Assembly (NCBI RefSeq): GCF_001719045.1
Contig: NZ_CP015423.1
Location: forward strand, 4,525,501 to 4,589,500
Reading direction: 5' to 3'
Source: Paenibacillus polymyxa
GTDB taxonomy: Bacteria; Bacillota; Bacilli; Paenibacillales; Paenibacillaceae
DNA length: 64,000 nucleotides
Positions 1 through 64,000 of this stretch are shown one piece after another. A model generated the notes under the pieces. It made no database searches. It was given only the letters and a program-made list of their open reading frames with translations, and was not told where the DNA came from. Position 1 is the first letter of the stretch; the number at the start of each line of letters is the position of its first letter. A program made the position numbers and the translations under genes.

Positions 1-282
1 GAAATGGCTGGTCAGGGGCTTGTACAAGGTATGGCAGGCATGATGTCCAGTGTTAAGCAGCAGGCGCATGAAATGGCTGTAGCTGTTCAACCTTCCGTAT
101 CTCCAGCAGCAGGCGACACCGCAGCAAACGGGACAATTACTATTAATATGGAAGGCTTGTTTGATGGGGCTACAATTAACATTCGTCGAGATGAAGATAT
201 TAAATCATTGGCTCGGGAGTTAGCGTATGAATTTATGGCGATGACTCAGGGAGCCGCACGCGGGGCAGGTGGAACACGTTGA
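1..282 (+). CDS. Phage tail tape-measure protein, C-terminal end (partial)
   Basis: The frame is open to the left edge, so this is the last 93 or so codons of a longer gene. The visible part is Ala/Gly/Met-rich and helical, then ends with a short segment containing NMEGLFDGATINIRRDEDI, a tail typical of siphovirus tape-measure proteins. The tape measure sets tail length and sits in the tail tube. It overlaps the next gene, a distal tail protein, by 4 bases (ATTGATTGATG region), and this pairing supports the call. Most of the protein cannot be judged here. Confidence 0.72.
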   Translation, partial: EMAGQGLVQGMAGMMSSVKQQAHEMAVAVQPSVSPAAGDTAANGTITINMEGLFDGATINIRRDEDIKSLARELAYEFMAMTQGAARGAGGTR

Positions 283-845
283 TTGATGAAATGATATGGC
301 TTGGTGGGAAGTCCAATGTAGAATTGGGCTTTATTGTGCTGAGCACGTCCAAACGTCCAGGGTTGCCAAATACGGTAGACCGGACGTTATCTATTCCGGG
401 GCGTAACGGGTTGTGGAATTATGGAGCCGATCATGAGGCCAGGAACTTCAACTATGAATGTGCTTTTATCACAAAAGATTATATGGAGCTGCAACAGCGT
501 GTCATGACCTTAGCTGCACATTTGGTGGACAGCTACGGCAAGCCGAGAGAGTTAGAGCTAAAGCAGCGTGAGCGTCCGGGACAGGCGTTTGTGGTTCAAT
601 ACGCAGGTAGTTTTGACGTAGAACGAATTATGGGCGTAGGAAAATTTTCCTTGCCTTTGATTGCCTTTGATCCTTTTGCCTCTGGGCAGGAGCGTATCTA
701 TGAAACCATAATCACAAAATCACCTGAGAATGTACAGATATACTCGGGCGGTAATATCCGTGCTTATCCATATATCGTACTTACTAACATTGGCACCACC
801 ACTTTGCGTAGCTTCAGAATTGCTAATGAATATCAAGTAGAATAG
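279..845 (+). CDS. Distal tail protein (Dit-like, phage tail family)
   Basis: A 188-residue protein that joins the tail tube to the baseplate or tail tip in siphoviruses. The N-terminal half has the usual Dit features: an early WLGGKSN stretch, a TVDRTLSIPGRNG segment and a YECAFITKDY strand. The C-terminal half is a short beta-sandwich-like region ending in TTLRSFRIANEYQVE. It lies directly after the tape-measure gene, the expected order. The start is TTG or ATG near the 4-base overlap, which implies translational coupling. It is shorter than many Dit proteins; a second Dit-like C-terminal half is found three genes on, so the role may be split. Confidence 0.78.
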   Translation: MIDEMIWLGGKSNVELGFIVLSTSKRPGLPNTVDRTLSIPGRNGLWNYGADHEARNFNYECAFITKDYMELQQRVMTLAAHLVDSYGKPRELELKQRERPGQAFVVQYAGSFDVERIMGVGKFSLPLIAFDPFASGQERIYETIITKSPENVQIYSGGNIRAYPYIVLTNIGTTTLRSFRIANEYQVE

Positions 846-857
846 GAGGTCTTTATA

Positions 858-1268
858 TTGGCAGACATATTACTAAGTAAGTCGAACTGGTGGAAAACAG
901 CCTGTATTAATGCGGCTTTGCGTGGAGTTAACTTTGCTTCTCCTCAAACGCTTTACATTGCCCTATACACCAGTAGTCCTACGGATGCAGATACAGGGCA
1001 AGAGGTAAGCGGCGGAGGCTATACGCGCCGTGCTGTGACGTTCTCTGAACCAGTTATAGCGGATCGTAGGGCTGTTACGTCCAGCGTGGGGGATGTCTCT
1101 TTCCCTATAGCTGGAGCAGATTGGGGCTTGGTAACTCATATCGGCATTCGCACAGCGGCAACCGGGGGCAATCTTGTCTATCACGGTGCAGTCAAAACAC
1201 CGCGCACGGTCCAGACGAATGACACACTTCGGTTTCTGGCCGGGCAAATAAAAGTAGACGAAGGGTAG
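858..1268 (+). CDS. Phage tail-fibre-associated protein, unknown exact role
   Basis: A 136-residue protein starting at TTG, 9 bases after an AGGAGG site. The segment LYIALYTSSPTDADTGQEVSGGGY followed by an alternating beta-rich C-terminus is seen in many small phage proteins next to tail fibres (family resemblance from memory, not a search). No membrane segment or enzyme motif is visible. It sits between the Dit-like gene and the tail fibre gene in one rightward operon, so a structural or fibre-attachment role is likely. Its length suggests a single compact beta domain. Confidence 0.6.
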   Translation: MADILLSKSNWWKTACINAALRGVNFASPQTLYIALYTSSPTDADTGQEVSGGGYTRRAVTFSEPVIADRRAVTSSVGDVSFPIAGADWGLVTHIGIRTAATGGNLVYHGAVKTPRTVQTNDTLRFLAGQIKVDEG

Positions 1269-1277
1269 GTGTGAAGC

Positions 1278-2387
1278 GTGGAAAAAATGTATCCACCAGT
1301 GGCGAACTCTCCTAAAACTGAGCTTGCAGAACTGATCACAGACAGTCAAACCGAAATTACAGTCGCCAACGCCGCTGTGCTTTTACAGGGCGAGGGTATT
1401 GCTGTTTTAGGCAATGGGGATGTAGCAGAAACCATTACGTATACAAGCGTAGAGGAAAACATTCTGAAAGGCTGTGTACGTGGCTATGAGGGTGTTGCCC
1501 GTGCTTGGCCTGTCGGTACACGGATTGCACGCAATTTCACGGCAGCGGACTTCCGGGCAGTACAGGGCAATGTTACTGAGATTGACGAAAAGGTAACAGA
1601 CTTGTCCGCTACGGTAGCCGAGAAGACTCAGAATGCATCTTTAACTAAAAAGGGCGTTACCCAACTCTCCAAGGCCGTTAACGGTACACGGGATGATATA
1701 GCGGCTACAGAGAGTGCAGTAAGTTCTGCGTATGGCCTAGCAAATAGCGCATATCGCAATCGAGGCAATGCACCAGCAAACTGTAATGATGCCACCCTAT
1801 CGGGTAGCTACAATGTGGCTCTTTCCGCATGGACAGGTTTTTCGAACTATCCACCCGGAGCCTATACCTATGGCAAACTTGTGGTGAATTACGACAGCGG
1901 CGCTATTGTTCAAATGTACTTTTCACATGATAATCCAGGTCGTGTCTATACACGAATTGCTTTTGCTGGCCTTGATTGGAGAGATTGGACAGAAGTGTTC
2001 ACTGTAACGGGTGGGGTTATACCTAGAGATGTAACCATAGCCGGGGTTGAAAAAGCGTTGGTTATGAAACAATCGTCTGGTTCAAAAGCTATGAGGCTTC
2101 AAGTTGCAACGGATGGTTCACTTTATTTCCAGAAGGCAAACATCAATACAGGTGCAGCAGAAAGTAGTCTTGTATGGATTGGCACAGATGGTAACATGTT
2201 TTGGCAAGGTGGGGACCTGAACACTTTAAAGTCCGCATCCATTAACTTGTACTCAGGAAATGGAAGCCCCGAAGGGGTTGTGAGTGCGCCTGTCGGCTCT
2301 CTATACCGTAGGTGGGATGGCGGAGCGAATACTACGCTTTATGTTAAACAATCAGGTAATGGGAATACGGGGTGGGCAGCGAAATGA
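1278..2387 (+). CDS. Tail fibre protein with pyocin-knob-like domain
   Basis: A 369-residue fibre starting at GTG behind a weak GGTAGGTG site. Residues about 1-100 form a baseplate-binding-like head; residues about 100-165 are Ala/Thr/Ser-rich with helical heptad character (DEKVTDLSATVAEKTQNAS), as expected for a trimeric shaft. Residues about 165-245 (LSGSYNVALSAW then GLDWRDWTEVF) match the pyocin-knob fold common in receptor-binding fibres. The C-terminal 100 residues are beta-rich. It probably forms the host-recognition fibre. Its stop overlaps the start of the next gene (ATGA). Confidence 0.75.
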   Translation: MEKMYPPVANSPKTELAELITDSQTEITVANAAVLLQGEGIAVLGNGDVAETITYTSVEENILKGCVRGYEGVARAWPVGTRIARNFTAADFRAVQGNVTEIDEKVTDLSATVAEKTQNASLTKKGVTQLSKAVNGTRDDIAATESAVSSAYGLANSAYRNRGNAPANCNDATLSGSYNVALSAWTGFSNYPPGAYTYGKLVVNYDSGAIVQMYFSHDNPGRVYTRIAFAGLDWRDWTEVFTVTGGVIPRDVTIAGVEKALVMKQSSGSKAMRLQVATDGSLYFQKANINTGAAESSLVWIGTDGNMFWQGGDLNTLKSASINLYSGNGSPEGVVSAPVGSLYRRWDGGANTTLYVKQSGNGNTGWAAK

Positions 2388-2764
2388 TAAAAGAATGTGT
2401 AGTATTAAATGACGAGGTAATCAACATCGGACCTTGGGATTATAATCGGCAGCAAGTGCTGTTGTCACCAGCAGAGTATGACGATGAAGGAAAAGTCACG
2501 AAAGAAGCTGTGTACGAAGAACAGACCACGAACCCGTTACCTGAAGGGGCAATTATCGAAGAACGGGAAATTGAAGTTGCACCGGATGGCGGTCTGATTG
2601 TAAAGGGTTCTGCACAGCCGACCAGTCATGAACTTCTTGGACAGCAACTCGCAGAAATGAAGATTCAAACCATGCAACAAACTCAACTTTTAGCCAGCAT
2701 GGGCGCTGAACTAGCAGCTACAAAATTAGAACTAATCAATCTGAAAGGGGCTAATCAGTCATGA
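2384..2764 (+). CDS. Hypothetical phage tail accessory protein upstream of XkdX
   Basis: A 126-residue protein. I chose ATG at 2384, which overlaps the fibre stop as ATGA, over GTG at 2372. The N-terminal half is acidic and beta-rich with a run of Glu/Pro (EEQTTNPLPEGAIIEEREIEV); the C-terminal 45 residues form a Met/Gln-rich coiled coil (QQLAEMKIQTMQQTQ). Genes of this kind regularly sit between the tail fibre and xkdX in Bacillus and Paenibacillus phages. Position suggests a fibre-assembly chaperone or fibre-base protein, but no family was recognised with certainty. Confidence 0.6.
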   Translation: MIKECVVLNDEVINIGPWDYNRQQVLLSPAEYDDEGKVTKEAVYEEQTTNPLPEGAIIEEREIEVAPDGGLIVKGSAQPTSHELLGQQLAEMKIQTMQQTQLLASMGAELAATKLELINLKGANQS

Positions 2765-2901
2765 CATTTTGGACTCTTGCTTTTAAGTGGAACTGGGTAA
2801 CGGCAGAGAAATTGAAGGGCGCAGTAATCACGGAGACAAATCGTTTCGGAGAAATCACACCGGAAGAATACAAGACCATTACAGGCGTGGACTTCCAGTA
2901 A
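2761..2901 (+). CDS. xkdX: XkdX-family small phage protein
   Basis: A 46-residue protein reading MTFWTLAFKWNW, then an AEKLKGAVI segment and GEITPEEYKTITGVDF. The short length, aromatic N-terminus and the 'ITPEEYKxITGxDF' ending are the marks of the XkdX family of PBSX-like tail modules. Its ATG overlaps the stop of the preceding gene by 4 bases, so the two are translationally coupled. Function is unknown; its place between the tail fibre and the tail-tip genes is conserved. Confidence 0.8.
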   Translation: MTFWTLAFKWNWVTAEKLKGAVITETNRFGEITPEEYKTITGVDFQ

Positions 2902-2933
2902 GGAAAATTTTCCTTGCCTGATAGGAGGACGCT

Positions 2934-3560
2934 ATGTTTAATGGTGGATTTAATAGCCTTGGTTTTAATATAGGGGATGTAGAAGGGAACATTATTGACC
3001 TTTCTGCATCTCTTTCTGGTTCCGGGCAAATGTATTCGCGGAAGCTGGAGACGGACGGAACTGAAAGCGACAATGCCTTTAACCTTATGAGCTTCAACGT
3101 GGATGAACCTGGTACAGTAACGGAATACATTTTGGAGTTTGTTTTGGACATGACAGCAGCGGCTAATCTGTCCGGTGAAGGTCAGGCGCAGGCTGATTTT
3201 GTACGTGAGTATGCCTTGGAAGCTGTACCGATGTCGGGCGAGGGACGTATAACGGATGCTGTATACATTAGAGAAATCTTGGCGCAGGCCGTACCTATGC
3301 ACGGTGAAGGTCGCATAACAGCGGATGCTAGCAGGTTCCATACGGACTATATTGAGCTTATAGGATTATTTGCTCCAGGGGATAAGGTCATTATTGATTC
3401 AAAGAACCTCAAAATTACAAAGAACGGCCGGAATGCTCTGCATGAGATGCAGGGTAATTTTTTTGATCTGAACTTGGGGAATAACGTCCTAACGTGGACA
3501 GACCCGGAAACAGGGCGTGACATTTTGTTCCGCATCACATATAGAGATCGGTACGTATAG
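2934..3560 (+). CDS. Dit-like tail protein with internal repeats
   Basis: A 208-residue protein after an AGGAGG site. Residues about 70-145 hold two near-identical units of about 25 residues (AVPMSGEGRITDA and AVPMHGEGRITAD), with related LSGSGQ and LSGEGQ copies before them. The last 65 residues (IELIGLFAPGDKVIIDSKNLKI and FDLNLGNNVLTW) resemble the galectin-like C-terminal half of Dit proteins. It precedes the tail-associated protein directly. I infer a second baseplate component, possibly a Dit-derived adaptor for the tip protein. Confidence 0.62.
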   Translation: MFNGGFNSLGFNIGDVEGNIIDLSASLSGSGQMYSRKLETDGTESDNAFNLMSFNVDEPGTVTEYILEFVLDMTAAANLSGEGQAQADFVREYALEAVPMSGEGRITDAVYIREILAQAVPMHGEGRITADASRFHTDYIELIGLFAPGDKVIIDSKNLKITKNGRNALHEMQGNFFDLNLGNNVLTWTDPETGRDILFRITYRDRYV

Positions 3561-3568
3561 GAGGGCTT

Positions 3569-5485
3569 ATGAAAAGATCACACGTAACCATATATGACTT
3601 GCAAATGCGGAAAGTTGCCTATCTGGAAAATGCATTCGATATTGGGTATGACGCATCAATGAACGCACTTTGGACAGCTCAATTTTCTTTGCCTGCGGGG
3701 GATGAAAAGAACGCTGAGTGTCAGCCGTTGTACTTTGTTGAAATCTTTGACGGTGACGTTCGGCTTGAGCTGTTCCGCATCCTATCTAGTGCGGCAAAAC
3801 GCGGGAGCGGCGGGGAAACAATCACATATCAGTGCGAACATGTTTTAGCTACGCTGCTGGATGATGTGCTGTTTCAATATCACACGGTTGGTAATTTGGG
3901 TTATTACACACCGCAAGTGCTTAAATACATTTTGGATCGGCAGACTACACAACGTTGGCGGCTGGGTGACATTCAGTTCTCACACCAGTATGAATATAAC
4001 TGGGAAAATGAAAACCTTCTAGGCGCTCTATTTTCCGTTCCGCAGCCATTCACGGATGAATACATGTGGACGTTTGATACTACGTCCTACCCGTGGACTC
4101 TGAACCTTGTACAGCCCTCTGCACGAGAGGAAGCGTACATTCGATACGGAGTGAATTTGCAGGGCATAGAACGCAAGGTAGACCCGTCTCAGGTTACTAC
4201 ACGCATTTATGGCTTGGGCTACGGTGAAGGGGTTAACCAGCTCACTTTTGCAGACATTAACGGCGGGCTTCCTTATATCGATGCAGAACCGGAATACATT
4301 CAGCGCTTTGGTCTTGTACAAACCATTTTTGCGGACAAGCGTTTTGAATTTGCTGACACCTTATTAGCACGTTGCCGGGCAATGTTAAACGAACTTAAGG
4401 TTCCAAGTGTGCAGTACACGGTAGATGCAGCCGAAATCTACGCCTTGACGAAAGACCCCATAGACCGCTTTAAAGTGGGGACTATGGTTCGGGTGCAGGA
4501 CACGGAAATGGGTGTCGATATCGTTGCGCGGGTGCTCAAGGTGAGTAAAGGTGATCTGTTAGGCAGACCGGGAGAAGTGAAGCTGGAGATTGCCAATAAA
4601 ACACAGGATATCGCCAGTAGCATAGCTGACTTACGAAACCGGATGCATATAAGCGAGGTATACGCTCAAGGCGCAACAAATTTGGATACCAGGGACTTTG
4701 CAGATAATTGTGATCCAGACCATCCAGCCATACTAAAATTCTATGTGCCTGATGATACCGTCCGAATTAATAAAGTGATGCTGTCTTTCCAAACGGAAGC
4801 TTTCCGGGCATACTCCAAAGCGATTGAAGGCGGTGGTGGTGTCAGTACAACAACGGCTGCGGGTGGGGCTTCTGTTCCATCTACATCCACAACGGCAGTC
4901 CAGACACCAACTACTTCCACATTAGCTGCAACTGTTGAATCTGCTAGTACATCAAAAGAATGGTCGCAATTTGCTACCTTCGTACCAGATGCTGTGAATG
5001 TAGGAGGGGAGCATAATCACGGTATACCAGACGGAACAAATTTAGTTACTAGCACCGGGGAGAATGTTACATTTTCCGCTTCTGGTAGGCATAGTCATGC
5101 GATTACTTCCGAACATAAACACAGCGTAACAATTCCGGGGCACAGTCACAGAGTAACAATACCTGGTCACAATCATACAGTTGAGATACCGGAACATTCA
5201 CACGATATCAATTTACCTGACCATACACATGAAATTGAGTACGGAATATATGAAGGGCCACAGCCAAACAACGTATCTATTAAAGTGGATGGAAATGCAG
5301 TTCCGATAAGCGGAACCAGTGGGAATGACATCAACATCATTCCGTACCTGTCCAAAGATGGGGATGGGCGTGTTTCACGAGGGAACTGGCATGAAATACA
5401 AATAGCGCCCAATAGCTTAGGGCGCGTGGTGGCTAACGTCGTTACTCAATTGTTCGTGCAGAGCCGTGGCGGTGGTAATTATTGA
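3569..5485 (+). CDS. Tail-tip / tail-associated protein (Gp37-like) with His-rich repeats
   Basis: A 638-residue protein starting at ATG after GGAGGG. Residues about 1-345 resemble the Siphovirus ReqiPepy6 Gp37-like / Tal N-terminal fold (opening MKRSHVTIYDLQMRKVAYLE; ring-forming hub of the tail tip). Residues 415-465 are a Thr/Ser/Ala-rich linker. Residues about 508-556 contain six close units each built on an H-x-H pair spaced 8 residues apart (GHSH, GHNH, EHSH, DHTH). The C-terminal 80 residues are beta-rich. The His ladder is likely a metal-binding needle at the tail tip. No peptidase or muramidase motif was seen. Confidence 0.75.
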   Translation: MKRSHVTIYDLQMRKVAYLENAFDIGYDASMNALWTAQFSLPAGDEKNAECQPLYFVEIFDGDVRLELFRILSSAAKRGSGGETITYQCEHVLATLLDDVLFQYHTVGNLGYYTPQVLKYILDRQTTQRWRLGDIQFSHQYEYNWENENLLGALFSVPQPFTDEYMWTFDTTSYPWTLNLVQPSAREEAYIRYGVNLQGIERKVDPSQVTTRIYGLGYGEGVNQLTFADINGGLPYIDAEPEYIQRFGLVQTIFADKRFEFADTLLARCRAMLNELKVPSVQYTVDAAEIYALTKDPIDRFKVGTMVRVQDTEMGVDIVARVLKVSKGDLLGRPGEVKLEIANKTQDIASSIADLRNRMHISEVYAQGATNLDTRDFADNCDPDHPAILKFYVPDDTVRINKVMLSFQTEAFRAYSKAIEGGGGVSTTTAAGGASVPSTSTTAVQTPTTSTLAATVESASTSKEWSQFATFVPDAVNVGGEHNHGIPDGTNLVTSTGENVTFSASGRHSHAITSEHKHSVTIPGHSHRVTIPGHNHTVEIPEHSHDINLPDHTHEIEYGIYEGPQPNNVSIKVDGNAVPISGTSGNDINIIPYLSKDGDGRVSRGNWHEIQIAPNSLGRVVANVVTQLFVQSRGGGNY

Positions 5486-6024
5486 TTTACACCTAAGAGT
5501 TGCAAAGTGTCGCTGCCTAAATAAGGTACACCGTTTTTAAACATAAGAGAGGCTGTTTTTTCGGCATTGGTAAATGTCTTACCATCTGGATTTTCGTACA
5601 TCGATACAGGAAAGGCTACGCTTTTTTCTCCATAAGAAAATGTGCTTTCTTTATCTACAACGTATTTGATTCCGTATTTTTCGTTGGCTTCTCTTGCGGT
5701 GATCCATGAAACTTTTTTCTCAGTAGGTTGGTTTGTAGTTTGACTCACTGTTGAACCTCCTTCCGCTTTGGATTGCAAATCAATCTTTTTGCTCTTTGCA
5801 TCAAATTGCAAATCATATCCGGTCAACCCGGCAACCTCTCTGACTGGTAAATATGTAGTGCCTTTATATACGAGTGGATCTGATTTAAGTGTTTGCTGCT
5901 GACCATCTACAGTAATTGCATATTTACTTACTACAGCTTGGACAGTTGGGGAGGTAGCAGCTACAGCTGCCGTTGCCGATCCGATCAACATACCAGCTAC
6001 TAAACCGATTATCATTTTTTTCAA
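5479..6024 (-). CDS. Secreted copper-amine-oxidase-like N-terminal domain protein (prophage moron)
   Basis: A 181-residue protein starting at TTG with GGAG 9 bases ahead. It has a Sec signal peptide (MKKMIIGLVAGMLIGSATAAVAA) and then the stalk-type domain common in Paenibacillus surface proteins (ITVDGQQQTLKSDPLVYKG, YLPVREVAGLTGYDLQFD), and a C-terminal region with a related fold (ESTFSYGEKSVAFPV). It runs against the late operon and its end overlaps the tail-tip gene by 7 bases. It has its own extended -10 promoter, so it is probably expressed in the lysogen. The role is unknown; a cell-surface trait conferred on the host is likely. Confidence 0.75.
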   Translation of the reverse strand: MKKMIIGLVAGMLIGSATAAVAATSPTVQAVVSKYAITVDGQQQTLKSDPLVYKGTTYLPVREVAGLTGYDLQFDAKSKKIDLQSKAEGGSTVSQTTNQPTEKKVSWITAREANEKYGIKYVVDKESTFSYGEKSVAFPVSMYENPDGKTFTNAEKTASLMFKNGVPYLGSDTLQLLGVNQ

Positions 6025-6048
6025 GGGGTACAGCTCCTTTTTTCATAG

Positions 6049-6057
6049 ATTATACCA
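6049..6057 (-). promoter_or_regulatory. Extended -10 promoter of the moron gene
   Basis: On the minus strand the sequence reads TGGTATAAT, a perfect -10 with an extended TGn element, 24 bases ahead of the TTG start. No good -35 is seen, as is allowed for extended -10 promoters. It gives the reversed gene independent expression from the phage late promoter. Confidence 0.55.
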
Positions 6058-6139
6058 TTTATTACGGTAATTCAGGCTAAAAGTTTTAGTTATTTGGGGG
6101 AGGTGATCAGTTATGTAATAACAAAATATCTACCTGTGT

Positions 6140-6170
6140 AGTCCCTGGAGTGGTCAGGGGCTTATTTGTT
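6140..6170 (+). terminator. Probable hairpin terminator between tail and lysis genes
   Basis: AGTCCCTG and CAGGGGCT form an 8-bp stem with one G-U pair and a 7-base loop, followed by a T-rich run (TATTTGTTTT). It could end late transcripts or attenuate entry into the lysis cassette. Confidence 0.45.
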
Positions 6171-6263
6171 TTGGAATAATTTTAAGGATAATTAACGGAA
6201 TAATTTACAAGGATTTTGACAAAGGGCAGGACAATTTTCCTGACCCAAATAGGGGGAAGAGTT

Positions 6264-6728
6264 ATGCATGAGAAAGTCGATCAGGCAATTAAAGGCTTAT
6301 CCGCAGGGGCCATGATCGGTTATTTTTTCGGGGGGTGGACAACGATGCTAACGCTATTGTGGTGGATGGTCGTTATCGACTTCTTCACTGGATGGGCAGC
6401 GGCCTGGATTAATGGGGAGCTGAAAAGCAGGAAAGGGTACTATGGCATAGCTCGTAAGGTAGCAATATTTCTAATGGTTACAATTGCTCATTTGATTGAT
6501 CGTATTCTGGGGGATGCACACTATTTCCGAGATGCGGTCATTTTCTTTTATTTAGCGAACGAATTGCTATCAGTCATTGAAAATGTAGGGAGAATGGGGG
6601 TTCCGATGCCCGATATTTTACGTAATGCCGTGAAAATCTTCGAGTCTCGTTCCCAGGCACCTCAAAACCCGAATATGCCGGAACCGGAGCCAGAAAAAAA
6701 AGACCAGGGGCAAAAGCCTGCTGTATAA
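6264..6728 (+). CDS. Phage holin (family 4, TcdE/phi29-like)
   Basis: A 154-residue membrane protein. I chose ATG at 6264 (MHEKVDQAIKG) after GGGGGAAG; an upstream TTG lacks a site. Three hydrophobic segments are visible: about 15-35 (MIGYFFGGWTTMLTLLWWM with VIDFFTGW), 65-80 (VAIFLMVTIAHLIDRIL) and 90-105 (AVIFFYLANELLSVIENV). The motif VVIDFFTGWAAAWINGELKSRKG is typical of this holin family. The tail is Pro/Glu/Lys-rich and cytosolic. It forms the membrane lesion that releases the endolysin encoded next. Confidence 0.88.
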   Translation: MHEKVDQAIKGLSAGAMIGYFFGGWTTMLTLLWWMVVIDFFTGWAAAWINGELKSRKGYYGIARKVAIFLMVTIAHLIDRILGDAHYFRDAVIFFYLANELLSVIENVGRMGVPMPDILRNAVKIFESRSQAPQNPNMPEPEPEKKDQGQKPAV

Positions 6729-6741
6729 GGGGAGAACAAGA

Positions 6742-7572
6742 ATGCAAGCGAGGAAAAAAAGTAATGCGCAGGGAATCGACGTATCCCGTTATCAAGGAAA
6801 CATTGATTGGAAGATGGCCAAGGCAGATGGTATTTCATTTGCCTTCATCAAGGCCAGCCAGGGGCAACGTTACGTTGATCCTACATTCACCACGAATGCT
6901 AAAGGAGCCAGGGCAGCCGGGGTATTGTTAGGGGCTTATCATTTTTTAGATGCCACCAGTGTTGAGGCAGCCAAAGCCGAAGCGAGGCATTTTGCTGATG
7001 TGTTGGACCAGGTTGGAGGTGCTAAAGCGTTGGACCTTCCTGCGGTAATGGACTATGAAAACAATCCCGGTAACCTATCTAAAACGCTTATTAGTGCTGT
7101 AGCGTTGGCCTTCTTGCTGGAGCTGGAGCGACTTACAGGACGCAAGCCCATTATCTATACAGGTAATGCATTTGCAGCTAATTTTAACGCTTCATTGGGC
7201 GGTTACCCATTATGGATAGCCCGATACAGTGATACTCGCGTCCCAAGCGACACAGTGACGTGGAAACGTTGGGATATTTGGCAATACAGCGATAGCGGTA
7301 AGATTAAGGGCATCGCTGGAAATGTCGATCTGAATGAGTTTGACGGTACGGCGGACGAATTGCGGACACGGTTCAACAAGAAGGGGGAAAATACAGTGGC
7401 AGAAAAGCAGAGAGACATTAACAAGGTTAGCCCGTGGGCAGCGGATGTATGGGAGGAAATGACCAAGAATGGTTACTTTGATGGAACACGTCCCGGCGCA
7501 CCGATTACACGGGAAGAAGCTGCGGCAGCTCTAAGCCGTCTACGTCAAAACATTCTCAAGGGGGACAAATAA
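6742..7572 (+). CDS. Endolysin: GH25 muramidase with SLH-like C-terminus
   Basis: A 276-residue lysozyme-like enzyme that cuts the MurNAc-GlcNAc bond. Residues about 9-200 form the GH25 barrel: GIDVSRYQG (D13), the AFIKASQG strand, the PAVMDYEN motif with D104 and catalytic E106, and the WDIWQYSDSG ending. After a linker, residues about 225-270 (VSPWAADVWEEMTKNGYFDG and ITREEAAAALSRL) resemble one SLH repeat and probably bind the cell wall. No signal peptide is present, so release depends on the holins on either side. It is shorter than enzymes with three SLH repeats but looks complete. Confidence 0.93.
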   Translation: MQARKKSNAQGIDVSRYQGNIDWKMAKADGISFAFIKASQGQRYVDPTFTTNAKGARAAGVLLGAYHFLDATSVEAAKAEARHFADVLDQVGGAKALDLPAVMDYENNPGNLSKTLISAVALAFLLELERLTGRKPIIYTGNAFAANFNASLGGYPLWIARYSDTRVPSDTVTWKRWDIWQYSDSGKIKGIAGNVDLNEFDGTADELRTRFNKKGENTVAEKQRDINKVSPWAADVWEEMTKNGYFDGTRPGAPITREEAAAALSRLRQNILKGDK

Positions 7573-7574
7573 CC

Positions 7575-7922
7575 ATGATCGAACAATACATCTCAAATAT
7601 TACGCTGTCACTGATTGGACTTGGTACGCTTGGCCTGCTTATACTGGCAGCTTCCTTGTATCGCAAGGTTAAACCGATCTATGAAGCACGTTTTAACATT
7701 GAGCAGCGCAACAGAATTGGACAACTGGCCCAAGACGCTTATGCATGGGTAGAGCGAAACTATGCTGGAGCTGGCGCGGGAAAGTTTCATGAGGCTGTTA
7801 AGTATCTAACCGTCAAACTGGGTCAGATTGGCGTATCTATCAAACCGGAGGAAGTCGAGGCTGCAATACAAAAGGCCTGGGAAGAATTTAATCCTGAGAA
7901 GCATAAAAACATTATGAAGTGA
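7575..7922 (+). CDS. Second holin, LL-H family
   Basis: A 115-residue protein with one N-terminal membrane span (about residues 8-30, ITLSLIGLGTLGLLILAASLY), a basic R-K turn, and a cytosolic helical tail holding IGQLAQDAYAWVERNYAGAG and SIKPEEVEAAIQKAWEEF. This layout matches the phage LL-H holin family. It begins 2 bases after the endolysin stop. Together with the first holin it makes a two-holin cassette, perhaps one acting as antiholin or pinholin. It is the last gene of the late operon and is followed by a terminator. Confidence 0.82.
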   Translation: MIEQYISNITLSLIGLGTLGLLILAASLYRKVKPIYEARFNIEQRNRIGQLAQDAYAWVERNYAGAGAGKFHEAVKYLTVKLGQIGVSIKPEEVEAAIQKAWEEFNPEKHKNIMK

Positions 7923-7931
7923 AAGGAAGCT

Positions 7932-7966
7932 CCCCCTACTGGCCTTTGCTGGTAGGGGATATTTTT
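7932..7966 (+). terminator. Late-operon terminator (bidirectional)
   Basis: CCCCTAC and GTAGGGG form a strong stem around an 11-base loop, followed by ATATTTTTATT. It ends the tail/lysis operon and could also serve the leftward gene whose stop lies at its right edge. Confidence 0.75.
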
Positions 7967-8219
7967 ATTGCAGCGAATCAAATAATTGAATAGCTTCTTC
8001 ATCACTAAGATTATATTCAGACCGACACAATTTTTCACCAGTAACATCTTCTTCAGATGCTTGTTCTTTATGTTGGCTTTTCTGAAATTCCTCGCGACTT
8101 GGCCAAAATTCATGAAGCGTTGCATCTTTCTCCCCAAAACCAAGGTCTATTTTGAAATTCACTCGCGCAACGATTCTACCATCTTTCTCTTTTAAAATAG
8201 TCTTTTTAATCATAATCAT
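7965..8219 (-). CDS. Small hypothetical phage protein in lysogeny block
   Basis: An 84-residue soluble protein with a strong AGGAGG site 5 bases before ATG. It opens with basic MIMIKKTILKEKDGR, then a beta-rich core and an acidic C-terminus (LSDEEAIQLFDSLQ). No domain was recognised and there is no signal or membrane segment. It is the last leftward gene of the immunity block, so it may be expressed in the lysogen, where superinfection exclusion or toxin-control genes often lie. That role is only positional. Confidence 0.65.
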   Translation of the reverse strand: MIMIKKTILKEKDGRIVARVNFKIDLGFGEKDATLHEFWPSREEFQKSQHKEQASEEDVTGEKLCRSEYNLSDEEAIQLFDSLQ

Positions 8220-8287
8220 AGCAACCTCCTATCTAAATAATTTGTTTAAACAAGTTTACCAGTACTAGGAAAAAATATCTAGTAGTA

Positions 8288-8316
8288 TTTACAAAATCGC
8301 CCATTTGATTTATAAT
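8288..8316 (+). promoter_or_regulatory. Strong sigma-A promoter for a probable small RNA
   Basis: TTTACA (5 of 6 to the -35 consensus), a 17-base spacer, then a perfect TATAAT. It points rightward between two leftward genes. The start of transcription should fall near 8323. No protein gene follows before the terminator. Confidence 0.7.
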
Positions 8317-8322
8317 GACTGC

Positions 8323-8408
8323 AACACATACGGAAGCACCGCTGTGCAATCCGAAAGTATCGGTAAAAAAGCTCTGCTAACCTTAAATTGGTCTGCAGAG
8401 CTTTTTTT
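8323..8408 (+). ncRNA. Putative phage small RNA (about 85 nt)
   Basis: A strong promoter at 8288-8316 is followed after about 45 bases by a textbook intrinsic terminator (AAAAGCTCTGC and GCAGAGCTTTT, then seven T). Between them are two more small hairpins, GCAC-CGCT-GTGC and CCGA-AAGTA-TCGG. The only frame inside starts within the -10 box and has no ribosome site, so a peptide product is unlikely. It lies in the lysogeny block on the strand opposite to its neighbours. No known RNA family was recognised. A regulatory RNA expressed in the lysogen is the simplest reading. Confidence 0.6.
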
Positions 8409-8442
8409 ATTCTGAATTTTTTTCTTTACTAATTTTCTGGAC

Positions 8443-9318
8443 TCAATAGATTCTACCCCGATTTATAACTTCCTCTAAGTCTTTCATTTGCAGTAGTAGT
8501 GTTTTTGCAGTTGCACCGTATTTACGGATAATCCGGCCTAACATAAGCTTTACGTTCCCGGGTCCGAAATAAACGATGTCATGTTGAAGAATTTTCACCC
8601 CTTCAAAATCTAATGGATTGTCAATCTCGATTTGCTTAAAGGGACCATCCAATGGGATTGGAAATTCTCTTTTTTGAGATAGTGTAATTTCATCTATATG
8701 AAATATAAGCTGAGATGGCCCTTCATAAAATGATGGATCGTAATATGCATAAATTGTTGGTTCACTAATCTGTGGTGTTTTTTTAGACACCACTCCTTTC
8801 GCAGTATTGTTCTGCTGTGCAATGCTTGTCTGTATTTGCCCTTCATAATTTCGCCGCATTATTTGGTTTAGTCTTTTCCTAGCTAGGTAAATAGGGACCT
8901 CAAATGTATCAGATAGGTATAGAAGGGCATCGTTAAACAACGTCGGGAACTTAAGCCTAGACAGCATAAAAAAAGGCATTGAAGCATAGAGAACGAACTG
9001 ATCTGCATCCGCTTCTTGGAGTTCAACGAACTCTTTAGGCATAACTGTTTGATTACCTGCGTGCCTTAGCAAATGGCTGACTTCATGGAGAAATTCAATA
9101 CGTTGTTCCTTTTGTGGCAGGCGATTATCTAAAAGAATACTGCGTAAACCTGTTGCTGACTCATACGCTTTGCTTTTTTGGGAAAGAGAATAAATCCATA
9201 TGTCCAACGTTTCGGTGATTTTATCAATGGTTATATGTTGAGGTTCAGTAATACCATTTTTTAAATATATATTTTCTATACAATGCTCTAAGTATGTAGT
9301 TTGATAGTGGGAAATCAT
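8443..9318 (-). CDS. ImmA/IrrE-type metallopeptidase
   Basis: A 291-residue protein starting at ATG after CGGAGG; a longer frame to 9378 lacks a site. HEVSH (residues 78-82) is the zinc-binding HExxH of the ImmA/IrrE family, with a downstream EADADQF that supplies the third ligand. The C-terminal 130 residues form a beta-rich domain of unknown role. In ICEBs1, ImmA cleaves the repressor ImmR to start induction. Here it lies 87 bases after the leftward repressor gene, the same arrangement, so it is the likely antirepressor protease for SOS or other signals. Confidence 0.87.
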   Translation of the reverse strand: MISHYQTTYLEHCIENIYLKNGITEPQHITIDKITETLDIWIYSLSQKSKAYESATGLRSILLDNRLPQKEQRIEFLHEVSHLLRHAGNQTVMPKEFVELQEADADQFVLYASMPFFMLSRLKFPTLFNDALLYLSDTFEVPIYLARKRLNQIMRRNYEGQIQTSIAQQNNTAKGVVSKKTPQISEPTIYAYYDPSFYEGPSQLIFHIDEITLSQKREFPIPLDGPFKQIEIDNPLDFEGVKILQHDIVYFGPGNVKLMLGRIIRKYGATAKTLLLQMKDLEEVINRGRIY

Positions 9319-9405
9319 GGTGTACCTCCGGTTAATGGGAATATAAGTTCGTATGTATAAGCATGGGGAATCAGCCAACGGCTGAAACCGTGAACCTAAA
9401 AATGG

Positions 9406-10299
9406 CTATTCTCCTTGGCGATCCCCGGGTTTTCGATTCTTTTCAGTCTCTTGAATGAATCTCCAGAATTGCAGCAGTTCTCTTTTTCGTTCTTCTGGAG
9501 CGTTCAGATAATCTTTGAAAAAGACTCCATGGTCAGGGTTATTTACAAATGCTTCAAACTGTTTTAATTCATTACTAGTAATACCATTGTCCTCATCAGC
9601 ATTTTTTTGGAATTCTTCGTAATTGTGCAATATCCCCATTGCTTTCAAGTAATACTCATTGATCATTTTGTGTTTTTCTGTCTCACCCTTTATTCTCCCA
9701 ATAAGTTCTACAGCATTATAAAGAGACTCATCAATTCCGAGTATAGAAGAAATTTTTGATTTAGATACTTTCTTTGATTCTCTAAGTTCTTTTAAACGGT
9801 CTAACTTTGATATCTCAGCTTCAGCATCGATTGATTTCAATATAATTTTATAGCCTTCCAATAATGTTTCTGGAGGACTATCAAAAACTTGCTTATATAC
9901 CCTTTTCAACTCTTGAGATAATTCATCATTAGGTAGTGACTGAACCCAATCAATTTTCTTTTCTATATCATCGGCTGGCATTTCCCCATCTGACAGTAAC
10001 TTAATTAGTTCAGTTAATGAATTTTTAACTGATTTTGCTGTATCCATCGAAGATTTAACCTCATTAGGAGCTTTTTCATAATAGCCCGCAAGAATGAGTT
10101 CATGTGGATCTCCACCTGTAATTTCTGCTAAAGCTCTGTTTATTTCCTCTGAAGCTGGATATTTTGGATCATTTCTTAATTTTGATATATATGACCTGTC
10201 TATTTTAATATTCTTTTCCTCTTGCATTCTTTTGGCTATTTCCCCTAAGCTCAAACCGCTCTCTTTGATGTATTTGTCCACCAGTTGAGAATAAGTCAA
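9406..10299 (-). CDS. Prophage immunity repressor (XRE-type HTH)
   Basis: A 297-residue protein. Residues about 1-70 are an XRE helix-turn-helix (LSLGEIAKRMQEE, RSYISKLRND, INRALAEITGGDP). The rest is highly charged and helical, probably for oligomerisation and for cleavage by the ImmA-like protease. It is unusually long for a repressor of this type. It is read leftward from the divergent operator region and opposes the Cro-like gene, with which it shares the helix pattern 'ALAEI-G-DP-EL'. It should keep the lytic operon silent. Confidence 0.82.
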   Translation of the reverse strand: MTYSQLVDKYIKESGLSLGEIAKRMQEEKNIKIDRSYISKLRNDPKYPASEEINRALAEITGGDPHELILAGYYEKAPNEVKSSMDTAKSVKNSLTELIKLLSDGEMPADDIEKKIDWVQSLPNDELSQELKRVYKQVFDSPPETLLEGYKIILKSIDAEAEISKLDRLKELRESKKVSKSKISSILGIDESLYNAVELIGRIKGETEKHKMINEYYLKAMGILHNYEEFQKNADEDNGITSNELKQFEAFVNNPDHGVFFKDYLNAPEERKRELLQFWRFIQETEKNRKPGDRQGE

Positions 10300-10333
10300 T
10301 TTTTTTCGACCTCCAGTAATCTTTATATCAATA

Positions 10334-10363
10334 ATATTACCATGTTGTTGAATTTTTAATCAA
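10334..10363 (-). promoter_or_regulatory. Putative repressor promoter
   Basis: Read on the minus strand: TTGATT, an 18-base spacer, then TAATAT, 35 bases ahead of the repressor start. It is moderately close to sigma-A consensus and back to back with the rightward early promoter. Confidence 0.45.
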
Positions 10364-10394
10364 CACTTTTTTTGATGTTGTGACTTTTACGTCA

Positions 10395-10423
10395 TTGACA
10401 TGTTGCAAGTCGATTGGTAAGAT
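10395..10423 (+). promoter_or_regulatory. Early rightward promoter (lytic operon)
   Basis: A perfect TTGACA, a 17-base spacer and TAAGAT. It is preceded by a TGAC-N6-GTCA inverted repeat (10381-10394) and followed by the large palindrome at 10433-10472, so repressor bound on either side would block it. It should drive the Cro-like gene and the whole early operon. Confidence 0.7.
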
Positions 10424-10432
10424 TTGAACAAC

Positions 10433-10472
10433 AAGTGACTAAAAAATCACATGTGTGATTTAAAAGTCACTT
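10433..10472. promoter_or_regulatory. 40-bp nested palindrome, likely repressor/Cro operator
   Basis: The outer arms are AAGTGACT and AGTCACTT; the inner arms AAATCACA and TGTGATTT meet at the centre. The two nested inverted repeats share a TGACT / TCAC theme with the upstream GTGACTTTTACGTCA element. It lies between the early promoter and the ribosome site of the Cro-like gene, covering the transcribed leader. This is the expected place for an immunity operator. Confidence 0.65.
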
Positions 10473-10488
10473 GAACTGGAGGTGAAAC

Positions 10489-10755
10489 ATGTTATATGCA
10501 AAATTACTAAAAAGAGGAATAGCATTGAAAGGTCTATCGTTAAGCCAAATTTGTTTTCAACTTGCAAAAAGGGATATTTGGTTGGATAGAGCGCTGATCA
10601 GCAAGTTACAAAACGGAAAACTTCCTCCTGCAAAGGATCAAGTAAACGTTGCATTGGCGGAAATAATCGGAATCGATCCTGTTGAACTAAGATTAGCTGC
10701 CGCGCGAGAAGTAATTGATCCAGAACTATATGAATTAATCCGGAGTAATGGGTGA
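10489..10755 (+). CDS. Cro-like XRE regulator
   Basis: An 88-residue protein with GGAGGTG 6 bases before ATG. It is essentially one helix-turn-helix domain (LSLSQICFQLAKRD, ALISKLQNGKLPPA, NVALAEIIGIDPVEL) plus a short helical tail. Its domain layout parallels the N-terminal domain of the divergent repressor, as expected for a Cro/repressor pair acting on the same operator. First gene of the early operon. Confidence 0.78.
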   Translation: MLYAKLLKRGIALKGLSLSQICFQLAKRDIWLDRALISKLQNGKLPPAKDQVNVALAEIIGIDPVELRLAAAREVIDPELYELIRSNG

Positions 10756-10802
10756 TTACAAAATCAAGATAAAATCTGAATCATTTTAAGAAGGGGAGAA
10801 AT

Positions 10803-11564
10803 ATGGGCAATATTCAACCAATAGAACAAAAGATGGTTCCTTTCAACGGAGCCGAGTTACTTGGAGTAAAGGCCAGTGACGGAAATATTTATGTGGGGGT
10901 CCGTTGGGTTTGTGAAGGGTTGGGCCTACGGGAGGGGCAGCGCAATAATCAATTAACTAAGGTTCAGACAGATCTGGTCCTTAAACAAGGGGTACGAAAA
11001 TTCATACTCCCCACCAGAAGTGGCGAACAAGAGGTTTTAACTATTCAATTGAACTTTTTTCTTCTCTGGGTGGCGCGTATAAGCCCTAATATTTTAGAAG
11101 GTGATGCACAGGAAAATCTTATCGAATACCAATTAAAGGCTAAAGACGTTCTTGCTGATGCGTTTTTACCGAAAGTATCTAATCCCTACGAAAATTTAAG
11201 CCCGGAAGTCAGAGCTATCTTTGTTATTGACGAGAGGGTTCAAGATTTAGATTCCCGTGTGGAACAGCTTGAGAATCACACCACTATCGACTATGGGCAA
11301 CAGCGAGAATTAAAGAAAGCTGGCAACTCCCGGATCGTTGGATTGCTTGGAGGTAAGAAGTCAGCCGCCTATAAGGATAGTAGCTTACGCAATAAAACAT
11401 ATCAGGCGATGTGGAATGATTATCAAGAGTTTTTTAGTATCAACTCTTACAACAATACATTTACAAAAGATTATGACCGTGGGTTGCAATATATCCCGCG
11501 TTGGACTCCACCTAATAACCTTATGAGGGAGATTGAAGAAGCTAATGGACAAACTTTATTCTGA
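10803..11564 (+). CDS. Phage antirepressor (P22 AR N-terminal plus ORF6C type)
   Basis: A 253-residue protein. Residues about 10-110 resemble the P22-type antirepressor N-terminal domain (FNGAELLGVKASDGNIYVGVRWVCEGLGL, FFLLWVARISPNIL). Residues about 135-250 resemble the ORF6C domain (LDSRVEQLENHTTIDYGQQRELKKA, YIPRWTPPNNL). Such proteins inactivate the repressor by direct contact or interfere with host regulators. It follows the Cro-like gene. Its last 20 bases overlap a small unlisted gene. Confidence 0.85.
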   Translation: MGNIQPIEQKMVPFNGAELLGVKASDGNIYVGVRWVCEGLGLREGQRNNQLTKVQTDLVLKQGVRKFILPTRSGEQEVLTIQLNFFLLWVARISPNILEGDAQENLIEYQLKAKDVLADAFLPKVSNPYENLSPEVRAIFVIDERVQDLDSRVEQLENHTTIDYGQQRELKKAGNSRIVGLLGGKKSAAYKDSSLRNKTYQAMWNDYQEFFSINSYNNTFTKDYDRGLQYIPRWTPPNNLMREIEEANGQTLF

Positions 11565-11661
11565 TTTGTCATTACCGGAGCTGACCCGTCTTTGGTTCGG
11601 GAACCCGTTGCAACATGCAGTGCTTGTTAAAAACCTGATTAGGAAGGAACGGAGAAAATGA
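11545..11661 (+). CDS. Small overlapping phage gene (38 aa), hypothetical
   Basis: A 38-codon frame that starts 20 bases inside the antirepressor end and stops with TGA inside the next start (ATGA). It encodes an amphipathic, basic peptide (opening MDKLYSDLSLPELTRLWFGN, ending NLIRKERRK). It fills what would otherwise be a 94-base gap, and its overlaps at both ends fit the tight packing of the operon. No good ribosome site is visible, so it would rely on coupled translation. Confidence 0.5.
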   Translation: MDKLYSDLSLPELTRLWFGNPLQHAVLVKNLIRKERRK

Positions 11662-12275
11662 AAAAAAAATATTACGAGGCATTGGGAACTAAGTATGACA
11701 AATTGCAGTCTGCAATGGTTGTTATTTTAAAACGTTTTATTGAGTCGGGAACAGAGGGCGACATTGAAACCCGCGAACGAAAGCTGTTTATTAAGTACAT
11801 TATTATTTCAAAAATGCAGGCTCGAATTTTGGATGAACTGGTATCAAGAACACAAAAGATCATCAAGCGCTTTGATGGTATCAGAATTTCATTGGGCGAT
11901 CCTTACTACGAACAAGACGATTATATCCACGTAAAATCTTGCTTAATGGAATATGAAGACCGGATTCGGCAAAATGCGATGCGTGTATATGAAATCGCAA
12001 TGTATGTGGATACCAAAAGCGCCTATTTCAGCGAATCCGAACTTCGGAGCATGCTTTCAATTGGTTATGAAGATTGGAAATATTGGTTAGGCCGGAATAA
12101 CACATTAATGACAATGTTGGTTACGAAGGTAGGCAACGAGCCTTTGGCCCACCATGTCATGGATTACATGATGAATCAGATTATGGGCCATCCAGAAGCC
12201 CGTAAGATGATGCGGCAAAAAGCCGAGGAAATTTTTCCAGAGCTGTTCCCACGTACTGGCGGTGATTCTCTATGA
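11658..12275 (+). CDS. Hypothetical early phage protein (205 aa)
   Basis: A highly helical, charged, soluble protein with GGAACGGAG ahead of ATG. Several amphipathic helices are visible (LQSAMVVILKRFIESGTEGD, MQARILDELVSRTQKIIKRF). It ends in a Met-rich helix (MDYMMNQIMGHPEARKMMRQKAEEI). No motif was recognised. It overlaps the next gene by 4 bases, so they may act together; position suggests an early host-takeover or DNA metabolism role. Confidence 0.72.
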   Translation: MKKKYYEALGTKYDKLQSAMVVILKRFIESGTEGDIETRERKLFIKYIIISKMQARILDELVSRTQKIIKRFDGIRISLGDPYYEQDDYIHVKSCLMEYEDRIRQNAMRVYEIAMYVDTKSAYFSESELRSMLSIGYEDWKYWLGRNNTLMTMLVTKVGNEPLAHHVMDYMMNQIMGHPEARKMMRQKAEEIFPELFPRTGGDSL

Positions 12276-12919
12276 AAACACATGAAGAATTGAAAGCAAT
12301 AGCTGCTGATATGCATAAGCAACTAGGAGGGAAGATATTTGCCTTCCCAATAGAAGAAGAAAACCCTTTGTCTAAATTCGCAGTGGCTGCATTTAACGGG
12401 AAAGACTACTCTGTTTACCCTAACGCTATGACCATCGAGGAAGCGGCTGCTGGCATTTTAGAAGTTTTGAATGGATTTAAAGAAGAAGGTTGGGATCACG
12501 ACTATGAACGCAATGTACGTTTCGTTTCCTGTCAAGCTCAAATTGATGCGCCCAGCGTAACTATGCGGAGACTAAAAAAAGGGAATTACACTAGACCAGC
12601 TTATGAAAGTGACATAGACGTTATGGACAATCCTGACGATCCAGAAGGCAAGCTCATTTCTGCGCGTGGATTAATCAAATTCAGTTACTTGACTATGATT
12701 AATGAGAAAAATCCTGTGGCTATCAGGTTTATGGATGAATATTACAAATTGCTTGCTTCTTTCAGATACGGGAAAACAGCAGCGGCAATTAAGCAGGAAG
12801 TACGGCGTATGGGGAAAGACGAGGCTATTCATTGGATCGAGCGCACCCATGAACGTTACATCAAGGATGATAGAACTATAATGGACATCTTTCATTCCTT
12901 GGGAAAGGGTGAACAGTAA
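12272..12919 (+). CDS. Hypothetical early phage protein (215 aa)
   Basis: A 215-residue soluble protein, coupled by overlap with both neighbours (ATGA upstream, TAATG downstream). The N-terminal 95 residues look like an alpha/beta domain (IFAFPIEEENPLSKFAVAAF). The middle is Asp/Pro-rich (DIDVMDNPDDPEGK) and the C-terminus helical (IHWIERTHERYIKDDRTIMD). No enzyme motif was recognised. Nothing beyond its early-operon position indicates function. Confidence 0.72.
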   Translation: MKTHEELKAIAADMHKQLGGKIFAFPIEEENPLSKFAVAAFNGKDYSVYPNAMTIEEAAAGILEVLNGFKEEGWDHDYERNVRFVSCQAQIDAPSVTMRRLKKGNYTRPAYESDIDVMDNPDDPEGKLISARGLIKFSYLTMINEKNPVAIRFMDEYYKLLASFRYGKTAAAIKQEVRRMGKDEAIHWIERTHERYIKDDRTIMDIFHSLGKGEQ

Positions 12920-13164
12920 TGAACCTTGCTAATCAATTGACTCTCAAGGAAGTCCGTGAGAACTGCAAGAAGTCAGTCCCACAAGTTAGTAATGATACAG
13001 GGATCTCAGGTACTACATTAAGACGATGGGAAGAAGATGCTTCAGGGGCTGGAGTACATGCCTTTGTACGTCTGTTGCGTTACTATCAAATATCTATTAA
13101 CAACGTTTATGCAGGCAAGGCAGAAGACGTATACAAAGCCCGTAGAGAGGCGGTGAGCGTGTAA
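12919..13164 (+). CDS. Small XRE-type HTH protein
   Basis: An 81-residue DNA-binding protein: LTLKEVRENCKKSVPQVSND, then the recognition helix region GTTLRRWEEDASGAGVHAFV and ISINNVYAG. This is a single helix-turn-helix with a short basic tail. It is the third such regulator of the prophage and may tune early-to-middle expression. It overlaps the genes before and after by one base (TAATG). Confidence 0.75.
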   Translation: MNLANQLTLKEVRENCKKSVPQVSNDTGISGTTLRRWEEDASGAGVHAFVRLLRYYQISINNVYAGKAEDVYKARREAVSV

Positions 13165-13409
13165 TGATGGATTCCAACACAGTGTTAAACCATACATTAA
13201 CTTGCATGACCCTTTCAGAGATTCAAAGGGAACTGATTTATATTTTCCACTTCATACAAGATGATGAATTTACTAAGGACCTATTGTTAGAACGAATGGT
13301 CAAAGTGATTGAGAGGGTTCGCGAAGAAGAAAGTTTTCACTTTGGTGTACTTGGTGAGCATTTTGAAGAAAAAGCAAAGAGCCTTAACAATACCTTGGCC
13401 GGGCGTTAA
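13164..13409 (+). CDS. Hypothetical phage protein (81 aa)
   Basis: A short, acidic, helical protein (MTLSEIQRELIYIFHFIQDD, LLLERMVKVIERVREEESF). The start is ATG overlapping the previous stop; a second ATG lies 3 bases on. No domain recognised. It is followed by a 93-base gap that holds a long stem-loop. Confidence 0.62.
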   Translation: MMDSNTVLNHTLTCMTLSEIQRELIYIFHFIQDDEFTKDLLLERMVKVIERVREEESFHFGVLGEHFEEKAKSLNNTLAGR

Positions 13410-13421
13410 GGCACACTATCA

Positions 13422-13482
13422 AGGGACAAGCCCACGCGCACATTATAGCACTACATATTCAAAAAGTGCAAGGGCTGTCCCT
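13422..13482 (+). other. Long imperfect stem-loop in early operon
   Basis: The arms pair in three steps: AGGGACA/TGTCCCT, GCCC/GGGC and GCAC/GTGC, separated by small bulges, with a loop of about 24 bases. It occupies one of the few gaps of the tightly packed operon, 13 bases ahead of the ribosome site of the next gene. There is no T-run after it, so it is not an ordinary terminator. It may be an RNA processing or translational control element. Confidence 0.5.
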
Positions 13483-13502
13483 CCAAAGGGAGAGGATCGG
13501 TT

Positions 13503-13904
13503 ATGTCAACTATAAAGAATAAGGTAAACAGAGAAGAGGGGCTTTCTCCTAAATTACGTAGCGCTGTTTCTACGTTGGTTAATCGCTTGGGCGCATCCCA
13601 AACTTTACTTTTACTGGATAAAGCGGCGACCTCTCTGGACATTAATTCTTATGAAGATCCAATATCCATGGGATTTTTGGTTCAAGAAATAGCATGCGGG
13701 GTTGAAGATATCCCCCATTGGTCAGGTAAGAAAGTGGTTGTTACTGCTCATGGAATTAGACCCGAAGATGGGATTCTTTTTGTCACGGCTGCTTGTGATG
13801 ATAATCGCCAGATAACGTGGTACGCACGACCAATTAACATAAATGGTACTGAAACTACTGAATTTAGCCGCAATTGGTATGAGGACGGGAGGGACCGAGT
13901 GTGA
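13503..13904 (+). CDS. Hypothetical phage protein (133 aa)
   Basis: A 133-residue soluble protein after GGGAGAGG. The N-terminal half is helical (LRSAVSTLVNRLGASQTLLL) and the C-terminal half beta-rich (KVVVTAHGIRPEDGILFVTA). No domain was recognised. Its GTGA overlap with the next gene indicates coupling. Confidence 0.65.
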   Translation: MSTIKNKVNREEGLSPKLRSAVSTLVNRLGASQTLLLLDKAATSLDINSYEDPISMGFLVQEIACGVEDIPHWSGKKVVVTAHGIRPEDGILFVTAACDDNRQITWYARPININGTETTEFSRNWYEDGRDRV

Positions 13905-14209
13905 ATGTAGCATCGGAAAAAATCCTTCCCTGGGAAATTGAAATGTTTGAACTTCTGTCCGGATATCCCAAATTACCTGATAGCGCATTTCAAGGTAAAT
14001 ATCATCACATTAAATTTAATTGGACCCAATTTACAATGCGTTCAAATGATATGGTTGAAGCTGCTTATTTGGCTATCATGCCTTTTACAGATTCAGCAGA
14101 ACGGGAACAGTTCGCAGCTCAATATATATATCGTCTTTTAGAACCGGGCTATGAGGCCGCAATATGCAATTTCTTTGAAGCTGCTTTTGGGCTTCAAGGG
14201 ATGGAATAA
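13901..14209 (+). CDS. Hypothetical phage protein (102 aa)
   Basis: Starts at GTG overlapping the previous stop. An acidic, aromatic-rich helical protein (PWEIEMFELLSGYPKLPDSA, WTQFTMRSNDMVEAAYLA). No domain recognised and no membrane segment. It sits just before the replication genes. Confidence 0.62.
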   Translation: MNVASEKILPWEIEMFELLSGYPKLPDSAFQGKYHHIKFNWTQFTMRSNDMVEAAYLAIMPFTDSAEREQFAAQYIYRLLEPGYEAAICNFFEAAFGLQGME

Positions 14210-14245
14210 ACCGAAATAGAAGCAATGAAATGAGTGGATGCAGAT

Positions 14246-15193
14246 ATGGAAGGGTGGATTAGCCTTCATCGAAAACTTATAGAAAGCGAGATATGGGAGA
14301 AGCCTCCACTCTATATGAAGGTGTGGATATTCCTTCTCCTATCTGCCCAGCACAAACAATACAAAGGACTAAAGCCTGGACAGATATCAATGTCTATTCC
14401 AGATATCATTGAGGGGGTTTCTTGGAAGGTAGGAGCAAGGAAAGAACGACCTACAAAAGATCAAGTTTATCAGGTTTTAGAATTTTTACGCGGTAAAGCG
14501 ATGAAATCGAAACGAAGCCCTGACGAAAGCAACGAAAATGTAGCGATGATCACGACAACGAAAGCAACGCACAAAATGCTGATAACCATATGTAACTATG
14601 AGGTTTATCAGGACAAATCAAGGGACGAAAGCAACGGCGAAAGCAACAAGGATAAGCCGACGAAACCGTCACGAAAGCAACGGCAACCCAACAATATAAA
14701 CAATAATGATAATAATGACAATAATAAGACCCCTCCTTCTCGCAAAAATGCTAAACGCATTTACGAGGAAGATAATCGCTATTATCAAATGGCTTTTTAT
14801 TTTCATGAAAAGATCATGGCTCATGCAGCGGCAAATAAAGTTGAACACCTTGTCCGTAATGCCAACATGCAAAATTGGGCAGACGAGTTTCGGAAAATCG
14901 TTGAGATAGACGAACGGGACACCAAAGAAATGCAAAGGATTATTGATTGGGCAACGTCTCATAGTTTTTGGAGTCCTAATATCCTTAGTCCAAAAAAGTT
15001 ACGTGATAAATATTCAGAACTTGGAATCAAGATGGCTATGGAAGGAAAGTCAGGGCAAGGAACTAGCAACCGACAAACACAGAGCAAAGACTTTCTACAA
15101 AGGAAAAAGGAGGCTATGCGAAATGACAGAGGAACAGACGATAGATTTGTTAACCCTGATAGCTACAGCTTACCCGACGTTCCAAGCGAATGA
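14246..15193 (+). CDS. Phage replication initiator (DnaD/replisome-organiser-like)
   Basis: A 315-residue protein; I prefer ATG at 14246 (MEGWISLHRKLIES, the usual opening) over GTG at 14234. Residues 1-115 form a winged-helix DNA-binding domain (YMKVWIFLLLSAQHKQYKG, KDQVYQVLEFLRG). A low-complexity Lys/Ser/Asn linker (about 120-175) is encoded by the iteron and AT-rich region. Residues about 180-260 form a helical DnaD-like domain (EMQRIIDWATSHSFWSPNIL). It should bind the iterons in its own gene and recruit the loader and helicase encoded next. Confidence 0.82.
   Translation: MEGWISLHRKLIESEIWEKPPLYMKVWIFLLLSAQHKQYKGLKPGQISMSIPDIIEGVSWKVGARKERPTKDQVYQVLEFLRGKAMKSKRSPDESNENVAMITTTKATHKMLITICNYEVYQDKSRDESNGESNKDKPTKPSRKQRQPNNINNNDNNDNNKTPPSRKNAKRIYEEDNRYYQMAFYFHEKIMAHAAANKVEHLVRNANMQNWADEFRKIVEIDERDTKEMQRIIDWATSHSFWSPNILSPKKLRDKYSELGIKMAMEGKSGQGTSNRQTQSKDFLQRKKEAMRNDRGTDDRFVNPDSYSLPDVPSE
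14524..14731 (+). other. Putative phage replication origin: five iterons plus AT-rich tract
   Basis: Five exact copies of CGAAAGCAAC start at 14524, 14559, 14626, 14638 and 14672, with degenerate relatives nearby (CGAAACGAAG, CGAAACCGTC). They are followed at about 14689-14731 by an AT-rich tract built of AATAAT/GATAAT units, a likely unwinding element. The repeats lie inside the linker region of the initiator gene, the position of the origin in lambda and in several Gram-positive phages. Confidence 0.78.
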
Positions 15194-15437
15194 TGAAGTA
15201 TTGTCCCTTTGGAATAAAATGCTGGCAGATATCCCGGCAGAAAGAGCAACCCGCAATTTGCAGCAGCATATTAAAACAATGAAATTCCCCCCTACTATCG
15301 CGGAAATACGGGGTAGTGAAGGAGCCTCCATGATTGACAACATAAGATTAGAAACCCAGCAGCGATTACAGCAAATTAAGCATTGGGAAGAAAACGCATG
15401 TCCTAGGCTATCGTCAGGGGTGAAGCAAGATGCATGA
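15123..15437 (+). CDS. Replicative helicase loader, G39P-like
   Basis: A 104-residue protein starting at ATG 15123 with AGGAGG about 10 bases ahead, overlapping the initiator end by 71 bases in another frame. The segment MTEEQTIDLLTLIATAYP, the helix AERATRNLQQHIKTMKFPPT and IAEIRG are typical of SPP1 G39P-type loaders, whose N-terminal helical bundle is followed by an unstructured tail. It delivers the DnaB-like helicase to the initiator-bound origin. Its end overlaps the helicase start. Confidence 0.78.
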   Translation: MTEEQTIDLLTLIATAYPTFQANDEVLSLWNKMLADIPAERATRNLQQHIKTMKFPPTIAEIRGSEGASMIDNIRLETQQRLQQIKHWEENACPRLSSGVKQDA

Positions 15438-16743
15438 CGTTTTCAATGTTGAAGCTGAACAAGCTGTACTTGGTAGCTTGCTGCTGGATCGGACTACTGA
15501 AACCGCTGATTTGGTAATGAGCAGATTGGAACCGGACCATTTTTCACCGCAACACCGTTTGATTTTTGAGGCGGCAAAAGAGCTGCATGAAACTTCAAGA
15601 CCGATTGACCTTATCTTGCTTCGCACAGTGCTTGAGGAAAGAGGAACTTTGCTGGAATCGGGCGGGATTCAATATCTTTCTAACCTTGCTGGATCAGTAC
15701 CAAGCTTGAGCAATATTAAATATTACGCTGGGCTGGTTGAAGAGAGGGGCTTAAAGCAACATGTTGGGAAAATGCTTGAAAGGCAAAAACAAGCATTTGA
15801 CGAAGGAGCAGACCCTAAAGAACTGCTTGCCGGGATGCAAGAGGCGACAGATGAAATAAACGGGCGTATCCGGTCAGATAACCAACTTCAACGTGCTGGC
15901 GACTTCTTAGATGGTCATGATGACGAATTGGAGCGCCGCAGAGAAGCAAAGGGGCTATCTGGAGTGCCTACGGCAGGCGTAGACATAGATAACCTAACAG
16001 GAGGTCGCCAGAAGCAGGATTTAATTATCGTGGCTGCGCGTCCCAGTGTTGGTAAAACTGCTTTTATGTTGAACGGTGCTCAGAGAGCTGCGGAAGCGGG
16101 TTATGCTGTTGCGATATTTAGCCTTGAAATGCCCGGCGCAAAATTAGGGGAACGGCTGATAGGCAGTATAGGGAATATTGATGGTCATATGTTGCGAACA
16201 GGCAATTTAGGTGCATCTGATTGGACTAAATATACAATGGCGAGATCCATTCTAAATGACCTGCCTATTTACATTGACGATACGCCGGGCATTTCAATAC
16301 AGGAAATTGCATACAAGGTCAAACAGTTCAAGAAAAAGCATGGAAATATACTGGTTCAAGTTGATTATCTCCAGCTTATCAATCCTGGGAAGAAATTCGG
16401 AAGCCGGGAGTTGGAGATTAGCTTCATAAGTCGTTCTCTCAAGCAGATGGCACGAGATAATGACTGTCCAGTGGAAGCACTGGCTCAACTCAGCCGAAGC
16501 GTAGAGCAACGGCAGGACAAGCGTCCTATGATGTCAGATTTACGGGAATCCGGTTCTATTGAGCAGGATGCAGACGAAATTGACTTTCTATACCGGGACG
16601 ACTATTACAATGCTGAGAGTGAAAAGAAGAATATCGTTGAAATTATCATAGCCAAAGGCAGAAACACGGGTACAGGTTTGGCAGAAATGGTCTATCTCAA
16701 AAACTACAGCCGTTTTTGTAATCTGGAACGGGTTCAGTATTAA
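15430..16743 (+). CDS. Replicative DNA helicase, DnaB family (phage)
   Basis: A 437-residue hexameric helicase. The N-terminal DnaB domain begins FNVEAEQAVLGSLLLD (residues about 4-105). The RecA-like domain has Walker A RPSVGKTAF (about residue 205), the FSLEMPG motif, Walker B ILVQVDYLQLI, and the final SDLRESGSIEQDADEI and AKGRNTGTG (Arg finger) motifs. Length matches DnaB. It overlaps the loader gene by 8 bases. With the initiator and loader it makes a complete origin-firing set; no phage polymerase was seen, so host polymerase is used. Confidence 0.95.
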   Translation: MHDVFNVEAEQAVLGSLLLDRTTETADLVMSRLEPDHFSPQHRLIFEAAKELHETSRPIDLILLRTVLEERGTLLESGGIQYLSNLAGSVPSLSNIKYYAGLVEERGLKQHVGKMLERQKQAFDEGADPKELLAGMQEATDEINGRIRSDNQLQRAGDFLDGHDDELERRREAKGLSGVPTAGVDIDNLTGGRQKQDLIIVAARPSVGKTAFMLNGAQRAAEAGYAVAIFSLEMPGAKLGERLIGSIGNIDGHMLRTGNLGASDWTKYTMARSILNDLPIYIDDTPGISIQEIAYKVKQFKKKHGNILVQVDYLQLINPGKKFGSRELEISFISRSLKQMARDNDCPVEALAQLSRSVEQRQDKRPMMSDLRESGSIEQDADEIDFLYRDDYYNAESEKKNIVEIIIAKGRNTGTGLAEMVYLKNYSRFCNLERVQY

Positions 16744-16768
16744 CAAATGATGAAAGGGAGGCGTTACC

Positions 16769-17149
16769 GTGACAGAACCATTGCACAAGGCTTCTATAAC
16801 TGAGGAAAACAGCCTCCTGATTGTCAATTTTGAAAGTATGTTCATCCGACAGGTTCAGGGAGCATATGACCAACACAAGATGGATGAAGTAATGTATCGG
16901 CATTTTAAGAACATCCGGTGTATAGCAGAGACGAGAGAAGGAATACTTGATCATTTTGTATCTCTGTTCAGACAACTGATTGACTATCATTCTGAAAGGA
17001 ACAGCACTCGCAATCAACTGCTTGCACGGATCATCAAAGGTGCTGAATTGATAGAATCGACCCCTAAAGAACACCCAAAATACAGTTATTATGTCCGCGT
17101 GTACGATGCGCTTTGTCAAGAACTTCGGGAAATCGAAGAGAAAGGATGA
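16769..17149 (+). CDS. Hypothetical phage protein (126 aa)
   Basis: Starts at GTG after GGGAGG. An all-helical charged protein (FESMFIRQVQGAYDQHKMDE, HFVSLFRQLIDYHSE). No domain recognised. It follows the helicase in the early operon and may assist replication, but only position suggests this. Confidence 0.65.
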   Translation: MTEPLHKASITEENSLLIVNFESMFIRQVQGAYDQHKMDEVMYRHFKNIRCIAETREGILDHFVSLFRQLIDYHSERNSTRNQLLARIIKGAELIESTPKEHPKYSYYVRVYDALCQELREIEEKG

Positions 17150-17153
17150 AATC

Positions 17154-17570
17154 ATGAAGATAGAAGCCGCAGAAGTAGCCCAACAGCTTAGTGATATTTT
17201 GAAGGGCATCAAAACAGAGTACGAACACCTTGATCGTGAAGTTCGATATTACGATTTGGAATGTACGGATCTGCTTCACGCTTTAGAGTTTATGGAATTT
17301 GATAATGACATGCGACTGAACATTTCTCAGCAACTTCAAGACAACAGGCGAAAACGTAGAGTGATCAAAAACGAAAGAGAGTGCTTGCAGCCGTTGTATG
17401 AAGTCTCAGAAGGGCATCCGCATTTAGTTTACGAGTTTGAAAGAGCGAGATGGAGGGCTGAAAGGATTGAATGCATACAGAAGCAGCGTATGTATACACC
17501 ACGAATCAGAACGGATATGCAGCAGGCTTTTGACAGGGTGAACCGCAGGAATGATGAAGCAGGGGGTTGA
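17154..17570 (+). CDS. Hypothetical coiled-coil phage protein (138 aa)
   Basis: ATG at 17154 follows an AAAGGATG site, 4 bases after the previous stop. The protein is rich in Glu, Arg and Lys with long helices (AEEVAQQLSDILKGIKTEYE-like opening, RLNISQQLQDNRRKRRVIK, FERARWRAERIECIQKQR), suggesting a coiled coil. No known domain. It ends 4 bases into the next gene's upstream site. Confidence 0.65.
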   Translation: MKIEAAEVAQQLSDILKGIKTEYEHLDREVRYYDLECTDLLHALEFMEFDNDMRLNISQQLQDNRRKRRVIKNERECLQPLYEVSEGHPHLVYEFERARWRAERIECIQKQRMYTPRIRTDMQQAFDRVNRRNDEAGG

Positions 17571-17572
17571 GT

Positions 17573-18073
17573 ATGAGCCAACCAACAACCGATTTACCGA
17601 AGTTAGATAATAAAAAAACAAAAAATGCAATAGAAGGTGTCTTTGAAAAGTATCAAATATTCAAAAATACGATATTTGAGCTAAGAGAAGCAACTATTAC
17701 AGCCAGTTATCAAGACCGTCCAAGCGGGCCAACCAATGTTACAAGTGATTCCACTGCGGATATTGCAGTATTTAATGTGTTCGCGCCTGAACACCGCAGA
17801 CAATTTTGCAAAAATGTCGAACAGGCTGTGAACCAACTTTATCCTAAGTACAGAGAAATAATCGAATTGAAATATTTGGGTGACGACATGCCGACTGACT
17901 ACGCAGTTTACAATTTCAAGATGGAACATCCTATTAGTAAGGATACTTACGCTAAATTACGGAGAAAAGCATTTCAAACTTTAGCATATAGTTTTGATGC
18001 TTTTGGGATTATCAACATACAGAATTTGTTAGATAAAAAACGTGCAAACATACGGACAAGCAGCCTCGAATAA
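17573..18073 (+). CDS. ArpU-family late transcription regulator
   Basis: A 166-residue protein; ATG at 17573 follows AGGGGG at the right distance, better than the in-frame TTG at 17567. The C-terminal half is a sigma-like helix-turn-helix (LYPKYREIIELKYLGDDMP, then ISKDTYAKLRRKAFQTLAY). This matches the ArpU family found at the end of early operons, which switches on packaging and lysis genes. Its place next to attR, just before the late genes on the circular phage genome, fits that role. Confidence 0.82.
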   Translation: MSQPTTDLPKLDNKKTKNAIEGVFEKYQIFKNTIFELREATITASYQDRPSGPTNVTSDSTADIAVFNVFAPEHRRQFCKNVEQAVNQLYPKYREIIELKYLGDDMPTDYAVYNFKMEHPISKDTYAKLRRKAFQTLAYSFDAFGIINIQNLLDKKRANIRTSSLE

Positions 18074-18105
18074 ACTATACAACCAAGATCGGAGGGGAGG
18101 GAACG

Positions 18106-18318
18106 ATGTTAAGTCCAAAGGGTTATGGCGACTCACACGCACATAAAAAAGTGGAAATTGAGAGCAAGGTCACAACGTACATTCAGGGCAAGAATGGACT
18201 CATTGGAATCATAATCCCGCCCTGTGAGGGGCCGACAAGCGCATTAGAAGACCTTCATCGGACGATTGCTGAAATAGCAATCAAACAAGCCATAAAGAAA
18301 GAAGCTACTCCAGAATAG
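18106..18318 (+). CDS. Small hypothetical phage protein next to attR
   Basis: A 70-residue protein with GGGAGGG ahead of ATG. It has a beta-rich centre (VTTYIQGKNGLIGIIIPPCE) and a helical tail (LHRTIAEIAIKQAIKKE). No domain recognised. It is the last phage gene before prkA. Small genes beside an att site are sometimes recombination directionality factors, so this is a candidate, but no basic DNA-binding motif is evident. Confidence 0.6.
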   Translation: MLSPKGYGDSHAHKKVEIESKVTTYIQGKNGLIGIIIPPCEGPTSALEDLHRTIAEIAIKQAIKKEATPE

Positions 18319-18336
18319 GGGCAGCTTCTTTCTTTA
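18298..18336 (+). terminator. Terminator at right end of prophage
   Basis: AAAGAAGCT and AGCTTCTTT form a perfect 9-bp stem around a 16-base loop, followed by TCTTTATATA. The stem overlaps the last codons of the small gene. It insulates prkA from the early operon. Confidence 0.65.
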
Positions 18337-18387
18337 TATATAGGTAGCTTAGTAAAAAAGACTGCTACATCAACGTTTTTATTTTGG

Positions 18388-18420
18388 GTGTATCAAGTAA
18401 TAACGTATGAACTGATCGTG
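18388..18420. other. Putative right attachment site (attR) in prkA
   Basis: The frame changes from unrelated sequence (VYQVITY) to conserved PrkA sequence (ELIVAHTNE) at about 18,409. The crossover core should lie at or just right of this point. The exact core cannot be set without the left junction. Confidence 0.6.
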
Positions 18421-19443
18421 GCTCACACCAATGAATCCGAGTATAAAAGCTTTATTGCAAACAAAAAGAACGAGGCGTTGCAATCACGGATGATTGTAAT
18501 GCCGATTCCTTATAACCTGAAAGTATCTGAGGAAGAAAAGATTTACGCCAAGCTCATTGATCAAAGTGATATGAGACATATCCACATTGCGCCTCATGCG
18601 CTGAGAACGGCTGCCATTTTCTCCGTGCTTACCCGCTTGAAGGAGACGAAGAAACAGGGGATGGATCTGGTCAAAAAGATGCGCATGTATGACGGTGAAG
18701 AGGTCGAAGGATACAAGGAAGCCGATCTGAAGGAAATGCAAAGTGAGTTTCTGGAGGAAGGTATGTCCGGGGTAGACCCGCGGTACGTCATTAATCGTAT
18801 TTCTAGTGCATTGATTAAGCAAAATGTGGAATCCATCAATGCCCTTGACATTTTACGAGCAATTAAGGATGGTCTGGATCAACATGCCTCCATCACAAAG
18901 GAAGAACGGGAGCGGTATCTGAATTTCATTTCCGTGGCTCGTAAGGAATATGACGAATTGGCGAAAAAAGAAGTGCAGAAGGCCTTTGTCTACTCTTTCG
19001 AGGAATCAGCCAAGACGCTGTTTGACAACTATTTGGATAACATCGAAGCCTTTTGCAATTGGGCGAAAATTCGCGATCCGCTCACAGATGAGGAACTCGA
19101 CCCGGATGAGCGGCTCATGCGCTCTATTGAGGAGCAAATCGGGGTATCGGAAAATGCGAAAAAAGCGTTCCGTGAAGAAATATTAATCCGTATTTCCGCG
19201 TATTCTCGCAAGGGACGAAAGTTTGAGTATCATCATCATGATCGCCTGCGAGAAGCCATTGAGAAGAAGCTGTTTGCTGATTTGAAGGATATTGTGAAGA
19301 TTACGACTTCGACCAAAACGCCTGACGCTAATCAGCTCAAACGGATGAATGAGGTGATTAAGCGACTGATTGAGGAGCACGGCTACACAGGAGCCAGCGC
19401 CAACGATCTGTTAAGGTATGTAGGTAGCCTCCTGAATCGGTAA
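18388..19443 (+). pseudogene. prkA: prkA, 3' part, interrupted by the prophage
   Basis: From ELIVAHTNESEYKSFI to the end (YVGSLLNR) the frame is a highly conserved PrkA, the AAA+-type serine kinase/protease needed for full sporulation in Bacillus. Full PrkA is about 630 residues; only about 345 authentic residues are here, so the N-terminal half with the Walker A region must lie left of the prophage. The visible part holds the end of the AAA+ module and the C-terminal PrkA domain (EEGMSGVDPRYVINRISS). The GTG at 18388 has no ribosome site. The fragment has no stop or frameshift, so it would be restored if the phage excised. Its own terminator follows. Confidence 0.93.
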
Positions 19444-19539
19444 GACGAATAATAAACAAGTACAGTATGGTGAAACCATGGGTTGATCTGGATGGTGTCA
19501 TACGGTTGTGAGGTATCCGATGAACGTGTTTCGTAGAGG

Positions 19540-19588
19540 GAATTCGGCAAGCACAGGGGGATTTCAGGTGCTGCCGGATTCTTTTTTT
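19540..19588 (+). terminator. Terminator of prkA
   Basis: GAATTCGGCAAGCAC and GTGCTGCCGGATTC pair with one bulge and one mismatch around a 13-base loop, then CTTTTTTTG. It is a strong intrinsic terminator about 100 bases after the prkA stop. The rest of the gap to the next gene shows only an A/T-rich promoter region. Confidence 0.8.
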
Positions 19589-19739
19589 GTATCATTAAGC
19601 AGTTGAGTTTATATATATTTTTTCTGAAATTGATATGAAAAAAATCATAATCAATCTTCTGCTTTTTTAACATTTTCTAAAAAGTTGCCGATAAATATGG
19701 TAATGTAAAATCTATGTAAACTATTATTTGGAGGAACTT

Positions 19740-20762
19740 ATGATTCATGTCGCGGAGAGTAGATTAAAACAGATACAATATATTGGTATTACTGATGATG
19801 ATTTGGCTTTATTGCATCATTATCAGGGACTATTCCAATCTATTGTGAATGAGGTGGTCGATCGGTTTTATGAGCACGTAGAAAAGGTTCCGCATCTCAT
19901 GTCGATTATTTCCAAATGGTCGAATATTGAACGACTAAAACAAACACAACGTGAATACTGGCTTTCTCTCGCAGATGGAAAAATAGATGATCAGTTTATC
20001 GAACACCGTCTTTTTGTGGGGCAGGTACATTCCCGAATCGGATTGTCTTCCGATTATTATTTGGGCACGTACATTGCTTATCTTGATATTGCAGTCGACA
20101 TTTTAAAACGTTCGGGGATAGAGGATTGGTTTTCTATTGTGCATGCTCTTTCCAAAATGTTCAACCTGGATTCCCAGCTTGTACTGGAAGCTTATCAGGA
20201 AAAGGAAAAGGAACAAATCAACGAGCTGGCCGACGAACAAACGCAGGTGCTGACCGTTGTGTCCCGAATTGCGCAAAATTTGACCGGGATGATTGCTGAG
20301 CTTAGGGAAAATACGGATAATATCGCGGAGAGTGCCTGCAACACTGCTTCTTCGCAGGAACATACAGAGGAATTGGTACAGCATTTGAGTGACGAGATTA
20401 AGCATATTGAGCAGATGAGCGGTACGATCCGGGAACTGTCCGATCAGACTCATCTGCTGGGACTGAATGCGGCGATTGAGGCTGCCCATGCGCAGGAAGC
20501 AGGGCGCGGGTTTCAAATTGTGGCACAGGAGGTGCGAAAGCTTGCATCTAATTCGAAGCAAGCACAGGAGCAAATTCAGCGCAAGGTGCTGGATATTGCC
20601 CGTATGCTTGACAGTGTGCAATCCGAAACAGCTGTCACAACAGCCAGTGCCCGGCAACAGGCTTCCAGCTCAGAGGAATTGGCTTCGTTCACAAAGCTGA
20701 TCGAAAACATGGTGAAGGAATTGGAAATGCTGCAGCACTCCTCGGAAATGCTAAAGGTGTAA
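19740..20762 (+). CDS. Globin-coupled sensor / HemAT-like soluble chemoreceptor
   Basis: A 340-residue protein; ATG at 19740 has GGAGG 5 bases ahead, better than TTG at 19728. Residues 1-155 form a protoglobin heme domain; the segment [17 protein letters not shown] carries the likely proximal His (H97), matching HLRIGL of HemAT. Residues about 165-330 form a short MCP signalling hairpin with the CheA-binding tip ([26 protein letters not shown]). No membrane span is present, as in HemAT. It probably senses oxygen and signals to CheA/CheW. It is a stand-alone gene, shorter than B. subtilis HemAT (about 430 residues) in the signalling part. Confidence 0.9.
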
Positions 20763-20800
20763 GATGTGGCTTGAAGGCTATCCTTACGTTGGAGGCTTCA

Positions 20801-21679
20801 CTACTGTAACGATTCAGTCATAGACTTTTTCCATTCTATATGAGCCGCAAGTACTCTTTTCCATAACTCGTCCCGTTCCTGGCGACTGTAGTTAACGAGC
20901 GGCTCGCCAAATACATCTGCCAACACTTCTAGCCACTGCGACTTCTTATCCAGTTCTATTTTTTCCAAACTGTGTAGCCCGCGTCTTTTCCAAATACATC
21001 CTCTGAGTTCATTCGCCTCTAATGCTTGCCTTTGCCGAATCAGAAACAGGTTAAACCATGGAGATTCCGCTGAGCGGCTATAGAAATGATGTTTCGGCAT
21101 AAATTCTTCCAAATCCTGAACAACCGCAGGGGAAAAATCAACGCCAACAAATGAAGCAAGTGAGTCATGCTCTAAGCGCCAACCTTTTGTAACAACTCCG
21201 GATTCCATAACTTTATAATGAAGAGGGGCTTGTTCATAAGTCCCCATACGGAGTGGAAGAGGCTCATAGGGCATATCGCCTAGCCCGACATCAACAATCC
21301 ATACTTCATCTTCATGATGCTCATTTAGCAAGTTCACTGTTAGTCCAAGATGAAATGAATTAATGCGTGGTTCAGCTCCCAGAGGTTGTACCCCGGCACG
21401 ATGCAGAGAGACTTTGTACCCTAGTGAATATAGTAGTGCACTAAAGGCACCATTCAGATGAAAACAATAACCACTTCTCCCATGTAGAATGAGTTGAATG
21501 GATTCTCGAAAACCAATGGCTGCCGGCTTCCTTGCGAAAATGTCCAATGTTTGCCATGAAAGATGTTTTACATGAGCCTTATGCAGTTCAACTAAATAGG
21601 AAAGGGTAGGAGGCTGAATTTCGGGAATTCCGATTCTGTTTAAATAAGCTTTTATTTCTTCTTTTGTCATGGTGTACAT
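20801..21679 (-). CDS. Arylamine N-acetyltransferase
   Basis: A 292-residue enzyme that moves acetyl from acetyl-CoA to arylamines or related amines. The catalytic triad is visible: C72 in RSGYCFHLNGAF, H110 in INSFHLGL, D130 in IVDVGLGDMP. I chose ATG at 21679 (MYTMTKEE) with GAGGTGA ahead. Length fits the NAT family (about 255-290). It faces the chemoreceptor gene tail to tail and has no operon partners. Natural substrate unknown; acylation in a secondary-metabolite or detoxification role is possible. Confidence 0.92.
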   Translation of the reverse strand: MYTMTKEEIKAYLNRIGIPEIQPPTLSYLVELHKAHVKHLSWQTLDIFARKPAAIGFRESIQLILHGRSGYCFHLNGAFSALLYSLGYKVSLHRAGVQPLGAEPRINSFHLGLTVNLLNEHHEDEVWIVDVGLGDMPYEPLPLRMGTYEQAPLHYKVMESGVVTKGWRLEHDSLASFVGVDFSPAVVQDLEEFMPKHHFYSRSAESPWFNLFLIRQRQALEANELRGCIWKRRGLHSLEKIELDKKSQWLEVLADVFGEPLVNYSRQERDELWKRVLAAHIEWKKSMTESLQ

Positions 21680-21866
21680 GTACAATCACCTCTATTGTTA
21701 GTTTCCCAAATTCTCTTCTCGAAACCATTAAGCATTGAGTCTTAGCATCATTGTAGAAGGGGGAAGTGCTGTTTACAATGCTATACATTTTTGGTTGTAC
21801 CGGTACAGTCAGCAATTCGATTGCCTTTAGCGGCATGCGCTTTTCCTGTAGTTGGTTGTCAGTACA

Positions 21867-21904
21867 CAAAAAAACAGACCGCTTCATCGGGTCTGTTTTT
21901 TTGT
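21867..21904. terminator. Bidirectional terminator
   Basis: AAAAACAGACC and GGTCTGTTTTT pair perfectly over 11 bases with a 9-base loop, with A-run and T-run on both sides. It lies 20 bases beyond the stop of the leftward CotS-like gene. Confidence 0.85.
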
Positions 21905-21923
21905 TTAGTTCCAAGCTGACAGA

Positions 21924-22820
21924 TTATAAGAGTGATCTAAGTTCACGTCGGTATTTGTTCAAATGCACGAACGACGGAATGACTCGCTTGGCAGAACGGA
22001 AGCCGCCTATTCTGATATTGCGGACCACATGATAGGGAGAGATCAATAGTGCGTGAAGCAGATGCAAATCATGGGTGCTCAATGGACGATATCGTTGATA
22101 GTAATCTATCGCGCGCAGCATCTTTGTCCCATTCCAAAGACAATTCCGATGAAGAAGATGGGAGAGATCTTTCATCCTTACATGTAGGGAGCAATTTTCA
22201 AAGTCGATCATATGGATTTTGAGCTGTTTGTCTTTAATCAGATTGGGATAATTATAGTCGCCGTGTATAAATGCGGCGGCTTTTTGCTCCTGAGCAATGG
22301 CTTCTCTAACTTTGGGCTGCTGTAGGCGATGGGACACTTCCTCACAAAGAGCTACGAGATGTGCTGTGCCTCTGTATGGGATGAGGCGTTTTTTGTATCC
22401 AGCTATTTCATCGCTCAAGTCTTCATAACGGATTCTGGATGGCGGAGCTTCAGTGACAGGAAAGCCCACGGCACTGGAATGGAATTTGGCTAAAGTAGCA
22501 ATTCCCTTTTTGAAGTCTATTCTTTTTGTGAATTCTGGTCTGAGTCCATGAACCCAATTGGTTAATGTATACGAAACACCTTCATAGGTCATGTAAGCCG
22601 TTTGTTGTACTGTTGGATAGACCTTTTGGCTGCGTGTAAACCCGCGCTCATCCAAGTAGGACAAGACACGTGTAATAAAACGGATCTCTTCTTCCGGGAA
22701 TTTGTAGGGTTTTAAGCAATAAGTCGTATTAGCGGTCTCAATCTTGTGAATGTCCTTCATTTGACGGCTACGCTGAATTTTGATTCCGTACATCTGCTCA
22801 ACGTTCGATAAAATCGACAT
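21924..22820 (-). CDS. CotS-family spore coat / phosphotransferase-fold protein
   Basis: A 298-residue protein; ATG (MSILSNVEQMYG) follows GTGAGGAG. The kinase-like fold of the CotS/YutH/YsxE family is visible: the KPYKFPEEEI strand, the catalytic-loop region AAAFIHGDYNYPNLI (HGDYNxxN) and the metal-binding MIDFENC (DFE in place of DFG-like). Such proteins are spore-coat components that may phosphorylate small molecules or coat proteins. It lies 18 bases after a second member of the family, so the pair is an operon. Expression in the mother cell is likely but no sigma-K promoter was proven. Confidence 0.85.
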   Translation of the reverse strand: MSILSNVEQMYGIKIQRSRQMKDIHKIETANTTYCLKPYKFPEEEIRFITRVLSYLDERGFTRSQKVYPTVQQTAYMTYEGVSYTLTNWVHGLRPEFTKRIDFKKGIATLAKFHSSAVGFPVTEAPPSRIRYEDLSDEIAGYKKRLIPYRGTAHLVALCEEVSHRLQQPKVREAIAQEQKAAAFIHGDYNYPNLIKDKQLKIHMIDFENCSLHVRMKDLSHLLHRNCLWNGTKMLRAIDYYQRYRPLSTHDLHLLHALLISPYHVVRNIRIGGFRSAKRVIPSFVHLNKYRRELRSLL

Positions 22821-22838
22821 TTTGCTCCTCACTTTCTT

Positions 22839-23849
22839 TTATACATGAGCCCAATCCTGCAAAATATGGATGATTTGTAATCGAAGAGGCCACGACTGAT
22901 CCCAATTGTCCAGGATTTCGCGATCTCTTGAACGATTCGGGTGTCGGGAAGCATGCCAGGCTTCTCGTGGTAGTTTATATAAAGCTGTAACAATCTTCCG
23001 TTCAGTACGGCTTAGCGGTTTGCGTTTTTGGTATCCCTTCAGCAAGGATTGCACAAATTCAGGGTTGAATTGAGTCGTATTCATAAGGGCCTTTGCCAAA
23101 TCAGCATAGGCTGAGCCGATCTTAACCCGATCCCAATCAATGATTTTGAGATGACCGTCATCCGAAATAATGACATTTGGGGTAGTGATATCACTGTGTA
23201 TCAAGGAGGGATGCCGATGTTCCATCCGAAGCAGCCTTATAATGGATGCATCCTGCAAATCCTTCCATGCTCGCCTGGATAAACGTTTGCAGTCTTCGCC
23301 GTGAGCATTGTACCAGTTGCGGTACGTTTTATCATGGCGACTGGTTTTTGTCATTTTTTTTTGAAAAAGACGATCCTGGTTTTTCCATATCCGCAATTGT
23401 TGAATGGTCGGAGGGGACTTTCCTTTATCCATCTGATGCAAGCCGGTGGAGGTGGCGTGAAGTGTGGCAAGTGCCCGCCCCAGTTTTTCGAAATCTTCAG
23501 CGGTCTCCAGGCCCCGTCCTTTGATCCACTGACTTACATAAAATGGCGTTCCCTGATATAGAGTCCATAACTTGCCGGAATGAGTGGGGAGCCATGCGGG
23601 CATGTAGGTATACTTTCTCTTTTTCAAAAGCCTGATATGGCTCGCAGCTCGTTCCATCTGTTGAATCGTATTTGAACGGACCATCTTTGTACGACTAAAG
23701 GGTTTTAATGCATAAGTTCCCTTTTTCGTTTTCACCTGGATCACTGCATTTTTTCGGTATAATGATGAGACTAAGCTTGATTTTAACGGGATCAGGCCGA
23801 AACGACGGGTGATTTTGCGAATCTGTGCTTTAGTATAGGATTTCGCCAT
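22839..23849 (-). CDS. CotS-family spore coat / phosphotransferase-fold protein
   Basis: A 336-residue paralogue of the next gene; ATG (MAKSYTKAQIRKITRR) has GAGGT 6 bases ahead, so the longer frame to 23915 is not used. Residues show TYALKPFSRTK (ATP-site Lys), SLIHSDITTPNVIISD (HSDxxxxN catalytic loop) and LKIIDWDRVKIG (DWD). The protein is very basic, common for coat proteins. First gene of a two-gene leftward operon. Assignment to CotS, CotI or YsxE subfamilies is not possible by eye. Confidence 0.84.
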   Translation of the reverse strand: MAKSYTKAQIRKITRRFGLIPLKSSLVSSLYRKNAVIQVKTKKGTYALKPFSRTKMVRSNTIQQMERAASHIRLLKKRKYTYMPAWLPTHSGKLWTLYQGTPFYVSQWIKGRGLETAEDFEKLGRALATLHATSTGLHQMDKGKSPPTIQQLRIWKNQDRLFQKKMTKTSRHDKTYRNWYNAHGEDCKRLSRRAWKDLQDASIIRLLRMEHRHPSLIHSDITTPNVIISDDGHLKIIDWDRVKIGSAYADLAKALMNTTQFNPEFVQSLLKGYQKRKPLSRTERKIVTALYKLPREAWHASRHPNRSRDREILDNWDQSWPLRLQIIHILQDWAHV

Positions 23850-23974
23850 AAGAACCTCACTTGACTTTGGATTGAAGAAAAAAGGTAATCCTCTGTTAGT
23901 TATCAGTCTATTCATGAAGAAATAATAGGTGCAGTTTTATGGAGCCATCTTCGTTCTTTTCCTGTGTCACATTG

Positions 23975-24020
23975 GTCAAAAAAACGGAGCAGCGAAAGTT
24001 CGCTGCTCCGTTTTAATTAG
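23975..24020. terminator. Bidirectional terminator after PepSY operon
   Basis: AACGGAGCAGCGAA and TTCGCTGCTCCGTT pair perfectly over 14 bases with a 2-base loop, flanked by an A-run on the left and TTTT on the right. Read leftward it ends the four-gene two-component/PepSY operon. Confidence 0.88.
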
Positions 24021-24056
24021 CTCTGTACTTAGTTACCCTAATTATGATCTGGGTAA

Positions 24057-24608
24057 TTAATATTCGTTGTCATCATCATCGTCGTCTGTATCCACGATTG
24101 CGCCAGATGATGTATGGATATCAAGCTCAACGGTTCCTTCGTTGGTGAGTACCTTTACCTCGTAGATGAATTGTCCATCTTCCTTATCCAATTTAGAAGA
24201 CAAAAGGGTACTCCCGGGCACGTGCTTAAGCGCGATTTGTCCAGCCTGCTTTTCAGTCAGGGTGATGTGATTTGGCTTGTTAAGGGAGGACTCGTTATTA
24301 GAGTCATGATCAAGCTCAGAATGGGAACGGATGGTTTTCCCGGTATGAGCATCAATATCTATATCCCAATCTTTATCCCCTTGCTGGAGATCCACCTCAT
24401 AGTAGACTTTTCCGTTCTTGCGCTCCAGTTCGACATCTTCAACTTGTGCATTATTCCCCACAGCCTTCTTGGCAATGTTGGCAGCGGCGGTCGCTCCAAT
24501 AAGGCCCGTAGGTTTAGCGGCCCATACGGCATTCGCTGAGACACCCGTAACCGTAACTCCAAGCAGAACCGTAGCTGCCATAATTCCTAATGTATAGTTT
24601 TTTTTCAT
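24057..24608 (-). CDS. Secreted PepSY-domain protein
   Basis: A 183-residue protein with a signal peptide (residues about 1-30, cut near ANAVWAA-K). Two PepSY domains follow: about 40-90 (AANIAKKAVGNNAQVEDVEL, YYEVDLQQGDKDWDIDIDA) and about 110-165 (ITLTEKQAGQIALKHVPG, FIYEVKVLTNEGTVELDI). It ends in a run of Asp (DTDDDDDDNEY) that may bind Ca or other cations. PepSY domains often inhibit proteases or regulate sensors outside the cell. Last gene of the operon with a histidine kinase, so it may modulate that sensor. Confidence 0.85.
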   Translation of the reverse strand: MKKNYTLGIMAATVLLGVTVTGVSANAVWAAKPTGLIGATAAANIAKKAVGNNAQVEDVELERKNGKVYYEVDLQQGDKDWDIDIDAHTGKTIRSHSELDHDSNNESSLNKPNHITLTEKQAGQIALKHVPGSTLLSSKLDKEDGQFIYEVKVLTNEGTVELDIHTSSGAIVDTDDDDDDNEY

Positions 24609-24727
24609 TACATTGTTCCTCCTTGTGCTATAAGCATGAATACAGCTTATCTCTTAAACATGAGAGGAACATAATAGAATCATGAGAAAACCATGAGAAA
24701 ACATGAGCTGAGATGATCATCAAGTCG

Positions 24728-25321
24728 TCATGATTCGTCGTGCTCCTGTTTTGCTTTTTCCCACGTTATAGAGTCGATAGAGCCCGATACTGCATTGACC
24801 TGTACCACTGCTTCACGCCCATTTTTCACCTCAACCTCAACCAGATAATAGAGGCCTTTGTCGTTGCGGTGAAGCTCAATATCATCGGATGTTCCGTTAA
24901 CTGCTTTGGCAGCAAGCTTGGCTGCTTCTTTCTCTGTAATAACGAGAGAAACCGGGTCAGGTTTATTAGCTGGATTCGATGTGTCTCTGGTTGGTGAGTT
25001 ACCGGGATTGTGGTCTTGGGGCTCCTGCTTCACATCTGTATAAGCTTGTGTCCGCTTAATGGAGTCGATGACACCGTCATAGGCATTGGCTTTTATATCG
25101 TACTTCCCTTTGGCGCGTTCCAGCCTGATCAGATAAAAATCACCCAAGCGTTGGGATTCGAGCACCTCGCCGGGATACTGATGCAAAACGGATTGGATGA
25201 CGACCTTTTCTTCCAATGGAGAAGCTGCTAACGACCGTGCCCAAGGCCACTGTAAAAGACAAATTGTAATCAATACAGCCGCCAGCGTACCCCCAATCAT
25301 CCACACATAGATGGCTTTCAT
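24728..25321 (-). CDS. Membrane-anchored PepSY-domain protein
   Basis: A 197-residue protein with an N-terminal membrane anchor (about 5-24, VWMIGGTLAAVLITICLLQW). Two PepSY-like units follow (VIQSVLHQYPGEVLESQRLG, then VITEKEAAKLAAKAVNGTSDDI with YYLVEVEVKNGREAVVQVNA), joined by a Pro/Asn/Asp-rich linker. It lies 22 bases after the kinase gene. Together with the secreted PepSY protein it forms the output or feedback arm of the system. Confidence 0.83.
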   Translation of the reverse strand: MKAIYVWMIGGTLAAVLITICLLQWPWARSLAASPLEEKVVIQSVLHQYPGEVLESQRLGDFYLIRLERAKGKYDIKANAYDGVIDSIKRTQAYTDVKQEPQDHNPGNSPTRDTSNPANKPDPVSLVITEKEAAKLAAKAVNGTSDDIELHRNDKGLYYLVEVEVKNGREAVVQVNAVSGSIDSITWEKAKQEHDES

Positions 25322-25343
25322 CGTTATTCCCTCCTTTGGCTTA

Positions 25344-26705
25344 TTATTTTGGAACGGTAGGGAGGATGATCGTTGCCGTTGTTCCGCTCCCCTCTACACT
25401 TTCTAGCCCAATTTGAGCATGTATAGCTTGTGCAATTCCTGTAGCCAATGATAAGCCTAGTCCAGTCCCACCTTCCTCGCGGCTTCTGGCTTCATCCACA
25501 CGATAGAAGCGGTCGAATACTTTAGATAACTTTTCTTCTGGGATTCCAATTCCTTGATCTGTGATTCTTATGCAGGGTTGAGCTGTATCGCCTATCGTAT
25601 CAATCATCAGGTGTATCGACTCGTCACTGTATTTGCGTGCATTATCCAAAAAGATAAATAGGAGCTGCTTCAGCTTATTTTCATCGGTATAGCCAATGCA
25701 GTCTGCCTGTACATCCAGTTGAATTTGTCGGGCGAACGCATTTTCAAATGTAGCCTTTAATTCTGTCGCTATTCTGGTCAGGCGTACAGGCTCCAGCACG
25801 ACATTCCACTGTTCTTCGTTTCTGGCCAACAGAAGAAGCTGCTCTGCCATGTCCTTCATTCGGATCGCCTCGGAATGGATCGCTTCAACGGATTCGGCAA
25901 AAATCTTGGGATGCTGCAACCCCCGCCGTTTGAGCAGGCTGGCATAACTTTCAATAATGGTGAGTGGCGTCTTCAATTCATGGGACGCATTAGATACAAA
26001 TTGTTCTTGCCTGACGAAATTTCGCTCCAGCAGTTCAATCATGTCATTAAATGTTTCACCCATTTCGACCAGTTCGTCGCGTGATGATGAATGGAGCGGA
26101 AGACGTTTGAATTTCCCGCTGCGCTGAATTTCTTTCATCGTGCTAATCATAGATGCAATTGGACGTGTAATCAGTCTGCCGAGCAGTCTTCCCGATACCA
26201 CGACAGGAATGAGCGCAATTCCAGTGACAGCAACAAGTACGATTCTGAGTACCTGTAGCGTCTGCATCGTCGGTTGCAGACTTTCGGTCACCTGGAGATT
26301 GACAACCTCGCCATTGGTCCAAATCATGGGGAGCGATACAAGAATGTAACGGTTGCTTTCATAGGTAATGATGCGAACCTGCCGTGTTTCATCAAAAACG
26401 CCCTTCATCAAGCTAAGAGATTGCTCGGAAGAAGAGGTGATAGGGGGAAGAAAGTCGCCTTCTGGTTTCATTAGCCGAAGCATGCCATCCAGCGGTACAT
26501 AGGCTCGGAGAAGATCCTCAGCGGCTACGGATACCGGAGCACGTTGAATCCCACGAATCATGTTTTCTGCTGCGGCCTCTACCTGGTCTTTTCGACTGTC
26601 TATCGAAAGTTGGCTGAATAGGAAATAGACTGAGAAGTTAATGGCCACAAGTAAAATCCCGAATAATAACGAGGTATACGTATGGATTTTGTTTTGTAGC
26701 TTCAT
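25344..26705 (-). CDS. Sensor histidine kinase
   Basis: A 453-residue membrane kinase. Two spans (about 13-32 and 155-178) frame an extracellular sensor loop; a HAMP domain follows (RLITRPIASMISTMKEIQRS). The HisKA box is SNASHELKTPLTIIES (phospho-His about residue 242), with N-box DNARKYSDE, G1 DQGIGIPEEKL and G2 GGTGLGLSLA. It overlaps the response regulator gene by 4 bases. Its gene set (regulator, kinase, two PepSY proteins) resembles YkoGH-type systems; the signal is unknown. Confidence 0.93.
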   Translation of the reverse strand: MKLQNKIHTYTSLLFGILLVAINFSVYFLFSQLSIDSRKDQVEAAAENMIRGIQRAPVSVAAEDLLRAYVPLDGMLRLMKPEGDFLPPITSSSEQSLSLMKGVFDETRQVRIITYESNRYILVSLPMIWTNGEVVNLQVTESLQPTMQTLQVLRIVLVAVTGIALIPVVVSGRLLGRLITRPIASMISTMKEIQRSGKFKRLPLHSSSRDELVEMGETFNDMIELLERNFVRQEQFVSNASHELKTPLTIIESYASLLKRRGLQHPKIFAESVEAIHSEAIRMKDMAEQLLLLARNEEQWNVVLEPVRLTRIATELKATFENAFARQIQLDVQADCIGYTDENKLKQLLFIFLDNARKYSDESIHLMIDTIGDTAQPCIRITDQGIGIPEEKLSKVFDRFYRVDEARSREEGGTGLGLSLATGIAQAIHAQIGLESVEGSGTTATIILPTVPK

Positions 26706-27403
26706 AAGGATTCCTTCAGAACATAACCAATTCCACGTACAGTATGGATCAGCTCAGGGAGCTGGCGCGTAGGGTCGATTTTATTGCGCACGTAGCGAAT
26801 ATACACATCGACCACATTGGTATCGCCCATATAATCTATGCCCCATACATTCTCCAGTAATTGTTCACGGCTAAGTACCTGCCGCTGGTGTCTGAGTAAA
26901 TGAACGAGCAAGTCAAACTCTCGCGGTGTAAGCTCAATGTTGTGCTCTCCCCGAAGAACTTCGCGAGTACCTTCATGGAGACGTAAATCCCCGGCACTAA
27001 GCCATTTATCTACCACTTGTGGAGCCGTGTCTTTCGTTGCACCCACTCTGAGTGCGGCCCTTACACGTGCAAGCAGCTCTTCGATCACAAACGGTTTGGT
27101 AACATAATCATTGGCTCCCAAATCGAGTCCCTCGACCTTATCTGCAATGGAACTTTTAGCCGTCAGCAAAATGACAGGAACGTTCGCATCATGCTTACGA
27201 ATCCTCCGAAGTAGCTCGATGCCATTGAGACCGGGAATCATAATATCCAACAACACTAGGTCCCAATTGCCTTTGCAATACGTCTCCAGCCCATCAATTC
27301 CGTTTTTTTCTTTACATACTTGATAGCCTTCAAATTGAAGTTCAATCTCTAGAAGCCGGGCAATCTTTTCTTCGTCTTCTACGATCAAAATAGATTGTTT
27401 CAT
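26702..27403 (-). CDS. OmpR-family response regulator
   Basis: A 233-residue regulator; ATG at 27403 is 8 bases from AGGAGGG, better spaced than ATG at 27409. The receiver domain has the acidic pair (VEDEEK), the phospho-Asp in LVLLDIMIPGLNG and the TAKS / TKPF Lys. The C-terminal winged helix has ELTPREFDLLVHLL and the recognition region TNVVDVYIRYVRNKID. First gene of the operon with its kinase. Confidence 0.95.
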   Translation of the reverse strand: MKQSILIVEDEEKIARLLEIELQFEGYQVCKEKNGIDGLETYCKGNWDLVLLDIMIPGLNGIELLRRIRKHDANVPVILLTAKSSIADKVEGLDLGANDYVTKPFVIEELLARVRAALRVGATKDTAPQVVDKWLSAGDLRLHEGTREVLRGEHNIELTPREFDLLVHLLRHQRQVLSREQLLENVWGIDYMGDTNVVDVYIRYVRNKIDPTRQLPELIHTVRGIGYVLKESL

Positions 27404-27409
27404 GATCAT

Positions 27410-27713
27410 GCCCTCCTGTAGGCGAATAGCCGATACGGAAGTATTTTAGCATATACGGGCAGGTAAGACACTTCAAAGCGCAGGGCAGTGAGGGAAGAGA
27501 TATTTATACTGCGTTATATTTCTTAACATTAAAAAGGGACAAAATGTAATGATAGCGCTATGATTTTGTTTTTTTATCCTTTATGCACAACAAATAAGCC
27601 TTTGTTTTGGTCAGAACGAACATTGTTTATGTTAGGAAAGTTGCAGTAACATAAGTTAAAACTATTCACCAGAACCGAAATAAGGGCAGACCGCGGGCTT
27701 GCCCTTTGTCGCC
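27410..27713. other. Intergenic region, two divergent promoter zones with a hairpin
   Basis: About 300 bases without a gene between the leftward regulator and the rightward AroM-like gene. It holds a 10-base palindrome ATAGCGCTAT (27552-27561), an A/T-rich tract, and a hairpin AAGGGCA-N11-TGCCCTT (27682-27706) just ahead of the AroM ribosome site (AGGAG, 27714). The hairpin could attenuate translation of the cluster. No reading frame with a ribosome site was seen. Confidence 0.45.
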
Positions 27714-27729
27714 AGGAGCGTAAAATAAA

Positions 27730-28425
27730 ATGAAGCGAAAGCAGGGGTTCAAAATGCATAAGCTTGGGATGATTACGATTGGGCAAGCCCCTCGGTCAGA
27801 TGTGGCCCCTATCGTAGAAAGGGCGTTGGAAGGACGGGCAGAGCTGGTACAGGCCGGTGCGCTGGATGGGCTCTCATTGGACTATATACAACAGCATCTA
27901 TCACCGTCACCGGGAGAATATGTATTAACCTCGCGCTTGACGACCGGGGAGTCGGTGGTCATTTCACGCGAAAAAATCCAGCCGCTGCTCCAGGAAAAAA
28001 TCACACGTTTGGAGGAGCAAGGCATACGTACGATTTTGCTACTCTGTACCGGTGTGTTTCCTGGATTACATACCCAAAGCGCTTTTCTAATTGAGCCAGA
28101 TCATGTGCTTCCTCCTGTACTAAAGGCCATGTCCAGCGGAAGAAGACTGGGTCTCATTGGACCGCTCGAAGAACAGAAGAATAACCTCAAGCTTAAATTC
28201 AGTCCTTATGGATTGAATCCAGAGTTTGCGGCGGCCTCGCCTTACAGTGGCAGTGAAGAAGAATTTTGCCGAGCAGCCGGACAGTTCAAGAATCAAGCCG
28301 ATCTGATTGTGCTGGATTGTATGGGCTATACGGAAACGCATAGAGAGCTAGCGGCGCATTACTCGGGGGTTCCCGTTGTATTGTCCAATGCCTTGATTGG
28401 CAAACTGGTATCGGAAATGGTGTAA
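27730..28425 (+). CDS. AroM-family protein
   Basis: A 231-residue protein of the AroM family, whose biochemical role is unknown. The opening KLGMITIGQAPRSDV is diagnostic, followed by VQAGALDGLS, LLLCTGVFPGL and LIVLDCMGYTETHRE. The fold resembles Asp/Glu racemases, with Cys residues at both sites (CTG, CMG). ATG at 27730 has AGGAG 11 bases ahead; ATG at 27754 is an alternative. It leads a three-gene set with an M29-like protein and a racemase-like protein. Confidence 0.85.
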   Translation: MKRKQGFKMHKLGMITIGQAPRSDVAPIVERALEGRAELVQAGALDGLSLDYIQQHLSPSPGEYVLTSRLTTGESVVISREKIQPLLQEKITRLEEQGIRTILLLCTGVFPGLHTQSAFLIEPDHVLPPVLKAMSSGRRLGLIGPLEEQKNNLKLKFSPYGLNPEFAAASPYSGSEEEFCRAAGQFKNQADLIVLDCMGYTETHRELAAHYSGVPVVLSNALIGKLVSEMV

Positions 28426-28451
28426 GGAGCTAAAAATTGGAGGTAAGAACT

Positions 28452-29402
28452 ATGAGTCAACACCGTATTGAAATCAGTAAAAATGTATTGCAAAAATGTT
28501 TGGGACTTACCGCTGGGGAGACGCTTCTGGTCGTAACCGACGATGATAAAAAAGAATTGGGCGAGTCCATATATGAGGCTGGCAAGGCACTGGGGGCAGA
28601 AGCAGCTATTTTGACGATGAAGGTTCGCTCCAAATCGGGCGAGGAGCCTCCAGTCCCTGTTGCCGAAGCCATGCTTCGCTCCAACGTTGTTGTATGTGTC
28701 ACCCGGTATTCGCTGACACATACAAGTGCCCGTAAGCAGGCCGCAGCTGCTGGAGCACGCCTGGCGACCATGCCTGGCATGACAGACGATATGTTCATGA
28801 ATGGAGCAATCGCTGCTAATTATCCGAAGGTCAAGGCGCTGACCGAAGAGGTAACCGCATTGCTGACTGCTGCCAAGCAGGTACGGATTGAAAAGGATGG
28901 ATATAGTTTGAACTTTACCATAGAAGGGCGCAACGGCGTTCCCAGCACAGGTATGTATTTGAATCCTGGCGAATCGGGCAATCTGCCTTCCGGTGAAGCG
29001 TATATTGCTCCACTGGAAGGAACGGCACAGGGTCAGATTGTGGTGGACGGTTCTGTAGCAGGAATCGGTGCCTTAAAAGAGCCGCTGCTGCTGACGGTGC
29101 AAAATGGCAGATTAATCGCCGCAGAAGGGGAAGCCGGACAGTCCCTGTTGGATATGCTCGGCGAAGGCGATGGTAGAATGCTGGCCGAATTTGGTATTGG
29201 AACGAATGATAAAGCCCGCATTACAGGTGTTGTGTTAGAAGACGAGAAAGTGTATGGCACGATTCATGTCGCTTTTGGCAGCAATAATACCTTCGGGGGA
29301 ACTGTCGCTGCGGGTGTACATATTGACGGAGTCGTACAAAAACCGGATGTATATCTGGATGATCGTCTGATGATGAAGGCTGGTCAGTTGCTAGAGAGAT
29401 AA
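28452..29402 (+). CDS. M29 aminopeptidase-like / leucyl-aminopeptidase-like protein
   Basis: A 316-residue protein; ATG at 28452 follows TTGGAGG. The N-terminal domain (LLVVTDDDKKELGESIYEAG, TRYSLTHTSARKQA, MPGMTDDMFMNG) and C-terminal domain (EGRNGVPSTGMYLNPGESGNLPSGEAYIAP, EFGIGTNDKA, HVAFGSNNTFGG, HIDGVVQKPDVYLD) match the thermophilic M29 / NicX superfamily, with Glu/His ligands for one or two metals. It might be a peptidase or a ring-cleaving dioxygenase-like enzyme; the sequence does not decide. It is translated 26 bases after the AroM gene. Confidence 0.78.
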   Translation: MSQHRIEISKNVLQKCLGLTAGETLLVVTDDDKKELGESIYEAGKALGAEAAILTMKVRSKSGEEPPVPVAEAMLRSNVVVCVTRYSLTHTSARKQAAAAGARLATMPGMTDDMFMNGAIAANYPKVKALTEEVTALLTAAKQVRIEKDGYSLNFTIEGRNGVPSTGMYLNPGESGNLPSGEAYIAPLEGTAQGQIVVDGSVAGIGALKEPLLLTVQNGRLIAAEGEAGQSLLDMLGEGDGRMLAEFGIGTNDKARITGVVLEDEKVYGTIHVAFGSNNTFGGTVAAGVHIDGVVQKPDVYLDDRLMMKAGQLLER

Positions 29403-29418
29403 AAGGGAGGAAGTTATC

Positions 29419-30045
29419 ATGCTTGGAATGATCAGAGTGCTTACCATGCAGGACAAAGCAGCTATCGACCTTCACGGCCGGGTCATTGAGCAGCGCTACG
29501 GGCTGCCTGTCACCAGTGTATGTATCCCTGATCAGCCGAAAGGAATCTACGATGATATCACAGACCGGGAAGCGGTGCCTAAAATTGTGCTTGCGGCGCA
29601 ACAACTCGTTGAACAAGGCTGTACGTCTATCGGTATTAGCTGCGCGGCTGATCCGGCGCTAGAGGAAACTCGTCAAGCTGTATCTGTACCTGTATACGGG
29701 GCGGGGTCTTGTGCGGCACTCTTGGCTCTGACATCGGCCAGCCGTGTAGGCGTGTTGACCATTTTGGAGGAGGCTCCGCCGCTGATTCGCCACATTTTGG
29801 GCAATTCCTATATCGGTACAGAGCGTCCCATAGGTGTGCAGACGACACTGGACTTGAACACTCCACAAGGTAAAGAGGCGGCTATGGCAGCAGCGTTGCG
29901 GCTTCAGGAGAAGGGAGCTGAGGTAATCGTACTTGCCTGCACAGGTTTTGTAACGATGAACTTTGCGCCAGAGCTGGAGCGTACACTGGGTATTCGGGCT
30001 ATTGATCCGATTGTGGCGTTGGGTGCAGCCGTTTCGTTACGCTAG
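29419..30045 (+). CDS. Aspartate/glutamate (hydantoin) racemase family protein
   Basis: A 208-residue enzyme with AGGGAGG ahead of ATG. The two catalytic Cys regions are visible: SIGISCAADPALEE (about residue 75) and IVLACTGFVTMN (about residue 178), with VYGAGSCAALLALTSASRVGVLT between them. Closest by eye to hydantoin/allantoin racemases. Last gene of the three-gene set and followed by a perfect terminator. It likely racemises or epimerises an amino-acid-like or ureido substrate. Confidence 0.8.
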   Translation: MLGMIRVLTMQDKAAIDLHGRVIEQRYGLPVTSVCIPDQPKGIYDDITDREAVPKIVLAAQQLVEQGCTSIGISCAADPALEETRQAVSVPVYGAGSCAALLALTSASRVGVLTILEEAPPLIRHILGNSYIGTERPIGVQTTLDLNTPQGKEAAMAAALRLQEKGAEVIVLACTGFVTMNFAPELERTLGIRAIDPIVALGAAVSLR

Positions 30046-30111
30046 CAGTTGCTTCGTGACGGGGCACAGGCAGGATAATCTTAAACTTCATCATAAATAG
30101 TTCAATATTGG

Positions 30112-30148
30112 AATAAACCGCCTTCTTTAGAAAGGCGGTTTATTTATG
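30112..30148. terminator. Strong terminator after racemase cluster
   Basis: AATAAACCGCCTT and AAGGCGGTTTATT pair perfectly over 13 bases with a 7-base loop. It ends the AroM/M29/racemase transcript before the regulator. Confidence 0.88.
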
Positions 30149-30301
30149 TTCCATTGAGCTCCTAAAGATAGGAATGGGCTGGTGTGGATAGACTTGACCA
30201 AGCGGTAAAAGGTTTTGTTTTGTACACTTTTTTGGTACACTATCCTGAAAATTAGATGAAGTAAGGATTTTGCAAAATAAATAGCAGGGTGGTCTGTCTT
30301 T

Positions 30302-31837
30302 ATGAAAATACCGGGTGTAACAGTTCAAGAGCTCATGGCAATACCCGTGTTGAAGGAGGCGAAGGTATTAAGCGGAGAACAGGGGCTAAGCCGGGTTGTC
30401 CGGTTTATTGACATTATGGAAGTCCCTGACCTGAAAGGCTGGGTCCGGGAAGGTGTATTGTTGATGACAACGGCTTATTCGATCCGTCATGAGCCTGAGG
30501 TATTGTGCCAAATTATTCAATTACTGCATCAGGGCGGAGCGGCGGCGCTTGTGATCAAGCCTACCCGCTTTCTCACGGGAATTCCCCACAGTGCGCTGGA
30601 AGAAAGCAATGCCTGCGGCCTTCCTGTGATTGAGATTCCAGCCGATATTCCCTATACGGATATTACGCAGCGTGTCATGGATATGGTGTTGAACCGACAG
30701 GCAGAGCTGCTGCGACGTTCGGAAGAAATCTATCGAACGTTAACGACGATGGTGCTGGAGAACAGTGGCATACAGGCTGTAAGCGATAATATAGCAGAGC
30801 TTTTTAAAGCTCCGGTTGCTTTGATTGATAATGGAGGTCAAGCCATTGTCACTTCACCACAAGAATGGGATTGGACGATGGTACAAGATGCTCGTCATTT
30901 TCCCATTAGCGTAGATAAACGTACAGTTGCCAAGTTGGTCATTGCCCGCAATGAGCTGGATGATATGGAGCAGGTTGGTATTGAGCAGGCACGGCTGGTG
31001 ATGGCGTTGGAACTCATGCGTGAAAAGGCAGTAGAAGATACGGAAAGCCGACTACGGGGGAACTTTATAGATGAGCTAATGACACCTCCGTTGCCGTTGC
31101 GGCATGAGGTTGAGCGGAGAGGTCGTCAATTGGGATTTAATCCGGAATATGACTGGGAGGTGGCTGTACTGGAAAGTGCTGCGGCTCCGCCAGAAGAGAT
31201 TCTTTCTGGGCTACTGAGTATGGAATCGACCCGACGGCGTGTGGTGTCTCATATTGAGTTTCGTTCAAATCGTGCGATATTATTTCTGCCGACTCTTCAG
31301 CCGAATGATTACCAGAACGTACCTGGCTCTGATCAGGAAATGTCCTGGAGTGATACGCTGAAAAACTGGTCGACTGAGAAGGCCTGGGGGACCGCCGATT
31401 ATTATTTAGGCATCGGAAGTGCCAAAAAGTTATGGGAGCTGCTGCAAAGCTACAATGAAGCACGTCGTGCCATTACTGTAGCCCAGCGGCTGTATCCTGA
31501 TCAACGTGTATGTAAATACAGCGATATAGAGATGCATTATATGCTTGGAGAAGCGATGGACAAAGAGGAATTTTCAAATGTATTTGAACGCAAGCTGGGG
31601 AGACTTCAGCAATATGATCGCTCACATGGCAGTGACTTACTCAAAACGTTATTTTATTATTTGGAAAACAGAGGAAGTCTGGTAGATACAGCCAATTATC
31701 TTTTTATACATCGTAACTCAGTAAAATACAGATTGGAACGGATACGCGACATGACAGATTTTGATCTTAACGATCCACGTGAGCAGTTTATATGTCATAC
31801 CTGTCTGATTCATTATTATTTGCGGGAACATAGGTAG
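30302..31837 (+). CDS. PucR-family transcriptional regulator
   Basis: A 511-residue regulator. The N-terminal PucR domain (PGVTVQELMAIPVLKEAKVL, VLLMTTAYSIR, about 5-125) is followed by a GGDEF-like/CdaR middle domain and a C-terminal helix-turn-helix (ANYLFIHRNSVKYRLERIRD, about 460-500). PucR proteins control purine or other nitrogen catabolism. It follows the AroM/M29/racemase set in the same direction but after a terminator, so it may regulate that set. Ligand unknown. Confidence 0.88.
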   Translation: MKIPGVTVQELMAIPVLKEAKVLSGEQGLSRVVRFIDIMEVPDLKGWVREGVLLMTTAYSIRHEPEVLCQIIQLLHQGGAAALVIKPTRFLTGIPHSALEESNACGLPVIEIPADIPYTDITQRVMDMVLNRQAELLRRSEEIYRTLTTMVLENSGIQAVSDNIAELFKAPVALIDNGGQAIVTSPQEWDWTMVQDARHFPISVDKRTVAKLVIARNELDDMEQVGIEQARLVMALELMREKAVEDTESRLRGNFIDELMTPPLPLRHEVERRGRQLGFNPEYDWEVAVLESAAAPPEEILSGLLSMESTRRRVVSHIEFRSNRAILFLPTLQPNDYQNVPGSDQEMSWSDTLKNWSTEKAWGTADYYLGIGSAKKLWELLQSYNEARRAITVAQRLYPDQRVCKYSDIEMHYMLGEAMDKEEFSNVFERKLGRLQQYDRSHGSDLLKTLFYYLENRGSLVDTANYLFIHRNSVKYRLERIRDMTDFDLNDPREQFICHTCLIHYYLREHR

Positions 31838-31870
31838 CTGGAGCGGTTTTTTATGCAGGGAGGGCAGGAC

Positions 31871-32557
31871 ATGGATAAAAAAATACTGATAGCGGACGAT
31901 GAGGCGAGCATTCGAAATGCGCTGGCTTATGCATTAAAGCGAGAGGGTTTTTTGGTGGAAACCGCCGTTGACGGGGAGGACGCCTTGGAAAAAGTGCGTT
32001 TGTTCCATCCAGATGTGCTCATACTGGATGTGATGATGCCCAAACTTGGTGGATATGAGGTGTGCCGCCGTTTGGAAAGTCGGAAGGGCATCGGTATTTT
32101 ACTGCTGACGGCCAAAAACGATATCGTTGATAAGGTACTCGGGCTGGAGCTGGGTGCGGACGATTTTATGAGCAAACCGTTTGACCTGAGGGAGCTGCTC
32201 GCTCGTATTAAAGCATTGGTACGGAGGCTGGAGCGAGAAGGAGCGCCTGCCCCGGAAGGAACAGAAGTAGTCCTCGGCCCATTACGGGTACGTCCGTCCA
32301 GCCGAACAGCTGAACTTGGAGCCATAGCGCTGGAGCTGACCCCCAAGGAGTTTGATGTGCTGGCGCTGTTGGTGTCCCATGCCGGGAGGGTATATACACG
32401 GGACGAGCTGCTGGAGCAGGTATGGAGCTTCGATTATGTGGGTGGAACGCGGACGGTGGATATTCATATCCAGCGCTTGCGCAAGAAGCTTGAGCCACAT
32501 CAAGCGATATTGCAGACCGTGTATGGTATCGGCTATAAGGCAGAGAAAATGACGTGA
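31871..32557 (+). CDS. OmpR-family response regulator
   Basis: A 228-residue regulator; ATG at 31871 (MDKKILIADDE) follows GGGAGGG, better than the frame start at 31853. Receiver: ADDEAS acidic pair, LILDVMMPKLGG phospho-Asp, LLTAKND and SKPFDL. Winged helix: LTPKEFDVLALL and RTVDIHIQRLRKK. Its stop overlaps the kinase GTG start. Confidence 0.95.
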   Translation: MDKKILIADDEASIRNALAYALKREGFLVETAVDGEDALEKVRLFHPDVLILDVMMPKLGGYEVCRRLESRKGIGILLLTAKNDIVDKVLGLELGADDFMSKPFDLRELLARIKALVRRLEREGAPAPEGTEVVLGPLRVRPSSRTAELGAIALELTPKEFDVLALLVSHAGRVYTRDELLEQVWSFDYVGGTRTVDIHIQRLRKKLEPHQAILQTVYGIGYKAEKMT

Positions 32558-34137
32558 ACGAACATCATTCACTCCATCAGCAAGGAAGCTTGCGGTCCAC
32601 CGACCAACAGAAGCGCAAACGCAAACCTACAGGCTTGAGCCTGCGTTGGAAATTTCCGCTGGTACTGGCGGCTTTGCTGCTATTTACTGTCGGTGTGCTG
32701 AGCTGGCTCGTGCTTACTGGTATTCGCGCTAACCAGACAGACCAAATGGAACGCAGCTTAAAGCGTCAGGCCGAAATTGTAGAAATGCGTGTAAAACAGT
32801 CTTACCTGTTGGGAGTGCGCCAATCACCGGAAGCCTTTATGAAGAAGCAGGCACCTGGGCTCGCAGTGGAACTGGGCGTATCCAGTAATATGCGTGTTAT
32901 TTTATATGATGGTCAGGGGCATGAGGTTGGCAATTCTCTACCGCTGGCTTTTAGAACAGATGTCAGCCAGGCGCTCTCCTATGCGATCCAAGGCAAAATT
33001 GCGTATATTACGGAAGGAAGCGCAATCACTTATTTGGCTCCGCTTCAAGGTCCAGACGGCTTACTGGGAGTGGTACAGCTTCACAGCTCAACAGAAGCAC
33101 AGCAGCAGTTCTACCGGGCCATTGCCCACTTGTTTCTATGGACGGGGGGTGCGGTGCTGGTATTGAGCTTTATTTTGGGTTTAGGCTATGTCAGCCGCCA
33201 GACGAGGGACATCGGACGACTGACTCGGGCTTCCGAACAGATATCGGCAGGGCATTATCCAAAAGCCAGACTGCTGCGGCGGCAGGATGAGCTGGGAAGA
33301 CTGGATGAAGGAATGCTCCAGATGAGTCATGTGATCCGGAAGAGCATTACCGCGCTGGAAAACGAAAAGCTCCGGCTGGAAGAAGCGGTTCAGCGCTTGA
33401 GAGAGCTAGAGCAGCAGCAAAAATCTTTTATTGGAAATATCAGTCATGAACTAAAGACCCCATTAACCTCTATTCAAGCTTATGCTGATTTACTGGATAT
33501 GTATGGGGATGATCCTGAACTGGTGCGTGAAGCGAGAGAAAGCATCAGTAAGGAAACAAAACGGTTGTACGAGCTTGTCGAGGACTCGTTGCGGCTATCT
33601 GTGCTGGATAAATATGATTTTGAATTGCATACGGAGGCTGTGGAACTGCATTCGTTACTGGAAGATGCAGGGAGCCGTATTCGAGGAAAAGCGGCAGCGC
33701 GTAGACTGAATTTTTCGATAGATACTGTTCCTGCCCAGGTGTGGGGAGACCCTAAGCATCTGATGCATATTGTACTGAATTTGCTGGATAATGCAGTGAA
33801 GTACAATCGGGACGGTGGATGGATTACGTTATCGAATCGGGTAGAACAGGACACTGTGATGGTGTATATACGTAATTCCGGTCCATGGATTCCCAGGGAG
33901 AAATGGGACATGATTTTTGAGCCGTTCGCTACCTTAAGCCGTGATCGTTCTCGTCAGGACAGCGGTACGGGACTCGGTCTTCCTCTGGCACGCAGACTGG
34001 CGGAGCGTATGGGGGGAGAGTTGCAGCTTACAGCTTCAGATCATAGTGGGTTGGAAAATGGCAACGGCCATACGAATGTAAGTGGGAATGAATTTTCGCT
34101 TAGACTCCCCCTCTTGGTTCACGATGGCTCCCTGTAA
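32554..34137 (+). CDS. Sensor histidine kinase
   Basis: A 527-residue kinase starting at GTG overlapping the regulator stop (GTGA). A basic N-terminus precedes span 1 (about 32-52, FPLVLAALLLFTVGVLSWLV); span 2 is about 192-212 (LFLWTGGAVLVLSFILGLGY). HAMP, coiled coil (LRLEEAVQRLRELEQQQKSF), HisKA (GNISHELKTPLTSIQ) and ATPase motifs (LDNAVKYN, DSGTGLGLPLARRLA) follow. The G1 motif is weak (RNSGPWIPREKWDM), typical of one kinase group. With the lipoprotein that follows, it looks like an envelope-stress system. Confidence 0.93.
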   Translation: MNEHHSLHQQGSLRSTDQQKRKRKPTGLSLRWKFPLVLAALLLFTVGVLSWLVLTGIRANQTDQMERSLKRQAEIVEMRVKQSYLLGVRQSPEAFMKKQAPGLAVELGVSSNMRVILYDGQGHEVGNSLPLAFRTDVSQALSYAIQGKIAYITEGSAITYLAPLQGPDGLLGVVQLHSSTEAQQQFYRAIAHLFLWTGGAVLVLSFILGLGYVSRQTRDIGRLTRASEQISAGHYPKARLLRRQDELGRLDEGMLQMSHVIRKSITALENEKLRLEEAVQRLRELEQQQKSFIGNISHELKTPLTSIQAYADLLDMYGDDPELVREARESISKETKRLYELVEDSLRLSVLDKYDFELHTEAVELHSLLEDAGSRIRGKAAARRLNFSIDTVPAQVWGDPKHLMHIVLNLLDNAVKYNRDGGWITLSNRVEQDTVMVYIRNSGPWIPREKWDMIFEPFATLSRDRSRQDSGTGLGLPLARRLAERMGGELQLTASDHSGLENGNGHTNVSGNEFSLRLPLLVHDGSL

Positions 34138-34263
34138 ACGGCCGATTGTTAGCACAGGGCTAGATAGAATGATGTCTTGTTTACAATTTGGAAACAATTC
34201 GATGTATTCATGAGATGTTCGGCTATTAAACTAGGGGTATCGTTAACAAGGAGGCCGTTGTAC

Positions 34264-35445
34264 ATGATAAAGAAAAACATAGACAGCTATAGGCAAAAGA
34301 ACGGCTCCTCTCATCGCGAAGGTTCCAACACAAGAGTTTTCAGACAGAAAGCCACGGGGGTGCTCATAATCGGCTTAATCGCCGGGGGATTACTCAGTGG
34401 TTGCGGCATGAAGAGCGCAGGAGAGACAAATCCAGCATTCGGTATGAAACCGGGCCAACAGCTTACTGTGATTGACACGGATACAGCCCAGAAGCAAGTA
34501 ACGGACGAGCTGGTGGTATCGTCTATCGACAGGCTGGGGGATGTCTACGCGAGGTCTTGGCTGAGCGACGAAGAGCTGATTGTCGAGCGTAAAACCCAGC
34601 TGTGGATTCATAATGTAGAGACAAACAAGGAGCGGATTTTAACACCAGGTCGTAAGGCTCCACAGTTACTTGCTGTGGTATCACCGGATCAGCGCCATGT
34701 CTTTTTTACTGAAGGTAGCACCAGCAGCAAATATGATATCCAGGGTTACATTTTGGAACTAAGCAGTGGTAGGATTACATCGATTGGCAAGCTGGATATG
34801 ACTAACGAAGTGAGCTGGAGCGATGAGAATGATCTCATTACAGGCACACCGGATGGTAAAATACAGCTGATTGGTCTGGACGGCAAAGCTGAAGAATTGA
34901 GTTTTCAAGATCCGAATCGCTCTGAATTGATGTCTCATGTCGAAAAAGTGGGTAACGCCATATTTTATACAGGCAGTGATAAACAAGGGTATCCGGTGCT
35001 GAATCGGTTCACCCTCAATCATCCTCAGGCTGTGACCATTGCAGAGGGTGCCATGTCCTTTGCCGTGTCGCCTGACGGTAAGTCTATTGCCATTGAAAAG
35101 CGGAAATGGAATACATCCGAACCAGCCCGTATGATCATTTTGGATGAACAGGGCAAAGAGAAAGGAATCGTCGGTCAAGGTACTTTAATGAGTCGTGGAA
35201 GCTGGTCCAATGACGGGTCCAAGCTTGCTTTTTCCATTTATGATGAGGATCAGCAAGGCATGAGAGGGCTGTATGTGTTTGACCAGTCCACGGGTAAAAC
35301 CACTCCGGTTACGACCGATATCCAATCCTATGACAGCCCAACGGTATGGAGCCCATCCGGCCGGTTTTTATCCATGTACCAGAACATTTCGGAAGGTGGA
35401 AAACAGCTCAATCAAAGCTACATCGTCGAATTTAAGAGGAAGTAG
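34264..35445 (+). CDS. TolB-like beta-propeller lipoprotein
   Basis: A 393-residue lipoprotein; ATG at 34264 has AGGAGG 9 bases ahead, unlike the TTG at 34177. The signal sequence (about 30-46) ends in lipobox LLSG-C47. The mature protein has repeated WD40/TolB-like blades (DQRHVFFTEGS, PDGKSIAIEKRKWN, NDGSKLAFSIYDED, PSGRFLSMYQN). It probably sits on the outer face of the membrane, perhaps as an accessory to the preceding kinase, 126 bases upstream. No catalytic motif seen. Confidence 0.85.
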   Translation: MIKKNIDSYRQKNGSSHREGSNTRVFRQKATGVLIIGLIAGGLLSGCGMKSAGETNPAFGMKPGQQLTVIDTDTAQKQVTDELVVSSIDRLGDVYARSWLSDEELIVERKTQLWIHNVETNKERILTPGRKAPQLLAVVSPDQRHVFFTEGSTSSKYDIQGYILELSSGRITSIGKLDMTNEVSWSDENDLITGTPDGKIQLIGLDGKAEELSFQDPNRSELMSHVEKVGNAIFYTGSDKQGYPVLNRFTLNHPQAVTIAEGAMSFAVSPDGKSIAIEKRKWNTSEPARMIILDEQGKEKGIVGQGTLMSRGSWSNDGSKLAFSIYDEDQQGMRGLYVFDQSTGKTTPVTTDIQSYDSPTVWSPSGRFLSMYQNISEGGKQLNQSYIVEFKRK

Positions 35446-35516
35446 TTCCTGGAAAAATATGTCCATCCAGTCCGTAAGAAATGGTGATTGCTTAGAGCTG
35501 TTATTAAGTAAGTAGT

Positions 35517-35557
35517 AAAAAGGCGCATATCCTTTTTAGGTATGCACCTTTTTTTAA
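35517..35557. terminator. Bidirectional terminator between lipoprotein and spoVR
   Basis: AAAAAGGCGCATA and TATGCACCTTTTT pair with one mismatch around an 11-base loop, with T-runs in both directions. It serves the rightward lipoprotein gene and the leftward yhbH-spoVR pair. Confidence 0.82.
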
Positions 35558-35584
35558 TTAGGCTGGCTATTTGATTTTGTATGA

Positions 35585-37027
35585 CTATACAAACTTACGA
35601 TGATGTTTTTTACCGTCATATGAGAATAAGGCGAGCTTACCCTCAATCAATGTTTCCAAATGAACGGTGCGCCCCCACAGCTGATACACATACGGAAGTG
35701 TGCGCTCCATATATTTTAAATCCAGCTCAATGCCTTCGTACTGGTGCTTGAGCTTCAACTCGCCCGTATGCAGGTAATCTCCATCCTCGACGACGATATA
35801 AGGGGAGCCTCCATTCACACGTGAAAACACGAGCTGATCCCGTATGTTTTCCCAGGATTTATCGGTAATTTTCCAATCGGGTCCCCGTTTCTCAAACACG
35901 TACAGATCCAAATCCTCTGTCAGTTTCTTGGTCATGTAATTGCGTATAAAAGAGGTGTCCGAGTCGAACTCTCGTACCTCGAACATTTTAGCGCGTCCTT
36001 CTCCCGGTCTGCGTCCTTGTCGCTCTTGCTCCTCACGGGTTGGGTTATCCCATCGTTTTTCAATATCCTCAAATATTTTCAGCCCCAAATAGTAAGGGTT
36101 TAGGCTTTGCTTGGAAGGCTGTACGACAGAAGCGTTCAGCATCGCAAATTCAACGGTTTCCTCCCCGGTCAAATCCAGTTCCCTTACAATCCGCTGGTGC
36201 CAATAGGAGGCCCAGCCTTCATTCATGATTTTGGTCTCCATTTGGGGCCAGAAATACAGCATTTCGTCCCGTAGCATCGTCATAATATCCCGCTGCCAGT
36301 CCTCCAGCACCTCCGAGAATTCCTGAATAAACCAGACGATATCTTTTTCAGGTTCCGGTGGGAACTTGCGTACCTTGATGCCCTCGGTCTCGGCGGGATC
36401 ATGCTGCTTCACTGTGTCCAGTGACCACAGATCATCGTAAGGCCCAGGGGGACGCAGTCGTTTTCCAGGTTCTTTCTGCTCCCGAATTTTGAGTTCCATG
36501 TAGCGCTGCTTATCCAGATGCCTTGGTTTGATGATCTGTGGATCCACATGCTCTTGTATCGCCAGTACAGAGTCAATGAAGGATTCCACAGCCTTTGAAC
36601 CGTATTCCATTTCATAGCTGTTGATTCGATCTGCTGTGGCCGACATACTCTCCACCATATTGCGATTAGAAGCTGAAAAGCGGGCGTTGTGTTTGAAAAA
36701 ATCACAGTGTGCCAGTACATGGGCGACAATCAGTTTATTCTGCACCAAAGAATTTCCTTCCAGCAGGAAGGCATAGCAGGGATTGGAGTTAATGACCAGC
36801 TCATAGATTTTGCTCAATCCAAAATCGTACTGCATTTTCATCTTGTGAAACGTTTTTCCAAAACTCCAGTGGCTGAAGCGCGTGGGCATACCATAGGCTC
36901 CGAACGTATATACAATATCCGCCGGACAAATCTCATACCGCATCGGATAGTAGTCGAGCCCGAATCCATCTGCAATCTCCATAATTTCTGATATCGCATA
37001 TTCTAGCTCCTTCTGGTCGGTGCTCAT
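35585..37027 (-). CDS. spoVR: SpoVR family protein
   Basis: A 480-residue protein whose whole length matches SpoVR (opening [70 protein letters not shown] region). SpoVR is involved in spore cortex formation in Bacillus; the molecular role is unknown. It overlaps yhbH by 4 bases (ATGA), so both are one leftward operon. These are the usual partners of prkA, which lies 17 kb away and is interrupted by the prophage. Confidence 0.95.
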
Positions 37028-38190
37028 CCCACCGTTCCCCCTTCCCGTTTGCGAAAAAAGGTACGTAAGGCTTGGTATACCTCACCTTTTTCCTTGATGA
37101 CATAGTACATAAACTGATCCTTTTTAATATTCTTGTAGGCTGACATCAGCGTGCTGCTGCGATTATATTGATTCACTTCTCCATAGCCGAACATATTGCT
37201 TCGCTTTATAAGTTCCTCGATTAGCTTCACACACCGCTCATTGTCCGAGGTCAGGTTATCGCCATCCGAGAAATGGAAGGGATATATATTGTAGCTGGAA
37301 GGAGGATATCGTTTGTCGATAATCTCTAGTGCTTTCAGATAAGCCGAAGAGCAGATCGTGCCGCCACTTTCTCCGCGGGTAAAAAATTCTTCCTCCGTAA
37401 CCTCTTTAGCCTCGGTATGATGCGCGAGAAAGACAATTTCCACCTTTTCATACTGACGGCGCAAAAAGCGGGTCATCCAGAAAAAGAAGCTGCGAGCGCA
37501 ATATTTTTCAAAAGAGCCCATCGAGCCTGATGTGTCCATCATGGCTATAATCACCGCGTTGGATTGGGGAATAGTCTTCTCTTCCCATGTTTTGTAGCGA
37601 AGATCGTCCGGACTAATATGATGAATGCCCGGTTTCCCTTCACGGGCGTTGCGGCGCAGATTTTCGAGAATGGTTCGTTTCTTGTCAATGTTCGCTTGCA
37701 TGCCTTTTTTACGTATATCATTGAACACTATAGATTCAACCTCAATTTGATCCTTATCTTTTTGCTGTAAATTCGGTAATTCCATTTCCTCGAACAGCAT
37801 ATCTTCCAGTTCTTCTATGCTGACTTCCGTTTCCATAATATCGTGTCCCGGCTGGTCGCCGGCTTTCTCACCTTTACCAGGCTTCTGGGAGGCAGGATCA
37901 CGTCCGATGACATCCCCCACCTGACTATCTCCATCCCCTTGGCCTACATGCTTTTGCTTTTGATAGTTATAAATGAAGCGATATTCATCCAGACTGCGAA
38001 TCGGCACTTTAATAATCTGTTGACCGTCCGACATAATAATATTTTCTTCCGTTATCAGATCGGGTAGATTTTGCTTAATGACATCTTTGACCTTCTGCTG
38101 ATGACGTTGCTGGTCCTGGTACCCTTTGCGATGCAGCGACCAATCTTCGCGGGATACGACGAATGAATATGGCTGGCGTGGTTCCGGCAT
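37024..38190 (-). CDS. yhbH: YhbH family (DUF444) sporulation protein, vWA-like
   Basis: A 388-residue protein; ATG ([12 protein letters not shown]) follows GGGGGGTG, so the frame start at 38217 is not used. The middle has a Gly/Asp/Lys-rich linker. The C-terminal half carries a von Willebrand A-like metal site ([15 protein letters not shown]). It regularly travels with prkA and spoVR in spore formers. No promoter could be fixed with certainty. Confidence 0.93.
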
Positions 38191-38380
38191 TATTAGGCAC
38201 CCCCCAAGTGGATACACGGCACAGTTTGGCCTTGTTGGTTATTAAGTATATTCACGGGGATGAACGATATGTGATGGAACTCGATTTAAATTCTGCCCGT
38301 TTGCTTTTATAATGAAAGTAAAAAATGTAAAAAAAGAATGGAGAACCTTGGGTTAATATTGATTGATTGTGCTTGAAGAT

Positions 38381-38506
38381 ATGCTTACTGATAGTAGAGG
38401 TATGCGTCAGATGCGTCAATTTACGGATTGCCACATTCTTCGAGAACGTGGTTTTGAGGAAGAAGATCTGTCGCCCTCGTTAGTAAGGACGACAGGTGGA
38501 TCATAA
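38381..38506 (+). CDS. Possible small gene (41 aa)
   Basis: A 41-codon frame in a 360-base gap, encoding a charged peptide (MLTDSRGMRQMRQFTDCHIL ending SLVRTTGGS). The ribosome site is weak (TTGAAG). Its main support is the rightward terminator that follows at 38517, which serves no other visible rightward gene. It may also be a non-coding transcript. Confidence 0.3.
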   Translation: MLTDSRGMRQMRQFTDCHILRERGFEEEDLSPSLVRTTGGS

Positions 38507-38516
38507 GAAATGGCAG

Positions 38517-38547
38517 ATGCCCTCCTATTGTAGGAGGGCATTTTTAT
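38517..38547 (+). terminator. Rightward terminator
   Basis: ATGCCCTCCTA and TAGGAGGGCAT pair perfectly over 11 bases with a 3-base loop, then TTTTTATC. The T-run is on the right, so it acts on rightward transcripts, though it lies just past the stop of leftward azlD. Confidence 0.75.
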
Positions 38548-38549
38548 CT

Positions 38550-38873
38550 TCACCACAATAGTCGAACTACAGCCATACTCACAATACCGACAACGACGGT
38601 AGCCAGCAGGTTTTTGCTCCACAAGGCGGTCACTAGCGTAGGAAAGACAGCCATAAGTACTTGCCCATTAAGAGTGACTGAGGATTCGGTTCGGACGAGC
38701 AGATTTTCCATCACGAGGGCTGTGAATATGCAGATGGGAATATAGGAAAGCCATTGTAGCACTGGCTTGGGAAGCGCCAGTCTTTGCAGCACGACAAAAG
38801 GAATGATCCTTGGGATCGCCGTGACAATCATGGCACCGATAATGATATACAGGACATTGGGATTAATGCTCAT
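38550..38873 (-). CDS. azlD: AzlD-type branched-chain amino acid exporter subunit
   Basis: A 107-residue membrane protein with about four spans (VLYIIIGAMIVTAIPRIIPF, WLSYIPICIFTALVMENLLV, LLATVVVGIVSMAVVRLLW). Its ATG overlaps the azlC stop (ATGA), which fixes the start; a longer frame is only overlap with azlC. With AzlC it forms a two-part exporter for branched-chain amino acids or analogues. Confidence 0.9.
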   Translation of the reverse strand: MSINPNVLYIIIGAMIVTAIPRIIPFVVLQRLALPKPVLQWLSYIPICIFTALVMENLLVRTESSVTLNGQVLMAVFPTLVTALWSKNLLATVVVGIVSMAVVRLLW

Positions 38874-39595
38874 TTGTCGGTTAACACTCCAATCGTTGCG
38901 GTGATCATGGTTGCTACAATGACGGAGATATGTGATGGCACCCACCAGGACAAAAGGTACATCAGAACAGCCATACATAGCACAAGCAGCAGACGATGCT
39001 TGAGTTTGGAGGTCTGGACACTTTGGAGCTGGGAAATAAGCAGGGCAAGGAACATCGCAGGCAAGGCAAAGTCCAGACCAAAAGCCTCCGGCCGGGAAAT
39101 CCAGTTCCCGAGAACCCCTCCCGCCACACAGGATGCAATCCAAGCGAGATAAGCTGTAATATTAAGCCCGTTCATCCAGCGGTCACTGACCTGCCCGCCT
39201 TTAGCCAATTTATCCGACGCTACTCCAAAGGATTCGTCCGTCAAAAGAGCGCCGATGCCTATGTTTTTCCACAATGAATATTTAGAAAAGTAAGGAGCCA
39301 GCGACGCACTTAACAGCAGATGACGAGCATTCACAATGAATGTCGTTAAAATAATGACGGATGGAGGACTGGCTGCAGCCAGCATCGAGCACATAATAAA
39401 CTGAGAGGCTCCGGCGTATACAAGCGCCGACATGAAGGCAATTTCCATGGTGCTAACCCCTGATGAGGCACCCACAATGCCTGCCGCGAACCCAATACAT
39501 ACATAACCGAGCAATGTAGGAATACAATCTTTAACCCCATGTAAAAAGCTGAGTGAATCGGGCTTCGTTCCGCTCAACTCCGAAGCTATGGACAT
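38870..39595 (-). CDS. azlC: AzlC-type branched-chain amino acid permease subunit
   Basis: A 241-residue protein with about five to six membrane spans. Family motifs: GVKDCIPTLLGYVCIGFAAGI, YAGASQFIMCSMLAA, TTFIVNARHLLLSASLAPYF, LTDESFGVA. It is the large subunit of the AzlCD exporter. A long inverted repeat lies just upstream and may be its operator. Confidence 0.93.
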   Translation of the reverse strand: MSIASELSGTKPDSLSFLHGVKDCIPTLLGYVCIGFAAGIVGASSGVSTMEIAFMSALVYAGASQFIMCSMLAAASPPSVIILTTFIVNARHLLLSASLAPYFSKYSLWKNIGIGALLTDESFGVASDKLAKGGQVSDRWMNGLNITAYLAWIASCVAGGVLGNWISRPEAFGLDFALPAMFLALLISQLQSVQTSKLKHRLLLVLCMAVLMYLLSWWVPSHISVIVATMITATIGVLTDK

Positions 39596-39632
39596 TTTAA
39601 CCTTACCCCCAGTGTATAAATTTTATAATAGT

Positions 39633-39683
39633 ATATAACGTAAGTTGTAAAGTATCAATATATTATACGTTTGTACGTTATAT
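39633..39683. repeat. Inverted repeat upstream of azlC (possible operator)
   Basis: ATATAACGTA and TACGTTATAT are perfect 10-base arms 31 bases apart, with a third TACGTT unit inside. It starts 38 bases ahead of the azlC start, in an A/T-rich promoter zone. The rest of the gap to the LacI gene (39,684-39,938) shows no other clear element. Confidence 0.5.
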
Positions 39684-39938
39684 TGAATAATTTCTATAGC
39701 GAACACACAGGGAGAATGTTTATTTTATTGCTTTTTAGAACTTGATCCTAAGGATAGAGATGAATATGAACAGATGTAGAGGACAAGGACGTATACCTAA
39801 TGGAATCCGCGCTGGTGCTTCAGCCCGGTAAGGAAGATAAAGAGCTTCAGCGAAAAAAGAGCATCAACAAAATTGAAACGTTTCCATCTTAGTGTTATTA
39901 TAATTTTCATAAAGAGAGATAGGGAGAGGGAGATGCCG

Positions 39939-40907
39939 ATGCCAAGTATTAAAGATGTAGCTAGCTTAGCTGGCGTAGCTGTAGGAACTGTATCCCGAGT
40001 TATTAACAACTCGGGCTCTGTAAAACCAGATACACGCAGAAAAGTGGAGGAAGCTATACAAGAACTGAATTATTTTCCTAATGAAGTCGCTCGAAATTTC
40101 AAGATGAGGAAATCCAAGATGGTAGCCTTGCTGCTTCCAAGTATCTGGCATCCTTTTTTTTCTGAACTGGCTTATTACATTGAGGATGAGTTGGATCAGG
40201 AAGGCTTTAAGCTCATGTTGTGTAATAGCGGCGGCAAGCCCGAAAAAGAACTGTATTATCTGGATATGCTACGGCAAAACAAAGTGGCTGGTATTGTCGG
40301 CATTACTTACAATGATATAGAAAATAGCGTAAGCAATGACATTCCGATTGTAAGTATTGATAGGCACTTCAACAAAAAAATTACTTGTGTGACCTCCGAT
40401 AATTATGAGGGAGGGCGTCTGGCTTTGAGGGAGCTTGTTAAAGTGGGGGCCCAGAAACCGGCTTTTATGGGAAGCGTCACTTCCATTTTCAGTGAAACCA
40501 TGAATCGGAGAAAAGGTTTCATTCATGAGGCGCAAACATTGGGAGTCGATTATGTAATCTACGAGAAGCCCGACCCTATAGTGGACGACGATGCCTATTT
40601 TAACGAGTTCCTAAATGAGCATCGCGATGTGGACGGCATTTTTGCTATTACCGATATGTTAGCCGCCAACTATATAGAAAGAGCACGCAGGGAGGGCATT
40701 CGCGTTCCAGAGGATGTAAAGGTTATCGGCTACGACGGGATTCAGGACCATCCTTATTTTCATCCGATATTGTCTACAATCAGGCAGCCAGTGGAGGAGA
40801 TGGCACGTATGACAATCAGACTGCTTTATAAGAAAATCGAAGGTGAAACTTTAGATCAGCAAGTGTATCGTCTCCCCGTTGTCTTCAAGCAAGGCGAAAC
40901 TACATGA
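39939..40907 (+). CDS. LacI-family transcriptional regulator
   Basis: A 322-residue regulator. I prefer ATG at 39939 (MPSIKDVASLAG), which is well spaced from GGGAGAGG. The HTH is VASLAGVAVGTVSRVINNSG with a hinge at NYFPNEVARNF; a periplasmic-binding-like ligand domain follows (VALLLPSIWHPFFSELAYYI, VPEDVKVIGYDGIQDHPYF). By place it may control fructan or ribose-type genes; a cre/LacI-type operator lies just after it but its target gene is missing. Confidence 0.9.
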   Translation: MPSIKDVASLAGVAVGTVSRVINNSGSVKPDTRRKVEEAIQELNYFPNEVARNFKMRKSKMVALLLPSIWHPFFSELAYYIEDELDQEGFKLMLCNSGGKPEKELYYLDMLRQNKVAGIVGITYNDIENSVSNDIPIVSIDRHFNKKITCVTSDNYEGGRLALRELVKVGAQKPAFMGSVTSIFSETMNRRKGFIHEAQTLGVDYVIYEKPDPIVDDDAYFNEFLNEHRDVDGIFAITDMLAANYIERARREGIRVPEDVKVIGYDGIQDHPYFHPILSTIRQPVEEMARMTIRLLYKKIEGETLDQQVYRLPVVFKQGETT

Positions 40908-40983
40908 TTTTATTGTAAAAATATTAGCTCATTCGGTCGATTCATAGTATGGATCTACTAACTGATGTTTTTCTCACAGCAAA

Positions 40984-40999
40984 TTGGAAGCGTTTCAAA
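40984..40999. promoter_or_regulatory. LacI/CcpA-type operator
   Basis: TTGGAAGCGTTTCAAA is a near-palindrome with a central CG, close to both cre and LacI-family operators. It lies 77 bases after the LacI regulator stop and 50 bases ahead of a very short frame with a perfect ribosome site. Confidence 0.55.
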
Positions 41000-41033
41000 A
41001 GTGAAAACATCCTAGTTCAAGAAAGGAGGTGTA

Positions 41034-41123
41034 ATGGTGAATTCAAGAACTAGCGAGTCGGATCATTCAGGATCAAGCCAAATCGAAAAATATGGAACCG
41101 GATCAAACGCGACTATTCCTTAA
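41034..41123 (+). CDS. 29-codon frame with perfect ribosome site (truncated gene?)
   Basis: AGGAGGTG stands 4-5 bases before ATG. The peptide is MVNSRTSESDHSGSSQIEKY followed by nine residues, hydrophilic, without known similarity. The operator and strong site suggest that this was once the start of a regulated gene, now cut to 29 codons next to rpoN. It may also be a genuine micro-protein. Confidence 0.4.
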   Translation: MVNSRTSESDHSGSSQIEKYGTGSNATIP

Positions 41124-41127
41124 ACAT

Positions 41128-42510
41128 TCAAACTTCAAACTTTTTTCTTTTGGCAGAAGAAAGATATCTCAGTTCTTCCCGATATTTCGCCACGGTTCTG
41201 CGTGATAGATGCAAACCTTCCTTTCCCAGCAGGGTAGTAATAGCCTGATCCGATAACGGTTTTTGCTTGTCCTCATCATCTATCAAATTTTTGATACACT
41301 TTTTTACACTCTCCGATGAAGTAGCATCTCCGTCCGCTGACGTCAAGGAGGAAGTAAAGAAAAATTTGAGCTCGAACAATCCGCGAGGCGTCTGTATAAA
41401 TTTATTACTGACCGCCCTGCTGACCGTGGATTCGTGTAAGCCCGTCTTATCGGCAATCTCCTTTTGGGTGATTGGTTTGAGGAAATACACGCCATGCTCA
41501 AAAAAATCCTGCTGCTTTTCCACAATGGCCTTGGCAACCCGTAGAAGGGTCAGCCGACGTTGCTTCAGGCTATTGATCAGCCATTTTGCCGTATTCATCT
41601 TCTCATGGATAAAACGTTTGGTTTCACTATTCGGTAGATCCTGCATCATTTGCCGGTAAAAAGGGTTGATCTCAACCCGCGGCGCACTAATGTCATTAAT
41701 CAGGACAAGATATTCCCCGTTGGCTTTTTCGACCGTGATATCTGCTATGATGTATTGCTGCTCTTTATGAGCAAATGCTGCGCCCGGGCATGGATTTAGC
41801 TTGCGAATTCGATCGGCCATCTGTATAACCTCTTGCCTACCGATTTCAAGAGCATCCGCAATTTTTTGTATCCGATTGTTCGCCAGATCGGCCAGATGGT
41901 TGCTTACCATTCTGACTATGCATTCATCATCCATGCCAGCAAGCTGGAGCTGGAGAAGAAGACATTCTTCCAAGCTGTAAGAGGCGATCCCCGGTGGATC
42001 AAAACTCTGTATCACCAAGAGCATATCCTCAATTTCGGCTATGGGAACGTCCAATAGTGAGGCGACCGTTGGAACATCAAGTTCTAAATATCCCATTTCG
42101 TTCAAATTGCCAATGAGGTACCGTGCCACCATACGCTGTGAATTTGTAAGCCCACATACCAGTCCAAGCTGCCTGTTCAGATGTTCAAACAGGGTATCAT
42201 TCGGATTGGGGACAAAATCCAGAAATGTAACGGGATTTGCTCGCTGGACCGATGGATATTTTTCTCCGCCACGATAATGTTCAAGCAGATCTCCTTGATC
42301 TTTCTGTGAAAACCGCTCTGCTTCTTCTTTGATACTGCCTATGGACATATTAAACTCCGGCAAATCAATGACTGGATTATTGTTCGCCTGTTCATGCAGA
42401 AAGGATATTAAATCAGCCGAAGAATATTGCAAGATCGTGATTGCTTGTCGCAATTCGGGCGTCATAACCAGCTTGAATCCTTGTTCCTGTTGTAATCCAT
42501 ATCGTATCAT
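41128..42510 (-). CDS. rpoN: RNA polymerase sigma-54 factor (RpoN/SigL)
   Basis: A 460-residue sigma factor. Region I is Gln/Leu-rich (LVMTPELRQAITILQYSSADL), the acidic/core-binding region follows, then the HTH (ITQKEIADKTGLHESTVSRAV) and the RpoN box (RRTVAKYREEL). It directs polymerase to -24/-12 promoters with an AAA+ activator. It lies near levR and a near-perfect -24/-12 promoter at 46582, so it is the cognate sigma factor for the PTS. It faces a 29-codon frame only 5 bases away. Confidence 0.96.
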   Translation of the reverse strand: MIRYGLQQEQGFKLVMTPELRQAITILQYSSADLISFLHEQANNNPVIDLPEFNMSIGSIKEEAERFSQKDQGDLLEHYRGGEKYPSVQRANPVTFLDFVPNPNDTLFEHLNRQLGLVCGLTNSQRMVARYLIGNLNEMGYLELDVPTVASLLDVPIAEIEDMLLVIQSFDPPGIASYSLEECLLLQLQLAGMDDECIVRMVSNHLADLANNRIQKIADALEIGRQEVIQMADRIRKLNPCPGAAFAHKEQQYIIADITVEKANGEYLVLINDISAPRVEINPFYRQMMQDLPNSETKRFIHEKMNTAKWLINSLKQRRLTLLRVAKAIVEKQQDFFEHGVYFLKPITQKEIADKTGLHESTVSRAVSNKFIQTPRGLFELKFFFTSSLTSADGDATSSESVKKCIKNLIDDEDKQKPLSDQAITTLLGKEGLHLSRRTVAKYREELRYLSSAKRKKFEV

Positions 42511-42784
42511 TGACTTATTCGAACTCCTTTTCCATACATTTCCGGTACAAATTCACAGTCAGTCATTTATGAAAGATCTACTTCTCTAAGCCTATGCAAT
42601 TCTCCTGCCTAGATGTTAACGTTACCGAGTAATTTTATCTGATAGAAACGATTCATAAACAAGCCAAAGATTGTCGTAATAAGTAACAGTTATTATGTGT
42701 GTTGTATTTTTGGTTATATACACTATCTTTCTTGTATACTCATTCATTGAATAACAAAATACACTGGAGCTGGAGGAATCATTT
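42511..42784. promoter_or_regulatory. Divergent promoter region, rpoN / HAD gene
   Basis: An A/T-rich 274-base gap. It contains GTTAACGTTACC near 42,614 and several TATACT/TATACA-like -10 candidates near 42,716-42,740 for the rightward gene, but no clear -35. GGAGG lies 9 bases ahead of the HAD start. No other gene seen. Confidence 0.3.
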
Positions 42785-43605
42785 ATGGAAACTTATAAAA
42801 TTGTCTGCATTGATATTGACGGGACGCTGCTTAACTCGGCGCATCAAATCACGGAAGCAACCAAAGAAACCATTCTCCAGGTTATAAATGATAAGCAGAT
42901 TCCAGTGGTTCTTGTCTCTGCGCGAATGCCAAAAGCAATTATTCCATTGCAGAATCATCTTGGTATTTCTGAGCCTCTCATATGCTACAGTGGGGCACTT
43001 GTTATAGATAAACACGGGAACAAGCTGAACACCCGTTATATAGATAAGAAAATGACACAGTGTTTGCTTGACAGCCTGGCTGCCTATGATCTTCACGTAA
43101 GCCTGTATAAGATGATGAGTGGTATATTGAGCAATTGGATGCATGGGCGCTTCAAGAACGTGACATCACCAATATCGAGCCTCGCATTTATAGTTTTTCT
43201 AAGCTTACCAGTGGTTGGAGGGAAGAGACTGATGGAACCAGTAAAATTTTGTGCATGGGTGATCCCGAAGAGATCAGACGCGTCCTTCAAGTATTGCGAC
43301 CCCTATACGGCGAAGAAGTAAATCTCTACTTATCCAAGCCTACTTATCTGGAAATCATGTCAAAAAAGGCTTCCAAAACGGCAGCCATTCAAATTCTGCT
43401 AAAAGAGTACCAACTGAAACAAAGCGATTGTCTGGCTATGGGTGACAACTACAATGATATCGACATGCTGGCCTTTGCGGGACTTGGCATTGCCATGGAA
43501 AATGCTCCCCTTGAGGTCAAAGCTGCTGCCAACACCGTTACTCTCTCGAATGACGAGGATGGAGTAGCTCATGCGCTGAAAAACCATATTCTGTTCCCTA
43601 AATAA
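42785..43605 (+). pseudogene. Cof-type HAD sugar phosphatase, one-base frameshift
   Basis: Two frames make one HAD protein of about 273 residues. The first gives the DIDGTLLNS nucleophile motif (42,806), SARMPKAI and ICYSGALV; the second gives CMGDPEEIRR, SKPTYLEIM, AMGDNYNDIDML and SNDEDGVAHAL. The switch is at 43109-43110 (TATAAGATGAT): adding one A restores LYK-DDEWYIEQLDAW in a single frame. An intact paralogue at 55,796 supports this. It is either a real inactivating deletion or a sequencing error in an A-run. It precedes levR and probably shares its transcript. Confidence 0.85.
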
Positions 43606-43654
43606 GCGGGTTGGAATAAATTTCCAATGACTGATTCAGGCTGGAGGAATACAG

Positions 43655-46435
43655 GTGAAAAGAATAGATAAGATTTTAGAGTATATTGCCGAAAGCACCA
43701 AGAAAATTTCCAAAGAGGCTTTATTTGCGGGGGAAGGGATTACGGCTGCGGAAATTGCTGATGATCAAAAGATGTTGAGAAACAATGTGAGCAAAGAGTT
43801 GAATAATCTGCTGCGTGACGATCTAATCCTTAAAATCAAAGGAAGACCGGTCAGATTTCTGCACAAGCAGATTATCGAGGACACCTTTCGGGTTCGGCTG
43901 AAAGAGAAACAAATTGAGGTCAAAAGCATCAAAGAGGTATTGCTGCCTGACGAACAGGTCGATCCGTTCCATGCTTTGATCGGTTTCAGGGGCAGCATGC
44001 GTAACCAGGTTGAGCAGGGGAAGGCAGCGATTCTGTATCCTCCTAGAGGTCTGCATACCCTGATAGTCGGGCAGACGGGTGTTGGAAAAACTATGTTTGC
44101 CAGGTTGATGTACCATTATGGCAAATATATGAAGCGGTTTTCAGAGCATGCGCCATTTATCGTTTTTAACTGCGCTGATTATTTCAATAACCCCCACTTG
44201 TTACTTTCCCACATCTTTGGTCACGTTAAAGGGGCGTTTACAGGCGCTGATCATGAAAAAGCAGGGCTGGTGGAGAAAGCTGACGGAGGCATCCTGTTTT
44301 TGGATGAGATTCACCGTTTACCCCCGGAAGGCCAGGAAATGATTTTCTATTTCATGGATACTCACACCTATAACAAATTGGGCGAAACGGATCGAAAAAG
44401 AGATGCGAGTGTGTTATTGATTGGAGCTACGACGGAAGATCCCGGATCATCCATGCTGAAAACCTTCATTAGGCGCATACCCATCACGATCAATATCCCT
44501 TCCCTTCAGGAACGTGCTATTGAGGAGCAAATGCTGATTTTGAAGTATTTGTTTGCTAACGAGGCCAATAGGGTAAATAAGCCGATTAGGATTGAACCAG
44601 AGGTAGTAAGAGCACTGATCGGCAGCGTCACCTACGGCAATATCGGCCAGTTAAAGTCGAACATCCAGCTGGTATGCGCTAAAGGTTTTTTAAACAGCAT
44701 ACATGAAAACAAAGAAGAAATAGGACTTGATTTTAAAAACCTGCCGGGAAATATCCGAGATGGTTTGTTTAATATTGATAAAACGCAATATAAGATGAAG
44801 GAAATCGGATGTATTTCCTCGTGCCTATACATTACTCCAGAAGGAAGAAAAGCTTTGGATGAAGAGGTTGTTTCCGAGCTGCCGTTTAACCTTTACAAAC
44901 TAATTGAAGACAAGATTGGCATGCTGAAGGAAGAAGGGCTCGACGACGCCTACATCCACAGATTTATTGCTACGGATGTCAATATCCATATTAAAAGCTT
45001 TTATAACCGTTTTTATAACACCAAGGGGAGCAGGGAACGAATTCTGAAAATTGTGGACAAAGACATCCTTGAATTCTCCGAGCAGATTAAGGAAATGGCC
45101 AAAAAGGAACTAAACCGAATTTACAGCGAGAGATTCGTGTATGCTTTCAGTCTTCATTTAAGCGCCTTTTTCAAGCGCACCAGAGAGAGAAAATACGGTG
45201 ATGCACGAATCTATGAACCGATGAATGAACATGATGAAGAGTACAGACTGGCCCAGACTATCAAAAGTTTGATCGAGTCTAAGTTTGGTGTACATGTACC
45301 GGAGGCCGAAATAACTTATATGGCGATTCTTCTGAAATCTGTTGAGGAAGAACGACAGGGTAGTGTGGGAATTATTGTGGCAGCACACGGTACCAGTACA
45401 GCGAGCAGCATCGTCGGCGTCGTAGACAGCTTGCTGGGCAGTTCTAATCTTTGTGCTGTTGATATGCCCCTCGATGTCAGTCCTAGGGAAATTTTGGAGC
45501 TTATTATCGATAAAGTAAAGAGCATTGACCGTGGTAGAGGCGTGTTGCTGCTGGTTGATATGGGCTCTTTGCTCAATCTTGAAGAAACTATTATGGAACG
45601 TGTTGGAATCAATGTAAAGACTATTGATATGGTTTCAACTCCGCTCACGCTGGAGGCTGTCCGAAAGGCCAGTGTTTTTGACATGGGGATAGAGGAAATA
45701 TACCAATCGCTAAAAGATTTCAGGGGATATAACAATAGCAGCGCCGCAGTGAAAGTAGTCCATAAGGCAATTGTGACGGTTTGCTCCTCCGGCAAAGGTG
45801 CAGCGGTCAAATTGAAAGAGTTTGTAGAGAAAGTTGTCTGCGATTTGACGGATGAGGAGATACTGGTTGTCCCGGCAAACGTAAGAGAGTTGGATAAAGT
45901 GGTCCAGGATATGCGGTCTAAGCGAACCATTCTTGCCGTGATTGGAGTAAAACGGCCAAGCGAGCCGGAAATCCCGTTTATTCCCTTGGAAAAGCTGATT
46001 GAAGCGAGCGGTGAGCAGACATTGAGAGAGCTACTGCTGAATAACAAGCAGATCCCTGCTGTGGATCAAAGTGTAGTCGTCAGGGAGTTATGCGAGGAAA
46101 GTCTGAAAGAATTTATGACTTATTTGAATCCCCACAAAATTCTGGGAATGGTGATGAGATTTGTGCAAGAGCTGGAACTTGGATTAGAAGTCAAATTTGA
46201 TTATGCAACAAAAGTCCAAATTTCTACTCACACAGCTTATGCGCTGGAACGTATGGTTATTCGCGATGGACTTGTTTATCAGGGGGAAGTGAAACAGCTC
46301 GACCAGCACATATTCGAGGTGGTAAACCGTTCATGCAGCATATTTGTTTCTGGTATGAATCTTATACTTTCTGAAGACGAAAAATATTATATTTGCGAAA
46401 TGTTGAGCGAAGTATATAACTTTATTCCACAGTAA
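43655..46435 (+). CDS. levR: LevR-type sigma-54 activator with PTS regulatory domains
   Basis: A 926-residue activator starting at GTG with GGAGG ahead. Order: winged HTH (1-90); AAA+ domain with Walker A GQTGVGKT (about 137), the sigma-54-contacting GAFTGA loop (about 194) and Walker B GGILFLDEIHR; PRD1 (about 450-560, with H-containing RFVYAFSLHLSAFF and EITYMAILLKS); EIIA-like domain (about 570-690, AAHGTSTA His); EIIB-like domain (about 700-800); PRD2 (about 820-926, with TAYALERMVIRDGL). Phosphorylation by the PTS should set its activity: inducer PTS flux switches it on. It controls the operon that follows. Confidence 0.95.
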   Translation: MKRIDKILEYIAESTKKISKEALFAGEGITAAEIADDQKMLRNNVSKELNNLLRDDLILKIKGRPVRFLHKQIIEDTFRVRLKEKQIEVKSIKEVLLPDEQVDPFHALIGFRGSMRNQVEQGKAAILYPPRGLHTLIVGQTGVGKTMFARLMYHYGKYMKRFSEHAPFIVFNCADYFNNPHLLLSHIFGHVKGAFTGADHEKAGLVEKADGGILFLDEIHRLPPEGQEMIFYFMDTHTYNKLGETDRKRDASVLLIGATTEDPGSSMLKTFIRRIPITINIPSLQERAIEEQMLILKYLFANEANRVNKPIRIEPEVVRALIGSVTYGNIGQLKSNIQLVCAKGFLNSIHENKEEIGLDFKNLPGNIRDGLFNIDKTQYKMKEIGCISSCLYITPEGRKALDEEVVSELPFNLYKLIEDKIGMLKEEGLDDAYIHRFIATDVNIHIKSFYNRFYNTKGSRERILKIVDKDILEFSEQIKEMAKKELNRIYSERFVYAFSLHLSAFFKRTRERKYGDARIYEPMNEHDEEYRLAQTIKSLIESKFGVHVPEAEITYMAILLKSVEEERQGSVGIIVAAHGTSTASSIVGVVDSLLGSSNLCAVDMPLDVSPREILELIIDKVKSIDRGRGVLLLVDMGSLLNLEETIMERVGINVKTIDMVSTPLTLEAVRKASVFDMGIEEIYQSLKDFRGYNNSSAAVKVVHKAIVTVCSSGKGAAVKLKEFVEKVVCDLTDEEILVVPANVRELDKVVQDMRSKRTILAVIGVKRPSEPEIPFIPLEKLIEASGEQTLRELLLNNKQIPAVDQSVVVRELCEESLKEFMTYLNPHKILGMVMRFVQELELGLEVKFDYATKVQISTHTAYALERMVIRDGLVYQGEVKQLDQHIFEVVNRSCSIFVSGMNLILSEDEKYYICEMLSEVYNFIPQ

Positions 46436-46447
46436 TGGCCAAAGAGT

Positions 46448-46476
46448 ATAAAACGCTTTCATATGTGTATGAAAGC
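46448..46476. promoter_or_regulatory. Inverted repeat: likely LevR upstream site overlapping a cre box
   Basis: GCTTTCATA-TGTG-TATGAAAGC is a perfect 9-bp inverted repeat (46455-46476), 106 bases ahead of the -24 element, the usual enhancer distance. Its left part, read on the minus strand as TGAAAGCGTTTTAT, matches the cre consensus at 13 of 14 positions. LevR and CcpA may therefore compete here. Confidence 0.6.
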
Positions 46477-46512
46477 AGTGGAGATTGATAAATAATGATC
46501 TGTTCAGACTGG

Positions 46513-46546
46513 AAAAAAACCTCCGACGCAACGGGGGTTTTTTTGT
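46513..46546 (+). terminator. levR terminator between enhancer and promoter
   Basis: AAAAAAACCTCC and GGGGGTTTTTTT pair over 12 bases with one G-U pair and an 8-base loop. It ends levR transcripts, and it lies between the probable LevR site and the -24/-12 promoter. Confidence 0.8.
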
Positions 46547-46581
46547 TGTTTACAAAATTTCTTCTGATCTATACAGAAGTT

Positions 46582-46597
46582 TGGCACAGAACTTGCA
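46582..46597 (+). promoter_or_regulatory. Sigma-54 (-24/-12) promoter of levDEFG
   Basis: TGGCAC-AGAAC-TTGCA: the GG and GC pairs have the required 10-base spacing and the whole motif equals the consensus. It lies 39 bases ahead of the EIIA start. With rpoN and levR next door, this is the best-supported promoter in the window. Confidence 0.92.
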
Positions 46598-46635
46598 TCA
46601 TAGATATGTGGAGAGAAAAAAAGGGGGTGAGACAG

Positions 46636-47055
46636 ATGATCGGTGTAATTGTTGGGACACACGGGAAATTTTCTGAAGAAATACTGAGGTCAACAGAAAT
46701 GGTTTTCGGCCAATTGGATAATGTGGCAGGTGTTACGTTTGAACCAGGTGAAAGTGTCAGCGGACTTGTAGAGAAATATAAGGCTGCGTTGGCATCGCTG
46801 GATTGGACGGACGGTGTTATCTTCCTTGTTGATCTATTCGGCGGCAGTCCTTATAATGCTGCCAGCCGAATTGCAGTTAACCATGAAAAAATGGATATTG
46901 TGACAGGAGTAAACCTGCCAATGATCGTTGACCTTCTTGCAAACAGAGGAATTGAACAAGTGGAGAATTTGGTAAATTTAGCGATCCATGCAGGGCACGA
47001 TTCCATGATGTCTTTTCGTGCCATTCGAAACAGTCAATTAGAGGAGGAATTATAG
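46636..47055 (+). CDS. levD: PTS EIIA component, mannose/fructose class (LevD-like)
   Basis: A 139-residue EIIA; ATG (MIGVIVGTHGKF) follows AGGGGGTGA. The phospho-His is H9 in GTHGKF; VIFLVDLFGGSPYNAA and VTGVNLPMIVDLL are family motifs. It takes phosphate from HPr and passes it to EIIB. First gene of the sigma-54 operon, 1 base from levE. Confidence 0.95.
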   Translation: MIGVIVGTHGKFSEEILRSTEMVFGQLDNVAGVTFEPGESVSGLVEKYKAALASLDWTDGVIFLVDLFGGSPYNAASRIAVNHEKMDIVTGVNLPMIVDLLANRGIEQVENLVNLAIHAGHDSMMSFRAIRNSQLEEEL

Positions 47056-47056
47056 A

Positions 47057-47539
47057 ATGGAAATTGCATTAGTTCGTATTGATGACCGTCTGATTCACGG
47101 TCAGGTGGCGACCGTTTGGGTGAAAGAAGCGAAGTGCAATAAGATTATCGCCGTTAGCGATGATGTCGCAGCGGATACATTACGCAAAACCTTATTGCTT
47201 CAGGTGTCGCCGCCTGGAATTAAGGCGTATGTCGTAACGATTAACAAAGCGATAGAGGCTTATAATAACCCCAAATACAGTGATTTTAAAACATTGTTTC
47301 TCTTTACCAACCCTACGGATGTACTGCGGGTTGTGGAAGGGGGAGTACCCATCCGCTCGGTGAATGTTGGAGGAATGTGTTTTAAGGAAGGAAAGACGCA
47401 GATTACCGGGGCGGTATCCGTAAACCAACAGGATGTAGATGCATTTCGTAAGCTGCATGAAAAAGGCATTGAGCTGGAAATCAGAAAAGTAGCCAGTGAT
47501 CCGAAAATCAACTTGATTACCAAACTGCAGGATATGTGA
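47057..47539 (+). CDS. levE: PTS EIIB component, mannose/fructose class (LevE-like)
   Basis: A 160-residue EIIB with GGAGG ahead of ATG. The phospho-His is H14 in RIDDRLIHGQVATVW, and VNVGGMCFKEGKTQI is typical of the family. It moves phosphate from LevD to the sugar during uptake, and probably also phosphorylates LevR. Confidence 0.95.
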   Translation: MEIALVRIDDRLIHGQVATVWVKEAKCNKIIAVSDDVAADTLRKTLLLQVSPPGIKAYVVTINKAIEAYNNPKYSDFKTLFLFTNPTDVLRVVEGGVPIRSVNVGGMCFKEGKTQITGAVSVNQQDVDAFRKLHEKGIELEIRKVASDPKINLITKLQDM

Positions 47540-47578
47540 TCGTAAATACCAGGCGGCAACTAGAGAGGAGTTATAGAA

Positions 47579-48349
47579 ATGACTGTTTTTCAAATTGTGA
47601 TGGTAACACTGGTAGCGGCCATATGTGGCATGGGTAGCGTTCTAGATGAAGGGCAAACCCATCGTCCTCTGATTGCGTGTACGTTGATTGGCCTTGTCCT
47701 TGGCGATCTCAAAACTGGCATTATACTTGGCGGTACTCTGGAATTAATGGCTTTGGGATGGATGAATGTAGGAGCATCCATGGCACCAGACGCTGCTCTA
47801 GCCAGCGTGGTTTCAACCATTTTGGTCATCGTCGGCCATCAATCGATCGGCGCCGGAATTGCCGTTGCGATTCCAATTGCAGCCGCCGGACAAGTGCTTA
47901 CCATTTTTGTCAGGACGATTACTGTCTTCTTCCAGCATTTAGCTGATAAGTATGCGGAATCTGCAAATTTCAAAGGAATTGAGCTATGTCACTTTATTGC
48001 CTTACTTTTGCAAGGTCTGCGCGTTGCTTTGCCCGCTGTTTTGGTGGCAGTTGCCGCAGAAACGGGCCTGGTGACTGCTATGCTTAACGCAATTCCGGAG
48101 GTTATCACCAGAGGACTACAAATTGCGGGCGGCTTTATCGTAGTCGTAGGGTATGCGATGGTCATTAATATGATGGCAGCCAAATACCTGATGCCATTCT
48201 TCTTTCTGGGCTTTGTCATTGCAGCTTTTACCAGCATTAATCTGGTTGGTTTTGGGGTCATTGGCGCGGTTCTGGCTCTGCTTTACATCCAGTTGAGCCC
48301 AAAATACAACCAGCGTAATGAGAAGATGGAAGAAATTGAAGAGTTATAG
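47579..48349 (+). CDS. levF: PTS EIIC component, mannose/fructose class (LevF-like)
   Basis: A 256-residue membrane protein with about seven hydrophobic spans. Family motifs: MGSVLDEGQTHRPLIACTLI, GGTLELMALGWMNVGASMAPD and the C-terminal FFFLGFVIAAFTSINLVGFG. It forms the sugar channel with EIID. The last third is repeated as a decayed copy at 49,407. Confidence 0.94.
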   Translation: MTVFQIVMVTLVAAICGMGSVLDEGQTHRPLIACTLIGLVLGDLKTGIILGGTLELMALGWMNVGASMAPDAALASVVSTILVIVGHQSIGAGIAVAIPIAAAGQVLTIFVRTITVFFQHLADKYAESANFKGIELCHFIALLLQGLRVALPAVLVAVAAETGLVTAMLNAIPEVITRGLQIAGGFIVVVGYAMVINMMAAKYLMPFFFLGFVIAAFTSINLVGFGVIGAVLALLYIQLSPKYNQRNEKMEEIEEL

Positions 48350-48377
48350 TAACTACCTGAAGGGAGAGGAGAGCACT

Positions 48378-49202
48378 ATGAAAGAAAAGAAGCTGACTAA
48401 AAGTGATTTAAATAAGATGTTTGTCCGTTCATGCTTCCTGTTAGGCTCGTTCAATTTTGAGCGAATGCAGTCGATCGGTTTCTGTGTCACCTTGATCCCT
48501 GCGATTAAGCGGCTGTACAGCAAGAAAGAAGATCAAAAAGAGGCATTGAAAAGACATCTGGAATTTTTCAACACTCAACCGTTTATCTCGGCGCCTATTA
48601 TGGGTGTAACGGCTGCGATGGAAGAGCAGAAAGCGAGCGGCCAGCCGATTGACAATGCGACCATAAGTGGAGTCAAAGTCGGTCTAATGGGACCTCTTGC
48701 GGGAGTGGGTGACCCCATTTACTGGGGGACTTTACGTCCGGTTCTGGCTGCTCTCGGAGCCTCAATCGCCTTATCCGGCAGCCTTGTCGGACCGGTTCTT
48801 TTCTTCCTTCTCTTTAACACTGCACGCTTGGCAACGAAATGGTACGGTCTGAAATACGGTTATCACAAAGGTACGGAGATTGTCTCCGATATGTCGGGAA
48901 ACCGGTTGCAAAAACTCACGGAGTCAGCCTCCATACTGGGGCTTTTCGTTATGGGCGCACTTGTTTCTAAATGGACTACCCTGAATGTGCCGCTGGTGGT
49001 ATCAAGATATGTGGGAACGGATGGAAAAGAGGTTATTACGACCATTCAGATGATTTTGGATCAATTGATGCCTGGACTTTTACCACTATTATTGACCTTT
49101 TTATGTATGAGGCTACTGAAAAAGAAAGTGAACGCAATCGCTCTGATTTTTGCTTTATTCGCAGTAGGCATTATTGGGTACGCATTTGGTGTTTTGGCTT
49201 AA
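48378..49202 (+). CDS. levG: PTS EIID component, mannose/fructose class (LevG-like)
   Basis: A 274-residue protein; ATG (MKEKKLTKSDLNKMF) follows AGGGAGAGGAG. Motifs: FVRSCFLLGSFNFERMQSIG, FNTQPFISAPIMGVTAAMEE, GLMGPLAGVGDPIYWGTLRP and a C-terminal membrane helix. Completes the EIIABCD set. The gap after it holds degenerate copies of levF and levG, not a separate gene. Confidence 0.95.
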   Translation: MKEKKLTKSDLNKMFVRSCFLLGSFNFERMQSIGFCVTLIPAIKRLYSKKEDQKEALKRHLEFFNTQPFISAPIMGVTAAMEEQKASGQPIDNATISGVKVGLMGPLAGVGDPIYWGTLRPVLAALGASIALSGSLVGPVLFFLLFNTARLATKWYGLKYGYHKGTEIVSDMSGNRLQKLTESASILGLFVMGALVSKWTTLNVPLVVSRYVGTDGKEVITTIQMILDQLMPGLLPLLLTFLCMRLLKKKVNAIALIFALFAVGIIGYAFGVLA

Positions 49203-49406
49203 AACGTGCGGTCAGGGAGTCATCCTTGGCCGGACTTTGTCGGATTTTTGTGACCAAAGCAGCGTAAACATAAGATATTGAACTATAGAGTTAAATATAA
49301 ACGCTTTGTCAAGAACATTACTTGGAGTTCAAAATATTAAAAGAGGATATGAAAGATGGTGAAGAGGAAGTTAAGTATGTTGCTTATTTGCAGTGGGCTA
49401 TAACAT

Positions 49407-49541
49407 CCCTTCTTCTTCCTGGGATTTGTCATTGCCGCTTTCACGAACATCAATCTAGTTGGTTTTGGGATCGTAGGAACTGTGCTGGCTCTGCTATACA
49501 TCCAGCTCAGTTCGAAATACGGCGGAAATTGAAGAGCTATA
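49407..49541 (+). pseudogene. Decayed second copy of levF (3' end)
   Basis: Reads FFLGFVIAAFTNINLVGFGI and ALLYIQLSSKYG, nearly the same as the end of intact levF, then is broken by a stop where the IEEL ending should be. The 5' two thirds is absent. It is a remnant of a duplicated PTS operon. Confidence 0.8.
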
Positions 49542-49573
49542 AGAAAATATTTTATGAAAGAAGGGGAGTACAT

Positions 49574-49795
49574 ATGGAAGAAAAGATGATGACCAAAAAC
49601 GACTCAAACAAAATATTTGTACGTTGTTGGTTCCTTAATTCCGACGATTAAGCGGCTGTACAGTAAGGTTACTACCGTTCTTACTGACCTTCCTTTGCAT
49701 GAGACTGCTTAAAAAGAAAGTGAACGCCATGGCTCTCATTTTTTGCGCTATTCGCAATTGGTATTATTGGATACGCTCTCGGTGTCTTGGCTTGA
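49574..49795 (+). pseudogene. Decayed second copy of levG with two internal deletions
   Basis: Starts well (AGGGG site, MEEKMMTKNDSNKIFVR) but jumps after about 17 codons to LIPTIKRLYSK, then to the last 40 codons (from TVLTDLPLHETA region, LLKKKVNAMAL in another frame). Stops and frame changes follow each joint. About 600 bases have been lost. It keeps the natural levG stop position just before the levanase gene. Confidence 0.82.
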
Positions 49796-49905
49796 ATAAT
49801 TCTTAAAACTATTTGGTCAAGGAGTTATCCATCACCGGGGATAGGCTTTCATTATAAGGCGTTTTGAACTGATTTATAAAATTAGTTATAAAGGGAGTGA
49901 ACAAG

Positions 49906-52900
49906 ATGAGGAGTAAAAATATGAATCGGATTTGTTCTTTAGCACTTAGTATCATCTTATTATTATCTTTAACTTCATTCACGAAAGCGTTTGCATCAGA
50001 TCCAGGATATTATCAGGAAACGTACCGCAATCAATTTCATTTTTCTCCCGAGGCCAACTGGTTGAACGATCCCAATGGAATGGTTTATTACAAGGGTGAA
50101 TATCATTTATTTTACCAAAATTATCCATATGGAACGACATGGGGACCGATGCATTGGGGGCATGCTGTGAGTAGAGACCTTGTTCATTGGGAACATCTAC
50201 CTGTTGCACTTTCTCCTGATATCCACGGACAGATTTTTTCCGGAAGCACTGTAATCGACTGGGGAAATACAGCCGGCTTTGGAAAGGAAGCAATGGTAGC
50301 CATCTTTACCCATTCAGGTGATAAGGGTCAGGTTCAAAGCATTGCTTACAGCTTGGATAAAGGGAGAACATGGAAAAAGTATGAAGGGAATCCGGTAATG
50401 CCTGAACCTCCCGCCGCCGATTGGCGCGATCCCAAAGTATTTTGGCATGAACAATCCAATCAGTGGGTGATGTCGTTAGTTGCTAACAATAAGGTGATGT
50501 TCTATACTTCTCCCAATTTAAAAAATTGGACTTATGCCAGTGAATTTGGTCCAGATGGTGGAATACAGGCCAATAGTCTGGATTCCACTTCTTACGCGAT
50601 TTCCTCACAAGAAGGTGGATCATTCAACTATGAGGGCGACATTACCCTTAATGCAAAAAATGGCCGGGAAGGATCAGGAGGACTGGTTTTTCGTTCTGAT
50701 AAGCGTGCGGCCAACGGCTATGTAGTCAATCTAGATGCCAAAAATGATCGCGTAACTTTAACTAAAAATAGGAATGGAGAAAGCATTGAACTTGGGGCCA
50801 GTTCTTTGCGCCTGGATACTTCATCTACCTATCATTTACAAATTGTAACAGATAGACATCACATTCAGGTTTTTGTAAACAACCAATCGGTTATCGAACA
50901 AACGGATGATGAATTTGTATACGGCTACTATGGGTTAACCGCATGGAATTCAACAGCCTCTTTTCGAAATGTGAAATTCAATAATACATCAAACTTTGTG
51001 ACCAATTTGTCAAAATGGACTGTTGTAAGCGGTTCCTGGGAAGACACCGTGAAAGGAATGACCGGGACTTCCGCGGTGAATTCATATGTAATGAGCGGGC
51101 AAGCCGGGGAAAACTTTCGATATCAGGCGAACATTGAATTATCGGATGGCGGAGATGAAATCGGCTCACTTGTTTTTCGGGCAGATGCCGAGGTGAGAAA
51201 TGGATATATGGCGAGCCTCGACGCTCACAACGATAAAATAAAATTGATGAAGCTTGAGGACGGGAAGCAATCAGTTCTGGCCGAGGCCACTGTATCTCTC
51301 GCTACGTATACGGATTACCCTTTAGAGGTGAGGACCTATGGAGAGAATATAAAAGTATATTTAGATGGTAAACTTACTCAGGATGTAAATGATTCTACCT
51401 TTTCCTCCGGCGTTTTCGGCTTGCATTTGGCGAATTCCTCTGTGCTCTTCCAGAATGTTCAGTTGGGCAAAAATATCATCACAGAGGAGAATGAAATACT
51501 TAACCATGATTTTGAAACAGGGGATCTGACTGGGTGGACCAGTGTACAAGGGGAAGCATTTACTAATGACCATGTAACAGATCGAAAGGATTGGTGGGGT
51601 GGAACTTTCGACCAGCAAGGCAAGTATCATCTATGGGGGTTTTCCGATAGTCACAAGGGGGATGATGCTACTGGAGAACTGCATTCATCCTATTTCAAAC
51701 TGGGTGGCTCCGGAGAGATTAACCTGATGATGGGCGGAGGCAAAGACGTCAGCAACCGTTATTTATCGTTAGTCAGAGCTTCTGACGATCAGGAATTGCT
51801 TCGTCAAACAAATACGAAATCCGAAAAGGAAACGTATAGCAGATACGTATGGGATGCTTCCAATTATATTGGTGAAGTGCTATATATCAAAGCTATAGAC
51901 AATGCAACGGGACGTTGGGGGCATATCAACCTGGATGATATCAATGTTTATAATGACAAACCAATTCCGGAAGACGTTGACCAGGTTGCACAAGAGCCGG
52001 AAAAAGGCAATTTGCCACAAAGTGGCCTCATAACGGATTGGTCTGCCGTCTCAGGTTCGTGGATACCTTCTACAAACGGAAGTATAGGCGGCGTATGGGA
52101 ATGTCCTGCATTAATTGAATTGCCTATTGATGGCGACCCTTCAAAAAAGAAATGGGTTCTGCAGGTAAGTATAAATCCGGGAGGACCTGCAGGCGGATCC
52201 GGAATGCAATATTTTGTAGGAAGCTTTGATGGGAAAACCTTCACCAATGAGAATTCTTCCGACCAAATATTATGGTCCGATTATGGAGCTGATTATTATG
52301 CCGGTGTGGAGTGGAGCGGAATTGAAGGGGAGAAGGGCGAGAAATACTGGCTTGGCTGGATGAATAACTGGACTTATGCTCAAGATACACCTACTTCAAC
52401 ATGGAGAAGTTCCATGTCACTGCCGCGAATGATGGAACTGACCCAGACAGAGGAAGGATTACGATTAAAACAAACACCAATTTCTCTGGCCGGCATTCGT
52501 GCTGAAACAAAGGGAATTTCATATATAAATGAAAAGATTAAGGGAGAAAGCGACCTCCTATCCAACTTTTCTGACGATACATTTGAAATGATTGCAGAGT
52601 TTGATCTTTCCAACACCGAAGCAACTGAGTTTGGTTTTAAGGTTCGTAAAGGAACTGAGGAATATACAACGGTCGGGTATGATGTCTACAATGAAAAGCT
52701 GTTCGTTGACCGTACGAATTCCGGGAATTATGATTTCGGACCTGATATCACAAATAAACATGAGGGCCCGCTGAAGGCTTTAAACGGTACGGTGAAAATG
52801 CATATTTTTGTTGACCGGTCAGCGCTGGAGGTGTTCGGGAATAATGGAGAAACAGTGATAACTGACCAAATATTCCCTCATCCTTCGAGTAAAGGAATGC

Positions 52901-54828
52901 AAATCTACAGTAAGGGCGGGGATGTGGAATTAAAGTCTTTGAAAATATTTCCGTTAAAAAGTGTCTGGAAAGCGCCCCCATCTAGTGTCTCCGTACTGTC
53001 AGATTGGACGACGATCAGCGGCAAATGGGCGGATACTATTAATGGAAAACAGGGGCAGGGCGTAGGGGATGCGTTTATTCTGGCAAGTAATTTCGGTGAG
53101 GACTTTATATATGAAGCGGACATTAAAGTGCCGGATACAGATTCGCATCCCGATGATCCTGAAAAAGATAACATAGAAAACCCCATCGGCGCAGGTGCCT
53201 TGGTCTTTCGTTCAGACCCTACGGCAAAAAATGCGTATGCAATTAATCTGGATGTAAGGAATAATGTAGTTAAGTTGATGAAATTTGTTAAAGGGACCGG
53301 TAGTGATCTTGCCATCTACAATAATGACGCGAAGCTGAAACTACGGACAAATCAGGATTATCACCTCAAAATTGTAGCTGTCGGGGATACCATAAAGGCT
53401 TATTTGGACGGACAACTGGTGATTGATACCAAAGACCAAAGTTACACACGAGGATACTTTGGGTTAAATGTAAGGGATACAACAGCATTCTTTAATAGTG
53501 TTCGAATAATATCAAGTTCCAATTCCGGCCATTCCGGTGGCAATTCTCAGAACAACAAGGGTAGCGACAGCCAGGCGGTAAAGCTGCCAGTCAAGGCATC
53601 TATTCCGGCTTCCGCCACTTCAGGAATAATGGAGTATGCTCCGGGTATTACACAAAAGGCTGATGGCAGGAAAGAAGCCGCAGTGGTCGTGGATGATCTT
53701 ACTTTGCTTAAAGCTTTGCCGGTAAGAAAAGGTTCAGCACTAACTTTGCATGTGAAAGCTGCTGGGGCTGACGTGGTTATCGTTGAGCTGACCAGCATGG
53801 CCAATAAGCTTTGGAGCGAGCATCGAACTCTGGATCTTCAGTTAATTACAGAACTGGGGACGTACACCCTTCCAGCCAGCAGGGTGAATAGAAATACCTC
53901 ACCTTCCAATAGCGTGCCAGGGCTGCGAATTACGTTATCCAAGGCAACAATGCAGCAAAATGCGGCTATTCAAGAAGCGGCTGTAAAAGCGGGCGCAACC
54001 GTGGAAACGACTCCTATAGACTTCAAGGCTGAAGCAGTAACAGGCAGTACAACAACCGCTCTTGATTTCGGTGATACCTATGTGAGCCGGACACTTCCGC
54101 TTTCATCAGCGATGGACCCAAATCGTTCCACCGCAGTTTGCTACGACGAAGCCAGAAGGAAACTTATCTTTGTACCGAGCATTTTTCGGGCTGGGGATGA
54201 TGGAGCCTCCGTTGAAATAAAGCATAATTCCAATGGTGTATATACCGTTGTCAACAGCAGCCCAACCTTCGATGATTTACCAGCTGGGTACTGGGGCAAA
54301 GCCGACATAGAGCTACTTGCCGCAAAAGGAATTGTTGTCGGTTCGATAAAAGGAATATTTGAGCCATCCAGGCCTGTTACCCGCGCCGAATTTGCCGCTA
54401 TGCTTGTTCATGCACTGGGGCTTAAAGAACGGGCGACTCCAGCCTTTAGGGATGTAGTCAAGGGTTCATGGTACAGCGGATATCTCAGCGCAGCCTATTC
54501 AGCTGGGCTGGTCAAAGGTTATGAAGACGGTGCTTTTCGTCCGGAATCGAGGATCAGCCGCCAGGAGATGGCTCTACTTGTCAATCAAGCATTACAATAT
54601 ACCGGGTATGTCTCAGTCAACAGCAAAAACGGGCAATCGCTAGATGGATATGCCGACCGTTCGTCTATCGCGGTTTGGGCGCAAAATGCAGTAGCCGCTG
54701 TTACAGCTCAGGGCATCGCACAAGGTATGGACACTGGACACTATGAGCCACATGCAACAACTACCCGCGCCGAGGCGGCAGTTATGATAAAACGTTTGCT
54801 TCAAAAGATTGAATTTATCAATAAATAG
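49906..54828 (+). CDS. Surface levanase/fructanase: split GH32 with CBM66-like modules and SLH anchor
   Basis: A 1640-residue secreted enzyme; ATG at 49906 has AAGGGAG at better distance than GTG 49897. Signal peptide (1-31). GH32 blades: WLNDPNG with nucleophile D55, RDP (D175). About 510 inserted residues (216-727) follow: two CBM66-like modules (218-360, 367-523) and a jelly-roll module (531-685). Then GGVWECP with acid/base E732 resumes the propeller and its C-terminal sandwich (to 1022). A third CBM66-like module (1032-1201), a Ser/Asn/Gly linker, a beta-sandwich (1220-1440) and three SLH repeats (1451-1640) follow. It is likely anchored to the S-layer/wall and releases fructose from levan for the PTS. 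Specificity for levan rather than inulin is inferred from CBM66 likeness. Confidence 0.93.
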   Translation: MRSKNMNRICSLALSIILLLSLTSFTKAFASDPGYYQETYRNQFHFSPEANWLNDPNGMVYYKGEYHLFYQNYPYGTTWGPMHWGHAVSRDLVHWEHLPVALSPDIHGQIFSGSTVIDWGNTAGFGKEAMVAIFTHSGDKGQVQSIAYSLDKGRTWKKYEGNPVMPEPPAADWRDPKVFWHEQSNQWVMSLVANNKVMFYTSPNLKNWTYASEFGPDGGIQANSLDSTSYAISSQEGGSFNYEGDITLNAKNGREGSGGLVFRSDKRAANGYVVNLDAKNDRVTLTKNRNGESIELGASSLRLDTSSTYHLQIVTDRHHIQVFVNNQSVIEQTDDEFVYGYYGLTAWNSTASFRNVKFNNTSNFVTNLSKWTVVSGSWEDTVKGMTGTSAVNSYVMSGQAGENFRYQANIELSDGGDEIGSLVFRADAEVRNGYMASLDAHNDKIKLMKLEDGKQSVLAEATVSLATYTDYPLEVRTYGENIKVYLDGKLTQDVNDSTFSSGVFGLHLANSSVLFQNVQLGKNIITEENEILNHDFETGDLTGWTSVQGEAFTNDHVTDRKDWWGGTFDQQGKYHLWGFSDSHKGDDATGELHSSYFKLGGSGEINLMMGGGKDVSNRYLSLVRASDDQELLRQTNTKSEKETYSRYVWDASNYIGEVLYIKAIDNATGRWGHINLDDINVYNDKPIPEDVDQVAQEPEKGNLPQSGLITDWSAVSGSWIPSTNGSIGGVWECPALIELPIDGDPSKKKWVLQVSINPGGPAGGSGMQYFVGSFDGKTFTNENSSDQILWSDYGADYYAGVEWSGIEGEKGEKYWLGWMNNWTYAQDTPTSTWRSSMSLPRMMELTQTEEGLRLKQTPISLAGIRAETKGISYINEKIKGESDLLSNFSDDTFEMIAEFDLSNTEATEFGFKVRKGTEEYTTVGYDVYNEKLFVDRTNSGNYDFGPDITNKHEGPLKALNGTVKMHIFVDRSALEVFGNNGETVITDQIFPHPSSKGMQIYSKGGDVELKSLKIFPLKSVWKAPPSSVSVLSDWTTISGKWADTINGKQGQGVGDAFILASNFGEDFIYEADIKVPDTDSHPDDPEKDNIENPIGAGALVFRSDPTAKNAYAINLDVRNNVVKLMKFVKGTGSDLAIYNNDAKLKLRTNQDYHLKIVAVGDTIKAYLDGQLVIDTKDQSYTRGYFGLNVRDTTAFFNSVRIISSSNSGHSGGNSQNNKGSDSQAVKLPVKASIPASATSGIMEYAPGITQKADGRKEAAVVVDDLTLLKALPVRKGSALTLHVKAAGADVVIVELTSMANKLWSEHRTLDLQLITELGTYTLPASRVNRNTSPSNSVPGLRITLSKATMQQNAAIQEAAVKAGATVETTPIDFKAEAVTGSTTTALDFGDTYVSRTLPLSSAMDPNRSTAVCYDEARRKLIFVPSIFRAGDDGASVEIKHNSNGVYTVVNSSPTFDDLPAGYWGKADIELLAAKGIVVGSIKGIFEPSRPVTRAEFAAMLVHALGLKERATPAFRDVVKGSWYSGYLSAAYSAGLVKGYEDGAFRPESRISRQEMALLVNQALQYTGYVSVNSKNGQSLDGYADRSSIAVWAQNAVAAVTAQGIAQGMDTGHYEPHATTTRAEAAVMIKRLLQKIEFINK

Positions 54829-54840
54829 GCAAAATGAATA

Positions 54841-54885
54841 AAGTCCCCGGACTCTTAATGCAATATGCATGCGGACCGGGGACTT
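54841..54885 (+). terminator. Terminator after levanase
   Basis: AAGTCCCCGG and CCGGGGACTT pair perfectly over 10 bases around a 25-base loop that can itself pair (GCAATATGC). It lies 12 bases after the stop and ends the lev operon. The T-run is short (TTGCTAT). Confidence 0.7.
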
Positions 54886-55000
54886 GCTATGTGAAATACA
54901 CAATATAAGCAATTTGCTTATCTTTATAAAAATACTTAAAAACACTTAACAAAAAGCGTCTAATCGCTTATAGTGAATATAGGGATAGGGGGGGCTTTAT

Positions 55001-55768
55001 ATTTACCAAGAGGAACGACTTTTAAAAATTTTGGAGTATCTCCAAAGCCGTAACCAATTATCAAATTCGGAAATTTGTAATTTATTGAACATCTCGAGAG
55101 ATACGGCAAGAAGGGATATTATTAAGCTTGTTCACGAAGGGGGGGTTATCAGAACCCATGGAGGTATTGCCTTGCCCTTATTAAAAGAAGAAATAAGAGC
55201 CTACAAGGAACGTGTAACTTCAGCAACAAAGCAAAAGATGCTCATTGCAAAAGCAGCTTCCGCGCACATCGCTGACGGAGATGTTTGTTTCATGGATGTA
55301 TCGACTACCATTCAACTGCTCTGTGGGCAATTGGACAAGAATCTCACGGTTTATACACACTCGTTGGATAATGCAGAAGCTTTATCAGCAAAAAGTGAAA
55401 TTAACATAAACTTGCTCGGGGGCAAATTTAATCATGAAAACCGTTTTTTTTATGACCACTACACGGCTATGCAGTTGAACGATGTTTTTTTTGACAAAGC
55501 TTTTTTAGGAGCTGCCGCCATCATGGAAGACGGAGTGTATTTTGCAAACCGTGATGATGCTTTAGTTAAAAAGCTGGTATCGGGACGTGCCAGAGAAGTA
55601 TTTTTACTTGCTGATTACAAAAAATTTAATTTAACAAGCCCGTTTAAAGGCCTGAATTTTTCCGAAATTGATATTCTAATTACAAATCAGGATGCACCGG
55701 AGCACTCATTGCTGATGTTGCAGGATAGCGGAGTAGAAATTATCAAGGCGCTTGAGGAAGAATCGTGA
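55001..55768 (+). CDS. DeoR-family regulator, apparent ATT start
   Basis: A 255-residue regulator. DeoR proteins start about 'MYQEERLLKILEYL'; here the frame reads ATT-TAC-CAA-GAG-GAA-CGA with AGGGGGGG 7 bases ahead. The first ordinary start (TTG 55031) would remove the first HTH helix. I therefore place the start at ATT. HTH: LSNSEICNLLNISRDTARRDI, with RTHGGI after it; the sugar-phosphate-binding C-domain has DVSTTIQLL and GAAAIMEDGVYFAN. It probably controls the HAD gene next to it and perhaps the lev genes. Confidence 0.8.
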   Translation: MYQEERLLKILEYLQSRNQLSNSEICNLLNISRDTARRDIIKLVHEGGVIRTHGGIALPLLKEEIRAYKERVTSATKQKMLIAKAASAHIADGDVCFMDVSTTIQLLCGQLDKNLTVYTHSLDNAEALSAKSEININLLGGKFNHENRFFYDHYTAMQLNDVFFDKAFLGAAAIMEDGVYFANRDDALVKKLVSGRAREVFLLADYKKFNLTSPFKGLNFSEIDILITNQDAPEHSLLMLQDSGVEIIKALEEES

Positions 55769-55795
55769 TAAATAATCGCAAGGGAGCCATCGGCC

Positions 55796-56599
55796 ATGAT
55801 ACAAGCAATCTTTAGCGATATTGACGGGACGTTGTTAAATTCAAAACATCAAATTACGTCCGACACTAAAAATACAATCCAAAAAGTTGTGGGAAGAAAT
55901 ATCCCTTTTGTACTTGTTTCAGCGAGAATGCCAAGCGGCATTTTTCCTCTTCAGCAAGAGCTCAATATTCACGCTCCCGTCATTTGTTATAGCGGTGCTC
56001 TAATATTGGGCGGCAACAGGGAAATCCTTCATAGCATCTGTTTATCGAAAAAGAGCATTAAACGAATATACGATATTGTAATGGATCATTATCCTTCTAT
56101 CAGTTTTAACTTGTATGGACATGACCAGTGGATCGTTGGCAACATTCAAAATCCTTGGGTAATTCAGGAAGCGGAAATTATTAATGGCTCCCCCATACAG
56201 AGGTTACTCCCCTCATATATAGAAGAAGATCATGATATTCACAAAATTTTATGCATGGGAGATCCCGAAGGCATTGAGCGGCTTGTACAACAAATCAATA
56301 AAGAAGTTACTGGTATCAGTGTTTATAAATCCAAGGGAACTTATCTGGAAATTATGGATGAGATGGTGTCCAAATCGTATGCCATTCAGGAGCTCGAGGG
56401 GATATTTAATATTACTTATCGTGAATCGATGGCCATTGGAGACAACTATAATGACATGGATATGATTTTGTACGCAGGCCTTGGGATTGCAATGGGAAAT
56501 GCGCCGGAGGAAGTTAAGAAAATTGCCGACAGGGTCACATCGAGCAATGATGAAGACGGTTTGAAAATAGGCTTGGAGGAATACATTTTGTCCGTTTGA
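55796..56599 (+). CDS. Cof-type HAD sugar phosphatase (intact paralogue)
   Basis: A 267-residue HAD phosphatase: SDIDGTLLNSKH (nucleophile D8, acid D10), SARMPSGI, CYSGALILGG, the C2 cap domain, LEIMDEMVSKS (Lys) and AIGDNYNDMDML (metal-binding Asp). It is about 27 bases after the DeoR regulator. It likely dephosphorylates sugar phosphates that build up during PTS uptake. Close paralogue of the frameshifted gene at 42,785. Confidence 0.92.
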   Translation: MIQAIFSDIDGTLLNSKHQITSDTKNTIQKVVGRNIPFVLVSARMPSGIFPLQQELNIHAPVICYSGALILGGNREILHSICLSKKSIKRIYDIVMDHYPSISFNLYGHDQWIVGNIQNPWVIQEAEIINGSPIQRLLPSYIEEDHDIHKILCMGDPEGIERLVQQINKEVTGISVYKSKGTYLEIMDEMVSKSYAIQELEGIFNITYRESMAIGDNYNDMDMILYAGLGIAMGNAPEEVKKIADRVTSSNDEDGLKIGLEEYILSV

Positions 56600-56662
56600 A
56601 ATGATCCAGTACATTGGATATCCAAACACCAAAAGACGGTAGGCATTGGAAATAGAAGAGAG

Positions 56663-56872
56663 GTGTTAACTAGTTACTTATTTCGAATAGCAGGAGGCAA
56701 CCTGACAACAGAGTATTATGGATTTTCTTCTAGACCTATTATGCCTATCGCAGCTAAAATGCTATTTTCCAAAGAAGTGCTAAAAGAGGGTGCACGCCTC
56801 ATCCAACAACTAAAAGTATCGAAGGATGATATCAGGATACTAAAACTCTATAATATGATGGCAGTAACTTAA
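56663..56872 (+). CDS. Unrecognised short gene or remnant (69 aa)
   Basis: Starts at GTG after AGAAGAGAG. Encodes a helical peptide (IAGGNLTTEYYGFSSRPIMP, LFSKEVLKEGARLIQQLK). No domain recognised; the smooth C-terminal helix and lack of an N-terminal domain suggest the tail of a lost gene. Base composition is like its surroundings. Confidence 0.35.
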   Translation: MLTSYLFRIAGGNLTTEYYGFSSRPIMPIAAKMLFSKEVLKEGARLIQQLKVSKDDIRILKLYNMMAVT

Positions 56873-57141
56873 CAATGTTTTGTTTTAATTAGGTTAATTA
56901 GGCAAGCGCTTTCTCGTTCTGTCGACTGTCATTGTTTACAATGCCTGAATAGTTGGTCGAATTATCATTTTACTCATAGATGTATCATCAGGATCATTTA
57001 TTGCATTAGCAATAGCTTTGCAATCCGATCAGGATAAATGCTAAGTCTGCAATATGAATTATAATGGTTTATGAGAATATCTGAGTTAATTAAAGATGAA
57101 AAGTTTTTGGCAATCGAAAAAAATCCTGACCTGCCTTATAT
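56873..57141. other. Gene-free stretch with an orphan cre box
   Basis: About 270 bases without a credible gene, A/T-rich. It carries GGCAAGCGCTTTCT (56901-56914), matching cre at 12 of 14 positions, but no gene follows it before the terminator at 57,142. Together with the short frame before it, this looks like the scar of a deleted CcpA-controlled gene. Confidence 0.5.
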
Positions 57142-57182
57142 AAAAGAAAACGACTACGTAGGATAAGTACTCGTTTTCTTTT
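57142..57182. terminator. Terminator hairpin
   Basis: AAAAGAAAACGA and TCGTTTTCTTTT pair perfectly over 12 bases with a 17-base loop. It acts rightward and has no intact rightward gene ahead of it, supporting a lost gene here. Confidence 0.7.
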
Positions 57183-57236
57183 GATTAAACTCCCTCGATA
57201 TGTTTTAGTTTCTCACTTCATCTTCAAAAGAATGAC

Positions 57237-57280
57237 TAAAAAGGTATCCAGCGACCTTAGAGATCGTCGGACACCTTTTG
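57237..57280 (-). terminator. Terminator of the fructokinase gene
   Basis: AAAAAGGTATCC and GGACACCTTTT pair with one mismatch, with partial pairing inside. Read leftward it ends in a T-run, 27 bases after the fructokinase stop. Confidence 0.7.
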
Positions 57281-57305
57281 CTGTTCTTACGCTTCATTCC
57301 TTGAT

Positions 57306-58280
57306 TCAACCTTGCGCTACGAAACGATTAACTTCTTCCAACGACGGCAAGGCTGCAATCGCTCCAACTTTAGTGCACACGATGGCGCCGACTTGATTGG
57401 CAAGTGTCACAAATTCCTGCTGCTGCTTCGCGTTGGAGGTAAATGCCTTAGGCTGACTCAGCTGGCTGATTTGATACAGCATTGCTCCGACGAAGGCATC
57501 TCCGGCACCAGTAGAGTCGATCGATTTGACAGCGATACTGCCGATTAACGAACGGGAGGCACCACTTGAGATGAGGGTTCCTTCTTTCCCCAAGGTAACC
57601 GCCACCGTCTTGGCTCCCAACCCATGCAAAAGATCCAATGAAGCATCGCGGTCAGCCAGCCCTGTAATGATGTTTAATTCCTCTTCGCTTACCTTTACCA
57701 AATCCGCATTGTGTATTCCTCTTCTGGACAGTGTGATAAATTCCCCCTGCCTGTCTTTCCAGAGGTCCCCCCGGTAATTGGGATCAAAGGAGGTGAATTG
57801 CCCGTTGGCCTTCGCTCCATCCAATAAAGACAAATACGCTTCTCGGAAAGGATCGGCGAGCAAGGCCGTTGCCGATCCAAAATGCAGAATGGCAGCCTGT
57901 CGGGTCCATTCTCTATCAATGTCCTGCAGAGACAGTTGACGGTCAGCTCCCCGGTTGAACACGAAATCCCGTTCGCCGTTAGCGGCAAGGGAAACAAAGG
58001 CCAGTGTAGTCGGCGTTGACGGATCAAAAAGGAGCATGGACGTATCCACATGCTGCTCATCCAACGTTTGCTTCAGGTACATGCCAAAGGGATCAGCCCC
58101 GACTTTCCCCAAGAATGACGCTTTTCCTCCGAGCTTGGCTACGGCTGCGCTTACATTTGCCGGAGCGCCGCCGGCCTGCTTGGAGAAATGCTGACCCTTG
58201 GCAAGATTAACATCAATATCCGTGCAGAAAAAATCAATGAGCAACTCGCCCACACAAAGAACCGTTCTGTCATTTTTCAC
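57306..58280 (-). CDS. Fructokinase (PfkB/ribokinase family)
   Basis: A 324-residue sugar kinase, about the normal length. Motifs: [32 protein letters not shown] (GG sugar-binding signature), [10 protein letters not shown], and the catalytic [15 protein letters not shown] (Asp base). Its neighbours (LacI regulator, importer, GH32) indicate fructose as substrate, giving fructose-6-phosphate. It is 22 bases after the LacI regulator gene in a leftward pair. Confidence 0.9.
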
Positions 58281-58302
58281 TTTGATTCACCTCTTGGTAG
58301 AT

Positions 58303-59337
58303 TTAGTTTAGAACAGGGGTCGAGTCCCGGTATACGATATCCGTTGCAACATGAGTCACTCGGTATGGCATGGTATTGTCTTTGATTCTGGACAATAACA
58401 TTTCGGCTGAAATAATCCCCATCTGACTACTGTAAATATGCACGGTTGTAAGATGAGGCTCGACAACCCGGGATTCCAAAGCATCATCGAACCCGCAGAC
58501 AGCAATATCTTCCGGGACTTTAATCCCTTTGTTTTTCAAAGATTTGATCACGCTGATGGCAATGAAATCATTGGCACAAATAAAGACGGAGGGACATTCC
58601 CTCAGGGCATCCAACTGCTGTTCCATCCAGTTCTCCTCTAGAACGAAGTTGCGGTCAGGCGCTACAATGCTATGGGCAGGATCTACGGCGATTCCTGCTT
58701 CTGCTAAGGCCTTATTAAATCCGGTCCAGCGTTCATTAAAACTTTTGCAGTGATTGTAATCGCCTACAAAACCGAAGCTTTCATAGCCATAATCGATTAA
58801 TTTCCGGGTAACACAGTATGTGCTGTGTTCATTTTCCATTAATACTAGATCCGCCTTCAATTCTGGATACATCATATCCGCAGCGCAATCAATAAAAATG
58901 GTTGGGATGCCAAGATCTGTGATCAGCTTGCTGTATTCCTTGCTGAACATTTCGATGCAGAAGATGCCAGCCACATTCGAAGGTTCAAAATTGCCGGGTA
59001 GGGTCATCGAATTGATATCATTCTCACGGACAAAATAAATAGATAAAGTATAGCCCTGTTTGCTGATTTCCTTCTCCAGTCCGCTAATCAACAATGATCC
59101 AAAGTGTGAGCTATTAGGAAGATTACAGGTCAAAAGTGCGATATTGCCTTGTTTTTCAGAAGCTGTTTCCATATAAGAAAATTGTTTGTATTTAAGCTCC
59201 ATTGCTTTTTTGACCACCTTGTCCCTAGTAACGGCGGGAATACTCTCCACTCCATTAAGCGCCTTGGAGGCAGTGTTTCTGGAAATCCCCAAGGCATCAG
59301 CGATATCTTGTATCGTAACCTTTGACTTTCTCGTCAT
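58303..59337 (-). CDS. LacI-family regulator of fructan genes
   Basis: A 344-residue regulator; ATG (MTRKSKVTIQDIADALG) has AAGGTG 6 bases ahead, better than the ATG at 59373. HTH: VTIQDIADALGISRNTASKALNG. The ligand domain has IALLTCNLPNSSHFGSLLIS, FGFVGDYNHCKSFNERWTGF and VAVCGFDDALES-like strands. It is divergent from the importer genes and likely represses both directions until a fructo-oligosaccharide binds. Confidence 0.9.
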   Translation of the reverse strand: MTRKSKVTIQDIADALGISRNTASKALNGVESIPAVTRDKVVKKAMELKYKQFSYMETASEKQGNIALLTCNLPNSSHFGSLLISGLEKEISKQGYTLSIYFVRENDINSMTLPGNFEPSNVAGIFCIEMFSKEYSKLITDLGIPTIFIDCAADMMYPELKADLVLMENEHSTYCVTRKLIDYGYESFGFVGDYNHCKSFNERWTGFNKALAEAGIAVDPAHSIVAPDRNFVLEENWMEQQLDALRECPSVFICANDFIAISVIKSLKNKGIKVPEDIAVCGFDDALESRVVEPHLTTVHIYSSQMGIISAEMLLSRIKDNTMPYRVTHVATDIVYRDSTPVLN

Positions 59338-59339
59338 AT

Positions 59340-59767
59340 TGTTCACCTTATTCTCCGAATTAAGATTCTTCATATTTCTAAATATATAGTATTTTCATGT
59401 TTTTAACAATGTATTTATTCAAATGAACAATATAAGTTTACGTTTGTTTATTTATATTGTGTATTTTTGATATATTTTTGCTAAAAACATTATAATTATC
59501 TTGAAATACGCTTTTCGAATGAATTTTTCACCCGAAATATATTGACTAATTAAATGTACATCTGATAAATTGTAAGAGTAAAAATGTTCAAATGTAAATT
59601 GTAAGCCCATTCATTTTGGGAATGTGTAAAATTCTCGTTCTGTTGGAGGTGTGGATATTACAAGCAAGTATTTGAAAAACATCTTGGTTAATTATGTCAG
59701 AGAGATGACATAACATGGCTTATATTTTGTGTCGTATAACAAGCCGTGAACAGTAGGAGGGAAAATA
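59340..59767. promoter_or_regulatory. Divergent promoter region, LacI regulator / importer
   Basis: A 430-base A/T-rich region without a supported gene. A sigma-A-like promoter TTGACT (59542-59547) with TAAATT 18 bases on (or GATAAA 16 bases on) points toward the importer. No clear LacI palindrome was found by eye. A GTG frame of 20 codons at 59,651 has a ribosome site only one base away and was not accepted. Confidence 0.35.
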
Positions 59768-60727
59768 TTGGCAAATTCGATCGTTCAAAAAAGGGGACTA
59801 AAGGCTTCAGAAACAAAAAAAAGAAACCATTGGTTAAGTTATATGCTTCGAAATTATATATTGTATTTGTTTCTGCTTCCGTCCATAATTCTTACCGTCA
59901 TTTTCAAGTATGTTCCCATGTACGGCTCGATCATTGCGTTTAAAAATTTCAGCCCAAGAAAAGGCATCCTCGGCAGCGAGTGGGTTGGATTTGAACATTT
60001 TCAGCGGTTTCTTTCATCACCAAATTTTTATGACATTTTAATGAATACGCTTAAATTAAGCGCTTACGGTCTTATTCTCGGCTTCCCAGTACCAATCATT
60101 CTGGCCTTAATGCTAAATCTGGTCAGAGGAGCGAAGTTCAAGAAGAATATTCAGCTTATTGTATACGCACCTAACTTCATCTCGGTTGTTGTTGTTGCCG
60201 GTATGCTGTTTGTTTTTCTATCGCCAGCTGGAATAGTGAACGCTTTGGTAACAACCTTCACCGGCAAGCCGATTGCTTTTATGACTGATCCTGCCTATTT
60301 CCGAACGGTATATATTTTGTCCGGTATATGGCAAACAGCGGGCTGGTCCTCTATTATTTATGTGGCCACCTTAGCCAATGTGGACCCGCAGTTGCATGAC
60401 GCTGCAACAATTGATGGCGCTTCATTGATGAAGAGAATCTTCCACATTGATCTGCCAGCTCTTAAACCCGTCATGGCCGTCCTGTTCATTCTCGCTGCAG
60501 GAGGTATTATGTCGATCGGCTATGAAAAGGCTTACCTGATGCAGACTGCTCTGAACACACCTACCTCGGAAATCATCGCGACTTACGTATACAAGGTGGG
60601 GTTGCAATCCGGCGATTATGCTTATTCTACGGCAATCGGGTTGTTCAATTCCGTAATTAATGTATTCCTGTTGATTTTCGTAAATACCGTCGTCAAGAAG
60701 CTGAACGAAGGAGAAGGGCTGTATTAA
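59768..60727 (+). CDS. LplB-type sugar ABC transporter permease
   Basis: A 319-residue permease starting at TTG after AGGAGGG. Six spans are visible (NYILYLFLLPSIILTVIFKY first). The EAA-like motif is DPQLHDAATIDGASLMKRIFHIDLP. It pairs with the next permease. No ATPase gene is present; such systems use a shared MsmX-type ATPase. Confidence 0.93.
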   Translation: MANSIVQKRGLKASETKKRNHWLSYMLRNYILYLFLLPSIILTVIFKYVPMYGSIIAFKNFSPRKGILGSEWVGFEHFQRFLSSPNFYDILMNTLKLSAYGLILGFPVPIILALMLNLVRGAKFKKNIQLIVYAPNFISVVVVAGMLFVFLSPAGIVNALVTTFTGKPIAFMTDPAYFRTVYILSGIWQTAGWSSIIYVATLANVDPQLHDAATIDGASLMKRIFHIDLPALKPVMAVLFILAAGGIMSIGYEKAYLMQTALNTPTSEIIATYVYKVGLQSGDYAYSTAIGLFNSVINVFLLIFVNTVVKKLNEGEGLY

Positions 60728-60741
60728 AGAAGGAGGTATTT

Positions 60742-61623
60742 ATGGATATTCATTACACCGGGAAGGACCGGATTCTGCTCATCATCAATTATATTCTACT
60801 TGGTTTGTTTGTTCTCGCTATTCTGTTACCGCTGGTTTATGTGGTGCTTTCGTCCTTTTTAACTCCAAATACCCTGATTACCAAAGGGTTTGCCATTACA
60901 TCATCAGACTGGACACTCACGGGATATGCCAAAATCCTAAGCAACAGTGCCATGATCCGCGGTTTTTTTAATGCTATTTTTTATTCAGCAGCCTTTGCGT
61001 TCGCAACCGTATTATTTTCCGTCTTCGCGGCTTATCCGCTTGCGATTGAAGAGTTGGTAGGGAAACGATCCATTATGATCTTTTTCCTGATAACGATGTT
61101 TTTCGGTGGCGGTCTGATTCCTACCTATCTGGTGATTAAGGATTTAGGCATGTTGAATACGGTCTGGGCCATTATTCTACCCGGCTCGATCAGCGTATTC
61201 AATATTATTCTGGCAAAGACTTATTTCCAGGGACTTCCGAAAGAACTGTTCCAGGCGGCGAGTATAGACGGAGCTTCCGAGCTCAGTATTTTCTTTAAAA
61301 TCGTCCTGCCGCTTTCCAAGCCTATTATTTTTGTTCTAGCTTTATACGCTTTTGTCGGACAGTGGAATTCTTATTTCGACGCCATGATTTATCTGGATGA
61401 TCCGAAGCTGTTTCCGCTTCAACTGGTACTGCGCTCCATTTTGATACAGAATCAGGTTCAGCCCGGCATGATTGCCGATGCGATGGCACAAGCGGAGCTT
61501 AAGAAATTGTCTGAAATGATTAAGTACTCTGCCATTGTCATATCAAGTTTGCCTTTGATTGTCATGTATCCATTCTTCCAGAAGTATTTCGAAAAGGGTG
61601 TCATGGTAGGTTCGATCAAATAA
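60742..61623 (+). CDS. LplC-type sugar ABC transporter permease
   Basis: A 293-residue permease with AAGGAGG ahead of ATG. About six spans; EAA-like motif LPKELFQAASIDGASELSIFFKIVLPLSKP, and the ending YPFFQKYFEKGVMVGSIK is typical of LplC. It forms the channel with the preceding permease for oligosaccharide import. Confidence 0.94.
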   Translation: MDIHYTGKDRILLIINYILLGLFVLAILLPLVYVVLSSFLTPNTLITKGFAITSSDWTLTGYAKILSNSAMIRGFFNAIFYSAAFAFATVLFSVFAAYPLAIEELVGKRSIMIFFLITMFFGGGLIPTYLVIKDLGMLNTVWAIILPGSISVFNIILAKTYFQGLPKELFQAASIDGASELSIFFKIVLPLSKPIIFVLALYAFVGQWNSYFDAMIYLDDPKLFPLQLVLRSILIQNQVQPGMIADAMAQAELKKLSEMIKYSAIVISSLPLIVMYPFFQKYFEKGVMVGSIK

Positions 61624-61641
61624 CAAATCGGGGGAATAGAG

Positions 61642-63261
61642 ATGAAAAAAACATTACTAACCTTGTCTGTGTTGGCACTTTCTACTTCACTGCTTGCCGG
61701 ATGTGGCGGTTCAGGCAATAATTCTGCGGCATCCGAAGATTACAAGCTGCAAAATGTTACTCTGCCGCTTAAAGAGAAAGTTACTTTGCATTTTATGACT
61801 CAAAGCTCGCCGCTGGCACCTTCCGATCCAAATGAAAAGTTGATTTATAAAAGACTGGAAGAAAAAACAGGGGTGCATATCGATTTTACCAACTTCACCT
61901 CCGATTCCTTCATTGAAAAAAGAAACCTTGCTGTTGCCAGTGGAGATCTTCCAGATGCCATACTGGATGCCGGATATTCTGATTACGATTTGTTGAATCT
62001 CGGAAAGGATGGAACTATTATCCCTTTAGAGGATTTGATTCAAAAATATATGCCGAATCTGCAGAAGGTATTGAAGGAAGCACCTGAGTACAGATCCATG
62101 ATAACCGCACAGGACGGGCACATTTATGCCTTTCCTTGGATTGAAGAACTGGGTTCTGAGAAGGAGAGCATTCATTCTGTAAACGACATGCCATGGATCA
62201 ATGTGGAGTGGCTGAAAAAGCTGGGACTTAAAATGCCAAAAACCACCGAGGATTTAAAAAAAGTTCTGCTCGCATTTAAAAATGGCGACCCTAACGGAAA
62301 TGGCCAAGCGGATGAAATCCCGCTGTCCTTTATGCTCAATAACGGCAATGAGGACCTGAATTTTCTGTTCGGATCATTCGGTCTTGGGGACAACGGCGAT
62401 CATACGGTAGTGACCAATGAGGGGAAAGTGGTCTTCACTGCCGATCAGGATGGTTATAAAGAGGGGATTAAATATCTTAATGAGCTGTATAAGCTGAACC
62501 TGATCGACGAAGAGTCATTCGAGCAGGATTACAATACGTATCTGGCCAAAGGCCAGAATGAAAAATATGGTCTCTACTTTCAATGGGATAAGGCGAACAT
62601 CTCAGGAGATAACGATAAATATGAATTGATGAATCCGCTCGCCGGGCCAAGCGGTGAAGTCAATGTGACCCGCACGAACAATCTCGGCTTTGACCGGGGG
62701 AGAATGGTGATTACCAGTGACAACAAAAATCTTGAGCTTACGGCAAAATGGATTGACCAACTGTATGATCCTATCCAGTCCGTACAGGACAACTGGGGCA
62801 CCTACGGCGACAAAACTCAGCAGAACATTTTTGAATACGATGAAGCGAGTCATATGCTGAAGCATCTTCCGCTTAAGGGAACGGCCCCTGTCGAGCTGCG
62901 GCAAAAAACGAATATCGGCGGTCCATTGGCAATTCTTGACGAGTATTACGGAAAAGTAACGACCAAGCCCGATGATGCAGTGGGACGGCTTAAGCTCATG
63001 AAGGAAAGACTCGTTCCTTATATGAAGGCTGACCATAATTTCCCGAAAGTCTTCTTCTCGCTGGAGGATCAGAAGCAGATCTCCACATTGGAAACCGATT
63101 TGTTTGCTTACGTTAACCGCAAGCGGGCGGAATGGATCAAGACGGGTAAAGTGGAAGAAGAATGGGCCGAATATAAAGCCGAGCTGTCCAGACTGGGGCT
63201 AGATAAATGGCTGAAAATCAAACAAAAAGGCTATGACAGATATCTTAAAGATCAAGGCTGA
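61642..63261 (+). CDS. Sugar-binding lipoprotein (LipO/LplA type)
   Basis: A 539-residue solute-binding protein. Signal sequence with lipobox LLAG-C21, then a Ser/Asn/Gly spacer and a two-lobe binding fold (KLIYKRLEEKTGVHIDF, AVASGDLPDAILDAGYSDYD, GDPNGNGQADEIPLSFML, a DPNGNG Ca-like loop). Length fits the large LipO group. Given the GH32 gene that follows, fructo-oligosaccharides are the likely ligand. Confidence 0.92.
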   Translation: MKKTLLTLSVLALSTSLLAGCGGSGNNSAASEDYKLQNVTLPLKEKVTLHFMTQSSPLAPSDPNEKLIYKRLEEKTGVHIDFTNFTSDSFIEKRNLAVASGDLPDAILDAGYSDYDLLNLGKDGTIIPLEDLIQKYMPNLQKVLKEAPEYRSMITAQDGHIYAFPWIEELGSEKESIHSVNDMPWINVEWLKKLGLKMPKTTEDLKKVLLAFKNGDPNGNGQADEIPLSFMLNNGNEDLNFLFGSFGLGDNGDHTVVTNEGKVVFTADQDGYKEGIKYLNELYKLNLIDEESFEQDYNTYLAKGQNEKYGLYFQWDKANISGDNDKYELMNPLAGPSGEVNVTRTNNLGFDRGRMVITSDNKNLELTAKWIDQLYDPIQSVQDNWGTYGDKTQQNIFEYDEASHMLKHLPLKGTAPVELRQKTNIGGPLAILDEYYGKVTTKPDDAVGRLKLMKERLVPYMKADHNFPKVFFSLEDQKQISTLETDLFAYVNRKRAEWIKTGKVEEEWAEYKAELSRLGLDKWLKIKQKGYDRYLKDQG

Positions 63262-63359
63262 AACATTTAAATGGTAGTATCTCAAATTCATTTGCAAACG
63301 AGCAAACTCAAATTATTATGTTAAATACCTTATCAACAATCAAAAGGAGAGCGGATACT

Positions 63360-64000
63360 ATGAAAGAATTAAAAAGTAACTATAGTGAAACGTACAGGCC
63401 TCAATTTCATTATTCACCGGAGAAAAATTGGATGAACGATCCCAACGGCATGGTTTACTTTGAAGGAGAGTACCACCTGTTCTACCAGCATACCCCCCAT
63501 GATACGCAACCTGATTTTGGCAACATGCATTGGGGTCATGCGGTAAGCAAGGATCTAGTGCATTGGACTGAGCTTCCACCGGCAATTCCACCTGGGGAGG
63601 ACGGAGCGATCTTCTCGGGGAGTGCGGTGGTGGATAAGAACAATACCAGCGGATTTTTCGACGAGGAAGGATCAGGATTGGTTGCCATTTATACGAATGA
63701 GGGCAACAAGTCTCAGCCTGGAAAGCCGCAGGTGCAAAGCATTGCTTACAGCAAGGATAAGGGTCGAACCTGGACAAAATATGAAGGTAACCCGGTTTTA
63801 TTTCCAACGGACACGCTAGACTTTCGTGATCCGAAGGTGATTTGGCATGATGAATCATCAATGTGGATCATGGTTCTTGCCGTAAGGGACCGTGTAGAAT
63901 TTTACACATCTCCAAACCTGAAAGAATGGTCTTTTGCAAGCGAATTCGGTTCCGACATTCCGCATATCCACCGAGGTATATTTGAATGTCCTGATATATT
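63360..64000 (+). CDS. GH32 beta-fructosidase, cytoplasmic, partial at right edge
   Basis: The first 213 codons of a GH32 enzyme with AAGGAGAG ahead of ATG. There is no signal peptide. Motifs: NWMNDPNGMVYF (nucleophile Asp), HWGHAVSKDLVHW, FSGSAVV, TLDFRDPKVIWH (RDP) and, at the edge, GIFECPDI (acid/base Glu). RDP to ECP is about 43 residues here, against about 557 in the levanase at 49,906. It should hydrolyse imported fructo-oligosaccharides. The C-terminal half lies outside the window. Confidence 0.93.
   Translation, partial: MKELKSNYSETYRPQFHYSPEKNWMNDPNGMVYFEGEYHLFYQHTPHDTQPDFGNMHWGHAVSKDLVHWTELPPAIPPGEDGAIFSGSAVVDKNNTSGFFDEEGSGLVAIYTNEGNKSQPGKPQVQSIAYSKDKGRTWTKYEGNPVLFPTDTLDFRDPKVIWHDESSMWIMVLAVRDRVEFYTSPNLKEWSFASEFGSDIPHIHRGIFECPDI

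Follow-up and report, generated by a model that had tools for sequence, protein, structure and literature searches.

A prophage splits prkA at codon Glu288 in Paenibacillus polymyxa: a possible intervening element in a recurrently interrupted sporulation gene

The window analysed here is a stretch of 64,000 nucleotides of the Paenibacillus polymyxa chromosome, which is assembled as one contig of 5,756,938 bases (genome G000; the window is G000:C1:4525501-4589500). It opens within a 34.4-kb prophage, and directly to the right of the prophage lies the 3' part of prkA; the other end of the prophage and the 5' part of the gene are found to the left of the window. The features are listed below, with plain numbers counted from the first base of the window and those prefixed G000:C1 taken from the chromosome.

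G000:C1:4508655-4509518: prkA 5' part, 288 codons, stop-free up to the junction, 34.4 kb left of the 3' part and outside the window
G000:C1:4509514-4509518: attL copy of the core ATGAA
G000:C1:4509519-4525500: left part of the prophage, outside the window, with small and large terminase, portal, head protease, capsid and major tail genes
G000:C1:4509523-4511178, convergent to the prkA 5' part: large serine recombinase (LSR), 551 aa, at the left end of the prophage
1-18406, no strand assigned: right part of the 34.4-kb prophage
3569-5485, plus strand: phage minor head/tail protein
6216-6728, plus strand: phage holin
6742-7572, plus strand: phage endolysin
10803-11564, plus strand: phage antirepressor-type protein (P22_AR_N, ORF6C)
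15430-16743, plus strand: phage DnaB-like helicase
17567-18073, plus strand: 168-aa phage protein preceding the small gene below, no Pfam family
18106-18318, plus strand: 70-aa candidate recombination directionality factor (RDF), SprB-like, last phage gene before attR
18292-18337, plus strand: terminator-like hairpin ending the candidate RDF gene (-25.6 kcal/mol; shuffled sequences average -9.1)
18382-18437, no strand assigned: attR region, phage arm and host arm
18407-18411, plus strand: attR core ATGAA, copy of the Glu288 codon region
18412-19443, plus strand: prkA 3' part, Leu289 to the stop (343 codons plus stop), with the rest of the AAA domain and the C-terminal PrkA domain
35585-37027, minus strand: spoVR, uninterrupted, strong family match in an open frame
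37024-38217, minus strand: yhbH (DUF444), uninterrupted, strong family match in an open frame

The prophage divides prkA at codon Glu288, inside the AAA domain, into parts of 288 and 343 codons that are both intact. A first-pass annotation of the window had proposed from the right-hand flank that a prophage interrupts the gene, and this is borne out by the phage genes and the two prkA halves found around one insert. The 3' fragment that it recognised is genuine PrkA sequence (PF06798, E 4e-92; PF08298, E 1e-32), and the 3' end that it gave, 19443, stands; the prkA-derived part, however, starts at 18412 with Leu289 and not at 18298. Its statement that the fragment contains no stop holds for the frame back to 18319, but one in-frame stop is present within 18298-19443, at 18316-18318 in the phage part. 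The elements that it suggested seeking to the left of the window are all there: an undecayed 5' half of 288 codons, an attL core copy and, directly at the junction, the 551-aa LSR. A stop directly follows the prkA 5' part, then comes the convergent LSR gene, and 34,393 bases separate the two copies of the 5-base core. With both halves open and in frame, precise excision would indeed restore prkA. A complete second prkA, whose presence was named beforehand as evidence against the idea, was looked for throughout the source genome, and no prkA was found there beyond the two halves. SpoVR is often grouped with PrkA and YhbH; spoVR and yhbH are uninterrupted, as had been stated, but lie 16.1 kb rightward of the prkA 3' part instead of 17 kb.

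The same split was found in other genomes. A search of 39 genomes with the AAA_PrkA family showed two split genes, in G000 and in P. ottowii (G015). In a genus sample prkA was present in 75 of 75 genomes and split at the Glu288 codon in four (G000, G015, G096, G098); the same LSR (E <= 1e-100) occurred in exactly those four. The comparison with relatives recommended earlier leaves 71 of the 75 free of both this split and the LSR. In one further genome of this sample, G084, two abutting prkA matches lie elsewhere in the gene. When species genomes were searched with the LSR, by exact peptide patterns and then tblastn, 17 loci were obtained in 16 genomes. Among these 16, prkA was split or partial in 12, intact in 3 and not found in 1. 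At nine of the 17 loci the LSR ended no more than 120 bases from a prkA junction; at a tenth the distance was about 0.75 kb. A class-wide sample of 299 genomes contained 205 with a prkA match (E <= 1e-40), at least nine of them split at the Glu288 codon (G000, G206, G207, G242, G255, G276, G337, G342 and one copy in G379); the full-length status of the other prkA genes was judged from best E-values and, for 20 multi-copy genomes, also from a separate check of the copies. In each of the eight split genomes other than G000 an LSR lies in or beside the element.

Both halves are open to the junction in 18 of the 19 genomes tried, which range from Paenibacillus to Desulfofundulus, and their joined length is 625-632 codons, the shorter values reflecting the start codon chosen in the analysis. 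The exception is P. alvei, which has a second break in the prkA 5' half. Since the same split occurs at the same codon in other species, chance is excluded as its origin; the prkA split is real and recurrent. The elements themselves vary. In P. ottowii the left-arm genes differ from those of the G000 prophage and the ends are closely similar; this locus (G015:C11:678064-754000) encodes two identical LSR proteins, whose genes are separated by 38 kb and by a phage-phage junction, and its prkA probably holds two tandem prophages. In Desulfofundulus and G207 the LSR is at the attR end beside the prkA 3' half, the reverse of the arrangement in G000.

The attP composites are inverted repeats. Their best centre falls on the GA of a GAA/GAG codon in 18 of 19 elements, and the symmetry exceeds that of shuffled sequences at p < 0.05 in 14 of the 19; for attB no clear symmetry was seen. 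Because the attP symmetry centres on the GA of that codon, we assign the crossover to Glu288, a codon of the AAA domain, with 18409-18410 as the predicted crossover dinucleotide in attR. ACCAAA-like repeats are shared by the attP arm and the LSR promoter region (L017:5679-5790, and some other Paenibacillus LSRs), possibly for self-regulation by the recombinase. Before the LSR of G000 and some others, inspection by eye also revealed a box similar to TATAAT, accompanied by repeats like those of the attP arm.

The prophage LSR is related to SprA, the integrase of SPbeta (SPBc2), with 41% identity and a match E of 1e-135. In a tree of 35 rows (34 different), partly chosen for sitting in prkA, an SprA-type group of 32 rows is set apart, with support 100/100, from the three remaining LSRs, which come from the same genomes. 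This group holds the prkA-site LSRs, SprA and LSRs in other genes. Two of the latter lie inside spoVFB, in Siminovitchia fordii (L038:5001-8032) and in a viral contig (L143), where the dipicolinate synthase B model matches at E 2e-49 and 1e-49, respectively, and they nest among the prkA-site LSRs in a four-row clade (100/98). In Paenibacillus selenitireducens an SprA-type LSR adjoins a fragment (L040:6641-6860) that we take to be gerE-like, having compared SDHKTKFLLTNREREVFELLVQDKTT by eye with GerE. Another, in Paenibacillus sp. 2.1, lies in a GDP-mannose dehydratase-like gene. Among viral contigs with the LSR, 7 of 22 carry an adjoining prkA 5' piece; some of these contigs resemble the strains of the species-genome search, and many of the others end at the LSR through trimming. 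In a record labelled Pseudoxanthomonas sp. J31 a Paenibacillus-like phage end carries this LSR, and the genome has no prkA match, probably a case of contamination.

At the attR end of many elements lies a small ORF, and these ORFs form one family; in several other elements they are preceded, as in G000, by an ORF resembling the 168-aa protein in size and sequence. A profile of 11 small ORFs was run against 4,614 small ORFs pooled over every locus, with overlap between some of the loci. SPbeta SprB was ranked directly after the ORFs from LSR-bearing elements, at E 0.0086, and the small ORFs of G207 and G379 scored at noise level. The AlphaFold model of the 70-aa protein, made from six sequences that did not include SprB, has a mean pLDDT of 66. 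When it was compared by Foldseek with 350,542 PDB chains, the top two of 49 matches were chains of 56-57 residues from the SPbeta integrase-RDF complex 9dxd (E 0.45 and 1.3), which would be SprB judging by their length. SprB was not found by profile searches of the PDB sequences with profiles lacking SprB. A profile match of alignment A1 to an SprB-LSR fusion in the PDB was discarded as circular, A1 itself containing SprB; without SprB there was no match. Searching the whole database with the 70-aa protein, by a method that needs shared exact words, gave only two relatives, 93-96% identical, from two candidates. As regards position, the LSR and the small gene sit at opposite ends of the prophage and would meet at attP in the circular form. 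The 70-aa protein is likely an SprB-like directionality factor.

Some elements at the Glu288 codon are far smaller than a prophage. In the four smallest, of 2.2, 3.0, 3.9 and 4.6 kb, the LSR frame is stop-free and the prkA halves are open. The 2.2-kb element (G207) consists of a 533-aa LSR and two 55-aa ORFs, the first of which is on the other strand and has a ribosome-binding-site-like stretch and a hairpin. The others contain an LSR together with a thioredoxin-reductase-like gene (G255, 3.0 kb), an M29 peptidase and a Dabb protein (G276, 3.9 kb) or two TauE permeases (G379, 4.6 kb). No phage structural genes were seen among the genes tested by Pfam in these elements. Their cargo (thioredoxin-reductase-like, M29 peptidase, Dabb, TauE) is host-like. 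Fresh infection does not easily explain such small remnants.

Beside Glu288 (site C in this series), prkA has three further sites, each with another LSR family. In the order of Desulfofundulus a prkA match was present in 106 of 113 genomes. The three sites and the sequences in which they are broken are as follows.

Site A, codons ~138-142: G407, G423, P. alvei DSM 29 and a viral contig (L138)
Site B, codons ~253-258: G392, G407, G414, G415, G416, G417, G420 and Desulfocucumis
Site D, codons ~467-470: G414, G416 and Desulfocucumis

An LSR domain lies within about 3 kb of the junction in 12 of 14 genome-site pairs (sites A, B and D, the viral contig left out); at site B of G414 the nearest LSR is 16 kb away, and at site B of G416 there is none on that contig. 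LSR identity is 57-73% within site A, 47-64% within site B (G462 included) and 64-92% within site D, as against 22-33% between sites among the pairs listed, and because of this low identity between sites we conclude that four integrase families converge on prkA. In Desulfocucumis palustris the gene is present in four pieces on three contigs, with breaks at sites B, C and D; all of these share one reading phase and together give 634 codons with no internal stop, 74% identical to PrkA. An extra partial prkA-like fragment (residues 34-137) is found on the contig of its 5' piece. Three prkA pieces of G414 join to 642 codons, and two breaks each were found in G407 (A, B) and P. alvei (A, C). The site-A recombinase of P. 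alvei belongs to another family and looks frameshifted. G462 has a prkA 5' piece with a site-B-type LSR and no 3' piece. The verified count leaves out G425, where the site-A break falls at contig ends, and genomes with single or partial prkA matches (G391, G397, G401, G402, G419, G434, G439, G458, G461, G463, G465, G469, G472, G478, G483). prkA is apparently an unreported hotspot for recombinase-bearing elements, with four sites in distantly related spore formers.

The anatomy of the locus, the open frame, the site, the recombinase family, the recurrence across species and the small remnants are all features that can be read off the genomes, and excision is to our mind the best reading of the split gene. 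We put a probability of roughly 0.68 on the following mechanism. An SprA-type LSR, encoded at the left end, would integrate the prophage at the GA of codon Glu288. With the break inside its AAA domain, prkA would be off in the lysogen. The LSR, acting with the putative SprB-like directionality factor from the right end, would then excise the prophage and join the 288 and 343 codons without a scar, restoring PrkA. We infer that, as for SPbeta and spsM, sporulating mother cells would be the place of this event and that cells would need it; the spore would thus keep the phage and the mother cell, which dies anyway, would get PrkA. A role of PrkA in sporulation is described in PMC13001217.

The G000 prophage retains head, tail, lysis and replication genes and could for that reason be an ordinary recent lysogen. 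Promoters of the sigma-E/sigma-K type, scanned for by their consensus, were found before 2 of 19 candidate RDFs against 0.97 expected from shuffles (p 0.25), in a weak scan that the known SprB passes on its -10 box alone. The LSRs showed no enrichment for such promoters either; the one of G000 has the TATAAT-like box instead. Together with the patchy occurrence of the split, in 4 of 75 genus genomes, this suits a temperate phage that simply has its attB in a conserved part of prkA, leaves the lysogen prkA-negative and excises on lytic induction only, with no developmental timing. We nevertheless regard such a phage as an unlikely, if serious, alternative. It does not readily account for four LSR families (22-33% identical between sites among the pairs listed) at four sites of one gene, for small elements without recognised phage genes that keep the recombinase, for LSR relatives in spoVFB and gerE, or for halves that are both open in 18 of the 19 genomes tried.

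For prkA we calculated dN/dS values of 0.010 among split genes of four species (6 pairs), 0.011 among five intact genes (10 pairs) and 0.0115 for mixed split-intact pairs (20 pairs). Of 11 intact genomes listed, G073, G009, G019 and G054 were dropped, the motif not being found; G005, G048 and four more distant split genes were read in and left unpaired. The low values would be expected of a recent insertion as much as of a working gene, and cannot separate a functional split gene from the former. They do speak, at 0.010 for split and 0.011 for intact genes, against a pseudogene left by insertion in strains for which PrkA is dispensable, with halves that decay or act alone. Although full PrkA is impossible in the lysogen, G379 has a second, full prkA and some other genomes have two or three copies, this explanation is very improbable, as both halves are open in 18 of the 19 genomes tried and are unlikely to work alone with the AAA domain cut. 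Broken or partial second prkA copies were seen in G353, G160, G161, G283 and G326. An assembly artefact, which the location of the halves on different contigs in several other cases might suggest, can practically be dismissed, since both G000 halves lie on a single 5.76-Mb contig, the halves share a contig in G206, G207, G242, G255, G276, G342, G379, P. ottowii, P. sp. 598K, J31TS4 and Terribacillus, and the flanks carry attL/attR hybrids.

Beyond excision of the single prophage, there may be a broader pattern, to which we give about even odds: prkA would be a hub for developmentally excised elements, with at least four LSR families independently specific for four sites in Bacilli and Desulfotomaculum-like bacteria. 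Genes with two or three elements, every one of which would have to leave, as in Desulfocucumis palustris, would then form a multi-lock on mother-cell PrkA. The whole SprA-type clade would have mother-cell genes (prkA, spsM, spoVFB, gerE) as its speciality, since a break in the germ line can there be mended in the soma. Should excision prove to be timed, prkA would join sigK, spsM, spoVFB, spoVR, gerE and yabG as a mother-cell gene rebuilt by DNA rearrangement, a case in which four integrase families use four sites and one gene has up to three breaks. The rule, if true, would be that phages settle in genes for which only the doomed mother cell has a need. The 2.2-kb element would represent a near-minimal excision system, and the series of LSRs with known attB sites would offer a ready set for studies of recombinase specificity and for DNA-integration tools.

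The prophage lies inside a sporulation gene, its excision could restore the frame and a serine recombinase is encoded within it, as is characteristic of intervening elements. The interrupted sporulation genes named in the literature consulted are sigK, spsM, spoVFB, spoVR, gerE and yabG, prkA not being among them, and our search of published papers, mostly open-access ones, found no prkA element. The closest parallel is the SPbeta prophage in spsM of Bacillus subtilis with SprA and SprB (Abe 2014, PMC4191935; Suzuki 2019, PMC6957869). The two prophages share the LSR family, the in-frame halves of a sporulation gene and the position of the integrase and a small gene in the place of the rdf at opposite ends, sprA (yokA) being at one end of the SPbeta record and sprB (yotN) at the other. 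They differ in target gene and site, and the RDF candidate is weakly similar to SprB. In SPbeta, sprA has a sigma-A promoter (PMC6957869) and SPbeta excision is timed by a mother-cell promoter of sprB (PMC4191935), whereas our scan found no such promoter for the prkA prophage.

The vfbin (spoVFB) and vrin (spoVR) elements, as far as they are mentioned in PMC4191935 and PMC6957869, are likewise in mother-cell sporulation genes, and spoVFB is also a target of the present LSR clade in Siminovitchia fordii. Their genes differ from prkA, which has four sites and up to three breaks per gene. The skin element in sigK of B. subtilis and C. difficile resembles the prkA element in splitting a sporulation gene and encoding a serine recombinase; skin of B. 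subtilis is described as a defective prophage (PMC6957869), whereas structural and lysis genes are still present in the G000 element. The elements in G207, G255, G276 and G379 are without recognised phage genes, as is gin in gerE of Bacillus cereus, but gin is 28.6 kb long with three recombinases (PMC5595907), whereas the smallest prkA elements have 2.2-4.6 kb and one recombinase. The yin element in yabG of Clostridium botulinum is, like the prkA prophage, prophage-like with a serine recombinase and a putative RDF; it is reported from one strain (PMC10747680), whereas prkA elements occur in many genera.
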